Position numbers and translations under genes: made by a program. The notes beneath the pieces were generated by a model. The model searched no databases, was not told the origin of the DNA, and was given only the letters and a program-made list of their open reading frames with translations. Of a stretch of 43,942 nt of DNA, positions 1-43,942 are shown piece after piece. Source of the stretch: Hoeflea sp. BAL378 (GTDB lineage: Bacteria > Pseudomonadota > Alphaproteobacteria > Rhizobiales > Rhizobiaceae); NCBI RefSeq assembly GCF_000759435.1, contig NZ_JRJG01000094.1, positions 1 through 43,942 on the forward strand. Reading direction: 5' to 3'. Numbering within the stretch: position 1 is the first letter of the stretch; every line of letters begins with the position of its first letter.

Positions 1-324
1 GTTGGTCTCCAGCGCCGCAAGGCGCTCCATCTCGACCTCGCTGGTCGCCACCACCAGCTTGCCGGGCGTGCGGAAGGGAACGCCGTTCTCCTCGCAGAAG
101 GCCTTGGTGGCGCGTTCGCCGGCGCGGCACAGCTCGGCCTTGAAGCTCCTGGGGGCGTAGTAGATGCCGGCGTGGATGACGCCGCTGTTATGGCCGGTCT
201 GGTGCTGGGCCAGCGCCTCTTCCTTCTCGATCAGGAGAAGGCGCGCGCCGGGCCGGTTGCGCGTGATGGTCAGCGCTGTTGCGAGGCCGACAATGCCACC
301 TCCGACGATGCAGTAGTCATACAT
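1..324 (-). CDS. lhgO: L-2-hydroxyglutarate oxidase (LhgO), N-terminal part, cut by window edge
   Basis: The reverse strand reads 108 open codons from an ATG at 324 to the first base of the window, so only the N-terminus is present. It opens MYDYCIVGGGIVGLATAL, the FAD-binding Rossmann motif GxGxxG, with an acidic residue ending the second strand (LLLIEKE). HQTGHNSGVIHAGIYY and FKAELCRAG follow, which are characteristic of the LhgO/YgaF branch of the DAO-type oxidoreductases. Members of this family oxidise L-2-hydroxyglutarate to 2-oxoglutarate using FAD. The gene is divergent from the GntR regulator at 482, so the gap of about 160 bp between them likely holds both promoters. The broader label 'FAD-dependent oxidoreductase' is the safe fallback. 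Confidence 0.85.
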   Translation of the reverse strand, partial: MYDYCIVGGGIVGLATALTITRNRPGARLLLIEKEEALAQHQTGHNSGVIHAGIYYAPRSFKAELCRAGERATKAFCEENGVPFRTPGKLVVATSEVEMERLAALETN

Positions 325-481
325 GGCAAGTCCCGTCCAAGCTCAGCCAGCGGTCTCGCATATCGTCGATCGATCGTCAACAATCTCGTTGGCAATAATG
401 GTGACTGCTCGGCGGCCAGTGTTGACCGGTATCGGGGGAGCCGTGCTAAACAACGACAAAGAGAACCCTGCGGGACGCCAC

Positions 482-1111
482 ATGACAGACCAGGTCGCCA
501 GCGCACTGAGATTCGACATCGTTTTCGGGCGCCTGCGTCCGCGCGAGCGCCTAGTGGAAAGCGATCTGACCGAACGCTTCGGCGTCGGCCGCTATGTGAT
601 CCGCGCGGCACTCGATGAACTGGAGCGGCAGGGTTTCGTCGTGAAGCGGCCCAACAAGGGCGCGGTGGTGCGCGAGTATTCCAGCGAGGAGATCCGCCAG
701 CTCTACGACATGCGCAGCCTCCTGCAGCGCGAGGCGGCCCAGCGCATTCCGCTCGAGGACGCCGCGGACCTGGTCACCCGTTTGGAGGAAATCCAGGCGC
801 GCTACCGGGCGGCCTTGGAGGAGCGTAACTTCGTGTCCGTGTCGGCCGCCAATGACGCCTTCCATGCCACGCTGTTTGCAGCCTGCGGCAACGTGTTCCT
901 GGCCGAAACGATCGAGCAGTTCTGGAACAAGACCGCAGCGATCCATTCCTACGCGCTCATCGACCCGTCGCTCGCCGAGCGTTCCTGCGCCGAACACGAG
1001 ACGATGATCGAGGCGATCCGCAACGGCGACCGCGCCACGCTGGTTGAGGTCGTCGTCGATCACATGAAGCCGGCGCTGCAGGCATACGAAGCGGCCCTGC
1101 GCCACTGGTGA
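482..1111 (+). CDS. GntR-family transcriptional regulator with FCD ligand domain
   Basis: The N-terminal winged helix-turn-helix (about residues 8-75) contains ERFGVGRYVIRAALDELERQ and the wing FVVKRPNKGAVV. The C-terminal part is an all-helical FCD domain with the expected metal-binding histidines in NDAFHATLF, CAEHETMI and VVDHMK. The protein is 209 residues from the ATG at 482. The frame is open back to 323, but that start would overlap the divergent lhgO start, and the HTH begins only just after residue 54 of the longer reading; a GTG at 443 is a possible intermediate start. The divergent arrangement suggests it controls lhgO or a neighbouring hydroxy-acid pathway in response to an organic acid. 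That target is inference from position. Confidence 0.85.
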   Translation: MTDQVASALRFDIVFGRLRPRERLVESDLTERFGVGRYVIRAALDELERQGFVVKRPNKGAVVREYSSEEIRQLYDMRSLLQREAAQRIPLEDAADLVTRLEEIQARYRAALEERNFVSVSAANDAFHATLFAACGNVFLAETIEQFWNKTAAIHSYALIDPSLAERSCAEHETMIEAIRNGDRATLVEVVVDHMKPALQAYEAALRHW

Positions 1112-1177
1112 GCCTGACCCGCGTATCGTCCAAGGCCCGGATCCTCATGCCCTGACCAACCGGCACCCGCTGATGCT

Positions 1178-1408
1178 GTGTGGCGTGGTCGATCTGAGCG
1201 ATGGCGGGCTAAGGCCTACGTCAAAAGCAACAAGACCGATGCGGCAGACGCTGAGGCAATCTGCGAAGCGGTGACGCGCCCGACCATGCGGTTCGTGCCG
1301 ATCAAGTCGCCGGAGGATCAAGCGGCGGGGATGGTCCTGAAGACCCGCGAGTTGTTCATCCGCCAGCGAAGCCAGACGGCCAATGCCATGCGCGCCCTCT
1401 TGTGGTGA
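1178..1408 (+). pseudogene. IS110/IS1111-family transposase fragment
   Basis: The translation contains AYVKSNKTDAADAEAICEAV, RPTMRFVPIKS and RQRSQTANAMRALL. This is the conserved block between the DEDD catalytic part and the coiled linker of IS110/IS1111 transposases. The start, the rest of the catalytic domain and the C-terminal Tnp20 part are absent. Recognisable homology ends near 1404, where the sequence switches to an IS6-type fragment on the other strand. It is dead transposon debris just downstream of the GntR gene. Confidence 0.7.
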
Positions 1409-1605
1409 AGGCGACGCGAATAATCCGGGCCAAACTTCTTTCTCCAGCGGCGGATTGTTTCATATGAGACGACAATACCGCGCTCCAGCAGTAATTCCTC
1501 GACAAGGCGCAGGCTCAGCGGAAAACGAAAGCAGAGCCAGACAGTGTGGGCGATAATCTGGGGTGAGAAGCGATGGCGCTTGTAGCGGACTGACGAGGTG
1601 TTCAT
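1405..1605 (-). pseudogene. IS6-family transposase, N-terminal fragment
   Basis: The reverse-strand reading begins MNTSSVRYKRHRFSPQIIAH and continues with FPLSLRLVEELLLERGI and YETIRRWRKKFGPDYSRRL. This is the N-terminal helix-turn-helix region of IS6/IS26-like transposases. Homology stops near 1405 at the join with the IS110 fragment, so the whole DDE catalytic domain is missing. Further IS6 remnants occur at 3968-4177 and near 24760-25145. Confidence 0.65.
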
Positions 1606-1758
1606 TCACGCGTGTCTATCGCAGCCGCTCCTCACTCAAAAGGCGTTACCGTGACATCGCCCTCCGCAGGCTTGAAACAGTCAATGGGGTGGTCGCGCAG
1701 CCATGCCTTGCTCAGCATGGTATGTGCATATATGATGCGCATAAAGCGAGGTGCGATT

Positions 1759-1995
1759 ATGCAGAACCAAACGGCCCCAAGAAAACCCACAAACCTGACA
1801 TTGGACCCGTCCCTGCTGACGGAGGCCAGATCGTTCGGGGTGAATCTGTCGCAGGCGGCGGAGGCAGGTTTGCGGCGTGCCGTTGCCGAGGCGAAGGCGC
1901 AAGCCTGGCGGCGCGAGAATGCCGCCGCTCTCGCCAGTTCGAACGCGTGGGCGGAGACGCACGGCTTGCCTCTGGAGAAGTACAGGCAGTTCTGA
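1759..1995 (+). CDS. ccdA: CcdA-like antitoxin (first ccdAB module)
   Basis: This is a 78-residue protein starting MQNQTAPRKPTNLTLDPSLL. A ribbon-helix-helix N-terminus (KPTNLTLDPSLLTEARSFGV, then NLSQAAEAGLRRAV) is followed by the charged tail typical of CcdA (WRRENAAALASSNAWAETHG and LPLEKYRQF). The frame is open upstream to 1612, but the ATG at 1759 has a GCGAGG ribosome site seven bases before it and gives the usual CcdA length. The stop overlaps the ccdB start (TGATG). In this family the antitoxin binds CcdB and its own promoter; the AT-rich inverted sequence around 1722-1743 is a candidate operator. The product should stabilise the replicon. Confidence 0.85.
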   Translation: MQNQTAPRKPTNLTLDPSLLTEARSFGVNLSQAAEAGLRRAVAEAKAQAWRRENAAALASSNAWAETHGLPLEKYRQF

Positions 1996-2294
1996 TGGCG
2001 CGTTTCGAGGTTTTCGCCAACCCCAGTGGCGCCGGCTATGTGCTCGATGTTCAGGCAGATGTTCTGAGCGAACTGAATACGCGGATCGTGGTGCCGCTTC
2101 TGCCTCTCACGCAAGCTCCGGTTCCGGCCGACCGCCTCAACCCGGTGTTCAACATCGGGGAGGAGCAGCATGTCATGGTTACCCAGTTCATGGCGGCGGT
2201 TCCGCGTGCGCTGCTGCGCAGCCCGGTCACCAGCCTGATGGGGCAGGACAATGAGATTATGGCCGCACTGGACATGGTGCTGGTAGGGTTCTGA
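1995..2294 (+). CDS. ccdB: CcdB-like gyrase-poisoning toxin (first module)
   Basis: This is a 99-residue protein beginning MARFEVFANPSGAGYVLDVQ, with VVPLLPLTQAPVPADRLNPVF, HVMVTQFMAAVP and MGQDNEIMAALDMVLVGF. Length and layout fit CcdB, whose C-terminal helix contacts GyrA. The start ATG overlaps the ccdA stop by one base, so translation is coupled and antitoxin is made first. In the family, toxin freed by antitoxin decay after plasmid loss traps DNA gyrase on DNA and kills the cell. The module looks intact although it sits in transposon debris. Confidence 0.88.
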   Translation: MARFEVFANPSGAGYVLDVQADVLSELNTRIVVPLLPLTQAPVPADRLNPVFNIGEEQHVMVTQFMAAVPRALLRSPVTSLMGQDNEIMAALDMVLVGF

Positions 2295-2406
2295 CCGGCC
2301 GTTGCCGCTTTCTCTGCCACCGTGCAGTTCACGAAACAGGGTCAGAAATGACCGCGTGTTCCATAATAAAGCTTATGCAACAGCGTTTTATAGCAGCCAT
2401 TTAGTA

Positions 2407-2440
2407 ATGCGACAGTTGGGCCAGTTAGAGATGCGACAGT
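2407..2440 (+). repeat. Direct repeat ATGCGACAGT, two copies 24 bp apart
   Basis: ATGCGACAGT occurs at 2407-2416 and again at 2431-2440. The copies lie about 90 bp before an ISNCY-like transposase start. Short repeats of this kind are common at insertion-sequence ends, so this may be the surviving left end of that element. The terminal assignment is inference. Confidence 0.4.
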
Positions 2441-2530
2441 CTCGCCTCTCGACGGACTGGTCAATATCAACGTTGGGAGCAAGGATGACGACCTTTAGCC
2501 TGGTCGAGACCATGAGCGATCGGGGTCGTC

Positions 2531-2641
2531 ATGTCCTGTTTGATCACTACGTCGCAGAAAGAATTGCATCGCCTCGAAGTCATTCAAAAGATCCGTGATG
2601 AGCGGCTCAGCGTTGTTCAGGCAGCCGAGTTGCTCAACCTC
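2531..2641 (+). pseudogene. ISNCY-type transposase, N-terminal fragment
   Basis: The reading MSCLITTSQKELHRLEVIQK followed by RDERLSVVQAAELLNL matches the N-terminal helix-turn-helix of ISNCY/integrase-like transposases. After AELLNL the resemblance stops abruptly. The next bases, read on the other strand, belong to a TniB-like ATPase. The fragment is therefore a truncated insertion joined to another mobile-element gene near 2641. Confidence 0.5.
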
Positions 2642-3065
2642 ATCGTCGATGACCAACACCTGCACGCCGATGGCCTCCATGATGCGCAATGCAGCCTGTT
2701 CCATCTGCGCAATGTCGGCACGAGGCCGCTGAGGCGCGCCGAGACGGGTGAGTAGCTCGGCATAGAAGCGTCGCTTCGCCTGGGTGGCTCGTCATCTCCA
2801 TGATCAGGACCAGCGTCTTCAACGTGCCCGTCAGAGGATTGAAGCTCGGCGGGTGCTTGTCCCGGAAGCGTTTCATGATCATGGTCTTGCCCATACCGCT
2901 GTCGCCGTACCTCGCGACCGAAGTCATGCGCGTGCCTTGCGGCTGCCCGGTATTTGACGATGCCGTTGGCGGAGGTAGCGACCAAGCTTGGTCTGGCGCG
3001 TTCCAACCATGGCTCCAAATTGGTGAGAGATTTCTTCCGGATCCGCTTAGCTCCGTACCGGCCAA
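2642..3065 (-). pseudogene. TniB-like transposition ATPase, frameshifted fragment
   Basis: One reverse frame reads RYGDSGMGKTMIMKRFRDKH, a Walker A motif in the TniB/IstB-like context, then PPSFNPLTGTLKTLVLIMEM. Around 2705-2790 the frame shifts to MEQAALRIMEAIGVQVLVID, matching the helix and Walker B strand of TniB. The sequence ends at IDDEV, where it meets the ISNCY-like fragment, so the sensor 1 half is missing. TniB supplies ATPase activity for Tn5053/Tn402-type transposition. This copy is broken at several points and cannot be functional. Confidence 0.6.
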
Positions 3066-3254
3066 CAGACGTATCCGGACGGGACTGCATCAAAGGCATG
3101 ATACCTGATCGCATCCAATCACACGTTCAAACTGCTCAAAGAAAAACCTTGCACGAACGGGGGCATCCATACATGACCCGCTCGAGAACATCGAGGCGTT
3201 GAGCTGAAGCGGCGAAAACACCCCATGCCTTTAGTGAGGCGGCATCAACAGGGA

Positions 3255-3878
3255 TTAGCCCTCTTGCTCTGCGATACTCGGCGCTTCAACGTTCCAGTCC
3301 GGAACACTTACGTAAAATTTTGACGGATATTGCCCGTCCAACCGAAGCCCTCCATGCGGATCGTAGTTCTCGTCGCAGTCAAGACTGTCGTCACCACCTT
3401 TGTTTTCTTCATTCGGCGCATCAGCCCGTGCGGACTTCTGATCTGGCAGATCGAGAGCCGCACGGGCTGTTCGAATCACTTGCATGAAGGTGTCATACTC
3501 ATCGAGGAAGTCCCGGGTCATAAGGACTCCTTCCTCTGTCTCGTTGCGCTCGACAGCTAGATCACGCGTCGTGTGGAAATAGGCAATCAGCTCGGTCAAT
3601 GCCAGGCTCTTCATAAGCTGCAAACGGAAGTGATGAGCAATGGATTCTTCCTCTGTGCCTTTGTGCGGAACTGATGGTCGGATCGACCACCAATCGAAAC
3701 TTTGAAGTGAAGTCTGCCGAATAAAGCCTTCGGGATCGACCAGGGCAAAGCGAATAACGTTAGACGTGCTTGATAGCCGAGCGTTTCTGGCTGCTAGCTC
3801 GACAGCTTCTTGTTGGGAATCTGCATCAATTATCAGAGACTCGGTCACGAGAGATTGCGTGTATAATTTATATTTCAT
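3255..3878 (-). CDS. Hypothetical protein, 207 residues
   Basis: No family is recognised. The protein begins MKYKLYTQSLVTESLIIDAD and continues QQEAVELAARNARLSSTSNV, then FALVDPEGFIRQ. A helical middle (HHFRLQLMKSLALTELIAYF) is followed by an acidic low-complexity stretch (GGDDSDLDCDE-like region near residues 160-175). The ATG at 3878 is preceded by GGAG at seven bases. There is no signal peptide or membrane segment. The gene lies with the genes at 4216 and 4868, all on the reverse strand and all with AT-rich upstream regions, which suggests co-acquired foreign DNA. Confidence 0.65.
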   Translation of the reverse strand: MKYKLYTQSLVTESLIIDADSQQEAVELAARNARLSSTSNVIRFALVDPEGFIRQTSLQSFDWWSIRPSVPHKGTEEESIAHHFRLQLMKSLALTELIAYFHTTRDLAVERNETEEGVLMTRDFLDEYDTFMQVIRTARAALDLPDQKSARADAPNEENKGGDDSLDCDENYDPHGGLRLDGQYPSKFYVSVPDWNVEAPSIAEQEG

Positions 3879-3967
3879 GTCAAACTCCGTTTTGTTTTTT
3901 TATACGTTCAATTAATATATTAAACCAATGTATATTTTGACTTCAACAGATAAAATACTCATCAATT

Positions 3968-4177
3968 CTATTTTTTTAGTATAATATGTATTTCGACCCA
4001 TAGGCGTCGCCAACCCCACGCGATGTGCTTGAGCACCAACTCCTCAAGGTGCAGGCTCAGCGGAAGCCGAAAATAGAGCCAGACCACGAGGGCGATGATG
4101 CGGGATGGGAAGCGATGAAGCTTGCAACTGCGTAACGAGTTGCTCAGGTACCCGCGTACATCGCAGCCAGTATTCAA
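3968..4177 (-). pseudogene. IS6-family transposase remnant
   Basis: The reverse strand reads LHRFPSRIIALVVWLYFRLP followed by LSLHLEEL. This resembles the N-terminal block of IS6 transposases and is related to the fragment at 1405-1605, but is more degenerate. No catalytic domain follows. It separates two orphan genes. Confidence 0.5.
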
Positions 4178-4215
4178 AGGATGCGACGTGAAATGGCCTT
4201 ACAGCCAACACCTAG

Positions 4216-4752
4216 TCATGCGACGGGTGTGGGCTGGTCATGCCGGCGAGGTGCCGAGAGCTGGAAGCTCGTCAGGTAGGTGCCGTACGCCTCTATAATT
4301 CCGCCATGGGTGCGCTCATATTTAAACAAAGGCATCACAAAAATGGGACACTCAACCGATGTGCTGGAATCGGATGGTTGGGCGGCGATGATGTTGGCAG
4401 CATGATCGGTGTCGATCATTTTTGCCAGTGTTCGAAGAGCCGGCGCCATCTTCGGGTCATTAGTTTCAAGACCAGGATCTGGGACAAAACCGAAGCAGAT
4501 TTTTCCAGTATGATCTGTGACGACGAGGGCTGATCCAACCGCAGCAGCATGGGCACGACAAGCGTGAGTCATGCAAGTCTTGGCGTCATCCTCGGAAATA
4601 CGGTCTTTGCGATAGCGCATCCTAAGCTCTCTCGTTGAACTGACCGGTGTGATGTGGCCGGCGGCAAGGTCGGCGATCATCTCGGGGATGGGGCTACTCT
4701 GGATCGCCCGCTGCATGCGAGAAAAGCTGTCAATTCCGGGGGATTTTGGCAT
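4216..4752 (-). CDS. Hypothetical protein, 178 residues
   Basis: No family is assigned. The start MPKSPGIDSFSRMQRAIQSS has AAGGA seven bases upstream. The middle part (AAAVGSALVVTDHTGKICFG followed by FVPDPGLE) has the alternation of a small sensor-like fold: two strands flanking a turn, after a helix (ISEDDAKTCMTHACRAHAAA). A GAF- or PAS-like sensor is possible but not demonstrated. No transmembrane segment is seen. The neighbours are the orphan genes at 3255 and 4868 on the same strand. Confidence 0.6.
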   Translation of the reverse strand: MPKSPGIDSFSRMQRAIQSSPIPEMIADLAAGHITPVSSTRELRMRYRKDRISEDDAKTCMTHACRAHAAAVGSALVVTDHTGKICFGFVPDPGLETNDPKMAPALRTLAKMIDTDHAANIIAAQPSDSSTSVECPIFVMPLFKYERTHGGIIEAYGTYLTSFQLSAPRRHDQPTPVA

Positions 4753-4867
4753 TTAAGTATCCTTATGTTGGTTGTTTATATTCAGAAGCATTCGGCGCCA
4801 CAGATCTGAGGCCGCATTTTCTGTCGGACCGACTCTTCCCTACTTCCGCCATGCGCGGTCTCTGGCA

Positions 4868-5485
4868 TCACGCTGAACGCCGCTGAATGATCCTGTTCGC
4901 GTGTTCCACGACCAGAAAAGGAAGCTTGCAGGCGACCACGGGATACCAGACCACACCGGTAGGAAGTCCCACAGCTTCGGCCAGTCCGGGGCGCAGATGG
5001 CTGTAATCAGTATGATGGGCCGTGGCGGCAGTCATAGTCTCAAACGCCAGCTTGCCACCAACGCCTGGATGGAAATCAATGCCAAATCGGTAGCCGCCAA
5101 CACCAAAGAATTCATAGTTGTATCTCGCGGTCTCGGCGGCGCCTTCGTTTGTGATCTTCCGGGTCAGATACGGCTCGAAAGACTGAGTCTCGTTCCCGTT
5201 GTCATGCCAGCGGCCGGCGATGGTAATTTCTCGATGCGAGCCGAGATCATTTGCAGTCACCTCGCGGATCCTGGCTTCATGATCGGCGACGAACGCATTG
5301 ATCGGATGAGGTTTCGGTGCAGGTCCGTTGTCGATCGCAACAATGATGCGCGAACTTGTCACGGTAATTGACGCGTCTTCGCCGGGCAGCAGCAAGCGTC
5401 CGCCATATGTCCAGCTTGCAATATTGCCCGCTTTCGCGGCTGCGTCGAACTGCTTGATGAAGTGATGAAATTCAGATTTAAACAT
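4868..5485 (-). CDS. Hypothetical protein, 205 residues
   Basis: No family is recognised. I chose the ATG at 5485 (MFKSEFHHFIKQFDAAAKAG) because GGGAG lies eight bases upstream; the frame is open eight codons further. The sequence is rich in beta strands and aromatic/glycine turns (TYGGRLLLPGEDASITVTSS; YNYEFFGVGGYRFGIDFHPG). It is divergent from the disrupted gene at 5659, with an AT-rich 170-bp gap that probably holds both promoters. Confidence 0.6.
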   Translation of the reverse strand: MFKSEFHHFIKQFDAAAKAGNIASWTYGGRLLLPGEDASITVTSSRIIVAIDNGPAPKPHPINAFVADHEARIREVTANDLGSHREITIAGRWHDNGNETQSFEPYLTRKITNEGAAETARYNYEFFGVGGYRFGIDFHPGVGGKLAFETMTAATAHHTDYSHLRPGLAEAVGLPTGVVWYPVVACKLPFLVVEHANRIIQRRSA

Positions 5486-5658
5486 GGTACAAACTCCCGT
5501 TACTGTCACTATACGGTAATATAGACTTTAAGAACAGTCAATATAAAAATTAACGACTGATATAAAATAGTATCATGGATCAGTATAGAGTTTTTGCAAT
5601 TGATATTATCAAATAAGTATGTTATAGTAATTTTAACAACAATGCAGGAGTTCCAGAT

Positions 5659-6488
5659 ATGAAGTACTTTATACTAGATTTTAAGGATAAATCATCCAGT
5701 CTCTCTTCAGATGGCGTAGCGGCCTTACGCCGAGCGACCCAGGACGAGCCTGCCGAAATCGTTCAATTTGGACGTGACGATTATTTGGACGTGACGATTA
5801 TTTGGACCATCCACAGCCGATCCGATTCTTCGAATTCATTGTCGATCAACTACGTGATTCCGATATCATCATCGGATTTTCAACAAACAACCTGCTTGGA
5901 TTTTTGAATAATGCCGCTGGGTTCCGCGATGCATTGTTCAATAAAATCGACAATCGCACACCGTTCTATCTGCAATTCTTGCAGATGTGGGAAATCGTCA
6001 ATCTCTTTGGAAGTGGAATGTCTCGCTCGATGACAGAATCGTATGCCGACCTTCTCGACAAGCTTAAAGTCTATCCGACCGGCATCCAGGTTCGTGGATT
6101 TTCTAATGGACATACGATGAGCTTCGAACCCGCCAAGGTGGATCCCTGCCTATCAGCCGTATTTGAGGATGGAGAAAAGACCTGGATTGACGGCGCCAAT
6201 TTGATGAGATTTGGCGAGGGTACTACAGCATTGCTCAAATCCAGCGCAAATCATCGCAATGTGAGCACTCTGGATCCCAGTGCTGGGCTGATCGACTACG
6301 AAAAGCTCTCTCCATTCGTCGTCCGAAGTACGGATGACCATTTCGGATATTTGGTGAGCGGGATATTTTTTGCGGTCAATTTCTACAGTGCGACGAATCC
6401 AAGTTCTGTCGGACGGGCAAATGTTACTGCGATTTCAAAAATCGTGCGGGAACTGCAATCAAATGTACGAGTCCCCGCTGTTGCGTAG
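5659..6488 (+). pseudogene. Orphan gene of about 270 codons, frameshifted by a 17-bp tandem duplication
   Basis: The start MKYFILDFKDKSSSLSSDGV has AGGAG eight bases upstream. The frame runs to VQFGRDDYLDV and then misreads to a stop at 5905-5907. Removing one copy of the 17-bp unit at 5771-5804 restores VQFGRDDYLDHPQPIRFFEF and one open frame to 6488. The C-terminal 228 residues are visible from an internal ATG at 5802. No family is recognised. The product is likely lost, unless the duplication is reversible or the internal start is used. Confidence 0.7.
5771..5804 (+). repeat. Perfect 17-bp tandem duplication inside the orphan gene
   Basis: GACGTGACGATTATTTG is present twice head to tail (5771-5787 and 5788-5804) and is followed by a further GAC. 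Seventeen is not a multiple of three, so the second copy destroys the frame. The two copies are identical, which suggests a recent event or an assembly error. Confidence 0.9.
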
Positions 6489-7594
6489 GAGCCTGGTGGG
6501 TATTGAGCGATTATATGATCCGCGATCACCGGTGATCAGCCATGCCTCAAATGATGACTGACCGATATGGGCCTTCGATGGGGTTGCGGCGCCTTAACCA
6601 AAGTGGGCACAGGAGTGGCCATGACGGGGGTACTGCCCATGCTGCGGTTGACTGGTTGATTCGGCGCTTGGTGTTCGCAGCATTCGATATTGACCGGTTG
6701 CGGAAGATGGGTTGGCGATCTGGCCAGGGATGGTGACCAAACGCTGGCATTGCCGAGCCGACTTGAACCGGATCATGCCTCGTTCTTGTCGTCGCATAGC
6801 CAGAACGGCTTGTGCGGTAGGGGTTAGCGAATAGCGGCGCCCTACTTTTCAATATCATCGGTGACCCTGGCGGCCCTGGCGAGCCGGTTGCTGACGGTCC
6901 GATGATTGGGTGGTCGCGTGGCTGGCCCAAAGAGATTGAGGGCCCGGGCAGCTTCTCAGGAAAACAACGGAATGATGTCCCCTGCCCTCAAACATTGTTT
7001 GTTGGAGAACGACATCATCTTCGAATACAGCAGAAAATTGGCAGCAACCTGTGGACCATTTGAGTTATTGGGGTTTCGGCGCGCGTTCACTTGCTCGGAT
7101 AAAGATATGAGCCCGCGTCACCTGTTAACCATTATCGTGCTCTTTGTTCCGGATGCGTTCTTCTTGCTTGCCGGAGACGCAAACCCGGGCTATCCCTCAT
7201 TCGTCTACAGAAATTAAATGTCTGCAGACACTTAACGGCCCCCGCCGATGCGGAAACATCGAACGGAGGCCTGACCCGCAACCTTGTTGACGAAGGACTT
7301 GGGCTATGAAGACCCTTACCGCTAACTTTCCCACGGGGAAAGACCATTCACACCGCTCTCCTGTCGGAACTCGATCGCGAAGTCGCGTCTGGTTGACCGG
7401 CGACTTGTTGCCAGCATCCGGCTCGCTTTCGCGCCGCTGATCGTTTTCACCAACAGCGATCACGCCCAGTTCCTTGCCGACATCGACGGTTTGACTGCCC
7501 ACTTTGGCAGACGATGCGGAAATAATTTCCGCATGTGACCCACCATGTCTGGCCGGATTTTTTGACGTCGTCGCTCCTTAACAGGAGACTTCCC
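6489..7594. other. 1.1 kb without a confident gene; one possible broken gene
   Basis: Short open frames occur on both strands but none has a good start, ribosome site and protein-like composition together. From the ATG at 7306 the plus strand reads MKTLTANFPTGK. Two frame changes downstream it reads ALLSELDREVAS and then LVDRRLVASIRLAFAPLIVF with TNSDHAQFLADIDGLTAHFG, ending at 7540. This may be a decayed small gene. The rest shows no recognised element. Confidence 0.3.
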
Positions 7595-8506
7595 ATGACA
7601 CCACACCTGACCAATTCCGCGGCAAATCTGCCGCCCTATCCGCACTCCGCCGAGTGCGCAGATCTGCGACAGAAATTCGACGAGCTCGTGAACGAGTTCA
7701 TCGCTCCAAGCCTCACTGTCGACGGCCTCGCCCGGTCGCTCAGCGACGGTATTGAGGAGGTTACCACCAACCTGCGTTCCATCTCCGGTCAGGAGGGGCG
7801 ACTGATTGAGCGCGGCATTGGGCTCGTGGCCAGATGCAATCCGAACCTCGTGGTCCTCACGCAGAATCTTCGGCTACCGGTTACAGCGGCAGCTTTGCAA
7901 TTGGTGGAGAAGAACAACCCGCAGCACTATCGGTCTCTGACGCTGGATGCCGACCAGGGCGGCCGCAAAAGCTATACGCCTGATCTGATCATTCTGAACA
8001 ATGCGACCAGAGTGGCGCATGTGGTCGATGTGAAGCGCAGCCTGACGTCGTACGAGAGCACAAGGATCGATGATCTCAAAAGCCGGATGTTGGCGGCGGC
8101 TCTTGTCGTGCCAGATCTTTTGTACAAGGAACATCGCCGCCTGGTCGCCGAAGAAGTCAGGATCGTTGTTCTCAATGCGGACAATCACAAATCCGATATC
8201 GATGGCGGCATCTGGCCCTTGTCCCATCTCGACCATCTTGTCGAAGTCGTCGGCGCCGGCGAAGCCATCAGGCGCCTCCAGAAGCGGTTTCATGCCCGTA
8301 TCAAGGCAAATTGGACCATGGCTCGCCAAAGCTTTGTTCGTCCGTCGAATGATCATGAAGGACCGCCGGCAACGGTAGCGGCTACGGAAACAGAGGAGCC
8401 CGCCGATGGTGCTGCCCGCCCTGACGACGATGATGCTGCTGTCGCCATCGGCGACGAGCCGAGGTTGATCAAGCTGGGCTTCGCCCAGGTGCCCGCGCGA
8501 CGCTAG
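7595..8506 (+). CDS. PD-(D/E)XK nuclease-like protein, first gene of the split-FtsH operon
   Basis: This is a 303-residue protein with no full-length family that I recognise. AGGAG stands seven bases before the ATG at 7595; the frame is open 20 codons further upstream without a ribosome site. Residues 128-148 read TPDLIILNN, then VAHVVDVKR: Pro129-Asp130 and, 15 residues on, Asp145-Val-Lys147. This is the spacing and hydrophobic setting of a PD-(D/E)XK active site. A preceding helix carries a candidate acidic residue (Glu72 in IERGIGLVAR). The C-terminal 50 residues are acidic and probably disordered. It is followed after 82 bp by the small gene at 8589. DNA cleavage or a decayed nuclease fold used for binding are both possible. 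Confidence 0.72.
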   Translation: MTPHLTNSAANLPPYPHSAECADLRQKFDELVNEFIAPSLTVDGLARSLSDGIEEVTTNLRSISGQEGRLIERGIGLVARCNPNLVVLTQNLRLPVTAAALQLVEKNNPQHYRSLTLDADQGGRKSYTPDLIILNNATRVAHVVDVKRSLTSYESTRIDDLKSRMLAAALVVPDLLYKEHRRLVAEEVRIVVLNADNHKSDIDGGIWPLSHLDHLVEVVGAGEAIRRLQKRFHARIKANWTMARQSFVRPSNDHEGPPATVAATETEEPADGAARPDDDDAAVAIGDEPRLIKLGFAQVPARR

Positions 8507-8588
8507 TGCTCTCGGCTCCACTCAACAACTTCCCCTAACTCAATTAAACGCGTTGTCCGCGACCGGTCAGCGCACGGAGACCCATGCC

Positions 8589-9014
8589 ATGACCTCAACA
8601 ATCGTTCCCTTCCCGAATTCCATCCCGTCACCGGTAACGAAGCCAGGTAGACGACAATCGCGACGTGATCAGATCATGATGCAGCGCGGTCAGTCGTTGT
8701 TGCCTGAACAGACGGCCGCAGCCGATGCCTTGGCCACTGAACTGGTTGGAACATCGCGACCGTGGACTGTGGATGACCATGCTGCCCAGGTCGCGATGGT
8801 CGTTCGGATCGCCATCCGTTCAGCTCAGCATCGAGGGGTCAGTCTACAGAGCATGCTGTCGATCCCCCGTCGTAGGCTCCTCGATCTGTGTGACCAGGGG
8901 GACCCGACATGTCTCGTCGTCCGTGATTGGCTTTTGGGAAATCTGGCACACCTTCCCGACGGCTTTGAAGGGTCTTTCTCTATTGCTACCGTTGTCGACA
9001 GGGGGGACGCGTGA
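8589..9014 (+). CDS. Small hypothetical protein, second gene of the split-FtsH operon
   Basis: This is a 141-residue protein starting MTSTIVPFPNSIPSPVTKPG, with GGAG eight bases upstream of the ATG at 8589. The first 40 residues are basic and proline-rich, then the sequence becomes helical (QTAAADALATELVGTSRPW; DDHAAQVAMVVRIAIRSAQH; MLSIPRRRLLDLC). No catalytic motif is visible. Its stop overlaps the next start (TGATG at 9012-9016), so the product is translationally coupled to the AAA+ ATPase. An adaptor or substrate-recognition role is a guess from position. Confidence 0.68.
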   Translation: MTSTIVPFPNSIPSPVTKPGRRQSRRDQIMMQRGQSLLPEQTAAADALATELVGTSRPWTVDDHAAQVAMVVRIAIRSAQHRGVSLQSMLSIPRRRLLDLCDQGDPTCLVVRDWLLGNLAHLPDGFEGSFSIATVVDRGDA

Positions 9015-10975
9015 TGGACCCGATCGCTGACCGCATCACCCGTCACCTCCTGCGGCGCATCCGCCGCCTGGCGGTCCTCGACCTCTATGCCCATGCCACC
9101 GGTGCCGGTCTTCTCAACTCTCGTCAAATCGAGGACGAAAAGACTACCGGCACCATCTGGAGCATCTCCACCAAGGGGTTGGGGATGCTGGCAGGTGACC
9201 GCACCAGCGCTCGCCGCCTTGTTGCCAGGGCGCTGAAGTGCGGACCGGCGACAGAGGATGACCAGGAGGAGGATAACACGAAGACCGCCGACCCTTGGAC
9301 TTTGGCGGTGGCAGAGGCGGGCAAGGCAACCCGAACGGAGGCTGCCAGCAAGACGCAAGGAAACCACCGGGAAACTCAGTTGATGCTGGGGCTGCTGCGC
9401 GATTTCCCGCTGCAGCCCAATCCAGTTCACGTCGCGATGGCCTTGCTGATCGCCCGTTCTGTCGGTGCCCGGCATGCCGATCTCGGAGCGCTCCGCGAAG
9501 TTCTGCAACGACCCAACCCGGTCGTTATGCTCAAAATCCCCGTCTCGGGATTCGAGCGCCAGTTCGGATTGATGCTGGAGGATTCGCTCATTGCGCCCTT
9601 CTGGGCTTCACTGAAAGATATCGCGGGCGGATCGGCACTGTCTGCTCATTTCCGCGAGTCACGCACCGAGAAGCTCCGCCGCAAGGTGATCACCGCGTCC
9701 GGGCGGGCCAGCGCCAGCGTCTCTGACAGGACGCTGAGGCGACAGCTGAGCACTGCACTGCTCGGTGAGGCTGTGCCAGTGGTCATTGCGGATGAGACGT
9801 CGGTGAGTGTGCGGCCGCAGTTTTCCGCCGCGGCCGACATTGTCTTTGAATTCACCGGCTTCGATCAGGCCCTCATCGCCGAACTTCTACATGTCTGTTG
9901 CGGCATGCCGCCAAGGGTGTCGCTCGACCGGATGAAGACGATGACGTTGGATCCAGCGCATATCTGTCTTGACGATCTGGCCCTTGCCGTCAGGCCAGGC
10001 CGCAGCTTGGGGGCGATTCTGGAAGCCCTTGTGTCCTTGGCTGCCGAACACAGTGAAGAGGAGGACCATGATGACGAGTCGGACAAGACCGGCCGCTGGA
10101 ATAGAAGTACCAAGACGTCGGTCAAGGGGAAAACCAAAGTGATTTCCGTCGACATCATCCAGCCCGAGACCTTAGCCACCGGGAAAACCACGGGTACCGT
10201 CACCAGCAATGCTGGCGCTGTCAGCGGGGCATCATCCACATTCCGCGTTAGCCCTACGCTGAGAGTGGAGACTCTTTCCGGCTATGGCGAGGCGCAAGGC
10301 TGGGCGCTTGACCTCAAGGCTGACCTTCCGCTCTGGCGGGAGGGGGCAATCGGGTGGGATCAGATGAGCACAAAAATGCTGCTCTCGGGCCCCCCGGGAA
10401 CAGGCAAGACAACCTATGCCCGAGCCCTCTGCAATTCGTTGGAGGTGCCTTTGATTGTCAGCTCGGTCGCGTCATGGCTCGAGCCAGGATATCTTGGCGA
10501 TGTCCTCAAACGCATGAGCGCTGTCTTTGAGACCGCGCGCGAGCATTCCCCTTGTATTGTCTTCATCGATGAATTGGATGCCATTGGCAGCAGAGGTGGC
10601 GGACAAGGCAAGCGTCACGACGAATATTGGACGACGGTGATCACGCGTCTGCTCGAGCTGCTGGATGGTGCGATGAAAACCGAGGGAGTGATCGTGGTCG
10701 GGGCGACGAATCTGCCCGGCAAGATTGATCCGGCACTTCTTCGGTCAGGTCGTCTCGAGAGGCATGTCATGATCCCGCCTCCCGATGTCCAGGCTCTGGC
10801 GGGCATTCTCGCTCATCATCTTGGGTCCGACCTTGCCGCGGTTCTTGCCACGGCTCCCGGACAGAGTGAAACACATATCAAAGACCCATCTCCTCGCGCG
10901 CCAAATATTGCGGGCGCCTGCCGCAACGCAATTTCCCCCGATATGACCAACGAAGGGAGACAAGCTCATGTCTGA
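9014..10975 (+). CDS. AAA+ ATPase, FtsH/Cdc48-type core lacking its own lid
   Basis: This is a 653-residue protein from the ATG at 9014, with a GTG one codon earlier. About 420 N-terminal residues are unrecognised. The ATPase core follows: Walker A GPPGTGKT (459-466), Walker B CIVFIDELDAIG (Asp519-Glu520), sensor 1 GATN and the arginine-finger motif LLRSGRLERHV. The chain should then enter the helical lid (SGADIxxLV-type). Instead it ends with about 40 unrelated residues after the HHLGSDL segment. The lid sequence appears at the start of the next gene, which overlaps by eight bases. The pair together corresponds to an FtsH-like machine that unfolds proteins with ATP and feeds a protease. No transmembrane helix is evident, unlike classical FtsH, which suggests a cytosolic complex. 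Confidence 0.85.
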   Translation: MDPIADRITRHLLRRIRRLAVLDLYAHATGAGLLNSRQIEDEKTTGTIWSISTKGLGMLAGDRTSARRLVARALKCGPATEDDQEEDNTKTADPWTLAVAEAGKATRTEAASKTQGNHRETQLMLGLLRDFPLQPNPVHVAMALLIARSVGARHADLGALREVLQRPNPVVMLKIPVSGFERQFGLMLEDSLIAPFWASLKDIAGGSALSAHFRESRTEKLRRKVITASGRASASVSDRTLRRQLSTALLGEAVPVVIADETSVSVRPQFSAAADIVFEFTGFDQALIAELLHVCCGMPPRVSLDRMKTMTLDPAHICLDDLALAVRPGRSLGAILEALVSLAAEHSEEEDHDDESDKTGRWNRSTKTSVKGKTKVISVDIIQPETLATGKTTGTVTSNAGAVSGASSTFRVSPTLRVETLSGYGEAQGWALDLKADLPLWREGAIGWDQMSTKMLLSGPPGTGKTTYARALCNSLEVPLIVSSVASWLEPGYLGDVLKRMSAVFETAREHSPCIVFIDELDAIGSRGGGQGKRHDEYWTTVITRLLELLDGAMKTEGVIVVGATNLPGKIDPALLRSGRLERHVMIPPPDVQALAGILAHHLGSDLAAVLATAPGQSETHIKDPSPRAPNIAGACRNAISPDMTNEGRQAHV

Positions 10976-11732
10976 GACCGATCCATCACCGTCGTCTCAC
11001 TCCCGTCTTGCCAGTCTTGCAATTCAGGCGCTTGGCAGAACCGGCGCCGATATTGAACGTCTCGTCCGCGAAGTGCGCCAACAAGCCCGTCGTGAAAAAC
11101 GGGATCTGACCTGGACAGACATCGAGCACGCGCTTTGTGCAGACCGGATGATCATGTCGGACGACTTGCGCTGGCGTGTCTCGATTCACGAAGCGGGGCA
11201 TGCAATGGCCTGGACACAGCTCGGCATCGGCGAAGTCGAGTCAGTAACCCTCGGCATCAGCAATGTCGGGCAGGTGACCGTTCAACGATATGGCCATCTC
11301 GCTCAGACTGAAGATTGGCTCACCAAAACGATGGCAGCGATACTGGCGGGCAGGGTCGCGGAGCAGCTGGTCATCGGTGAAGCGCTTGCCGGATCGGGCG
11401 GTGGCGAAGACAGCGATCTTGCCAGAGCAACCGGAATTGCCCTGGACGCGGAAACGGCACTCGGTTTTTCTGAGCAAACGCCGTTGTTATACCGCGCCAG
11501 CCCACGGGGCTTCGGTGAGTTGGCGCGCGATCGCGATCTGGCAGACAAGGTGAATGCCAGGCTGGTGGTGGCGGAGAGCGCCGCCCGCGAACTGCTGGAG
11601 GCGGAAGGGTCGAAGCTTATGCAGATCGCCACCCAACTCAATGAAAAGGGCGTCCTGTCGGGAGATGAGCTGCGGCATCTGATGGGCAAGTGTGGGGATG
11701 ACAGTGATGATTACGGTGAACGGCGGCTCTGA
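10968..11732 (+). CDS. M41-family (FtsH-type) zinc metalloprotease carrying the AAA lid
   Basis: This is a 254-residue protein. Residues 14-58 (LASLAIQALGRTGADIERLV and the helix after it) are the AAA+ lid expected at the end of the preceding protein. The peptidase part has the zinc site HEAGH at 74-78 with Glu75 as catalytic base, and the third ligand Asp150 in GGEDSDLARAT, as in FtsH. The ATG at 10968 lies inside the last codons of the ATPase gene (ATGTCTGA overlap) and has GGGAG ten bases upstream, which argues for a real second start rather than a sequencing frameshift. The substrate is unknown. The nuclease-like first gene may be target or partner. Confidence 0.88.
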   Translation: MSETDPSPSSHSRLASLAIQALGRTGADIERLVREVRQQARREKRDLTWTDIEHALCADRMIMSDDLRWRVSIHEAGHAMAWTQLGIGEVESVTLGISNVGQVTVQRYGHLAQTEDWLTKTMAAILAGRVAEQLVIGEALAGSGGGEDSDLARATGIALDAETALGFSEQTPLLYRASPRGFGELARDRDLADKVNARLVVAESAARELLEAEGSKLMQIATQLNEKGVLSGDELRHLMGKCGDDSDDYGERRL

Positions 11733-11922
11733 AACAACGATTCCTTCTGACGCCGCTGAGATTCCGATCAATGATTTGTCGTTTCCACCGCAAACGGCGT
11801 TTGTGCTTGGTATCGGTCGGTCAGTCGCGTCATGGCGGCGCGCCGTCCCGGCTGTTGGCATGGGCGCATCACGCAGAATGGTCGGGCGGGATTTCGTGCA
11901 CGTCGCCGATGATTACATTTGA
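11698..11922 (+). CDS. Possible small protein at the 3' end of the operon
   Basis: This open frame of 74 codons begins inside the protease gene (ATG 11698, overlap of 35 bases) and reads MTVMITVNGGSETTIPSDAA, then FPPQTAFVLGIGRSVASW. No family is recognised and no clear ribosome site is seen. It could be a fifth operon gene or chance. Confidence 0.28.
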   Translation: MTVMITVNGGSETTIPSDAAEIPINDLSFPPQTAFVLGIGRSVASWRRAVPAVGMGASRRMVGRDFVHVADDYI

Positions 11923-11939
11923 TTGCCGCCAACTTGCCC

Positions 11940-12120
11940 GCCCGGCAGCTCGATTTGCCTTGATTGCATGCGCGTCGGATTGAGTTGCGGGCAAATCAGT
12001 CTAAATCAGCACAAATCATCTCAATTTACGCTCCCGCGATTCTGAATAGCCGTCGTTCGATTCCCGACGCACAAACGGCGATTCCTCAAGAAACGACGTT
12101 TGCAGAAAGCCTGCGGTAAC
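11940..12120 (+). repeat. Repeat C, copy 1, with 3-4 phased CGATTC units
   Basis: This roughly 180-bp segment is homologous to 15960-16143. Both share a CTCAATTTACGCT-type leader followed by GCGATT units. Here units start at 12036, 12057 and 12078, then after 18 bp at 12096. Three units carry GATTC, a GANTC sequence. The segment lies immediately upstream of the small gene at 12167. Confidence 0.7.
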
Positions 12121-12166
12121 GACGGCGTGCTAGAAATGGCGGTGGACCGATGCGTGAGGGTGAGCG

Positions 12167-12508
12167 ATGGCCAGGATGAGTGCGAAGCAAAGGGCGGACC
12201 AGCAGGTGGTACGCCAGAAGGATCTCCGTGACAGGATGCGGGACAAGCGGCGGCCGTCACGTGATGACATTGCGCGCCTGCTGCTCTGGCAGATTATCAC
12301 GGGCGTCAGCGAGAACCGTGCCGATCGCCGAAAGGTTCTGGATCGGCTCCGCGACGAGATCGTTGAGGGCCTGGAGCGGCAGGGATTTGATGGCCGCGAG
12401 AGTGAGGACGCATTCGAGGAGCTGGTGACCAAATACGAAAAGGGACCTTATCCATTTCGCCCAAAGAGGCATCTGCAGAAGGATGCTGGCGGCTCGGGTA
12501 TGGAATAG
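12167..12508 (+). CDS. Small basic hypothetical protein
   Basis: This is a 113-residue protein starting MARMSAKQRADQQVVRQKDL, with GAGGG six bases upstream. It is strongly charged and helical (RRPSRDDIARLLLWQIITGV; DRRKVLDRLRDEIVEGLERQ) with a tail ending GPYPFRPKRHLQKDAGGSGM-E. It may bind DNA or another protein; no known domain is recognised. Repeat C copy 1 forms its upstream region. Confidence 0.6.
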   Translation: MARMSAKQRADQQVVRQKDLRDRMRDKRRPSRDDIARLLLWQIITGVSENRADRRKVLDRLRDEIVEGLERQGFDGRESEDAFEELVTKYEKGPYPFRPKRHLQKDAGGSGME

Positions 12509-12948
12509 GATGCCGAGTTGTAAGTCTGGATGCCTTGGATCTTTGGTAGACCGCTTAATCTGTTGCCACCGTTTCCCTTTTCCCCGTCGGGAATTCTCAT
12601 CCGATCAGTTGACCGGTCCTGAACCGTGATGCCTCGGCTGTGAACCTGGCTTGCAACACTGCGCATTGTGCAAACCACGTTGAGGTTCCAATCCCGTATT
12701 CCCCCCCATTACTTAATATAACGTCGTTTGCAGAGGAATCGGAAATTTGAATGGGCAGTGCCCAATCGCGATGCAACTGGATATGCCATCGATTCACCAT
12801 TCCTTCATCGGTTTGCCAACAATTAATGAATGGGCGTCAATGATTTGCATGCCGCTTGACCGCCCAGCCAGGAAACCGGTGTGACATACACGGATAGCAC
12901 GCCGACCGAGCTTCAGGCTCAAACAGATTCATCTACTATGGAGCAAAT
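12509..12948. other. Intergenic region with a partial copy of the repeat A core
   Basis: No convincing gene is seen. On the reverse strand 12685-12760 contains CCGATTC, then TTAAGTAATGGGGGGAATAC. This matches the 3' half of the element found complete at 16416-16526 and 39893-40003 but has diverged. A GTTGAGGTTCCAATC string at about 12681 recurs at about 12967 inside the next gene. Confidence 0.4.
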
Positions 12949-14031
12949 ATGTCAGTCTGCGCTCAGGTTGAGGTTCCAATCGTCACAACCGGTCGCACGA
13001 GTGGTGCCCGCAAGCTGCAGATCATTGAGACAAAAGTTATCCGCCATGTCGACATTCAAGAATTCGAGGAGCGGGATGCGCCTGTTGCACTGACATGCGG
13101 TCTCGGAGAATACCGATTCAATGACGGTAAGTTTTTTCAGCGGGCAGGCAAACGCCACGGCCCGGGAGATAATTGCCGTATGGATTGGTTCAGTTCATCC
13201 AGCCCATTGGTCGGACGTCTATCCTATCGCGCGCTCCACAATAAGCTAGTATATGAAATCGGCGAGACTCGGGTTGTTGATCTGACCTCCACGATTGGGA
13301 GGATACGTGACAACCTCCCTCTCCTGCCGCCAGCCCCAGTCAAGGACATGGATATGGCGCTCGTTGAATTACAGCTTGCAGAATTCGGCGAGCTTGCCCC
13401 AACGCTGAGGGCGGTCGGCGAAATCATCTACTGTCCTGTCGATCAGCCTGTCCTGGTTCTCTCTAGGCCACAGACTTTTTCAGGGCTGAGCTATCTATGT
13501 GTGGTGGGAAGCATAAACGAGGTCGTTGGTCGGGTCCGCAGAAATGAAGGGCCCATCGGCGTCTACTCTCTGGCTGATCTTGAAGAGGCTCGCAACCGCG
13601 CGACGCAATTGGGCAAGGCTGGTAGTGGCTCGATATCGCCGAACCCTCGTGATCGGATTGTCGTGCACGATACGAGCCTGTTTGATCTTGACTGCCTGGC
13701 GTTGAACGCGGCAATTTTCGCGAAAATTTTCAGCAATGAGTTTTACAGACGCCGAGCCGATCAGCCCGGACCTGAGATGGTCAAGCACATGCTGGAACTT
13801 GGTATGGAGCGGCTGAGTCTGGTCGACCTGCTCCATTCGCACCTCAAAGAGTTTTTCGAAACCGGTCTCGGCGATCCGCTGATCGATATTGCCGCAAAGA
13901 TTGTTGAAAGGCCTCCAGGCGATCCTCTTTGGAAAGTGGCTACACGTGAACTGATCGAGCAGCGCCAATTCATGTGCAACCGTCTTGATAGTGATCCGAT
14001 CGCCCTGATGGTAAATATACATCCGCTTTAG
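12949..14031 (+). CDS. Hypothetical protein, 360 residues
   Basis: No family is recognised. The start MSVCAQVEVPIVTTGRTSGA has GGAG about five bases upstream. The sequence has a compact N-terminal part (residues 1-110), a hydrophobic strand-rich middle (LSYLCVVGSINEVVGRVRR) and a helical C-terminal part (MVKHMLELGMERLSLVDLLH; LIDIAAKIVERPPGDPLW). No transmembrane segments or catalytic motif are visible. The composition is normal for coding DNA and there is no competing frame. It is followed by a WGR-domain gene on the same strand. Confidence 0.7.
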   Translation: MSVCAQVEVPIVTTGRTSGARKLQIIETKVIRHVDIQEFEERDAPVALTCGLGEYRFNDGKFFQRAGKRHGPGDNCRMDWFSSSSPLVGRLSYRALHNKLVYEIGETRVVDLTSTIGRIRDNLPLLPPAPVKDMDMALVELQLAEFGELAPTLRAVGEIIYCPVDQPVLVLSRPQTFSGLSYLCVVGSINEVVGRVRRNEGPIGVYSLADLEEARNRATQLGKAGSGSISPNPRDRIVVHDTSLFDLDCLALNAAIFAKIFSNEFYRRRADQPGPEMVKHMLELGMERLSLVDLLHSHLKEFFETGLGDPLIDIAAKIVERPPGDPLWKVATRELIEQRQFMCNRLDSDPIALMVNIHPL

Positions 14032-14308
14032 ATTCTCCCCCATGCCGTGCAAAAATTCCATGGCTTCAAGGATCCAATGTCGGCGAGTTGTTCGAATTAG
14101 CCCAACGCCGGCCCCGCATCGGCATTTCTGTTTGGTTCTCGATCATTAAATCCGCTGCGCGGCAATACAGCGACCCGCATATATGTTCACCGCAAGGCGG
14201 GGCACTTCGGGTCGACCGCGCAGACCCAGCAAAATTGTGAATCAATCCGGCGCCATCGATTCACCAAATTCATTGGACGCCGGCATCGAAAATTCCGAAT
14301 CTGTCGCT

Positions 14309-14572
14309 ATGATCTCACAGCCTTACTTCATCTATGTCGAACGCAGCGAAGCCGGGAAAAACATGGCCCGCTATTACGCCATGGAGATCTCGGAAACATT
14401 GTTTGGTGAGGCCTGCCTGACACGAACCTGGGGGCGCATCGGCAGTCGCGGTCAGAGCAGGCTGCAACAATTCGAGACAGAGAGTGAAGCGGTAGATCTG
14501 TTTCTGGATCTGATGCGCCAGAAGCGAAAGCGAGGCTATGGACCGAGACGTCCCATGGGCAAATCCGTTTGA
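14309..14572 (+). CDS. WGR-domain protein
   Basis: This is an 87-residue protein beginning MISQPYFIYVERSEAGKNMA. It then reads ARYYAMEISETLFGEACLTR and TWGRIGSRGQSRLQQFET, containing the Trp-Gly-Arg signature, and ends with a helix DLFLDLMRQKRKRGY. WGR domains occur in poly(ADP-ribose) polymerases and in small bacterial proteins and are thought to bind nucleic acid. The frame is open upstream to 14183, but family alignment favours the ATG at 14309. The upstream 70 bp holds three GANTC sequences. Stand-alone WGR proteins are common on rhizobial plasmids; their role is not known to me. Confidence 0.75.
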   Translation: MISQPYFIYVERSEAGKNMARYYAMEISETLFGEACLTRTWGRIGSRGQSRLQQFETESEAVDLFLDLMRQKRKRGYGPRRPMGKSV

Positions 14573-14804
14573 ATGCGAGTGGAGCGCACCGGTCGTTTAT
14601 TCGGCGCAGAAGTTTGGCTGATGAATTTTGGCCAACAGAGCATCCAGCCGCCATCGGCGGGCAGTCGCCTGCGTGGTAGGCGTCCGCGATTACAGTCGCC
14701 CTTCTGATCTGAAGGCCGTCAGCAGCTACCTTCCTGTGTATGCCGTGTAAGATCCGGATTCTGCTCTACGCATCCCGCAGGCGAAGGAGCAAGCCGCCGC
14801 CTCG

Positions 14805-15098
14805 GTGGATGCTGAAACCAGCCCGGGATGTGGGTCTACAACCGCCCTGCTCTATCGATCTGCCCATGAGCATCCGTCACTGCTGTCGCTTTATCGACAG
14901 CTCGTACAACAGGTGAAAGTCCGGCTTGAGGCTGCGGAGGAGATGGCCAAAAACCCTCTGTCAAATCATCGCACTCAGCTTGAAGCGTTGGCAAGCCGTG
15001 CTGCCGAGCGAAAGGTACTTGATGGCGACGAAGTGAGATCGGTGATCAGTGCAGGCTCGACCGCTGCATCGGAGAATCCAAAGAATCAGGCGCCCTGA
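14805..15098 (+). CDS. Possible hypothetical protein, 97 residues
   Basis: The frame reads MDAETSPGCGSTTALLYRSA, then HPSLLSLYRQLVQQVKVRLE and HRTQLEALASRAAERKVLDG. The start used is a GTG. The helical, charged composition is protein-like, but no family and no clear ribosome site are seen. The 21-bp repeat array begins a few bases after its stop. Confidence 0.4.
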   Translation: MDAETSPGCGSTTALLYRSAHEHPSLLSLYRQLVQQVKVRLEAAEEMAKNPLSNHRTQLEALASRAAERKVLDGDEVRSVISAGSTAASENPKNQAP

Positions 15099-15102
15099 AA
15101 CA

Positions 15103-15333
15103 GCGATTCAGAAATCTGATCCCGCGTTGCCAGATCCGGCTCTTCCGATTCGGACCCCTTCACACGCGTTGCCGATCCATGATGTACCGATTCACAACCC
15201 TGAGACGGCGTTCCCAATCAAGGCTTTGCCGTTGCGGAACTCCGCATTCGCGTTGCTGAATTCAGCTTCGGCGATTCCTGCCTGAACAGAACCGTTTCCA
15301 ATATCGGCTTTGCCGTTTCCCTTTCGGCCTTCG
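15103..15333 (+). repeat. Array of eleven degenerate 21-bp units (iteron-like, GANTC-rich)
   Basis: Successive units begin at 15103, 15124, 15145, 15166, 15187, 15208, 15229, 15250, 15271, 15292 and 15313. The period is exactly 21 bp and each unit opens with (G/C)CG(A/T)T. Units 1, 3, 5 and 9 carry GATTC. One in-phase TGA inside the array (around 15283) does not interrupt the period, so the periodicity is probably not that of a protein. No rep gene is adjacent. Confidence 0.8.
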
Positions 15334-15692
15334 CGGCTCTCTGGGAAATTGTCAACACAGAGGTCTGTGCGCCCGTCGAGCAAGCAGCCCCTTAAGGCGG
15401 GTCGAGCCTGGTGGTGAGGGCCAAGATGGTTGTCGTTCATCACAGCAGATCAACGCGCTTTTGGCCAAAATAGCCGCCTGCCCTACCCCGAAACCTCCTC
15501 GGATAAGTGTAACGCTCCCATAGAAGAGGTTGATGGTCGACGTCTGCATCATGGGCAACTCATTTTGCGGGAAAGCAAATCAAGATGCGTCAAAACAAAT
15601 TGCTGGCGGTAGGTTTCGATGTGGCTGGCAGTCAACACGCGGCAAAACGAGGTGCCGAAAACTCGGAACACATCATCTCAATTTATGCTGCC

Positions 15693-15797
15693 GCGATTCG
15701 GAACTCGGACACGTCGATTCGGATGCAGGATTCCGCGATTCTGAATCCGTCTTTTTCGATTCGGCATCAGAGATTATCGATTCTGAACACTCAATTA
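15693..15797 (+). repeat. Array of five 21-bp CGATTC units with seven GANTC sites
   Basis: Units start at 15693, 15714, 15735, 15756 and 15777, all with CGATTC at the same place and usually GAA or GGA after it. GANTC occurs at 15695, 15716, 15729, 15737, 15743, 15758 and 15779. The array is preceded by the same CATCTCAATTTATGCTGCC leader found before repeat C. The spacing of two helical turns puts the sites on one face of the DNA. Confidence 0.85.
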
Positions 15798-15959
15798 CTC
15801 GTTCCTGTGCGAACAGTGATTGCGCTTGGCTCCGAGGCTAACCACGCACTTCCAGTCTGTGGCCGTCTAGATTTTAACGACCGACCTCGCGCCCGCGAGC
15901 GAAGCAAAATTGATGAGAAACTGTAGGTACCGTGCTGGCGAAGCGATATGATTGGGAAC

Positions 15960-16143
15960 AACTTGCTTACAAGGCGATCCACATTGTCTTGATTGGTGCC
16001 ACATCGGATCGAGTTGCAGGCAATTTAACGCACATTATCTCAATTTACGCTGCCGCGATTCCGATTGCGCGAAATTCGATTCAACATGAGCAATCCGCGA
16101 TTCTTCTGGAAGCGGCGTTTGCTGAAACGCTGCAAGCATGACT
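15960..16143 (+). repeat. Repeat C, copy 2, with four phased units
   Basis: Homologous to 11940-12120. Units begin at 16055, 16076 and 16097, and after 18 bp at 16115. The same 21-21-18 spacing occurs in copy 1, so the layout is conserved although the bases between the CGATTC cores differ. The leader TTATCTCAATTTACGCTGCC matches the other copies. Confidence 0.7.
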
Positions 16144-16218
16144 TCATGGTGGGGTGCTGATCACCACCATACGCGAGACGAGCGAAGGCCAGAATGCTTT
16201 CAGGGAGACATCGACCAA

Positions 16219-16431
16219 TCAGACGATGCGTCGGAAGGAACATCCTGACAAGGCGCGCAACGAGATCGACGTGAGTTTCGATACCAAGGCTGCGATGGCT
16301 GCGAAACCGAACATGCTGGCGGCCTTGGCACAGGTTACGAGTGCAAAGAACTCCACCATCGGCGCTTTGGCCTTTGTCGCCTGGGTCAGCGTGTTGGCGT
16401 CGATTGCCATGCGGCCCAAGTTGTTGTTCAT
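16219..16431 (-). CDS. Possible small membrane protein started by repeat A
   Basis: The 70-codon reverse frame opens MNNNLGRMAIDANTLTQATK and has one long hydrophobic stretch (VEFFALVTCAKAASMFGFAA followed by IAALVSKL). The ATG is the point up to which repeat A is conserved; the other copy also runs into ATGAACAAC at 39988. This suggests that repeat A is the 5' control region of a small gene family. The plus strand also has an open frame here (16154-16459) with a hydrophobic stretch, so the coding strand is uncertain. Confidence 0.4.
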   Translation of the reverse strand: MNNNLGRMAIDANTLTQATKAKAPMVEFFALVTCAKAASMFGFAAIAALVSKLTSISLRALSGCSFRRIV

Positions 16432-16526
16432 ATCCTGTATTCCCCCCGTTACTCCATAAAATCGAATCGATTCTTTCGAATTGTGAATCGCAGATTCGAG
16501 GATGCCCTATTGCGGCGCTGGAAACC
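16416..16526 (-). repeat. Repeat A, copy 1 (111 bp, inverted relative to 39893-40003)
   Basis: Read on the reverse strand this segment aligns without gaps to 39893-40003 with only about fifteen differences. Shared landmarks are TTTCCAGCGCCGCAAT, CTGCGATTCACAATTCGA, ATGGAGTAACGGGGGGAATA and ATGAACAAC at the end. It holds four GANTC sites in about 45 bp. Confidence 0.85.
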
Positions 16527-16532
16527 CGTAAT

Positions 16533-16622
16533 GGTCCAAGCACAGCCAGCGTTGAGCACTCACCATGGCCTTCGTGACCGGCGCGCTCAGACTGCTGACG
16601 CGCAGTGTCTGTTCTTTCGTTC
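16533..16622 (+). repeat. Repeat B, copy 1
   Basis: GGTCCAAGCACAGCCAGCGT and the following CACCATGG, CTTCGTGACCGGCGCG and GTTCTTTCGTTC recur at 42685-42765 in the same orientation with scattered substitutions and a small gap. It abuts repeat A. On the reverse strand both copies read APVTK(A/S)MV, so a decayed coding end is possible. Confidence 0.65.
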
Positions 16623-16873
16623 ACCGCTTTGAGCGGAACGACAGCTGTCGCCATTCATTTCGAGAAGGGTGGCATATGCGCCGATCCTGGTGCGCGGCGC
16701 GAAGCCCTGCTCATCCCCTATCGCGCATGCAAGTATGCACGAAAGGGCAACGTGTGATCGGAAGCTGGTAGGATGGCCCGCTGAGCCGCTCATCACAAGT
16801 TCTGTGGGAATAATGCGGATATTGACTAAGCCTGCCGTTTGAATGGGTCCACTCGTATCTGTTCAAAATACAA

Positions 16874-17083
16874 TCACTCGTCTGGAATTAAGCCATCGAA
16901 CACCTCGATAAGAGCTCCGGTGATAGCCTGGCCAAGCGCATTCGCGGTTCTGGCGATCTCCTCTTCATTGCCAGCTCGGGCGGCGACCGCCAGATCGCCT
17001 GCCTGGTCAGCGACGATTGCGCGGGCGCGTTCAATGGCCCATTGGGCAAAGTCGCTGCGCGATTCAATCGTGGTGGTTTCCAT
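16874..17083 (-). CDS. Small acidic hypothetical protein
   Basis: This is a 69-residue protein, METTTIESRSDFAQWAIERA onward, largely helical (RAIVADQAGDLAVAARAGNE; ANALGQAITGALIEVFDGLI). The ATG at 17083 has AGGAA about seven bases upstream, better than the frame's upstream extension to 17128. No family is recognised. Small acidic proteins like this on mobile DNA are sometimes antitoxins or anti-defence proteins, but nothing here proves that. Confidence 0.5.
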   Translation of the reverse strand: METTTIESRSDFAQWAIERARAIVADQAGDLAVAARAGNEEEIARTANALGQAITGALIEVFDGLIPDE

Positions 17084-17237
17084 GCTCGTTCCTGTCTCGT
17101 TGAGGAAATTTTCAGTTGTTAGCACCATAGTTGAATAGCGCGTTGAGTACTGCGTACGCGCTATCCGGTCAGGGTGAGATAATCAAGCGGACAGCCCTGC
17201 CCCATCGTCTCGGGAAGTTCGAAGCCGTTTGGAGTGA

Positions 17238-18218
17238 TCAAACCGCCCGGAAGCGATCGAACGCCGTCAAGTACTGGATCGGCGGATCGGCATCCCAGCG
17301 ATAGATCTCCGCTCGCAGAAAATGCAGTTCTTCATCGAGCTTCTCTTCCGGAAGTTCAACCCACCAAGATTTTGGGCGCCCGTCAGAGCCGTCCGACCAA
17401 CGGTAGCCGCGCGCCTTGAGCTGATCCTTCATGTCGAACGGGGAATTCACCGCATAGATGCGGATCCGTGACAGCTGGCTGACTTTATGAAGTTCCGCAA
17501 ATGGCGTGGCCTTCGAGTTGCGCCGTGTCTGCCCGAGCATTTCCAACAGCGCGAAACAATCATCAACCGCGCGGTGTCCATCGTGAAAATATCCCGACTG
17601 GCCGATCAGGTACCCAAGCTTGCTTCCCTCGAAGCCGCGCGCCGACCAGTCGATCTCAGAGACCGAACAGGCCCACGCCTTGTGCGCAAAGATCGACGAG
17701 AATGCTTCACAAAAGGGCCGATCGAAACCGGCGTTATGAGCAATGATAAGGTCAGCCGGCTCTATGAGTGAATTGAGGCGCGCAACGTCGATCACCTGAG
17801 AAGCGACCATGTCGTCGGTAATACCGGTCAACCGTGTGATGTTGGCAGGGATAGGAACGGTCGGCTGCTGAAGTCCGCCAAAGACGCCAGTGACATCGCC
17901 AATCTCGCCTTCGTCATTGAAGCTGAAAGCGACTACGCCAATTTCGATGATTTCATCGGATCGATAATTCAGGCCAGTGGTTTCGGTGTCGAGGATAACA
18001 CCCCGCCGCAGAAATTCGGGCCGAGCATGTTCGACAACCGATCGGGGCGAAAGCCTTCGCAGAATGCGGTAGTTGCCGGTATCTTCCAGATGGCAGGCCA
18101 TGGCCTCGTCATCAGAACTGGAACCGCCCTGCCCCCTTCCGGCAACAGCCTGCGGAATGGTCACTTTTGTGGTGGCCGACAAAACAGGGGCTGCAAAGAA
18201 ATCGAGTTGCGAAGTCAT
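17238..18218 (-). CDS. DEDDh 3'-5' exonuclease (DnaQ/RNase T-like)
   Basis: This is a 326-residue protein from the ATG at 18218 (MTSQLDFFAAPVLSATTKV). Exo I is GVILDTETTGLNY (DxE), Exo II is DLIIAHNAGFDRPFCEAF, and Exo III is DGHRAVDDCFALLEML, giving the full DEDDh set. A C-terminal extension (IRIYAVNSPFDMKDQLKARG; PKSWWVELPEEKLDEELHFL) is typical of plasmid-borne members annotated as 3'-5' exonuclease. It should degrade DNA or RNA from 3' ends with two metal ions. The reading frame runs upstream to 18374, but the extension lacks conservation and ribosome signals. It lies downstream of, and on the same strand as, the 1332-residue protein. Confidence 0.85.
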   Translation of the reverse strand: MTSQLDFFAAPVLSATTKVTIPQAVAGRGQGGSSSDDEAMACHLEDTGNYRILRRLSPRSVVEHARPEFLRRGVILDTETTGLNYRSDEIIEIGVVAFSFNDEGEIGDVTGVFGGLQQPTVPIPANITRLTGITDDMVASQVIDVARLNSLIEPADLIIAHNAGFDRPFCEAFSSIFAHKAWACSVSEIDWSARGFEGSKLGYLIGQSGYFHDGHRAVDDCFALLEMLGQTRRNSKATPFAELHKVSQLSRIRIYAVNSPFDMKDQLKARGYRWSDGSDGRPKSWWVELPEEKLDEELHFLRAEIYRWDADPPIQYLTAFDRFRAV

Positions 18219-18547
18219 TGTATTCCGATCCGATTGCGGCGTGGCCGGCGCACAATACGCATCAGCATGGGCGCAAGCAACGACCACCCCAATCAGGTGC
18301 ACGCCACGTGCAGCTTGCGGCGGAGAAACGATCAAAACTTTCCTAAGAGCAAGGCGCTCGGTTTGCGCCCCCATTTCGGTCGTTCAAATACCCTTTTACT
18401 ATCCTGAAAAGCGGTCGGTCCAATCCGATACAGACCTACTGAACCGCCAATTTAGAGGAGCGCATCGAGAGAGTCCTCGAAGAAGCGACGAAGGACAGAG
18501 ACGTCAAGCACACCGACAGCCAATTGCCGACGACCAAGCCTACGTAT
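18219..18547. other. 329-bp gap without a recognised gene
   Basis: No supported gene. One plus frame from about 18452 reads EERIERVLEEATKDRDVKHT without a start codon and may be chance or the trace of an older gene end. No repeat or hairpin stands out. Confidence 0.4.
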
Positions 18548-21500
18548 TTAAGGCTTCACCCGAGCGGGTCGACGATAACGCTTCCCGAAAGCGCGTCTGT
18601 GGTCTCTCTTGGCTCGCGCCTTCACTGCTGCGTTCCGCTTCGAGAGGGTTAAGGGATCAGGTTTCCAAGCATGCGCCGCGCGCGGTCCTTCTAGCTTGAG
18701 ACCATCATCCGTCGAACGGCCCTTCTTCCAACGGTCAAACAAAGCCCTTCCTCCATCCTGATCGGAAAGCGTCCTCTTCAATCCCGCAAGGATTTGGCGC
18801 CGGTCATTGGTCCTGTACCGGAGAAGATTTCGCATCAGCTGCCCGATGGCATATTCTCCATTGGGTGTTGGTCCGGTCTGCAAGAGCCGGACAACCGCTT
18901 CGGTCGTCACCCTATAGTGGGAAAGAATGTCAGCCTTCTCGACCCCTATCGCTTCGGCGATGGCGTCGATGGTGAACCTCGTTTCCGGGGTGGCCTGCGC
19001 TACGATCTCAACGATGTCGCCAGCGCTGCAGGCGATGGAGGTATGCCGCAGCAGTGCAAGCTGGCCAACCAACCGGGCATACACCTTGTCATCCAGACGC
19101 CCAATCTCTTTGGCAGCCAGGAAAATCGCCTGGAGCCACACGGCTCGCACTTTTAGGCCACCAGCCCAGTCACGATATCGTTTGTCGTCGGTGACGAGCA
19201 ACATGCCATGTTCGCGAGCCACAAAGATTGGATCGAGCGCGCCGTGGCGAATGGTCTCGAGCAATCTCGGGTCGATGTCATTTGGAGCGTGGACTGGCAC
19301 CACGTCGCAATCAGTCTGCAAGGCATTCTCGCGCATCGCGATGGCATGGGCAAGCTGTTTGGCACGCTCCGGCGTAAACTCGTCGAAATGGAACTGGCCC
19401 TTGTGGAAGTAGGCACTGCCGGAATGTTCGGTTTCGGGAATTAGATCATCGTCTTCATGCAACTGGCCGATCTCATCGGCGGTCGATCTGGCAAGGAGAA
19501 TCCTTCCGAACAGGTCCTTCAAAACATCGAGACCGTTTATCCCCACGACAGCCCAATAGGTCAGCGTGTCGAGGACTACACCCTTGCCAAAATGGGCTTT
19601 AGCCGTTTGCGTCGCCCAATTTCGCTCGGGCAGCGCGCCCTCGCAGGCCTCGATGCCGATCCCTTCTACTCTCAGTGAATCCGCAAAGCGCAGAACGCTG
19701 CCTCCTCCGGAGAATTCCGTCAGCACCGATATGGGCAAAGGGCCATTGGTATAGAGTTCGTGAATCCTCTCCCGTCGCTCGCCCTGACGTCTCATCACAT
19801 CGAGGAACGGGCCTATGTCATCGCCGACAGCGCGGATGACGTAGAAGCCGTCCTCATCAGGAAACCGGATACTGAAGTTCTCGGTCAGGTCGACGTACGC
19901 ATGTATGTACTTGTGCCGAACCTGCTGCACCGTCCAGCGAACGGTCCGCCCTAGACGGTCCTCGACATCGAATGAATCACCCACGCGGTGCCCGATGGCT
20001 GCCTCGGCCACAACGTGCCCCTTGCCGAACTTCTTCTCGGAGGGTTCGCCGGGTCCATCTACCACCAGGAACTGGTTGGTTTGACCATCGTCGGATTCCA
20101 AGCTGGTCCACATTCCCACGCCGATGGTGGCATTGCCCAGTTCGTGAATTCGCTTCAACTGGCCCAGGACCAAGCCGATCCATTTAAGCGCGACCTTCGG
20201 ATCGTTCCGATCTGCGTCCAGAACGGCGTAGCCCAGATCAAGACCATCCTCGGCGCGCCCGCCAGCGACGAGCAGGTGTGCGAAATCCATCTTCTCCCGA
20301 GGACTGCCCTGCATCGACGACACATCCAGATCGGCGACCAATGCCGCAAGTTGCGACTTCCGTTTCAACCGGAACAACGTCTGGGCATGCATCAGGATAG
20401 GCTTAATTACATCGGGCGAAAGCTCCCGCGACTTGAGGAAACGGTCCTCGGCCAGATTCAACTCGCCCCTGTGGAAGTGCATGATGCCTTCTATCATCAC
20501 GTACTGGCGCAGGTTCCTGATCGAATCCTCAAGGTTCGCGAAGAACTCGACCGCCCGCGCTCGTGGAGGGAATTCGTATGCGAAGGCACTGGCCAAATCG
20601 AACAGGTCTTTCGAGTCGACGTCGTCGTCGACGTAGCCGTCCATCAATCTGATCACCGCTGCATGATCATGGAGAAGGGTTGCATAACCGGCCACCATCG
20701 CGCGGCTGGCGATGTGCGAGCTGTTTGAGATCGAGGCGAGAGCATTGCCATAGGCACGAGATGATGTCTCCGGCAGACCAAGCTCATCCGCCAGTTGCGC
20801 CAAAAGCACCGATGCACGACCGTTCTTCTTGTACCGCACGATCATGTCGTTCAGATCAGACGACGCACCGGCTGGGTCGTCCAGCGCGATCTTTCTTATG
20901 CTAGCGCTCGACGCCAATACCTTGACCAGCTCGCGTTCGGTCTCCGGGACCGTCTCGAGAGCCTCGGTCCCATCCAGTCCCATCAGATAATCCCAGTCGC
21001 CCAGCCGGGCAGCGATCTGGGCACGCATAAGGAGCGCAGGTCCGACTTCGGCAAGTTTGGGGAAAGCCTCTCTTGCCAGCGCTTCGTCGCCCAGTTCCAT
21101 GGCCAACGCAGCCACGCGAACCTGAATCTCCGGGTCCCTGCCGCCAGAAACGGCTGCACCCTCGAGCATCAGCGCCTTCGCAGCATCACTGTCGCCTACC
21201 GCAAATAGAGCCAATGCGCCGTTGATGCAAAGCGCGAGATGGTCGGGTCGGTCAGGAGCCTCCTCCTTCTTCGCCAGATTCCAAATATCGACCAGGTCCT
21301 TCCCTGCCTGGCGCAGACGTTCCCTGCCCTCCGCGGTCAGCTTCCAGCTCGTGCGATGGTCGCCATCGACAATTTCGGTGATGTCGGCCTCAGCGGCATG
21401 GCGCTTGTAGAATTCGTCTTCGGCGTCGCACTCCCGTCCGCGTCGAGCCAGTTCGATCCACGACGGATCTCCGGCGTTTCGCAGGTTCAGAAGGTGATAC

Positions 21501-22546
21501 TTCCTGACTGCTTCGGAGGCTCTGACCGCTTCTGGTATTCTGTCGATCGCATCGGCAACACCGGCATAGCCGCCCGCTTGAACGACATATCCGGCTAGAA
21601 CCTCGTTATCGGCAGACTTGGTCAGTTCGGCCAAGCCCTGCTCGAACGCCTTCTGGTGATCGCCACGCAGCATCATCGCCAAGATGGCGTTGGCAGCAGC
21701 CTTCGGATCCTCGGGTGCATGTGACACTGCCTCTTCCAGCATGTCAGCCGCTGTAGCCTCGTCGCTCAACTGCAGATGGCAGTGGGCTATATTTGCCTTC
21801 ACCCTGAACCATATGTGCCCCGAATTCTTTTCGGTCAGGGTCTTCAGCAGTTCGTTCAAAAGGTCGAGCGATGACCGCGGTTTTCCATTCTTGGCGCGGT
21901 CCCTGTACCGATCGATCTCGGCATCGAGCGCCGCTTCTGCCGGATCGGCAGAAGAACCATCGACGGTCGCCCGCGCCAGTAGCAGAGCCTTCACATCTCG
22001 GATCTCGACCAGCGTGTTGCTTTGAAGGCCGACAATCTCCTCATGGCGCTGGGACTGGAGCTCCGCAGTCGGGCTATGGTTAGGGTCGAACATCAAAGCG
22101 ACGTCGGAATGGGCCGATATCTCGTCCTCAAGCGTATCCCATCCCCAAGCGCGCACGACTATGGTGCGACCCAGCACGCGCTGCTCCTCGGTTAGCTTGG
22201 CAGCGACGGTAGAAAGTGGAGCGTCGTCGTCGGCCGTCGTTGTGAAGAAGTATTCGGTGAGCCTCGGCTCATAATTGAGCGCCTTTTCAAAATCGGCCCG
22301 AAGTTCCTTCTCGCTGGCCTTCTCGCCCTGCCCCTTGCACTTGCATTGCACGCCCACAATCTTGGCGGTGTCGCCATCCCGGTACCCGTACATGTCCATC
22401 CCATGCTGGGCCTGACCGTTCTTCCCGAAACGATGGATTGAGGGGTCGTCCAAGATCCGGCGCCACAACAGCGCCGATCCCTTCTCGAAATCTTGCCACA
22501 GTTTTGGTCGTGGAATGTGGACCTGATTGTACGCCGATGCTGACAC
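18548..22546 (-). CDS. Large conflict-type protein: restriction-like nuclease, TPR region, GreAB-C-like domain, PIN nuclease
   Basis: This is a 1332-residue protein. The N-terminal 130 residues have an Mrr-like PD-(D/E)XK site: HGMDMYGYRDGD with Asp51, then IVGVQCKCKG with Gln67-Cys-Lys69. Residues about 210-800 are alpha-helical repeats of TPR type (for example HRGELNLAEDRFLKSRELSP). Residues about 835-890 (FGKGHVVAEAAIGHRVGDSF, then the strand pair to AYVDL) resemble the C-terminal domain of GreA/GreB. Residues about 985-1140 form a PIN domain: GVVLDTLTYWAVVGINGL, TADEIGQL and LLVTDDKRYRDWA supply the acidic residues. TPR-GreAB-C-PIN proteins are known as presumed biological-conflict effectors; the added N-terminal nuclease is notable. 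The start MSASAYNQVHIPRPKLWQDF gives the full nuclease domain. It is divergent from hipBA. Confidence 0.82.
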   Translation of the reverse strand: MSASAYNQVHIPRPKLWQDFEKGSALLWRRILDDPSIHRFGKNGQAQHGMDMYGYRDGDTAKIVGVQCKCKGQGEKASEKELRADFEKALNYEPRLTEYFFTTTADDDAPLSTVAAKLTEEQRVLGRTIVVRAWGWDTLEDEISAHSDVALMFDPNHSPTAELQSQRHEEIVGLQSNTLVEIRDVKALLLARATVDGSSADPAEAALDAEIDRYRDRAKNGKPRSSLDLLNELLKTLTEKNSGHIWFRVKANIAHCHLQLSDEATAADMLEEAVSHAPEDPKAAANAILAMMLRGDHQKAFEQGLAELTKSADNEVLAGYVVQAGGYAGVADAIDRIPEAVRASEAVRKYHLLNLRNAGDPSWIELARRGRECDAEDEFYKRHAAEADITEIVDGDHRTSWKLTAEGRERLRQAGKDLVDIWNLAKKEEAPDRPDHLALCINGALALFAVGDSDAAKALMLEGAAVSGGRDPEIQVRVAALAMELGDEALAREAFPKLAEVGPALLMRAQIAARLGDWDYLMGLDGTEALETVPETERELVKVLASSASIRKIALDDPAGASSDLNDMIVRYKKNGRASVLLAQLADELGLPETSSRAYGNALASISNSSHIASRAMVAGYATLLHDHAAVIRLMDGYVDDDVDSKDLFDLASAFAYEFPPRARAVEFFANLEDSIRNLRQYVMIEGIMHFHRGELNLAEDRFLKSRELSPDVIKPILMHAQTLFRLKRKSQLAALVADLDVSSMQGSPREKMDFAHLLVAGGRAEDGLDLGYAVLDADRNDPKVALKWIGLVLGQLKRIHELGNATIGVGMWTSLESDDGQTNQFLVVDGPGEPSEKKFGKGHVVAEAAIGHRVGDSFDVEDRLGRTVRWTVQQVRHKYIHAYVDLTENFSIRFPDEDGFYVIRAVGDDIGPFLDVMRRQGERRERIHELYTNGPLPISVLTEFSGGGSVLRFADSLRVEGIGIEACEGALPERNWATQTAKAHFGKGVVLDTLTYWAVVGINGLDVLKDLFGRILLARSTADEIGQLHEDDDLIPETEHSGSAYFHKGQFHFDEFTPERAKQLAHAIAMRENALQTDCDVVPVHAPNDIDPRLLETIRHGALDPIFVAREHGMLLVTDDKRYRDWAGGLKVRAVWLQAIFLAAKEIGRLDDKVYARLVGQLALLRHTSIACSAGDIVEIVAQATPETRFTIDAIAEAIGVEKADILSHYRVTTEAVVRLLQTGPTPNGEYAIGQLMRNLLRYRTNDRRQILAGLKRTLSDQDGGRALFDRWKKGRSTDDGLKLEGPRAAHAWKPDPLTLSKRNAAVKARAKRDHRRAFGKRYRRPARVKP

Positions 22547-22801
22547 AGAACTTCCTTGTACTGAAGGGGCGACGAATTCGATATTGGAGTCAAGGTGATC
22601 CGGTGCTTCCCGGATGTAAAGCGTTACGGTCCTCTAAGCTTCGGGCATCGTGCTGTTCTCCCCAGGCGCGCTTCCGAAATTATACGGTCACGTACCCGTC
22701 CACCATTCCCCTTCTTCATGAATGACCTTCGCGCGAGAGAGCTAGGAAGAATGTAATCGTCGTGCTACATATTTCGCCAATCTGTAGTGCGAAGGTTCCA
22801 A

Positions 22802-23137
22802 ATGCCTACACCACACAACCCTCCCGCCGCTGTACGGCGCGCCTTGCGCAAGCTCGGCGCCGACATCTACGATGCCCGTCGGCGTCGGCGGCTGCCGATG
22901 GCTGTCGTGGCGGAGCGCGCCTTCACGTCCCGCTCGACCCTGCAAAAGGTCGAGGCCGGGGACACCAATGTCAGTATCGGCATTTATGCGGGCGTTCTTC
23001 AGGCGCTCGGCCTGCTCGACGGTCTGAGCCAGATCGCCGACATCGGCAACGACCCAGTCGGACAAGCGATGGCCAGCGCCGAACTGCCCAAGCACGTCCA
23101 TCTCAAGCGAACAACCGGATCGTCTCGCGATGGCTGA
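22802..23137 (+). CDS. hipB: HipB-like antitoxin/regulator (first hipBA module)
   Basis: This is a 111-residue protein from the ATG at 22802 (MPTPHNPPAAVRRALRKLGA). An Xre-type helix-turn-helix spans DARRRRRLPMAVVAERAF, TSRSTLQKVEAGDTNVSIGI and YAGVLQALGL. HipB binds DNA as a dimer and neutralises HipA. The stop overlaps the hipA start by eight bases. Upstream, CTACA (22765) and TGTAG (22783) form a weak inverted repeat that may be part of its operator. Confidence 0.82.
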   Translation: MPTPHNPPAAVRRALRKLGADIYDARRRRRLPMAVVAERAFTSRSTLQKVEAGDTNVSIGIYAGVLQALGLLDGLSQIADIGNDPVGQAMASAELPKHVHLKRTTGSSRDG

Positions 23138-24377
23138 CTTCGAGGTGCTTATCGACCTGGACGGCCGCACGCGCCCCATTGGTCTGGCCAGGAGCAATCG
23201 CGTCCGCGGCACGGAGACTATCCTTTTCGAATATTATGGCGCGTGGCTCGATGATCCCGATCGGTTCTCGCTCGAGCCTGCCCTTGCCCTGACCCGTGGT
23301 GCCTTCGCCCCTCCTGCCGGACTGGTGACTTTCGGCTCCATAGGAGACTCCGCGCCCGATACATGGGGCCGCCGTCTGATGCAGCGGGCCGAGCGCCGTC
23401 TTGCCGAACGCGAAAGCCGCACCGTGCGTACCCTTACCGAAAGCGATTACCTGCTCGGCGTCGCCGACGAGACCCGTCTAGGCGCACTCCGATTCCGCTG
23501 GGCCGGCGAAGAGACGTTTCAGGCGCCGATCCACACCGGCGTCCCCGCCCTGATTGAACTCGGGCGACTGCTCCAGATTACCGAGCGTATCCTCCGGGAC
23601 GAGGAAACGGACGAAGACCTTCAACTCATCTTCGCCCCCGGCTCCTCCCTCGGCGGCGCGCGGCCGAAAGCGTCGGTCATCGACCAGCACGGGTACCTCT
23701 CCATCGCCAAATTCCCGAGGGAAACCGACGATTACAGCATGGAGACGTGGGAGGAAATTGCGCTACGGCTGGCTGACCAGGCCTGCATCACCACACCTCA
23801 CCATGAGCTGATCGAGGTCGCTGGCAAGGCGGTGATGCTGTCGCGGCGCTTCGATCGCGCCGGCGCGATCCGCTCTCCTTTCCTATCGGCAATGGCTATG
23901 GTGGGCGCCAAGGACGGTGAGCGCGGCAGCTACCCGGAGATCGTGGACGCTCTTACGCGACATGGTGCGCAGGCAAAGGCCGACGCACATGCCCTCTATC
24001 GGCGCGTCGTCTTCAACGTGCTGATTTCCAATGTCGACGATCATTTGCGCAACCATGGATTCCTTTGGCTCGGTAAGGCGGGATGGTCTCTTTCTCCAAC
24101 CTATGACCTTAATCCTGTGCCCACCGACCTCAAGGCGCGCGTGCTGACGACGAACATCGACCTCGACGAGGGCACCTGCTCGCTTGACCTGCTTGAGGCG
24201 GCTTCGGAGTTCTTCGGCCTCACACTGCTGCAGGCCCGAGCAATTATTAAAGAGGTCGCGACCGTGACCGCGACGTGGCGTGAAACCGCCAAGGTGGCCG
24301 GCGCCCGCTCTGCTGAGATTACCCGGATGGCCAGCGCCTTTGAGCACGATGATCTCAAGCGGGCGCTGGCGCTATGA
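23130..24377 (+). CDS. hipA: HipA-like serine/threonine kinase toxin (first module)
   Basis: This is a 415-residue protein. The N-terminal HipA domain (GLARSNRVRGTETILFEYYG; GDSAPDTWGRRLMQRAERR) is followed by the kinase: ATP-loop GSSLGGARPKASV, a lysine strand YLSIAKFPRETD, the catalytic loop FNVLISNVDDHLRNHGF and the metal-binding LSPTYDLNP. All key residues are present. HipA kinases phosphorylate targets such as GltX and halt growth, producing persistence; on plasmids the pair acts as a stabilisation module. Translation is coupled to hipB by an eight-base overlap. Confidence 0.88.
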   Translation: MADFEVLIDLDGRTRPIGLARSNRVRGTETILFEYYGAWLDDPDRFSLEPALALTRGAFAPPAGLVTFGSIGDSAPDTWGRRLMQRAERRLAERESRTVRTLTESDYLLGVADETRLGALRFRWAGEETFQAPIHTGVPALIELGRLLQITERILRDEETDEDLQLIFAPGSSLGGARPKASVIDQHGYLSIAKFPRETDDYSMETWEEIALRLADQACITTPHHELIEVAGKAVMLSRRFDRAGAIRSPFLSAMAMVGAKDGERGSYPEIVDALTRHGAQAKADAHALYRRVVFNVLISNVDDHLRNHGFLWLGKAGWSLSPTYDLNPVPTDLKARVLTTNIDLDEGTCSLDLLEAASEFFGLTLLQARAIIKEVATVTATWRETAKVAGARSAEITRMASAFEHDDLKRALAL

Positions 24378-25355
24378 TCCGAACCTTCATCTATGGACCG
24401 CACCAACCGAAGAGCCCATGGTATTGTCTTGCGCATTAACAGCGCGATAATGTGATAAGTATTGCCAATATATTTGTCATTGGATAGCGGCGCGTCCCCT
24501 TCTTTTTCAAGGGGTCATTTCTGCAGTGATTCGGACCACATGCAGAAGGCATCTGCCCTGGTGTGTCGCCAGGAGCGGGCCGAGAATTTGTATCTGCGGG
24601 GACGAAAGATGGTGTTTATTTGATCGTGAGCTGACAGGAGCGCTGTGCTTGGCGGGGCGATTTGAACCGCCCCATGATCGTCTCTCGTTCCCTAGTCTGC
24701 GGTGTGCGCTTTAACTTCTGTTATTCAGGCCCTTGTCGGCTCGATAATCAGCGTCCGGGGCCAGATTTGTATCGGCTTTATTTTGCTGCGCAGCTTGTCC
24801 GTCCCGACGACACGCGGTTCACCGAATTGCTTGACCAGTGGAGAAAAAGCGCTTGGCAGCCTTGGTGTTGCGGCGAGCTTGAACCAGAATGTCGAGTACG
24901 TCACCATCGGCGTCAATGGACCGCCAGAGCCAAAATTTCTTTCCACTGATCGTGATGACGGCCTCATCCATATACCACTTATCCTTCGGCCTGTGCCGGT
25001 CTCTGCGAATGCAGTCGGCAAAATGTTGGCCAAAGCGGTTGATCCAGAGACGAACCGTTTCCCTGCTCAGATAACACCGCGTTCAGCAACAAGGTCTTTC
25101 ATATCGGCCGTGCTCAGAGCAAACCGATGATAGGCCCAGACCGCGTATGCGACAGCTTAACGCGGAAAACGAAAACCCCTTCAGACGGGGGAAAGTGCTC
25201 GGCAATCTCATGTCGTCTCGATAACCGAAACGCCGGGGTCAAACAACTTGGCAATGCCTTTCGCCGGTCTCCTTGCCCGTAGTTCATGCTGGATCTCCAC
25301 TCTAGAGATGTTCTTTGAGTGGTACTGCCACACAGACTCGTGGCTCTGCCGCTTC
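24378..25355. other. Spacer between hipA and the partition sites
   Basis: Apart from the IS6 remnant there is no supported gene. Segments at 24440-24700 show no recognised element; a tRNA-like string near 24655 was examined and not supported. Confidence 0.4.
24760..25145 (-). pseudogene. IS6-family transposase, frameshifted remnant
   Basis: The reverse strand reads AVWAYHRFALSTADMKDLVA, then after a frame change VRLWINRFGQHFADCIRRDR and PKDKWYMDEAVITISGKKFW (first catalytic Asp), LWRSIDADGDVLDILVQARR and NTKAAKRFF. A second frame change near 24845 gives SPLVKQFGEPRVVGTDKLRS (second catalytic Asp). The third catalytic residue is missing. It lies between hipA and the parS sites and is inactive. 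Confidence 0.75.
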
Positions 25356-25371
25356 GTTCCCCGCGGGGAAC
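25356..25371. promoter_or_regulatory. parS: parS-like centromere palindrome 1
   Basis: GTTCCCCGCGGGGAAC is a perfect 16-bp palindrome of the GTTnnCnnnnGnnAAC form known for repABC plasmids, where RepB binds. It lies about 270 bp upstream of repA. An identical copy follows 76 bp later. Confidence 0.88.
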
Positions 25372-25431
25372 AGGTCCTGAATTGATTGTTCAGGGATCGA
25401 AAGTGCCCGAGGGGACGCTCCATTCTCTGGA

Positions 25432-25447
25432 GTTCCCCGCGGGGAAC
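25432..25447. promoter_or_regulatory. parS: parS-like centromere palindrome 2
   Basis: Second identical copy of GTTCCCCGCGGGGAAC. With the first it likely forms the partition site of this replicon and may let RepA/RepB regulate the operon. A search of the window by eye found no third perfect copy. Confidence 0.88.
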
Positions 25448-25625
25448 TCGGACGTGTCGGACTTATGTGTGCATGGATGAACACTTTGCAGCTCCTCCCG
25501 AATCGGGATATCTGTTGCTACGATAAATTGCGAAATTTGCGATTTTTTGCGTAGTCACAGTGTGTTTAATCTTCTGTTAACCATACCGGGTAATACAGTG
25601 GATTAAGACACCACGGAGCAACACA

Positions 25626-26804
25626 TTGACTCGTCATTTGAACAGTCTGGACTTTATGCAGAGGTTTTCCAACAAGTTGGATCACGCTTTGCGCAATTTG
25701 TCGCTGGCGCAGTTTCCGCCAGATGCCCACCGCATCATGCGGACCTTTGCGTCCTCGGAGGTGGCAAGTCTGCTGGGGGTAACGGAAGCCTATATCCGCC
25801 AGATATCGCTCAAGGGCCGAGGGCCTGAACCGGAAGTTACCACCAATGGCCGCAGGCTTTACACCGTCGAGCAGATTCTCGAACTGCGCATGTTGTTGGC
25901 CGAAAACGGCCGCAAGAAATGGATCAATCCGCGCCGCATTGGAGGCGAGGCTTGTCAGGTGATTGCCGTCACCAATTTCAAGGGCGGTTCGTCCAAAACC
26001 TCGACCACCATCCATCTCGGCCATTATCTGGCCTTGAGAGGCTACCGGGTGCTGACCATCGATCTCGATCCGCAGGCGTCGCTGACCGCCCTGCACGGCT
26101 CCTTGCCGGATTTCGATCCGCGCGAGGGCGACACGTTTTACTCTGCCATCCGCTTTGACGACCCGGTGCCGACCCAGTCGCTGGTTCACAAGACCCATAT
26201 TGAAGGCTTTGACGTGATCTGCGCCGGGCTAGAACTCACCGAGTTCGAAACCGCCGTTGCACTTGAAATGCGAAAATCCGGCGGTACCGAATTCCTGTTG
26301 CGCGCGGCCCAGGCGATTGCCCAAGTCGAGGACAATTATGATGTCATCCTGATGGATTCGGCCCCTTCGCTGAACTTCCTGACCTTGTCGTCGCTGACGG
26401 CTGCGACGGCCGTTCTCATTCCGGTTCCCGCCCACATGCTGGATGTCGACTCGACGGCGAAATTCCTCGAGCTTGCCGGCTCCTACATGCAGATCCTCAA
26501 CGACATGGGCACAAGGGCTGAGTGGGATTTCGCCAAATTCCTGATCACCAAATTCGAGCCGAACGACCATCCGCAAGCCAATATGATGGCCTTGATGCGA
26601 CAGGTTTTCGGCAATGATCTGCTGCTCAACACGGTGATAAAATCCACAGCGGTGGCAGATGCGCTAACCTGGAAGCAGAGCCTGTATGAGGTACAGCGTT
26701 CGCGGTTCTCGGCACCCAAGACCTATGACAGGGCGATGGAATCGATCAATGGTGTGAATGCAGAGATCGAGGACCTGCTGACAGATGCATGGGGACGCAC
26801 ATGA
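25626..26804 (+). CDS. repA: RepA, ParA-family partition ATPase of the repABC operon
   Basis: This is a 392-residue protein. The likely start is the TTG at 25626, with GGAG seven bases upstream; an ATG at 25656 is the alternative. The N-terminal helix-turn-helix (TFASSEVASLLGVTEAYIRQ) is followed by the deviant Walker A NFKGGSSKTSTTIHLGHYL, then TIDLDPQASLTAL and the Walker B strand YDVILMDSAPSLNFLTLSS. RepA acts with RepB and parS in segregation and represses the operon. It overlaps repB by four bases (ATGA). Confidence 0.95.
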   Translation: MTRHLNSLDFMQRFSNKLDHALRNLSLAQFPPDAHRIMRTFASSEVASLLGVTEAYIRQISLKGRGPEPEVTTNGRRLYTVEQILELRMLLAENGRKKWINPRRIGGEACQVIAVTNFKGGSSKTSTTIHLGHYLALRGYRVLTIDLDPQASLTALHGSLPDFDPREGDTFYSAIRFDDPVPTQSLVHKTHIEGFDVICAGLELTEFETAVALEMRKSGGTEFLLRAAQAIAQVEDNYDVILMDSAPSLNFLTLSSLTAATAVLIPVPAHMLDVDSTAKFLELAGSYMQILNDMGTRAEWDFAKFLITKFEPNDHPQANMMALMRQVFGNDLLLNTVIKSTAVADALTWKQSLYEVQRSRFSAPKTYDRAMESINGVNAEIEDLLTDAWGRT

Positions 26805-27856
26805 GCCGGAAAGATTCCAAAGGCATGTTCGCCAATGTGCTGGGCAAGCTCAGCGATGATCAGGACGGGGCCGAATCCGGTGCAACATCCGGGGCAGGGC
26901 AGGCCATGGCGCCACGCGAACGGGTGATGTCGTCGCCGCATCTGAAAAAGGTTGCCGCCGGCGTTCGCCAGATCCAGGAGCGTGGCGAACTGGCCGAACG
27001 GGTGCTCAAGGATGGCGGTTATGTTAGTGAACTCGAGCCGTCAGAGATTGTGCCGTCGAGCATTCCGGACCGGTTTGCCGGGGCCTATGACGAGGCCGCG
27101 ATTTCGGAACTCGTCAATTCGATGCGCGAGCGCGGGCAGATCGTGCCAGGCCTGGTGCGTCCGCTCAAGGATGATCCGCAGCGCTACCAGATCGTCTATG
27201 GGCGCCGGCGTTTGGCTGCGGCGCAGAAGCTGGGGCTGAAATTCAAGGCGATCATCCGGCCGCTTGATGATGCCGAAGCCATTGTCTTCCAGGGCGAGGA
27301 GAACTCGGCCCGCAATGATCTCACCTTCATCGAGAAATGCAATTTTGCCTTCGCGCAGGAGAAGGCGGGCTATGACCGGGCCACCATCTGTGCGTCGCTG
27401 TCGACCGGCAAGTCGCATATTTCCGAGATGATCCGGATTGCCGCGACGCTGCCGCAAAGCCTGCTGCACGCCATCGGTCCGGCGCCCGAGATCGGCCGCC
27501 GCCGCTGGCTCGAGCTGGTGGACAAGTGGGCAGCGTTTCCCGAGGCCCACACGATGGTCGAGGAGCTGCTGGCCAGCACCGACGCTGAAATGTCGAGCGA
27601 AGACCGCTTTGCCCTGGCGCTGTCGGCGAAGTTCGAAAAGGCACGGGCCCCCGAGCCCAAGGCACAGCAGCGCGAGACCATCATGTCCAAGGGCATGAAA
27701 CTGGCTGAGGTTAGCTATGGAAATTCAGGGGCGCGGATGAGCTTTGCCAAATCGGTTCCACCCGAATTTGTCGCCTATCTGGCCAGACAAATGGAAATCA
27801 TTCACGACGCCTATCTCCAAGAGATTAGGGCGAAGACCAACGACAAACGGAGTTAG
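26801..27856 (+). CDS. repB: RepB, ParB-family centromere-binding protein
   Basis: This is a 351-residue protein starting at the ATG overlapping the repA stop, giving MSRKDSKGMFANVLGKLSDD. The ParB N-terminal nuclease-like domain is seen in DRFAGAYDEAAISELVNSMR, GQIVPGLVRPLKDD and YQIVYGRRRLAAAQKLGLKF. ENSARNDLTFIEKCNFAFAQ and the HTH (YDRATICASLSTGKSHISEM) follow. It binds the two parS palindromes and contributes to incompatibility. Confidence 0.95.
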   Translation: MSRKDSKGMFANVLGKLSDDQDGAESGATSGAGQAMAPRERVMSSPHLKKVAAGVRQIQERGELAERVLKDGGYVSELEPSEIVPSSIPDRFAGAYDEAAISELVNSMRERGQIVPGLVRPLKDDPQRYQIVYGRRRLAAAQKLGLKFKAIIRPLDDAEAIVFQGEENSARNDLTFIEKCNFAFAQEKAGYDRATICASLSTGKSHISEMIRIAATLPQSLLHAIGPAPEIGRRRWLELVDKWAAFPEAHTMVEELLASTDAEMSSEDRFALALSAKFEKARAPEPKAQQRETIMSKGMKLAEVSYGNSGARMSFAKSVPPEFVAYLARQMEIIHDAYLQEIRAKTNDKRS

Positions 27857-27869
27857 TGCAACGCAATAG

Positions 27870-27918
27870 AAAAAGGCCCCCAAACGTCGCCGTCGTGGAA
27901 GCCCTTCTCGTGTCTAGC
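27870..27918 (-). ncRNA. Counter-transcribed RNA (ctRNA) controlling repC
   Basis: In the repB-repC gap the reverse strand has TTGACT (-35, 27948-27953), a 17-bp spacer and GATTCT (-10, 27925-27930). The transcript should start near 27918. It ends in a hairpin with arms GGCUUCC (27897-27903) and GGGGGCC (27875-27881), closed by two G-U pairs and followed by five U (27870-27874). Position and layout match the antisense RNA of repABC plasmids, which attenuates repC and sets copy number and incompatibility. Confidence 0.85.
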
Positions 27919-28012
27919 AGCTAGAGAATCGCACTTCCCCGAATCACAGTCAAGAGTGTTTGGCGCCATTTTGGCGAATGAATTTCTATTGCCTTTTGGA
28001 AGGTGAAAGAAA

Positions 28013-29323
28013 ATGCAGCTCGACCATATCACGACGCCTTTCGGGCGGCGAACGGTGACCTATGCCATGTTGGCGGACCAGATGACGGCCGCTGAAATCG
28101 ACGACGACGCGAGTGTAGATAAGTGGAAGATCTATCAGGCACTCTGTGAAGCCCGGCCGCGCCTGGGCATCACCGACCGGGCGTTGGCCGTGCTTTCGGC
28201 GCTGATCAGCTTCTATCCCAAATCCGAGCTAGCGGCGGGCGACAGCCTGATCGTATTCCCTTCCAATGCGCAATTGTCACGCCGCGCCAATGGCATGGCT
28301 GAGCAGACCATCCGCCGGCACCTTGCTGTTCTGGTCTCGTCCGGACTTCTCATCCGCAAGGATAGTGCCAATGGCAAGCGTTTTGCCAGGCGCAGCCGGG
28401 CTGGTGAAATAGATGAGGCTTTCGGCTTTTCGCTTAAGCCGCTGCTGGCCCGCGCCGAGGAGATCGCGCAGCTGGCCGCGGAGGTGGAAGCTGAGCGCTT
28501 GCACATGCGTCGCATGAAGGAGCGGTTGACGATCTGCCGACGCGATGTGCTCAAGCTGATAGAAACGGCGCTGGAAGAGGGGGCTGCGGGCGATTGGCTG
28601 GCGGTTCAAGACGAGTACCGGGCGATATTTGCGGACTATCCACGCAAGCCGACGCTGGAGATGACGACTGCTGCACTCGAGGCGATTGAGTTCCTGCGCG
28701 AAAACATCCTCAACCACTTGGAAAGCCAGATAAAAACCGCCAAACCAAGCGGCAATGCCCATGAAGATGAGCGTCACAAACAGAATTCAAAACCAGACTC
28801 CTTTTTTGAATCTGAACTTCGCTTAGGAAAAAAGCGAGGCGCAGATTGCGATCCTGTCGACCGTAACGACGTAGAGCCGGAAATTATGGACATAAAGTCG
28901 ACGGCGTCGGGGGTGGGGCAGGGCGCCGCAATTGGGCATAGCGGGCGGCAATCCGATAACCTAGCCGGGTTTGTTCGGCAGCCGTTTCCGCTCGGCATGG
29001 TCTTGTCGGCCTGTCGCGAGATCCGCGATTACGGGCCGGGTGGAGCCATTTCCAGCTGGCGGGATCTAATGGGAGCCGCAGTGGTTGTCCGCTCGACGCT
29101 GGGCGTTTCGCCGTCGGCCTATGAGGAGGCCTGCGCGATTCTCGGCCCTGAAAACGCCGCCACTGTCATCGCCTGCATTCTTGAACGGGCCGGTCATATC
29201 AATTCCGCCGGCGGCTATCTTCGCGATCTGACTAGCCGTGCCGAACGCGGAGAATTCTCGCTCGGACCGATGCTGATGGCGCAGATTCGCGCCAATGGAA
29301 CCGGTGAAAGGCGGGCAGGGTGA
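28013..29323 (+). CDS. repC: RepC, replication initiator of the repABC plasmid
   Basis: This is a 436-residue protein. The N-terminal winged-helix domain (GITDRALAVLSALISFYPKS; LSRRANGMAEQTIRRHLAVL) and the C-terminal part (FPLGMVLSACREIRDYGPGG; GGYLRDLTSRAERGEFSLGP) are those of RepC. RepC binds the origin lying within its own gene. GGAAGG lies about ten bases before the ATG. Expression is limited by the antisense RNA at 27870-27918. Confidence 0.95.
   Translation: MQLDHITTPFGRRTVTYAMLADQMTAAEIDDDASVDKWKIYQALCEARPRLGITDRALAVLSALISFYPKSELAAGDSLIVFPSNAQLSRRANGMAEQTIRRHLAVLVSSGLLIRKDSANGKRFARRSRAGEIDEAFGFSLKPLLARAEEIAQLAAEVEAERLHMRRMKERLTICRRDVLKLIETALEEGAAGDWLAVQDEYRAIFADYPRKPTLEMTTAALEAIEFLRENILNHLESQIKTAKPSGNAHEDERHKQNSKPDSFFESELRLGKKRGADCDPVDRNDVEPEIMDIKSTASGVGQGAAIGHSGRQSDNLAGFVRQPFPLGMVLSACREIRDYGPGGAISSWRDLMGAAVVVRSTLGVSPSAYEEACAILGPENAATVIACILERAGHINSAGGYLRDLTSRAERGEFSLGPMLMAQIRANGTGERRAG
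28778..28835. other. AT-rich segment inside repC, probable oriV
   Basis: An AT-rich stretch with an inverted AATTCAAAA/TTTTTTGAA pair lies in the middle of repC. In repABC plasmids the origin maps to an AT-rich part within repC. The assignment is by position and composition only. Confidence 0.4.
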
Positions 29324-29382
29324 GGGTTGTGTCCTGCCATTGCGCGGTATATATTGACGGTATGTACAAGGAACAGGTTCTC

Positions 29383-29637
29383 ATGACAGGTACACTTAAG
29401 CGCAAGACCTCCGTGACACTGGATGCAGATGCGCTCGACAGCGCGAGAGACCTGCAGATCAACGTGTCCGCTGTGGCTGAAGCAGCTCTTCTCAAGGCAA
29501 TCGGTGAGGCCCGCAACAGGAAATGGCAGGCTGAAAACGCCGATGCATTCGCAGCGCAGGCAGAATGGCATGAGCGCAATGGTCATCCTCTCGCCGATAT
29601 CATCGCGGCCCCGGGCGGTGCCTCGTGGAACAGCTGA
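29383..29637 (+). CDS. ccdA: CcdA-like antitoxin (second ccdAB module)
   Basis: This is an 84-residue protein from the ATG at 29383 (MTGTLKRKTSVTLDADALDS), preceded by AAGGAACAGG. It has a ribbon-helix-helix N-terminus, then INVSAVAEAALLKAIGEARN and the tail RKWQAENADAFAAQAEWHER. It differs substantially from the copy at 1759, so the two modules are unlikely to cross-neutralise. It lies directly after repC, a usual place for a plasmid addiction module. A TATATATTGACGG stretch just upstream is a candidate promoter. Confidence 0.85.
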   Translation: MTGTLKRKTSVTLDADALDSARDLQINVSAVAEAALLKAIGEARNRKWQAENADAFAAQAEWHERNGHPLADIIAAPGGASWNS

Positions 29638-29915
29638 GCCGCTATGATGTTGCCCATTACAAGGGCGTGTTGATGGTCGTTGTTGAAAGTGACCTGCTGC
29701 CTCCCGACCCAGCCGTCGTCGTCATTCCTCTGCTGCCAGACTATCCGGCAGTGAAGCTTCTCAACCCCGACATCCAGTTTGAAGCAATGCGCTTTGTGCT
29801 GGCCACGCGGTTGATTGCTGCGGTGCGCAGGGCAAGTTTGCAGCGGGTGGGAAATGTGGCGGAGCAGGGCAATCAGATAACACGCGCGGTCGATGTCCTG
29901 ATGGCGGGTGTTTAG
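29625..29915 (+). CDS. ccdB: CcdB-like gyrase toxin (second module)
   Basis: This is a 96-residue protein starting at GTG 29625, 13 bases inside ccdA. It contains SRYDVAHYKGVLMVVVESDL, VVVIPLLPDYPAVKLLNPD and the C-terminal helix GNQITRAVDVLMAGV. The fold pattern matches CcdB, and the reading is intact. Coupled translation from within the antitoxin gene fits the family. The role is post-segregational killing by gyrase poisoning. Confidence 0.85.
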   Translation: MEQLSRYDVAHYKGVLMVVVESDLLPPDPAVVVIPLLPDYPAVKLLNPDIQFEAMRFVLATRLIAAVRRASLQRVGNVAEQGNQITRAVDVLMAGV

Positions 29916-29946
29916 AGGACTAAACCAGCGGGGCCACTGAGGGCGC

Positions 29947-31080
29947 TTACAACCCTGCCGCTTTCGTCAGATTGACCCGAAACCGATCACGGCGTCGCTG
30001 GTATTTTCGGGTCATTTCTGCAGATGCATGACCAAGTTGCTTTTGCACGTAGCGCTCATCGACCTCGGCGGATGAGGCAAGCCCTGCGCGCAGCGAATGG
30101 CCGGCAAACAGATTCTCCCGGTCAGCTTCTGACAAATCACCCCGCACGCCCGCAGCCAGCGCCGTCCTTTTGACCAGACGCGCCACTTCCTGATCGCCGA
30201 GCCGATCTGGCCCGACATTTTTTCCCTTGCCGGTCACGCGGCGAAACAAAGGACCTTTGGCGAGTTTCGCAAACTTGATCCAGGTCTCAACTGCAGTAAC
30301 CGGGCAGGTCGCATCGGATGAACCGCGGCCGATCTCCACCTCGCGCCAGCCGGTCTTTCCGCGCAGCGTAACCAACAGGCCTTTGTCGAGCATCTCGATC
30401 CAGCCACGCCCGTCCTCCGTTTGGTCGCGACCGAGATCGAGGCCGGTGATCTCAGATCGTCGCAAGCCGCCGGCAAAACCGATGAGCAGCATCGCTCGAT
30501 CCCTCAGACCGCGCAGCGTTCCCCGGTCCAGCGTTTCCAGCATTGCCATCAGATCTTCCGGCAGCAGTGCCTCCTTCTGCCTGGGTGGAGCAGCGTGGGT
30601 GTTGCGGATACCAGCCATCACCGTCGCAATGGCGCGATCTTTTCGATCCAGCACCATGCCGCGCTGGGTACAGTTCCAGCCAATAGCAGCCAGGCGCCGC
30701 TCGATGGTCGAGACACCGTTGGGCTTCGCGCCGCGCTCGGACGCACCGGAGGCACAGGCGGTGATGTAGAGACCTATGGTTTCCGGATCCGGGGGAAGGG
30801 GGGCCAGATTCTGGCGTCGGCACCAGGCTGTAAAGTGCTTCCAGTCGCTGGCGTAGGCACGGCGCGTGTTGGCGGAAGACGCCGCCTCCACATAGGTGCG
30901 GGCACGGTCGGTTAGGTCCCGGAGATGCGCCGGCACGCCGACATTGACCTCCGCAAGAGGGGAGGGGAGACCGGCCGACATCCCGGCCGCGGAAACATCA
31001 CCGGAAACCGCCGTGCAGTCAGACGGCGCTGAGCTGTCCTGAGCGTCATTTTCCGGGTTCTGCTCGATGATTTGGGCCAT
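29947..31080 (-). CDS. Tyrosine recombinase/integrase
   Basis: This is a 377-residue protein from the ATG at 31080; a TTG at 31098 is an alternative. The N-terminal SAM-like domain (SSANTRRAYASDWKHFTAWC) precedes a catalytic domain with Arg in GFAGGLRRSEITGLDL, Lys in TLRGKTGW, His-x-x-Arg in FAGHSLRAGLASSA, His in VQKQLGHAS and Tyr in MTRKYQRR. All six catalytic positions are present. On rhizobial replicons such genes sit near repABC and may resolve multimers or integrate elements. It is divergent from the DUF1403 gene, with an operator-like palindrome between. Confidence 0.9.
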   Translation of the reverse strand: MAQIIEQNPENDAQDSSAPSDCTAVSGDVSAAGMSAGLPSPLAEVNVGVPAHLRDLTDRARTYVEAASSANTRRAYASDWKHFTAWCRRQNLAPLPPDPETIGLYITACASGASERGAKPNGVSTIERRLAAIGWNCTQRGMVLDRKDRAIATVMAGIRNTHAAPPRQKEALLPEDLMAMLETLDRGTLRGLRDRAMLLIGFAGGLRRSEITGLDLGRDQTEDGRGWIEMLDKGLLVTLRGKTGWREVEIGRGSSDATCPVTAVETWIKFAKLAKGPLFRRVTGKGKNVGPDRLGDQEVARLVKRTALAAGVRGDLSEADRENLFAGHSLRAGLASSAEVDERYVQKQLGHASAEMTRKYQRRRDRFRVNLTKAAGL

Positions 31081-31102
31081 ACCCTTTATAAAGAGCAAAA
31101 TG

Positions 31103-31125
31103 ACTGATAATGCAATCTTATCAGT
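31103..31125. promoter_or_regulatory. Operator-like inverted repeat between integrase and DUF1403 genes
   Basis: ACTGATAA (31103-31110) and TTATCAGT (31118-31125) are perfect eight-base arms separated by seven bases. The site is 23 bp before the integrase start, so a bound dimer could shut off the integrase promoter and perhaps the divergent one. The regulator is unknown; the downstream ScpB-like winged-helix protein is one candidate. Confidence 0.6.
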
Positions 31126-31205
31126 TATGAAAAGATCACGACATGCCGAGCGGTTATCGCAGAAAAATATAGAATAAACCGCACGTCCGGTGTAGCGTCA
31201 CCGGC

Positions 31206-32159
31206 ATGGATTCGTTGCCGTTTGCCCCCTCATCAATGCCGATTCGACTGTTCAGCCTGCCTGGCTGGTCGCAAGCGCGCGGCCGCGATGTTTCGGAGAC
31301 GGATGCGGCCTTTGCAGCCGGCATCGCCCTGAAATCCCTCAATGATCTGGTTCGGCTTGATCCAGCTTGGGCGGGATGCTGGCGGTCCCGGCAAGCCCTA
31401 AAATGTGCTGCCGTTGCCGCGCGGTTAATGGGCCGAACCGAGGACGAACACGCGTTGCGTGACGCGGTCTTGCTGACCGCACCAGGTGATGATCCCGGAC
31501 CGGCCGGAAAGGTCCTTTTGGCCACGAAAAGATCGCCTGGCCGATCCGGTCGTGTCACCACGGCCTTCGTGACAGAGCTCGCGGACTTGTTGGCTCTCGG
31601 ATGGGATGAAGACCTTGCGGGGATTCCTGGTCTGGTCGACGCTGCGCTTCAGTCCGGGCGGGCGGCTCCCTTCGCGGTGGCGGACCTGATAACGGCGATT
31701 TCTGCCGTTCGCCCAGACGCTGAAGTGCTTGCGTTCATGCTGGCCGATAATGTCCTGGCGCAAAAACTCAAATGGCCAAAGCCTGTCCCGCTTCTGCTGT
31801 CCGAACGGTTTAGACCGGCCTTCCGCATCCTCGGAGGGCGAGGCCGCGTCCGCCCCGGCGAACCCGCATTCGCGGGGGCGCTTTGTTTGGCACTGGTTGA
31901 CGGCACAGTGGGCGCCCTGCGGTCAGCCGGCGAGATCGCCCGTCGAGCCGATCAGCTTGTTGCTGTTGCGCCGAAGCTGCGCACCAAGGGGGCGGAGCCA
32001 GTGATCCACGCATTGCTCAATGAGGATGCTATTGCGGCCTCGGCGCCCGGCAGCAACCTGTCCCGTTGGGCTGCAACCCGCCTGTTCGAACGGCTTCAGA
32101 GTTTTGGCGCCGTGCGCGAGCTGTCCGGCCGAACGTCGTTCCGGATTTTTGGATTGTGA
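31206..32159 (+). CDS. DUF1403-family protein
   Basis: This is a 317-residue protein with the DUF1403 layout: [60 protein letters not shown] and [19 protein letters not shown] near the N-terminus, and a helical remainder. The function of the family is unknown. It stands immediately before the ScpB-like gene (two bases between stop and start) and beside the integrase, a set I recall from rhizobial plasmids. A role in the integrase system or in chromosome-like upkeep of the replicon is inferred from that linkage. Confidence 0.85.
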
Positions 32160-32161
32160 CG

Positions 32162-32848
32162 ATGACCGGAGCCCCCGCAGCAAAAACAACCCGCAACAAA
32201 AAAGCGAACGTTGCAGCCGAACGGCTGCTTGATCGGGAGTTGGGGGATCTGCCGGCGGACTTGCGCTGGCGGGAATGGATGATGCGAGTCGAGGCGGTGA
32301 TCTTTGCCTCGGCCGAGCCGGTGACGCGTGAAACCCTGGCACGCGTTGTTGGCAAGGATTGCAGTATTGATCTACTGATCGATGATCTGCAAGAGGAGCT
32401 CCGATCCCGGCCTTATGAACTGGTGTCCGTCGCCGGCGGCTGGCAGCATCGAAGCCGTCCGGCTTACGCGGAGGCGATCCGGGCTTCTTGCGCGCCGACG
32501 CGGGGCGGGGCGGCGGCCCTGTCCGAGTTCGAGTCGATGGTGCTCATGGCGATTGCCTATTCACAGCCTGTCACGAGAAGCGAGCTGTCGAAGATTTTTG
32601 GCAAGGAGGTTTCCCGCGACACGATCAGCGCCTTGCGGGGGGCGGGGTTTATTGCGTCCGGGCCCCGCAGCCCGACGCCGGGGGCGCCCTATACCTATGT
32701 GACGACGAAGCACTTCCTTTCCGCCTTAGGTTTGGAAACGTTGCGCGACCTGCCCGATTTGGAGGCACTTGATGATGCAGGGTTGCTCGGTCGGCGGATT
32801 AAAGAGGGTTCCATGGTGGAATCTAATCCAGAACTGGACGGGGAGTGA
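32162..32848 (+). CDS. scpB: ScpB-like winged-helix protein (SMC-Scp complex subunit type)
   Basis: This is a 228-residue protein from the ATG at 32162. The tandem winged helices of ScpB are visible: RVEAVIFASAEPVTRETLAR, DLLIDDLQEELRSRPYELVS, GGWQHRSRP, then EFESMVLMAIAYSQPVTRSE and LSKIFGKEVSRDTISALRGA followed by the wing GAPYTYVTTKHFLSALGL. Chromosomal ScpB acts with SMC and ScpA; no smc or scpA is here, so this plasmid form probably serves another role, such as regulation or partition. It is coupled to DUF1403. Confidence 0.85.
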   Translation: MTGAPAAKTTRNKKANVAAERLLDRELGDLPADLRWREWMMRVEAVIFASAEPVTRETLARVVGKDCSIDLLIDDLQEELRSRPYELVSVAGGWQHRSRPAYAEAIRASCAPTRGGAAALSEFESMVLMAIAYSQPVTRSELSKIFGKEVSRDTISALRGAGFIASGPRSPTPGAPYTYVTTKHFLSALGLETLRDLPDLEALDDAGLLGRRIKEGSMVESNPELDGE

Positions 32849-32953
32849 CTGATTTTGGGGCGGCTCCTCGTCGGTTGATGTGGCTCCATTTTGTTCGAGA
32901 GTCCGGGTCTTGGACATAATTTGATATATTATCCCGCCTTTGGATGTCGAGTT

Positions 32954-32971
32954 GATATATAATTATGTATC
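32954..32971. promoter_or_regulatory. Near-perfect palindrome upstream of the second hipBA (HipB operator)
   Basis: GATATATAATTATGTATC differs from its own reverse complement at one symmetric pair only. TTGATATAT also occurs at 32921 and 32952, and ATAAT/ATTAT arms stand at 32917-32933, so at least two operator-like sites lie within 60 bp of a very AT-rich promoter region. HipB-type repressors bind such palindromes. Confidence 0.6.
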
Positions 32972-33045
32972 ATGATTGCTTCGATGCGGATAAGTGGCTA
33001 TATAATATTCTGTATGGCCCGCATGTTGTGATGTAGGATAGTGAT

Positions 33046-33636
33046 GTGGCTTATAAAACGGAGCACATAACGCAGCAACTGCGCAGCGCGCGTGAAGCGC
33101 GGAAGATGAGCCAGCGCGAGCTGAGCGCACGTTCCGGCCTGACGCAAAGCCATATTTCTCAGATAGAGCGGGGCACCATGGAGCCCGGTCTGGACAGCCT
33201 CGTGGACGTGGCGCGCGCTCTCGATCTTGAGATCGTCCTTGCCCCGAAAAAACTGATGCCGGCAATCCGCAGTATCCTAGACAGCATAGCGACATCGAAC
33301 GATATCGTGCCATCCGACCAGCGCAAACTGGTGGGGCGCCTTGAGCGGTGGTCTGCGCAGCACAGGGGCGTGCTTGGCAGTGCAGTCGACGCAGATGCGT
33401 TCAAAAGCAGCCTCGCGCTCTTACGGCATCTTTCTTTGTCGAGCGAGGATATCGACACCCTCAAGGAGGCTACTGCCCCCCTGGACAAGTGGGGGAGTGA
33501 TCCTCCGTCCGTCGGTGAACTGAGCAAGATCGTTGATGCCGTAAGACAACTGCGCAACGCCGCAGTACACCGCGACCGTCATGACGTGTTCCCTCGCTCG
33601 GCCTATGCACTGGATGAGGAAGACGACGATGCCTAA
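33046..33636 (+). CDS. hipB: HipB-like antitoxin with C-terminal extension (second module)
   Basis: This is a 196-residue protein from GTG 33046, with AGGA seven bases before. The Xre helix-turn-helix reads LRSAREARKMSQRELSARSG and LTQSHISQIERGTMEPGLDS. About 110 extra residues follow (MPAIRSILDSIATSNDIVPS; LDKWGSDPPSVGELSKIVDA), more than in a standard HipB, ending in an acidic tail. It should repress its own operon at the palindrome upstream and block the kinase. The stop overlaps hipA by eight bases. Confidence 0.82.
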   Translation: MAYKTEHITQQLRSAREARKMSQRELSARSGLTQSHISQIERGTMEPGLDSLVDVARALDLEIVLAPKKLMPAIRSILDSIATSNDIVPSDQRKLVGRLERWSAQHRGVLGSAVDADAFKSSLALLRHLSLSSEDIDTLKEATAPLDKWGSDPPSVGELSKIVDAVRQLRNAAVHRDRHDVFPRSAYALDEEDDDA

Positions 33637-34858
33637 GGTCACGGTGCTCGATGTCAGACTGTATGGTGAACCGGTCGCCACCCTTACGAACCTGCAGGAC
33701 GGGCGCACGATCTTCGCGTTCAACGATGCCTATATCGAAGACGAAAAGCGACCGACGCTCAGCCTGTCCCTGAAAGACCCGTTCGGCGCGTTCATTACGA
33801 GATTCAGGCCGTACAATATCGTCGTCCCGCCCTTCTTTTCGAACCTGTTGCCGGAAGGACCGCTGCGCAAATACCTCGCTGATCGTGCGGGTGTGAAGCC
33901 GTCGCGGGAATTCTTCCTGCTCTGGATGCTCGGCCGGGACCTGCCCGGGGCTGTGACGGTGCATCCCTCCGAAGGGGATGATGCGCCTCTGGACAATGAG
34001 CAGGCGATCACCGAAGCGCGGCCGAATGCGCTACGCTTTTCGCTGGCGGGTGTGCAGCTCAAATTCTCCGCCTTCCAGAATGACAAAAAGGGTGGCGGCC
34101 TGACCATTCCGGCCCAGGGCACCGGTGGCTCGTGGATCGTGAAGCTTCCGTCGCAGCAGTATAGCGGCGTGCCCGAGAACGAGTTCGCAATGATGACCGT
34201 CGCCGGTATGATGGGTATGGACGTGCCCGAGATCCAGCTGGTTGATCTCAATGCCGTGAGCGGTCTGCCGCAGGGGGTGGGCGAACTGCACGGACAGGCG
34301 CTGGCGATCAAGCGTTTTGACCGCACGCCGGAGGGTCCAGTGCATATCGAGGATTTTGCGCAAGTCTTCGGCGTCTTGCCCGATCATAAATACGACAAGG
34401 GCAATTACCGGATGATCGGGCGCGTGTTGGGGATCGAAGCAAGCACAGCCGATGTTGCGGAGTTCATCCGCCGTCTGGTCTTCAGCACACTCATCGGCAA
34501 TGGCGACATGCATTTGAAGAACTGGTCGCTCATCTATCCAGATCGCCGCACCCCAGCGCTCTCTCCAGCCTATGATCTGTTGTCGACCATCCCTTACATC
34601 GAGGGGGAAGATACGGCAGCGCTCAATTTCTCTCGCACCAAAAAGATGGCAGCTCTGTCGAAGGATGAGCTGGAACATATGGCTGCGAAAGCGGAGCTTT
34701 CCGAAAAGCTGGTTATGGATACCGCGCGAGAGACGGTTGAACGGTTCAGGGCGGTATGGGTGGCGGAGAAAAAGAACCTACCGATGGCGTCCAAGATCGC
34801 CGACGCGATCGATACGCACGCCCCGACGGTCGAGTTGTACCGGGAGTTTGCGAAGTAG
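33629..34858 (+). CDS. hipA: HipA-like kinase toxin (second module)
   Basis: This is a 409-residue protein, MPKVTVLDVRLYGEPVATLT onward, with GAGGA before the ATG at 33629. The HipA N-domain is seen in PPFFSNLLPEGPLRKYLADR and FLLWMLGRDLPGAVTVHP; the kinase in RFSLAGVQLKFSAFQND, SWIVKLPSQQYSGVPENEFA, the catalytic loop FSTLIGNGDMHLKNWSLIYP and LSPAYDLLSTIPY. All core motifs are present. It is only distantly similar to the copy at 23130, so the two modules likely have different partners. Confidence 0.88.
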   Translation: MPKVTVLDVRLYGEPVATLTNLQDGRTIFAFNDAYIEDEKRPTLSLSLKDPFGAFITRFRPYNIVVPPFFSNLLPEGPLRKYLADRAGVKPSREFFLLWMLGRDLPGAVTVHPSEGDDAPLDNEQAITEARPNALRFSLAGVQLKFSAFQNDKKGGGLTIPAQGTGGSWIVKLPSQQYSGVPENEFAMMTVAGMMGMDVPEIQLVDLNAVSGLPQGVGELHGQALAIKRFDRTPEGPVHIEDFAQVFGVLPDHKYDKGNYRMIGRVLGIEASTADVAEFIRRLVFSTLIGNGDMHLKNWSLIYPDRRTPALSPAYDLLSTIPYIEGEDTAALNFSRTKKMAALSKDELEHMAAKAELSEKLVMDTARETVERFRAVWVAEKKNLPMASKIADAIDTHAPTVELYREFAK

Positions 34859-35187
34859 CATCTTGCCGGTTGTCTCATCAGGCCGTCGGGGTTCGCCAAC
34901 GGCGTGCCCGTCCGGAAGTGGCAAGTATGCCTGCACCGCCCAGGCTATGTATTACCTCAGCGCGACGGCACTTTGGCTCGCCCTCCGCAAACTTGTTCCC
35001 CAGCAGTCGATCACCTCCATTGTCAGCGGTCTATCAGCTATCGACAACGGGCACACCTCACCGCGACGATAGGCTTCAGGCGGTGGCTTCTCACCGAGTG
35101 GCTTGGACGTCGCCCGGCGCTCGATCACAGAAAAGCGCCGAAATGGTTCGGGTTGGTTTCATGAGAAAGGTGAGTGGGTGAGCTGTC
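34859..35187. other. Spacer after hipA, no confident gene
   Basis: Several overlapping frames are open on the plus strand; one reads RWLLTEWLGRRPALDHRKAP, which is protein-like but has no start or family. It may belong to the same decayed gene as the fragment at 35188. Confidence 0.35.
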
Positions 35188-35364
35188 ATGGCGAAAAAGC
35201 TGCCGGAGCTGGTCGAGCTGGTGATGGTAAAACCATTGGTGTCGGCCGGGATGGTGGCGAAAACGCTCGAGGTGACACCGCAGGCGGCGCGGCGGATCGT
35301 TTTGGAACTGGGCCTCAGGGAGATGACGGAGAGGGGGAGGTTTCGGGCGTGGGGGATTATCTAG
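35188..35364 (+). pseudogene. C-terminal helix-turn-helix remnant of an RHE_PE00001/DUF1612-like plasmid protein
   Basis: A 58-codon frame reads MAKKLPELVELVMVKPLVSA, GMVAKTLEVTPQAARRIVLE and LGLREMTERGRFRAWGII. This resembles, from memory, the C-terminal HTH of a family common on rhizobial repABC plasmids. The large N-terminal part is missing or decayed, so it is either a remnant or a stand-alone small HTH protein. Confidence 0.5.
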
Positions 35365-35460
35365 TCGGAAAGTTCTGTTGCCGCCGTCTGCGCCGCCGTT
35401 TTCCCGTCGCCCATGCCTTCTTGGGCTCATATTTTCTTCTGCGCACATCGGTGATGAGCG

Positions 35461-35718
35461 CTAACACGAAGTCCGGATGGGAAACAGGTCCTCACCATAA
35501 TGGTGAAGCCTCGTGTGATGGCGACGGCATAGCCACCGGACTTTCAAAGGCTGATCATATTGATCGTGATGGGCATCGACGGCTTCGTTGCCGCAGACCT
35601 CACACGTGTCCTTTCTCAGCTCGCCCGCCTTTACTGCACGCTGCACGACGAGGTGAGCCTCATACTTTGCGGGATTGACTCGTCGCCAATTTGCCTGACG
35701 GGTATCGGTTTTGAGCAT
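35461..35718 (-). CDS. Small HNH-like zinc-binding protein
   Basis: This is an 85-residue protein, MLKTDTRQANWRRVNPAKYE onward. CEVCGNEAVDAHHDQYDQPL is followed by VRWLCRRHHTRLHHYG, giving a paired CxxC and CxxHH with a central His-His like small phage/plasmid HNH proteins. Whether it cuts DNA is uncertain because the HNH core is minimal. It lies in the cluster of small reverse-strand genes before ietAS. Confidence 0.7.
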   Translation of the reverse strand: MLKTDTRQANWRRVNPAKYEAHLVVQRAVKAGELRKDTCEVCGNEAVDAHHDQYDQPLKVRWLCRRHHTRLHHYGEDLFPIRTSC

Positions 35719-35735
35719 CTACGTAGTCTACTTGG

Positions 35736-35996
35736 TCAGTTCAAGGTGTAGCGCTTCCAGGGTATGGCCTGCATAGGCACCCGCGACAGAAAATTAACGA
35801 GATCACGTCGGCCACGATATGTCGGTACTCCCCGACTGTTTTGCGCCATGAGAACAATCGGCACGCCCGGGAATGCCGGCTGGAAGCTGTACGCAACCTC
35901 ATCGGCTTGATGGCCGCTATTTAGAACGTGCGGCTTAACTATGACGATGGCGAATGTGACGCCTTGCTCGCGGACTAATGCGCCTTCAAACTGCAT
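35736..35996 (-). CDS. Hypothetical protein, 86 residues
   Basis: Starts MQFEGALVREQGVTFAIVIV at the ATG 35996, with AAGGAGAG about nine bases upstream; the frame extends 11 codons further without need. KPHVLNSGHQADEVAYSFQP and FPGVPIVLMAQNSRGVPTYR follow, an alpha/beta pattern. No family name is assigned. It is 20 bp downstream of a terminator hairpin that ends the DUF2188 gene. Confidence 0.65.
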   Translation of the reverse strand: MQFEGALVREQGVTFAIVIVKPHVLNSGHQADEVAYSFQPAFPGVPIVLMAQNSRGVPTYRGRRDLVNFLSRVPMQAIPWKRYTLN

Positions 35997-36016
35997 TTCT
36001 TCTCTCCTTTGATAAA

Positions 36017-36042
36017 GAGGCCGCCTCACTCCAGGCGGCCTC
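36017..36042 (-). terminator. Strong hairpin after the DUF2188 gene
   Basis: GAGGCCGCCT and AGGCGGCCTC are perfect ten-base arms with a six-base loop. On the reverse strand the hairpin is followed by TTTATC and it begins six bases after the stop of the gene ending at 36048. Confidence 0.75.
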
Positions 36043-36047
36043 AGGTT

Positions 36048-36272
36048 TTAGCCACGCGGCGGGAACGGATCGCGACCGTAGGAATCCTTGTCTCTGATTT
36101 GTCCGTTGGGACGGTGGATGACCACTTCGCTCTGCTGGTTGATCGCAATATTGCGAGCAGCAGCAGCCGCGTCGGCCTGCGTTCCATGCGTGGAAGTCAC
36201 TCGCTGATTTCCAGCGCCCCGCACGGCCCATTCGCCGTTATGGGGAACCACATGCTGATTTTTCTTTGTCAT
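36048..36272 (-). CDS. DUF2188-family small protein
   Basis: This is a 74-residue protein from the ATG at 36272 (MTKKNQHVVPHNGEWAVRGA), with AAGGA upstream. It has the DUF2188 pattern: HVVPHNGEWAVRGAGN, a central helix TQADAAAAARNIAINQQSEV, then VVIHRPNGQIRDKDSYG. The function is unknown. It is divergent from ietA with about 115 bp between the starts, so it may share a regulatory region with ietAS. Confidence 0.82.
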   Translation of the reverse strand: MTKKNQHVVPHNGEWAVRGAGNQRVTSTHGTQADAAAAARNIAINQQSEVVIHRPNGQIRDKDSYGRDPFPPRG

Positions 36273-36388
36273 TGCATCAGATTCCTTTTTCTTGAGTGCC
36301 AATGCAATTTACATTAAGGAAAATTTAATTGTCAATATGGCTATTGTGGTTTACGAATCCGACTAGAAGCTTTACGCATGGAGTGATC

Positions 36389-37513
36389 ATGACCATTGAG
36401 ATGAAAAATGTGCTGGAGTTGGCCGATGCGGCACTTTCCGCCGACTACACGCGCGTACGCAGAGCTGCGAATGCGCTCGCGCGAGATCTCGACAAGAATG
36501 GTGAGACTTCCATCGCCAAGGAATTGAAGGCCCTGGTGCGCAAGAGGGGGGTGCCTTTGAAGGCGTCTGGCTACGTAGAATCGCTACCCGTGGACTCGAA
36601 ATCCCGCTTGCCGCTTGTCGAGGAGCAGACCTGGCCCGATACGCCTATTTTTCTGAACGAAGGCGGGTGGCATGTGTTCAGCGATTTCATCGCGGATGCC
36701 CGGCGCATTGATGACTTGAGCGCCAAAGGATTGGCGTCACGTCTTGGGCTTCTGCTCTCTGGCCCGCCAGGAACAGGCAAGTCTCTCCTCGCCGGCCATA
36801 TCGCTGCGCAGTTGTCTCGTCCGCTATATGTCGTCCGGCTCGACTCGGTCATCTCCTCTTTGCTCGGGGACACCGCCAAAAATATCCGTTCGGTGTTTGA
36901 TTTCGTGCCGGCGCGCAACGCCGTTCTTTTCCTCGATGAGATGGATGCAGTCGCAAAGCTGCGTGACGATCGGCACGAGTTGGGCGAACTCAAACGCGTC
37001 GTCAATACTGTCATTCAAGCGTTGGACGTGCTGGACCCGAGCTCGATTGTGGTTGCCGCAACCAATCATGCACATCTTCTTGATCCTGCAATTTGGAGGC
37101 GGTTCCCTTATAAAATAGAACTCGGTCTTCCAGACGAAAGCGTTCGCGCTGACCTTTGGCGCCATTTTCTTTTTGAGGACAAAGATGAGGAGAGTCGCGC
37201 CGAGCTATTCGCCGTCGTGTCCGAAGGGTTGTCGGGGGCCGATATCGAAACGATGAGTCTGTCGGCGCGGCGTCATGCCGTTCATGAGTCGCGTGACATT
37301 GACTTTGGAGCCGTCGTTGCGGCTCTGCTGGAGCCACGTTCAGGCCGTACTGTCCCTGTGCAGCGGCAGCCATTGGATGCGGAGCAGAAACGCCAGGTTG
37401 CAATAGCCCTCAAGGAGAAGTACGCCATTGGGGGGGCGGATACCGCCCGCATTCTCGGAGTGTCACGGCAAGCCATTTATGCTTACCTGAAGCAACAGGA
37501 AGGGGAAGTGTAG
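36389..37513 (+). CDS. ietA: IetA-like AAA+ ATPase of the ietAS stability/defence system
   Basis: This is a 374-residue protein from the ATG at 36389 (MTIEMKNVLELADAALSADY); GGAG is five bases upstream. The AAA+ core has Walker A GLLLSGPPGTGKSLLAGHIA (about 120-139), Walker B AVLFLDEMDAVAKL, sensor 1 IVVAATNHAHLLDPAI and the arginine motif WRRFPYKIEL. The last 40 residues form a helix-turn-helix-like end (YAIGGADTARILGVSRQAIY). A serine protease gene follows after one base. ATPase plus subtilase was described on pTiC58 as ietAS, which gives plasmid stability and incompatibility, and the pair is counted among anti-phage systems. Confidence 0.88.
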   Translation: MTIEMKNVLELADAALSADYTRVRRAANALARDLDKNGETSIAKELKALVRKRGVPLKASGYVESLPVDSKSRLPLVEEQTWPDTPIFLNEGGWHVFSDFIADARRIDDLSAKGLASRLGLLLSGPPGTGKSLLAGHIAAQLSRPLYVVRLDSVISSLLGDTAKNIRSVFDFVPARNAVLFLDEMDAVAKLRDDRHELGELKRVVNTVIQALDVLDPSSIVVAATNHAHLLDPAIWRRFPYKIELGLPDESVRADLWRHFLFEDKDEESRAELFAVVSEGLSGADIETMSLSARRHAVHESRDIDFGAVVAALLEPRSGRTVPVQRQPLDAEQKRQVAIALKEKYAIGGADTARILGVSRQAIYAYLKQQEGEV

Positions 37514-37514
37514 A

Positions 37515-39773
37515 ATGGTGGAGCCTAGAGACCAACCCCTTCTCTATCCCGTTCTGAGCCTTCAGATGGGCCCGGCGCTGCGAAGTCCGACGGGGCGTGG
37601 CAAAGGCATCGACAGTATCGTCAAGAAGCGGCTCGGCCGGCAGCAGGAAGTGCTCGCGAGCGAAACACGCGACATTTATGAACACCGGACAGAGTTGTCC
37701 ACATACTCGGGTCTAACGCACCTAGTCGTTCGGATGTTCAGTGAGGATTCCCTTGCTCCAACGCACACCCCCGATGACCTGTTCTCGCAGCGTCATGGAT
37801 GCAGGCTCGTTGCTCCTCTTCCCGGCGGCTATTTGATCGAGGCTGATGTCCGACAGTTGCCTCGCCTCCTTCACGCAATCGAACATCCAATCGGCTATGC
37901 GGTGCAAGCCGACATATCCCGTGTTTCGTCTCTCAAACAATTTGATGCGAAAAGTCGATTGCGCGGTCGATCGGTCAATGAACTCTGGAATTCCGCACCG
38001 GAAGATGATGACGGACGTTTGTTCGTTGTTTGGCTTGCGCCGTTCCGCGATCGAGATGCCAAGGCCGAAGTCCTGGAGCGTATCCAGGGCTTTGCCAATG
38101 AGAGGCTGGTCTTGCCGACATTTACCAGCGTGCGGCTCACGCTCGGGACATCTGAGGAAGCGGAACAACCGCGTTCTCTCACGACACCACGACAATCCAG
38201 CATTGCACGGGCGATGCGAGATTATCGAAACACCGGCGTCGGACGCGCTACAGTCCGAATTCCGAACAAAGAAGGGTTGAGACAGCTCATTGCGTCAGGC
38301 GCTTCTTATCGCATTGATCCTGTACGGCCGATCAGAGTGGCAGCACCTGGCGAAGGAGCGGAGCCTCCCGCACCAGTAATCGATGAGAATGCTCCAATCG
38401 TTGCCGTCGTCGATGGCGGTCTGCATGCGCGAAGCTACACTGCGGCTGAAGCTTTCAGGGCGACACCTTTCGTTACGAACGTCCAAGCCGACAAGCCACA
38501 CGGAAATAGCGTTAGCTCCCTCGTTATCCACGGGCACGCCTGGAACAAAAATCGCTCGCTGCCTGAACTGAACTGCCGTATCGGAACTGTTCAGGCCGTC
38601 CCCCATCGGAACGCCAATCGGCGCTTCGATGAGCGGGAGTTGGTGGACTATCTGGCGGAGGTTGCGCGTCTTTATCCAGAAGCGCGCGTCTGGAACATCT
38701 CTGCCAATCAGGACGGCGCCGGTTTGGATCCCTCCGAGGTCAGCGTTCTCGGCCATGAAATCAGTCTTCTGGCGAGATCGGCTGGATTTCTTCCAGTGAT
38801 CTCCGTTGGAAATGTCAGCCCTGACAACAATTCCCGGCCTAATCCGCCTGCTGATTGCGAGGCGGCGATAGTCGTGGGTGGCCGTCAAGCGCTTCCGGAT
38901 GGAACCCCAGGCGACCGATGCCCTACCTGTCTGCCCGGTCCTGGCCCCGATGGGATGATGAAACCGGACCTGTCGTGGTTTTCGAATCTTAGGATGCTGG
39001 GTGGGGTCGTCGATACGGGAAGCAGTTACGCAACGCCGTTGGTCTCGTCTTTGGCAGCCCACACTTTCGATAGCTTACGTGAACCAACGCCGGATTTGGT
39101 CAAGGCTCTCCTCATCAATTCAGCGGAGCGAAGTGAGCACGATCCCAACCTCGGCTGGGGAACCCCGTATCAAGGGCACCTTCCTTGGACCTGCGCGCCC
39201 GGCAGTGTCACACTTGCGTGGCGGGCACAACTCGAGCCGGGAACCGCATATTACTGGAACGATATTCCCATCCCTCCCGAGCTGGTGCGTGACGGAAAAT
39301 TGTTCGGACGCGCCAGCTTGACCGCTGTTCTGCGGCCCCTCGTGTCGCCGTTTGGCGGCGCTAACTACTTCGCTTCCCGATTGGAGACATCACTGGCGTA
39401 TCAGACGGGAGCGGAAAAGTGGCCGTCGCTTCTTGGCTCGATGAAAGAGTCGACGCTTCCAGAAAGCGATGCTCGCGATGAGCTTCGCAAATGGCAGCCT
39501 ATCAGGAGGCACTGCAGGGACTTTTCCAAGGGGAGCGGGCTTGGGTTTTCCGGTCCACACCTGCGGCTTTATGCCCGCGTGTTCATGCGTGACCTCTACC
39601 AATTTGGGTGGACGCATCACAGCCAGGCGGGGGCGCAAGAAGTTGCGTTCGTGCTTACGCTTTCAAGCGCGGACGGAAAGAAGTCGATCTATGACTCAAC
39701 AGCTCGTGCGCTCGGAAACTTCGTTGAAAGCGCCGTCTTGAACCAGGACATCGAGGTCTCGAATGAGCTTTAA
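37515..39773 (+). CDS. ietS: IetS-like subtilisin-family (S8) serine protease
   Basis: This is a 752-residue protein. The S8 catalytic triad is readable: Asp300 in PIVAVVDGGLHARSYT, His329 in DKPHGNSVSSLVIHG and Ser504 in DTGSSYATPLVSSLAA, with the oxyanion-type Asn region ISVGNVSPDNN. The first 280 residues are a non-catalytic domain and no secretion signal is seen, so it acts in the cytosol. In pTiC58 the protease is the toxic partner and the ATPase is needed for control. It ends 120 bp before repeat A copy 2. Confidence 0.9.
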   Translation: MVEPRDQPLLYPVLSLQMGPALRSPTGRGKGIDSIVKKRLGRQQEVLASETRDIYEHRTELSTYSGLTHLVVRMFSEDSLAPTHTPDDLFSQRHGCRLVAPLPGGYLIEADVRQLPRLLHAIEHPIGYAVQADISRVSSLKQFDAKSRLRGRSVNELWNSAPEDDDGRLFVVWLAPFRDRDAKAEVLERIQGFANERLVLPTFTSVRLTLGTSEEAEQPRSLTTPRQSSIARAMRDYRNTGVGRATVRIPNKEGLRQLIASGASYRIDPVRPIRVAAPGEGAEPPAPVIDENAPIVAVVDGGLHARSYTAAEAFRATPFVTNVQADKPHGNSVSSLVIHGHAWNKNRSLPELNCRIGTVQAVPHRNANRRFDERELVDYLAEVARLYPEARVWNISANQDGAGLDPSEVSVLGHEISLLARSAGFLPVISVGNVSPDNNSRPNPPADCEAAIVVGGRQALPDGTPGDRCPTCLPGPGPDGMMKPDLSWFSNLRMLGGVVDTGSSYATPLVSSLAAHTFDSLREPTPDLVKALLINSAERSEHDPNLGWGTPYQGHLPWTCAPGSVTLAWRAQLEPGTAYYWNDIPIPPELVRDGKLFGRASLTAVLRPLVSPFGGANYFASRLETSLAYQTGAEKWPSLLGSMKESTLPESDARDELRKWQPIRRHCRDFSKGSGLGFSGPHLRLYARVFMRDLYQFGWTHHSQAGAQEVAFVLTLSSADGKKSIYDSTARALGNFVESAVLNQDIEVSNEL

Positions 39774-39892
39774 GGGGTCCCTTCGCGTACAACGAATCGG
39801 AGGGTTCCAAGTGGCAAGGGATACACTGAAAATGTTGACTTTTATGTGTCGAAAAGTTTCTCCCGCCAAAGCGGAAAAAAGGGACCCATTCG

Positions 39893-40003
39893 GATTTCCA
39901 GCGCCGCAATCCGGCATCTTCAAATCTGCGATTCACAATTCGATAGAAAAGATTCAATTTCATGGAGTAACGGGGGGAATACAGGATATGAACAACCGCT
40001 TGG
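39893..40003 (+). repeat. Repeat A, copy 2, ended by an ISL3 insertion
   Basis: Gapless 111-bp match to the reverse strand of 16416-16526, including GGAGTAACGGGGGGAATACA and ATGAACAAC. Three bases after the match the inverted repeat of the ISL3 element starts, so the gene that followed this repeat was cut off after about six codons. Confidence 0.85.
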
Positions 40004-40006
40004 CAG

Positions 40007-41668
40007 GCTCTTCCTCACTTTGTGTGGAGCGGTGGTAGCATTCGTGCCCTCATCAGTTCAGGGCCTGCCCGACCATACATTGCGCGCTTGAGGGTCGTGA
40101 GGCGGTTGATCTGGCCTTCGGCCTGCCCGTTGCTCCATGGCAGCTCGATGGCATTATTGACGGCATCAATGTCTCGGCGCAGGACGCGGGCGAACCGCAT
40201 GATCGGAATGATTTCGGAGTCGATCGCATCGTCGATCCACGCGTCCAGTGGTGCCGATCTCTTGCCATGAAGGATCCCGTTGAAGCGCATCGCCAGGCGT
40301 CGCATCTCGGCGAACGCATCAGATCCCTGCTTCAGGACATCGACCTTTTTGACCTGTCGCTCTGTCAGCAGGTTTCGCGGCTTGATGCACAGCGCGGCGG
40401 CAACTACTGGCGAGATTGCATGACCGGTTTCCGGGTCTCGAACCGGCTCCGACGTCAGCGCGGTGGGCGGAACATCTTCGACCTGCTCCCTTTCGGCCCG
40501 CCGCCAGGCTCCCAGTAACCGCGCTGTTTGACGTCATGAAAAAGGTGCCGGCCACAGCGATTCCCATCCTTCCAGCATTTGGCGAGGAAGGTTTCAAAGT
40601 ACCATGGTGATGTGGGTTTCAACGCTGCTCGCCGCCTGTCGGGCGGAGCCTCGAACTTTAGCCACTTCGTTACGCTGCGACATCCGTAGCCGGTCCGTCG
40701 GGCGATCTCGCTGTGGGATAGCCCTTGCTGGCGAAAAGCGTGGAGCATGTCGAATATTTCCTGGCGGGATTGACTATGCGCAAGACGGGCGCGACGGCGA
40801 TGTGTGGCAGAGTCAACAAATGCGTCCTCCGAAAGAATGGCCCTCCCGGTGGCGCGCCCGGAAAGGCTCATCTGTTCTTCGATGGCCGAGCGAAGATTCT
40901 GGACCAGATGAAACCGGTCAGCGACCTGTTGGGCCTGCTGTGCGCCTTCACGAGTCGCCTGCGCATACAGGCCGCAGCGGTCCCGACTGACAACTTCGAT
41001 GGAAGGCCGGTCACGCAGCCACTTTGCCGCACTCTCGACGCTACGGTCATCCAGTATGTCGACAACCGCGCGGCGCTCGAGGTCGACCATGATGGTTCCG
41101 TAGCTCGTCGCCCGACGCCAACTCCAATCATCGATACCGACCACCCGTATCTCGGAATTGCGTTGAGCAGCCGTGGCATCCCGCTTCAACTGCCTCAGGA
41201 TTGTGTCATCACTGACCGGCATGCCGAGCCGCTGCATCAACCGCTCGCCAGGACGGCCGCCGGCGCTATGGCCGAGCAGGCCGACAATCTCTCCGACCCT
41301 TCTCGTCCGACGCGCGTATGGATCAGCTACCGTCGGCAGTCGGTCGGTGAACGTTCGTCGTGGGCATTCCCGCTGTGCACATCGCCAGCGGCTCAGCAGC
41401 AGCTTCACTGTCACCGGCTTGCCCTGGACCGGCAGATCCTGGAGGCTGCGGCGGGCCCAACCATGCCGACTTCGGCTTCGCCGTCCACAATCGGGGCAGA
41501 TGCCGATTGCGGATCCAGCAGCGGAAACAACCCACCCGTCGTCAACAGTGAGCGTGGCACCCAGAATCTTAACCCCTGGGCCGGGCGACCATTTCGATTT
41601 CTTTTGCATGCCCGCCATAGCGACATCGTCGCTAACAGCCGATGAATCACACAAAGTGAGGAAGACTC
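40007..41668 (-). mobile_element. ISL3-family insertion sequence, about 1.66 kb
   Basis: The ends are inverted copies: GCTCTTCCTCACTTTGTGTG from 40007 and, on the reverse strand, GAGTCTTCCTCACTTTGTGT from 41668. The single gene inside is an ISL3-type transposase on the reverse strand. No matching 8-bp target duplication is seen beside the ends, suggesting later rearrangement at one side. Confidence 0.85.
40015..41618 (-). pseudogene. ISL3-family transposase with broken reading frame
   Basis: From the ATG at 41618 the frame reads the N-terminal zinc region (CPDCGRRSRSRHGWARRSLQ; RCAQRECPRRTF), the catalytic block VVGIDDWSWRRATSYGTIMV and DRCGLYAQATREGAQQAQQV ADRFH-type motif. It then shifts out of frame around 40520-40545 after FHDVKQRGY. 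The expected C-terminal part (EQVEDVPPTALTSEPVRDPE; ELPWSNGQAEGQINRLTTLK) continues in another frame to the stop at 40015. Small deletions, probably two and eight bases, would explain this. The element is likely immobile unless helped in trans. Confidence 0.85.
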
Positions 41669-42003
41669 AGAATTGTGAGATTTTTTTATTGAAAATGACG
41701 TGATGAAAGATCGTGCTTTTGACATACTCATGCTTGCAAGCGCCGCAACGAAAGGCCTGACAGAGGTCCGCACTCGATCACACGTAAAAGAAGGTCAGAA
41801 ACTTCTTGCCAAACGGGCGGCAACAACAGAAGTGCGAAGCCACACCTGCCCGGCGTCGGACCGCAGATGCCCTAATCGCCATGAACGCGCCCCGAAGTGT
41901 CCTCGCGAACCGAGATCCGACGACGCTTGCGCCAATTCTCCTGACCACCGTCGGGTGCCCGGGGGCCGGGCACGACCTCCGGCGATCGCTCATGGTCCTG
42001 GCG
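41669..42003. other. Spacer between ISL3 and resolvase
   Basis: A plus frame from 41700 or 41703 reads MKDRAFDILMLASAATKGLT, then HVKEGQKLLAKRA. It loses protein-like character after about 40 codons, so it may be a truncated gene start. Nothing else is recognised. Confidence 0.3.
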
Positions 42004-42570
42004 CTATTTGCCGTGGACGCGCGCCTGGATCATTCTTCGCAGCGACCGCGGCGCCAGGCCGTGTCGCTTGGCTACGTCGCTCAGATGCGCCCCCTGATGC
42101 GAAACGGCATAGGCTGCGCTGCGCAGTTCCTCATCCGACAGGATCGGCTTCCGACCCATGTGGCGGCCGATGCGCCGAGCAGCCGCCATGCCGGCCCGGG
42201 TGCGCTCGCTGATGAGCGAGCGCACGAATTCCGCCAGGGCGGCCATCATGTGAAAAACCAGCCGGCCGCCCGATGAAGCGGTGTCGATCAGCTCCGACAG
42301 CGATTGAAAATGAACGTCGCGCGTTCCCAGTTCGTTGATCAATTGCACCAGATGGATGAGGGATCGGCCAAGCCGGTCAAGTCTCCAGACCACCAGCGTG
42401 TCACCGCCTTGAAGACTATCGAGGGCCTTTGTCAAGCCTGGTCGATTGAATGATCCGCCCGACACCGCATGATCTGAATATATCTCCACACAGCCGGCCT
42501 TCTTGAGGGCATCTATTTGAAGATCAAGTTTCTGATCTTCAGTTGAAACCCGTGCGTAACCTATTTTCAT
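42004..42570 (-). CDS. Serine recombinase (Tn3-type resolvase/invertase)
   Basis: This is a 188-residue protein from the ATG at 42570 (MKIGYARVSTEDQKLDLQID); Ser9 is the nucleophile. Catalytic arginines lie in LVVWRLDRLGRSLIHLVQL, followed by the long helix LAEFVRSLISERTRAGMAAA and a C-terminal helix-turn-helix (GAHLSDVAKRHGLAPRSLRR). It would resolve cointegrates or invert DNA at a res-like site, possibly in the 42571-42690 upstream region. No tnpA accompanies it. The frame is open upstream to 42711, but the conserved start is at 42570. Confidence 0.9.
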   Translation of the reverse strand: MKIGYARVSTEDQKLDLQIDALKKAGCVEIYSDHAVSGGSFNRPGLTKALDSLQGGDTLVVWRLDRLGRSLIHLVQLINELGTRDVHFQSLSELIDTASSGGRLVFHMMAALAEFVRSLISERTRAGMAAARRIGRHMGRKPILSDEELRSAAYAVSHQGAHLSDVAKRHGLAPRSLRRMIQARVHGK

Positions 42571-43005
42571 ATTAGATATCTGGCGTTCCGGGCCTCGATT
42601 TGTTTTCCGATCAGCAATCGGAAACGGGCGTGCCCTATTTTCGGTAAAATTCCCTCTGCCGCCGTTGTATAATTGACAGGAAGGGGTCCAAACACAGCCT
42701 GCGTTAAGCAATCACCATGGACTTCGTGACCGGCGCGATCAGACGCGCAGACTGTTCTTTCGTTCCGGCAAGGAGGCAAAGGATAAAGCCATGGCTGTTT
42801 TTCGGTCCGCGGAGGGAGATATGGCGGTGACCGTTGAACTTATTGAAAAATGCCTGCGAGTAAATCGCGCCTGGAAGTGCGCAAAGAGCGATCTTCCCTC
42901 TGCTCTTCTTCCGCCGCGTCACTCACCATTCCACCTGCGCGTGCCCGGTTCGGTGTGCGGAAGAACGAGCCGGCCGCAGCCCGGCTGGGGGGTGACGGGG
43001 CGACC
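42571..43005. other. Resolvase upstream region and spacer
   Basis: It contains repeat B copy 2 (42685-42765) and short inverted segments such as TTTCCGAT and ATCGGAAA at 42603-42621 that could belong to a res site. No supported gene lies between here and the acyl-CoA dehydrogenase. Confidence 0.35.
42685..42765 (+). repeat. Repeat B, copy 2
   Basis: GGTCCAAACACAGCCTGCGT, CACCATGGACTTCGTGACCG and GTTCTTTCGTTC match 16533-16622 in the same orientation. Reverse-strand reading gives LIAPVTKSMVIA and a stop here, and LSAPVTKAMVSA without a stop there. Confidence 0.65.
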
Positions 43006-43942
43006 TCAGCCGGCAGGTTCGCTGTCCCAGCGCCAGAAGTTAGGGCCTTCCTTTTCCAGCAGGCGGTTCAAGACCATCTTGTGCACCTCGTCGGCGCCGT
43101 CGACGAGCCGGGCCTGGCGGGCGTAGCGGTAGATCCATTCCAGCACCGTGTCGCGCGAATAGCCGCGGGCGCCGTTGATCTGGATCGCCGTGTCGGCCGC
43201 CTGGTGCAGGAGATTGGCGACGTGGATCTTGGCCATCGACACCTCCTTGCGGGCGAAGCCGCCGCGGTCGAGCTCGACGGCTGCCTTCATGACCAGAAGC
43301 CGGCCGATCTCGATCTTCATGGCGAGGTCGCCCAGCATCATCTGAACGGATTCGCGGTGGGACAGGCGCTGCCCGAAGGCGAAGCGTTCAGCGGCATAAA
43401 GGCGGGCGATCTCGACACAGCGCTTGGACAGGCCGAGCCAGCGCATGCAGTGGGTCAGGCGCGCGGGGCCGAGGCGGATCTGCGTCGCCTTCAGGCCGTC
43501 GCCTTCGCTCATCAGCACGTTCTCGACCGGAATCTCCAGGTCCTCGAACAGTAGTTCGCAGTGGCCGCCGTGCTCTTCCGGTCCCATGATGCCGATGCGC
43601 CGATCGATCGACCAGCCCGGCTGGTCACGGTCGAACAGGAAGGCGGTCAGCCCCTTGCGCTCGTCGTCGGAGGTGCGGGCGACGAGAATGAAATGCCTGG
43701 CTTCCGCGGCGCCGGTGATGAACCATTTGCGGCCGCGCACGCGGTAGCGGTCGCCCTTGCGGGTGGCCGTGGTCAGAATCATGGAGGGATCGGAGCCCCC
43801 GCCCGGATGCGGTTCCGTCATGACGAAGGCGGAGCGCACGTCGCCGTCGACGATCGGCTTGAGCCAGCGCTCCTTCTGCGCCGGCGTCGCCGTCTGTTCC
43901 AACAGCATCATGTTGCCGTCGTCGGGCGCCGCCGAGTTGAAC
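43006..43942 (-). CDS. Acyl-CoA dehydrogenase, C-terminal two thirds, cut by window edge
   Basis: The reverse frame enters the window as FNSAAPDDGNMMLLEQTATP and runs 312 codons to the stop at 43006. The middle strand domain is seen in AFVMTEPHPGGGSDPSMILT and RVRGRKWFITGAAEARHFIL. The C-terminal helical domain is seen in AERFAFGQRLSHRESVQMML, INGARGYSRDTVLEWIYRYA and RQARLVDGADEVHKMVLNR. Acyl-CoA dehydrogenases introduce the 2,3-double bond into acyl-CoA using FAD. The N-terminal domain lies outside the window. Its high GC and normal coding pattern mark the end of the accessory region. Confidence 0.92.
   Translation of the reverse strand, partial: FNSAAPDDGNMMLLEQTATPAQKERWLKPIVDGDVRSAFVMTEPHPGGGSDPSMILTTATRKGDRYRVRGRKWFITGAAEARHFILVARTSDDERKGLTAFLFDRDQPGWSIDRRIGIMGPEEHGGHCELLFEDLEIPVENVLMSEGDGLKATQIRLGPARLTHCMRWLGLSKRCVEIARLYAAERFAFGQRLSHRESVQMMLGDLAMKIEIGRLLVMKAAVELDRGGFARKEVSMAKIHVANLLHQAADTAIQINGARGYSRDTVLEWIYRYARQARLVDGADEVHKMVLNRLLEKEGPNFWRWDSEPAG

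Follow-up and report, generated by a model that had tools for sequence, protein, structure and literature searches.

Organization and conservation of the operon

The window, which is the whole stretch of 43,942 nucleotides of Hoeflea sp. BAL378 DNA analyzed, is a contig of a repABC-type plasmid carrying also ietAS and two HipA genes. Four genes follow one another on the forward strand from 7595 to 11732. Gene 1 (7595..8506) encodes a predicted PD-(D/E)XK nuclease of 303 aa, gene 2 (8589..9014) a small protein of 141 aa, gene 3 (9014..10975) a putative tandem AAA protein of 653 aa, and gene 4 (10968..11732) a protein of 254 aa, in which the predicted remainder of an AAA lid precedes an M41 zinc peptidase. 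Genes 2 and 3 overlap at TGATG, from 9012, genes 3 and 4 at ATGTCTGA, from 10968. Coordinates, order and overlaps correspond to those given in a preliminary description of this DNA, made from the sequence alone.

Relatives of the operon were collected in a set of loci (80 of 91 retained). The same description had asked whether the gene order is conserved. In all the genome loci featuring at least 4.5 kb downstream of gene 1 (68/68), gene 1 is followed on the same strand by the AAA and M41 genes, which are split in 67 loci and fused in one. Gene 2 was recognized in 53 of the 68 loci and missed in 15. In 297 family genomes drawn separately, at least 61 of 81 gene-1 matches, among the matches listed, have a same-strand gene-4 match 1.7–3.2 kb downstream; also among the matches listed, 13 gene-4 matches above 190 bits have no adjoining gene-1 match. 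Genes 1 to 4 are a conserved operon.

Genes 1 and 2

The residues of gene 1 regarded in the preliminary description as a PD-(D/E)XK-like site, D130, D145 and K147, are present and invariant in 47/47 aligned sequences. E67 and E72 are also invariant, as is P129 in the same 47 sequences, but the latter is V in the plasmid copy L023. In the AlphaFold2 model (pLDDT 82.4) the PD ... (D/E)-x-K motif is placed on adjacent strands (131–135 and 140–147). The model was compared to the PDB by Foldseek. PD-(D/E)XK-type nucleases head the list, but the matches are weak; the lean of the model towards a nuclease is slight, and does not contradict the nuclease core proposed earlier. Ranks 1 to 18 have E values from 8e-3 to 0.14 and TM-scores, by query length, not exceeding 0.33, and the chains at these ranks carry restriction-endonuclease-like nuclease domains. 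No PDB match was found at E <= 0.001, and from rank 19 onward the list includes unrelated folds. At the sequence level, gene 1 gave no match to solved nucleases, and in Pfam only VRR_NUC (E 0.046). Conserved residues and model suggest that gene 1 encodes a PD-(D/E)XK DNase. Gene 2 has no match in Pfam, NCBIfam, PADLOC or PHROG, and its significant PDB matches are designed helical proteins, which are uninformative.

Genes 3 and 4

Gene 3 matches the Pfam AAA family (E 8.7e-34), and is made by a degenerate N-terminal AAA-like region (about 165–355), an active AAA domain (about 426–603), the start of a lid and a loose tail. It models as a tandem AAA protein with a degenerate N-terminal AAA domain, and the model matches Cdc48/p97/Rix7 over about 500–565 columns (best E 1e-16). 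Walker A, Walker B and second-region-of-homology arginine residues (K465, D519, E520, R577, R580) are invariant in 43/43 sequences; at pore-loop position 493, 18 of the 43 have H. Gene 4 matches Peptidase_M41 (E 1.3e-12), and its profile, from position 14 to 248, matches solved FtsH chains (E 1e-30). E75, H78 and D150 are invariant in 57/57 sequences, H74 is conserved in 56/57 and replaced by Y in L084.

According to the preliminary description, gene 3 lacks the lid, and gene 4 starts with it. The second part holds for the remainder of the lid, which opens gene 4; the lid itself begins in gene 3. Invariant positions of gene 3 extend to about 606, and a lid-type helix begins earlier (592–603 and 606–613 in the model); about 37 low-confidence residues make the tail of gene 3. 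The Pfam AAA_lid_3 match of gene 4 (E 0.0036, 17.3 bits) is under the cut-off of 27.2. As judged from alignment and model, the chain break lies inside the AAA lid.

No stretch with the hydrophobicity of a membrane helix was detected in either protein by Kyte-Doolittle scanning, the maxima being 1.42 for gene 3 and 1.26 for gene 4, versus 2.26 for the FtsH of the same genome. Similarly, no Pfam match to the N-terminal membrane anchor of FtsH or to the FtsH_ext domain was found in gene 3 or gene 4. The lack of membrane-type hydrophobicity, together with the existence of a naturally fused locus (L049) and of single-chain counterparts of the operon, supports the early proposal of a cytosolic two-chain FtsH-like machine.

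Split and single-chain forms

The Hoeflea genome hosts three copies of the operon, all split, and gene identity to the copy in the window is 53–72%. In the 78 loci compared, gene 4 stands in two kinds of frame relative to gene 3, found in 18 and 60 loci; the overlap measures 4 nt in 56 loci and 8 nt in 15. A frameshift or assembly artefact is ruled out, because the split recurs in three diverged copies and in two frame relations.

Single-chain versions of the operon are the fusion in L049 and the loci L105–L118, in which a gene-1 homologue lies upstream of a single-chain AAA-M41 gene. The homologues are not always single-chain proteins devoid of a nuclease-like neighbor, as would be expected of an ordinary protease locus according to the preliminary description; gene-1 homologues adjoin both split and single-chain forms. 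In the tree most single-chain forms fall outside the split ones, and the split therefore looks like a lineage-specific fission of a membrane-free FtsH-like protease. That the locus is ordinary or decayed, a FtsH paralogue split by chance among unrelated neighbors, is highly improbable, and is refuted for the family by the constant gene order: a gene-4 fragment in the window and the gene 1 of L098, which is divided between two ORFs, speak for decay, which could still fit single decayed copies, but split, order and catalytic residues are kept down to about 30% identity, with two frame relations.

g5, GATTC arrays and the downstream region

The region downstream of the operon features, all on the forward strand, arrays of GATTC units and additional genes. 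Block 1 (11739..11764; 2 units, 21 bp apart) is located directly 3' of gene 4, block 2 (12038..12084; 3 units, 21 bp apart) upstream of g5 (12167..12508), which encodes a small basic conserved protein of 113 aa and was found in 70 of the 80 loci. The neighboring g6 (12949..14031; 360 aa) is also present in L020 and L026. A second gene-4-like fragment (14805..15098) has no catalytic residues, as it covers only positions 162–248 of the profile. Further blocks stand after this fragment: a partial array (15105..15193) with units at 15105, 15147 and 15189, in 42-bp steps, and blocks of 5 units (15695..15783) and 3 units (16057..16103), both 21 bp apart. Signs of decay near the operon include this fragment and the interruption of gene 1 in L098.

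The arrays are strand-polar, have a 21-bp spacing and lie upstream of g5; where g5 is relocated, they accompany g5, not gene 1. GATTC is a GANTC site. Methylation by CcrM as the cause of the motif is not favored, because skipped phase positions of the arrays are GANTC in only 1/147. One frame of the array blocks is nearly stop-free, with a stop in 8/97, versus 34 and 47 for the remaining frames. This frame spans the block nearest to g5 in 52/59, an in-frame ATG preceding the block in only 23 of those. Among 381 neighboring spacings, 22 do not exceed 60 bp and are not divisible by three. The arrays may be DNA sites, or may be coding, with a heptad behind the 21-bp period. The triple GATTC pattern occurs also in 43 family genomes without gene 1, and many of these matches look like coding heptads.

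Distribution and genomic context

The operon is patchy across Rhizobiaceae, and accessory. Gene 1 was found in 55 of 297 family genomes and in 37 of 109 genera, often in several copies. A wide distribution is ruled out by the draws from the class, where gene 1 was found in the Hoeflea genome only (385 genomes), and from the phylum, where it was found in the Hoeflea genome and in three others of the same family (4/398). Gene 1 matches 11 of 72,556 plasmid records, and the same 11 head the gene 3 list. Copies of the operon reside also on contigs of 3.5–4.8 Mb.

No match to gene 1 was found in 50,697 phage records; gene 4 matches four records from Listeria phages, with 29% identity across 70% of its length. 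In PHROGs gene 3 matches AAA families, one of which, phrog_30773, matches gene 4 too, and genes 1, 2, g5 and g6 have no match. Based on phage records and PHROGs, a phage origin was rejected. An RNA element was likewise discarded, as Rfam, at the gathering threshold, detects only the ctRNA and the S-element of the replication region.

Restriction genes and further defence genes abound in the flanks of the operon in the PADLOC and Pfam tallies, unlike in the control stretches. Enrichment near defence genes, a possibility raised in the preliminary description, was found. PADLOC families, counted as model families rather than proteins or loci, number 185 for the 107 proteins of 18 flank stretches versus 43 for the 124 proteins of 17 control stretches; inspection covered the first 25 of each list. 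One Hachiman pair and mads matches are present in the controls too, and in the Pfam tally the flanks repeatedly show families unrelated to defence, e.g. Lactamase_B in 4 proteins. Around another three copies, PADLOC matches 7 of 10 large neighbors, including a type III methylase, a GajB-like helicase and a DruE-like protein. Genes 1, 2 and 4 have no match in PADLOC 2.0.0 at E <= 1, and gene 3 has AAA-domain matches only. The neighborhood can reflect hitch-hiking on a mobile element. Literature listings and passages contain no account of the operon, of a split FtsH or of such arrays, which is weak evidence of absence.

Possible function

On balance, we regard the operon as probably a mobile conflict module, in which an ATP-driven protease would control the predicted PD-(D/E)XK nuclease, as one machine with its effector. 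We infer complex formation and DNase activity, the trigger and the target, the roles of gene 2, g5 and the arrays, and a function in defence along these lines. Gene 3 would form a cytosolic ring of tandem AAA domains, one of them active, and gene 4 would supply the rest of each lid and a ring of M41 peptidases; together they would work as an anchorless FtsH, the two chains of which are coupled in translation. The protease may restrain the nuclease, or free it by degrading a partner, for which gene 2 is the best candidate. A phage or a rival element upsetting this balance would cause the nuclease to attack DNA. Control may be exerted at g5 and the 21-bp GATTC arrays, and the module would be a conflict system borne by plasmids and genomic islands. 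Both plasmid stability and phage defence had been proposed earlier; defence is the likelier role. A more specific version, a new mobile immune class featuring a protease-gated DNase, in which closure of the lid-split ring could be a regulated step and g5 and the arrays would mark the own element versus rival DNA, is unlikely.

Tentatively, the genes could instead belong to the core machinery of a mobile element of rhizobia, nuclease and protease acting on DNA or recombination complexes of the element itself, defence genes being cargo, and arrays and g5 providing an origin, a centromere or a recombination site. Several diverged copies coexist in a genome (3 in Hoeflea, 5 in G297), recombinases are found nearby, one copy lies beside repABC in NT-25 plasmid 3, and strand-polar 21-bp arrays are tied to g5, with more blocks after the gene-4 fragment; all this fits such an element. 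However, each recombinase cluster is found in just 18–19 of 87 loci, at varying positions, and the arrays follow the relocated g5 rather than gene 1. There is also little sign of a tRNA-borne integration site, tRNA genes occurring within 40 kb at only 2 of 8 chromosomal loci.

It is quite doubtful that the operon serves maintenance as a toxin-antitoxin unit, in which gene 1, or gene 4, would be a toxin kept in check by a labile partner, and loss of the element would kill the cell. The nature of the contig, a repABC-type plasmid with ietAS and two HipA genes, agrees with this, as does the precedent of ietAS itself (Yamamoto 2009, as cited in PMC4231840); for ietAS, killing upon loss of the element is reported. 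Yet a plasmid-loss function is needless for the copies on 3.5–4.8 Mb contigs, and plasmid maintenance therefore cannot be the general role. Moreover, no antitoxin family was recognized in Pfam, NCBIfam or PADLOC, and four to six genes are many for a toxin-antitoxin unit.

A soluble, lid-cut M41 form whose natural single-chain counterparts occur in the same operon offers a test of the communication between AAA ring and protease. If nuclease and protease cooperate in defence, as in the conflict module favored here, a M41 branch would be added to the immunity of nitrogen-fixing and plant-associated bacteria. The GATTC arrays linked to g5 pose a separate puzzle, which can be tested.

Comparison with known systems

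The ietAS system at 36389–39773 of the window was proposed earlier to be built on the same principle. The principle is shared, as ATPase and protease are encoded by separate adjoining genes in both, but the protease families differ, S8 (subtilase) in ietAS and M41 in the module, and the AAA similarity is generic, gene 3 scoring 77 bits against IetA versus 339 for the real IetA of the window. McrBC and similar restriction systems pair an AAA-type NTPase with a PD-(D/E)XK nuclease, and a McrBC chain, 7vsr_M, ranks 15 among the fold matches of gene 1, although weakly (E 0.11). The module differs in that it includes a protease and that its ATPase is of the FtsH/Cdc48 type. Tandem AAA proteins of the Cdc48/p97 type align to the gene 3 model over about 500–565 columns, but the first AAA-like region of gene 3 lacks Walker A, and a separate protease chain would complete the lid.

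In their most familiar form, M41 AAA proteases are single chains bound to the membrane. AAA core, lid and M41 peptidase of FtsH (TIGR01241) are homologous to those of the module, and HExxH, the third Asp ligand, Walker A/B and the arginines are common to both. In contrast to FtsH, which is one chain with a membrane anchor, the module has two chains, apparently cut inside the lid, an extra degenerate AAA region and an operon partner predicted to be a nuclease; its genes score 127.7 and 63.3 bits, versus the NCBIfam equivalog cut-off of 600 bits. The single-chain cytosolic AAA-M41 proteins of Alphaproteobacteria (e.g. L022 from Azospirillum, L105–L118) feature the same domains in the same order in one chain. 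Among annotated genes, L022 has no gene-1-like neighbor, whereas L105–L118 have one upstream.

Operon structure and distribution

The coordinates and overlaps that the preliminary description assigned to the four genes (7595-11732) are confirmed on the sequence. Gene 1 (7595-8506) encodes a predicted PD-(D/E)XK nuclease, gene 2 (8589-9014) a small protein, gene 3 (9014-10975) a predicted tandem AAA protein, gene 4 (10968-11732) the rest of the AAA lid and an M41 peptidase. Genes 1, 3 and 4 are present in three copies in the Hoeflea sp. BAL378 genome (5.48 Mb, 281 contigs), on contigs C94 (the window), C107 and C67. Identity of the two other copies to the window proteins is 66 and 53% for gene 1, 56 and 56% for gene 3, 72 and 66% for gene 4; according to ORF lists, both also carry gene 2.

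A genome scan gave 91 relatives of gene 1, and 80 loci were kept. Gene order was counted in the 68 loci whose sequence extends 4.5 kb or more beyond gene 1. All 68 have genes 3 and 4 downstream in the same orientation, as two ORFs in 67 and as a single ORF in one (L049, Phyllobacterium trifolii), and gene 2 was recognised in 53. The split operon is no accident. The overlap of genes 3 and 4 measures 4 nt in 56 of 78 loci and 8 nt in 15; gene 4 lies in one frame relative to gene 3 in 60 of the 78, in the other frame in 18. In the plasmid collection, gene 1 was found in 11 records, which are exactly the 11 best gene 3 records. Two neighbours recur: g5, a small conserved gene, in 70/80 loci, and g7, a gene with a sub-threshold DUF3102 match, in 72/80, immediately upstream in the same orientation in 64. 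The window contains g5 (12167-12508) and the neighbour gene g6 (12949-14031); g7 was not found there. In locus L098 (7833-9005) gene 1 is broken into two ORFs.

Gene 1 resides in 55 of 297 Rhizobiaceae genomes (Hoeflea sp. BAL378 included) and in 37 of 109 genera. The class draw yielded 1 genome out of 385, Hoeflea sp. BAL378 itself, and the phylum draw 4 out of 398, the same strain and three members of the same family. Among the 81 listed gene-1 matches of the family draw, which include two pieces of one gene in G113, at least 61 are accompanied by gene 4 in the same orientation no more than 6 kb away; of the other 20, six lie less than 3 kb from the downstream contig end, and several are weak, short matches. 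Thirteen gene-4 matches above 190 bits, among the matches listed, have no gene 1 beside them. Copies of the module reach three per genome in Hoeflea sp. BAL378 and G046, and five in G297.

Single-chain versions of the same operon were found in family genomes. Locus L116 features gene 1, gene 2, a frame of 1080 aa that combines both domains, g7 and g5. A tree was built from 100 rows, 80 of them split and 20 fused (the latter including FtsH and L022). On it the split and fused labels need 3 changes, at least 2 of them forced by starred branches; shuffled labels need 18.6 on average. Single-chain forms occupy the outermost branches. Loci L120 (split), L118, L112, L113 and L049 (all fused) lie near the base of the main group, L114-L117 (fused) inside it. 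The likely direction is fission, then refusion; it is not proven, because the tree was made by a quick method and contains long branches (FtsH, L022, L124, L118, L049, L120 and others).

Protein anatomy

Pfam recognises an AAA domain in gene 3 and an M41 peptidase in gene 4, gives only sub-threshold nuclease matches for gene 1 (VRR_NUC, E 0.046), and has no match for gene 2. Residues D130, D145 and K147 of gene 1 are invariant in 47/47 sequences. Its model (pLDDT 82.4) was compared with the PDB: ranks 1-18 (E 8e-3 to 0.14, low TM-scores) include R2 retrotransposons, SgrAI, arenavirus and La Crosse polymerases, MunI and McrBC, and all 18 are chains that carry PD-(D/E)XK-type endonuclease domains; no PDB match reaches E 0.001, and unrelated folds appear from rank 19.

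In gene 3, K465, D519, E520, R577 and R580 are invariant (43/43 sequences). The pore-loop aromatic is not universal, since position 493 is Y or F in 25/43 and H in 18/43. The N-terminal half looks like an AAA domain lacking Walker A, as the predicted model (pLDDT 78.4, pTM 0.54) aligns with Cdc48, p97 and Rix7 over about 500-565 columns (best E 1e-16); TM-scores are near 0.26, and the relative placing of the domains is therefore unsure. Gene 4 residues E75, H78 and D150 are invariant in 57/57 sequences, H74 is found in 56/57, and the gene 4 profile aligns with FtsH chains, starting midway through the lid and reaching the end.

Variant forms were also observed. Gene 3 occurs as two ORFs in L023 (4497-6730), L102 (8721-10759) and a G046 copy (20017-22041 of L145+L146), the break falling about where the degenerate AAA gives way to the active one; these are either further splits or decay. 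Frames of 138 aa whose match to gene 4 is confined to its C-terminal half (G075:C29:159655, G273:C1:3659068, G263:C13:14998, G106:C102:18136) may possibly encode a non-catalytic M41 partner. In an Acidiphilium plasmid (L021, 5150-7750) a gene with a sub-threshold NERD nuclease match adjoins an ATPase-only gene 3 relative, with no annotated M41 gene beside it.

GATTC arrays

GATTC motifs spaced by 21 bp are arrayed between gene 4 and g5, on the g5 strand. Such strand-polar arrays, tied to g5, lie at 11739-12084, 15105-15193, 15695-15783 and 16057-16103 in the window, and at 10774-11239 in L007; they accompany g5 also where it sits inverted at another place in the locus. In the regions preceding 76 g5 genes, which are related and hence not independent, 455 GATTC (43.6 in shuffles) were counted versus 15 GAATC, a GATTC density of 8.55 per kb versus 0.46 in controls. 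At least three GATTC are found in 68/76 regions, and 242 of 381 neighbouring pairs are 21 bp apart. Also enriched are AATTGCGC (49/76 regions), ACAAATTGC (45/76) and the palindrome AAACGNCGTTT (17/76).

A perfect GATTC triple marks 58/80 test and 0/20 control loci. The Hoeflea genome has 10 forward, no reverse and no backward-control triples, each one close to the module on C67 or C94; the C107 copy has no triple, and g5 was not found there. Triples occur in 80/297 family genomes, 37/55 with gene 1 and 43/242 without (odds ratio 9.5, the significance of which is not strict because the genomes are kin). Among 150 listed triples (67 genomes), 87 are no more than 10 kb from gene 1 or gene 4, 23 farther off in gene-1 genomes, and 40 in genomes lacking gene 1; for at least 36/81 gene-1 matches, a listed triple is found 10 kb away or closer.

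The g5 protein is small and basic. Arrays could be a series of binding sites for a protein reading one helix face, or a translated heptad. Stop-codon counts lean to one open frame, and starts are mostly lacking. A possible small ORF between gene 4 and g5 was noticed in L007 (about 11000-11250, MSFDWKRH...), L018 and L040; its end contains the second array block, and it is interrupted in the window and L026. The window (14805-15098) and L026 (13540-13866) each contain a second gene-4-like fragment, which is truncated and has arrays of its own after it.

Neighbourhood and possible function

Beyond the anatomy, the mechanism that we infer as most likely is one in which the gene 3 AAA ring and the gene 4 M41 ring would form one soluble unfoldase-protease, and the predicted gene 1 DNase would be the effector. 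The switch would be the degradation of a partner protein, perhaps gene 2, and g5 with its arrays may exert control. The main rival explanation, less probable but still plausible, views the module as core equipment of a mobile element. Recurrent neighbours over 87 loci are HNH endonuclease (26), serine recombinase (19), Mrr, HsdM- and HsdR-like clusters (named by eye), a protein with a sub-threshold phage-integrase match (18) and a 776-aa protein without known family (19: L069, 14049-16376, and 18 others), mostly downstream of g5. With a RepA-like protein, RepC, ctRNA and S-element, the window is a plasmid contig of the repABC type; it also has a tyrosine recombinase, two HipA-type genes (23130-24377, 33581-34858) and a 1332-aa PIN-TPR-GreABC domain protein (18548-22546).

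PADLOC families at E <= 1e-10 number 185 among 107 flank proteins versus 43 among 124 proteins of control stretches, taken on the same contigs about 100 kb off (two at 88 and 36 kb). In the controls, the first 25 families comprise 22 HamA/HamB models, each with one protein, two mads and one PDC-M23B; in the flanks, the first 25 include HNH, PDC-S02, PbeA, DrmMI, GajB-like and restriction types I, IIG, III and IV, among others. Pfam domains tallied in flanks only are HNH_2 (10), ResIII (5), Mrr_cat (4), HipA_C (3) and MmeI parts (2), along with the non-defence Lactamase_B (4) and BPD_transp_2 (2). Ten large proteins were picked from the surroundings of three further copies, two in G046 and the one in G308, and seven of them have PADLOC matches. 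These comprise a type III methylase (1156 bits), a GajB-like helicase, a DruE-like protein, stretches resembling DISARM helicase and some weaker matches.

The operon is not described in the term-matched passages of PMC12839542 or PMC10924106. The window also holds ietAS, an ATPase plus subtilase pair, for which PMC4231840 lists Yamamoto 2009 among its references.
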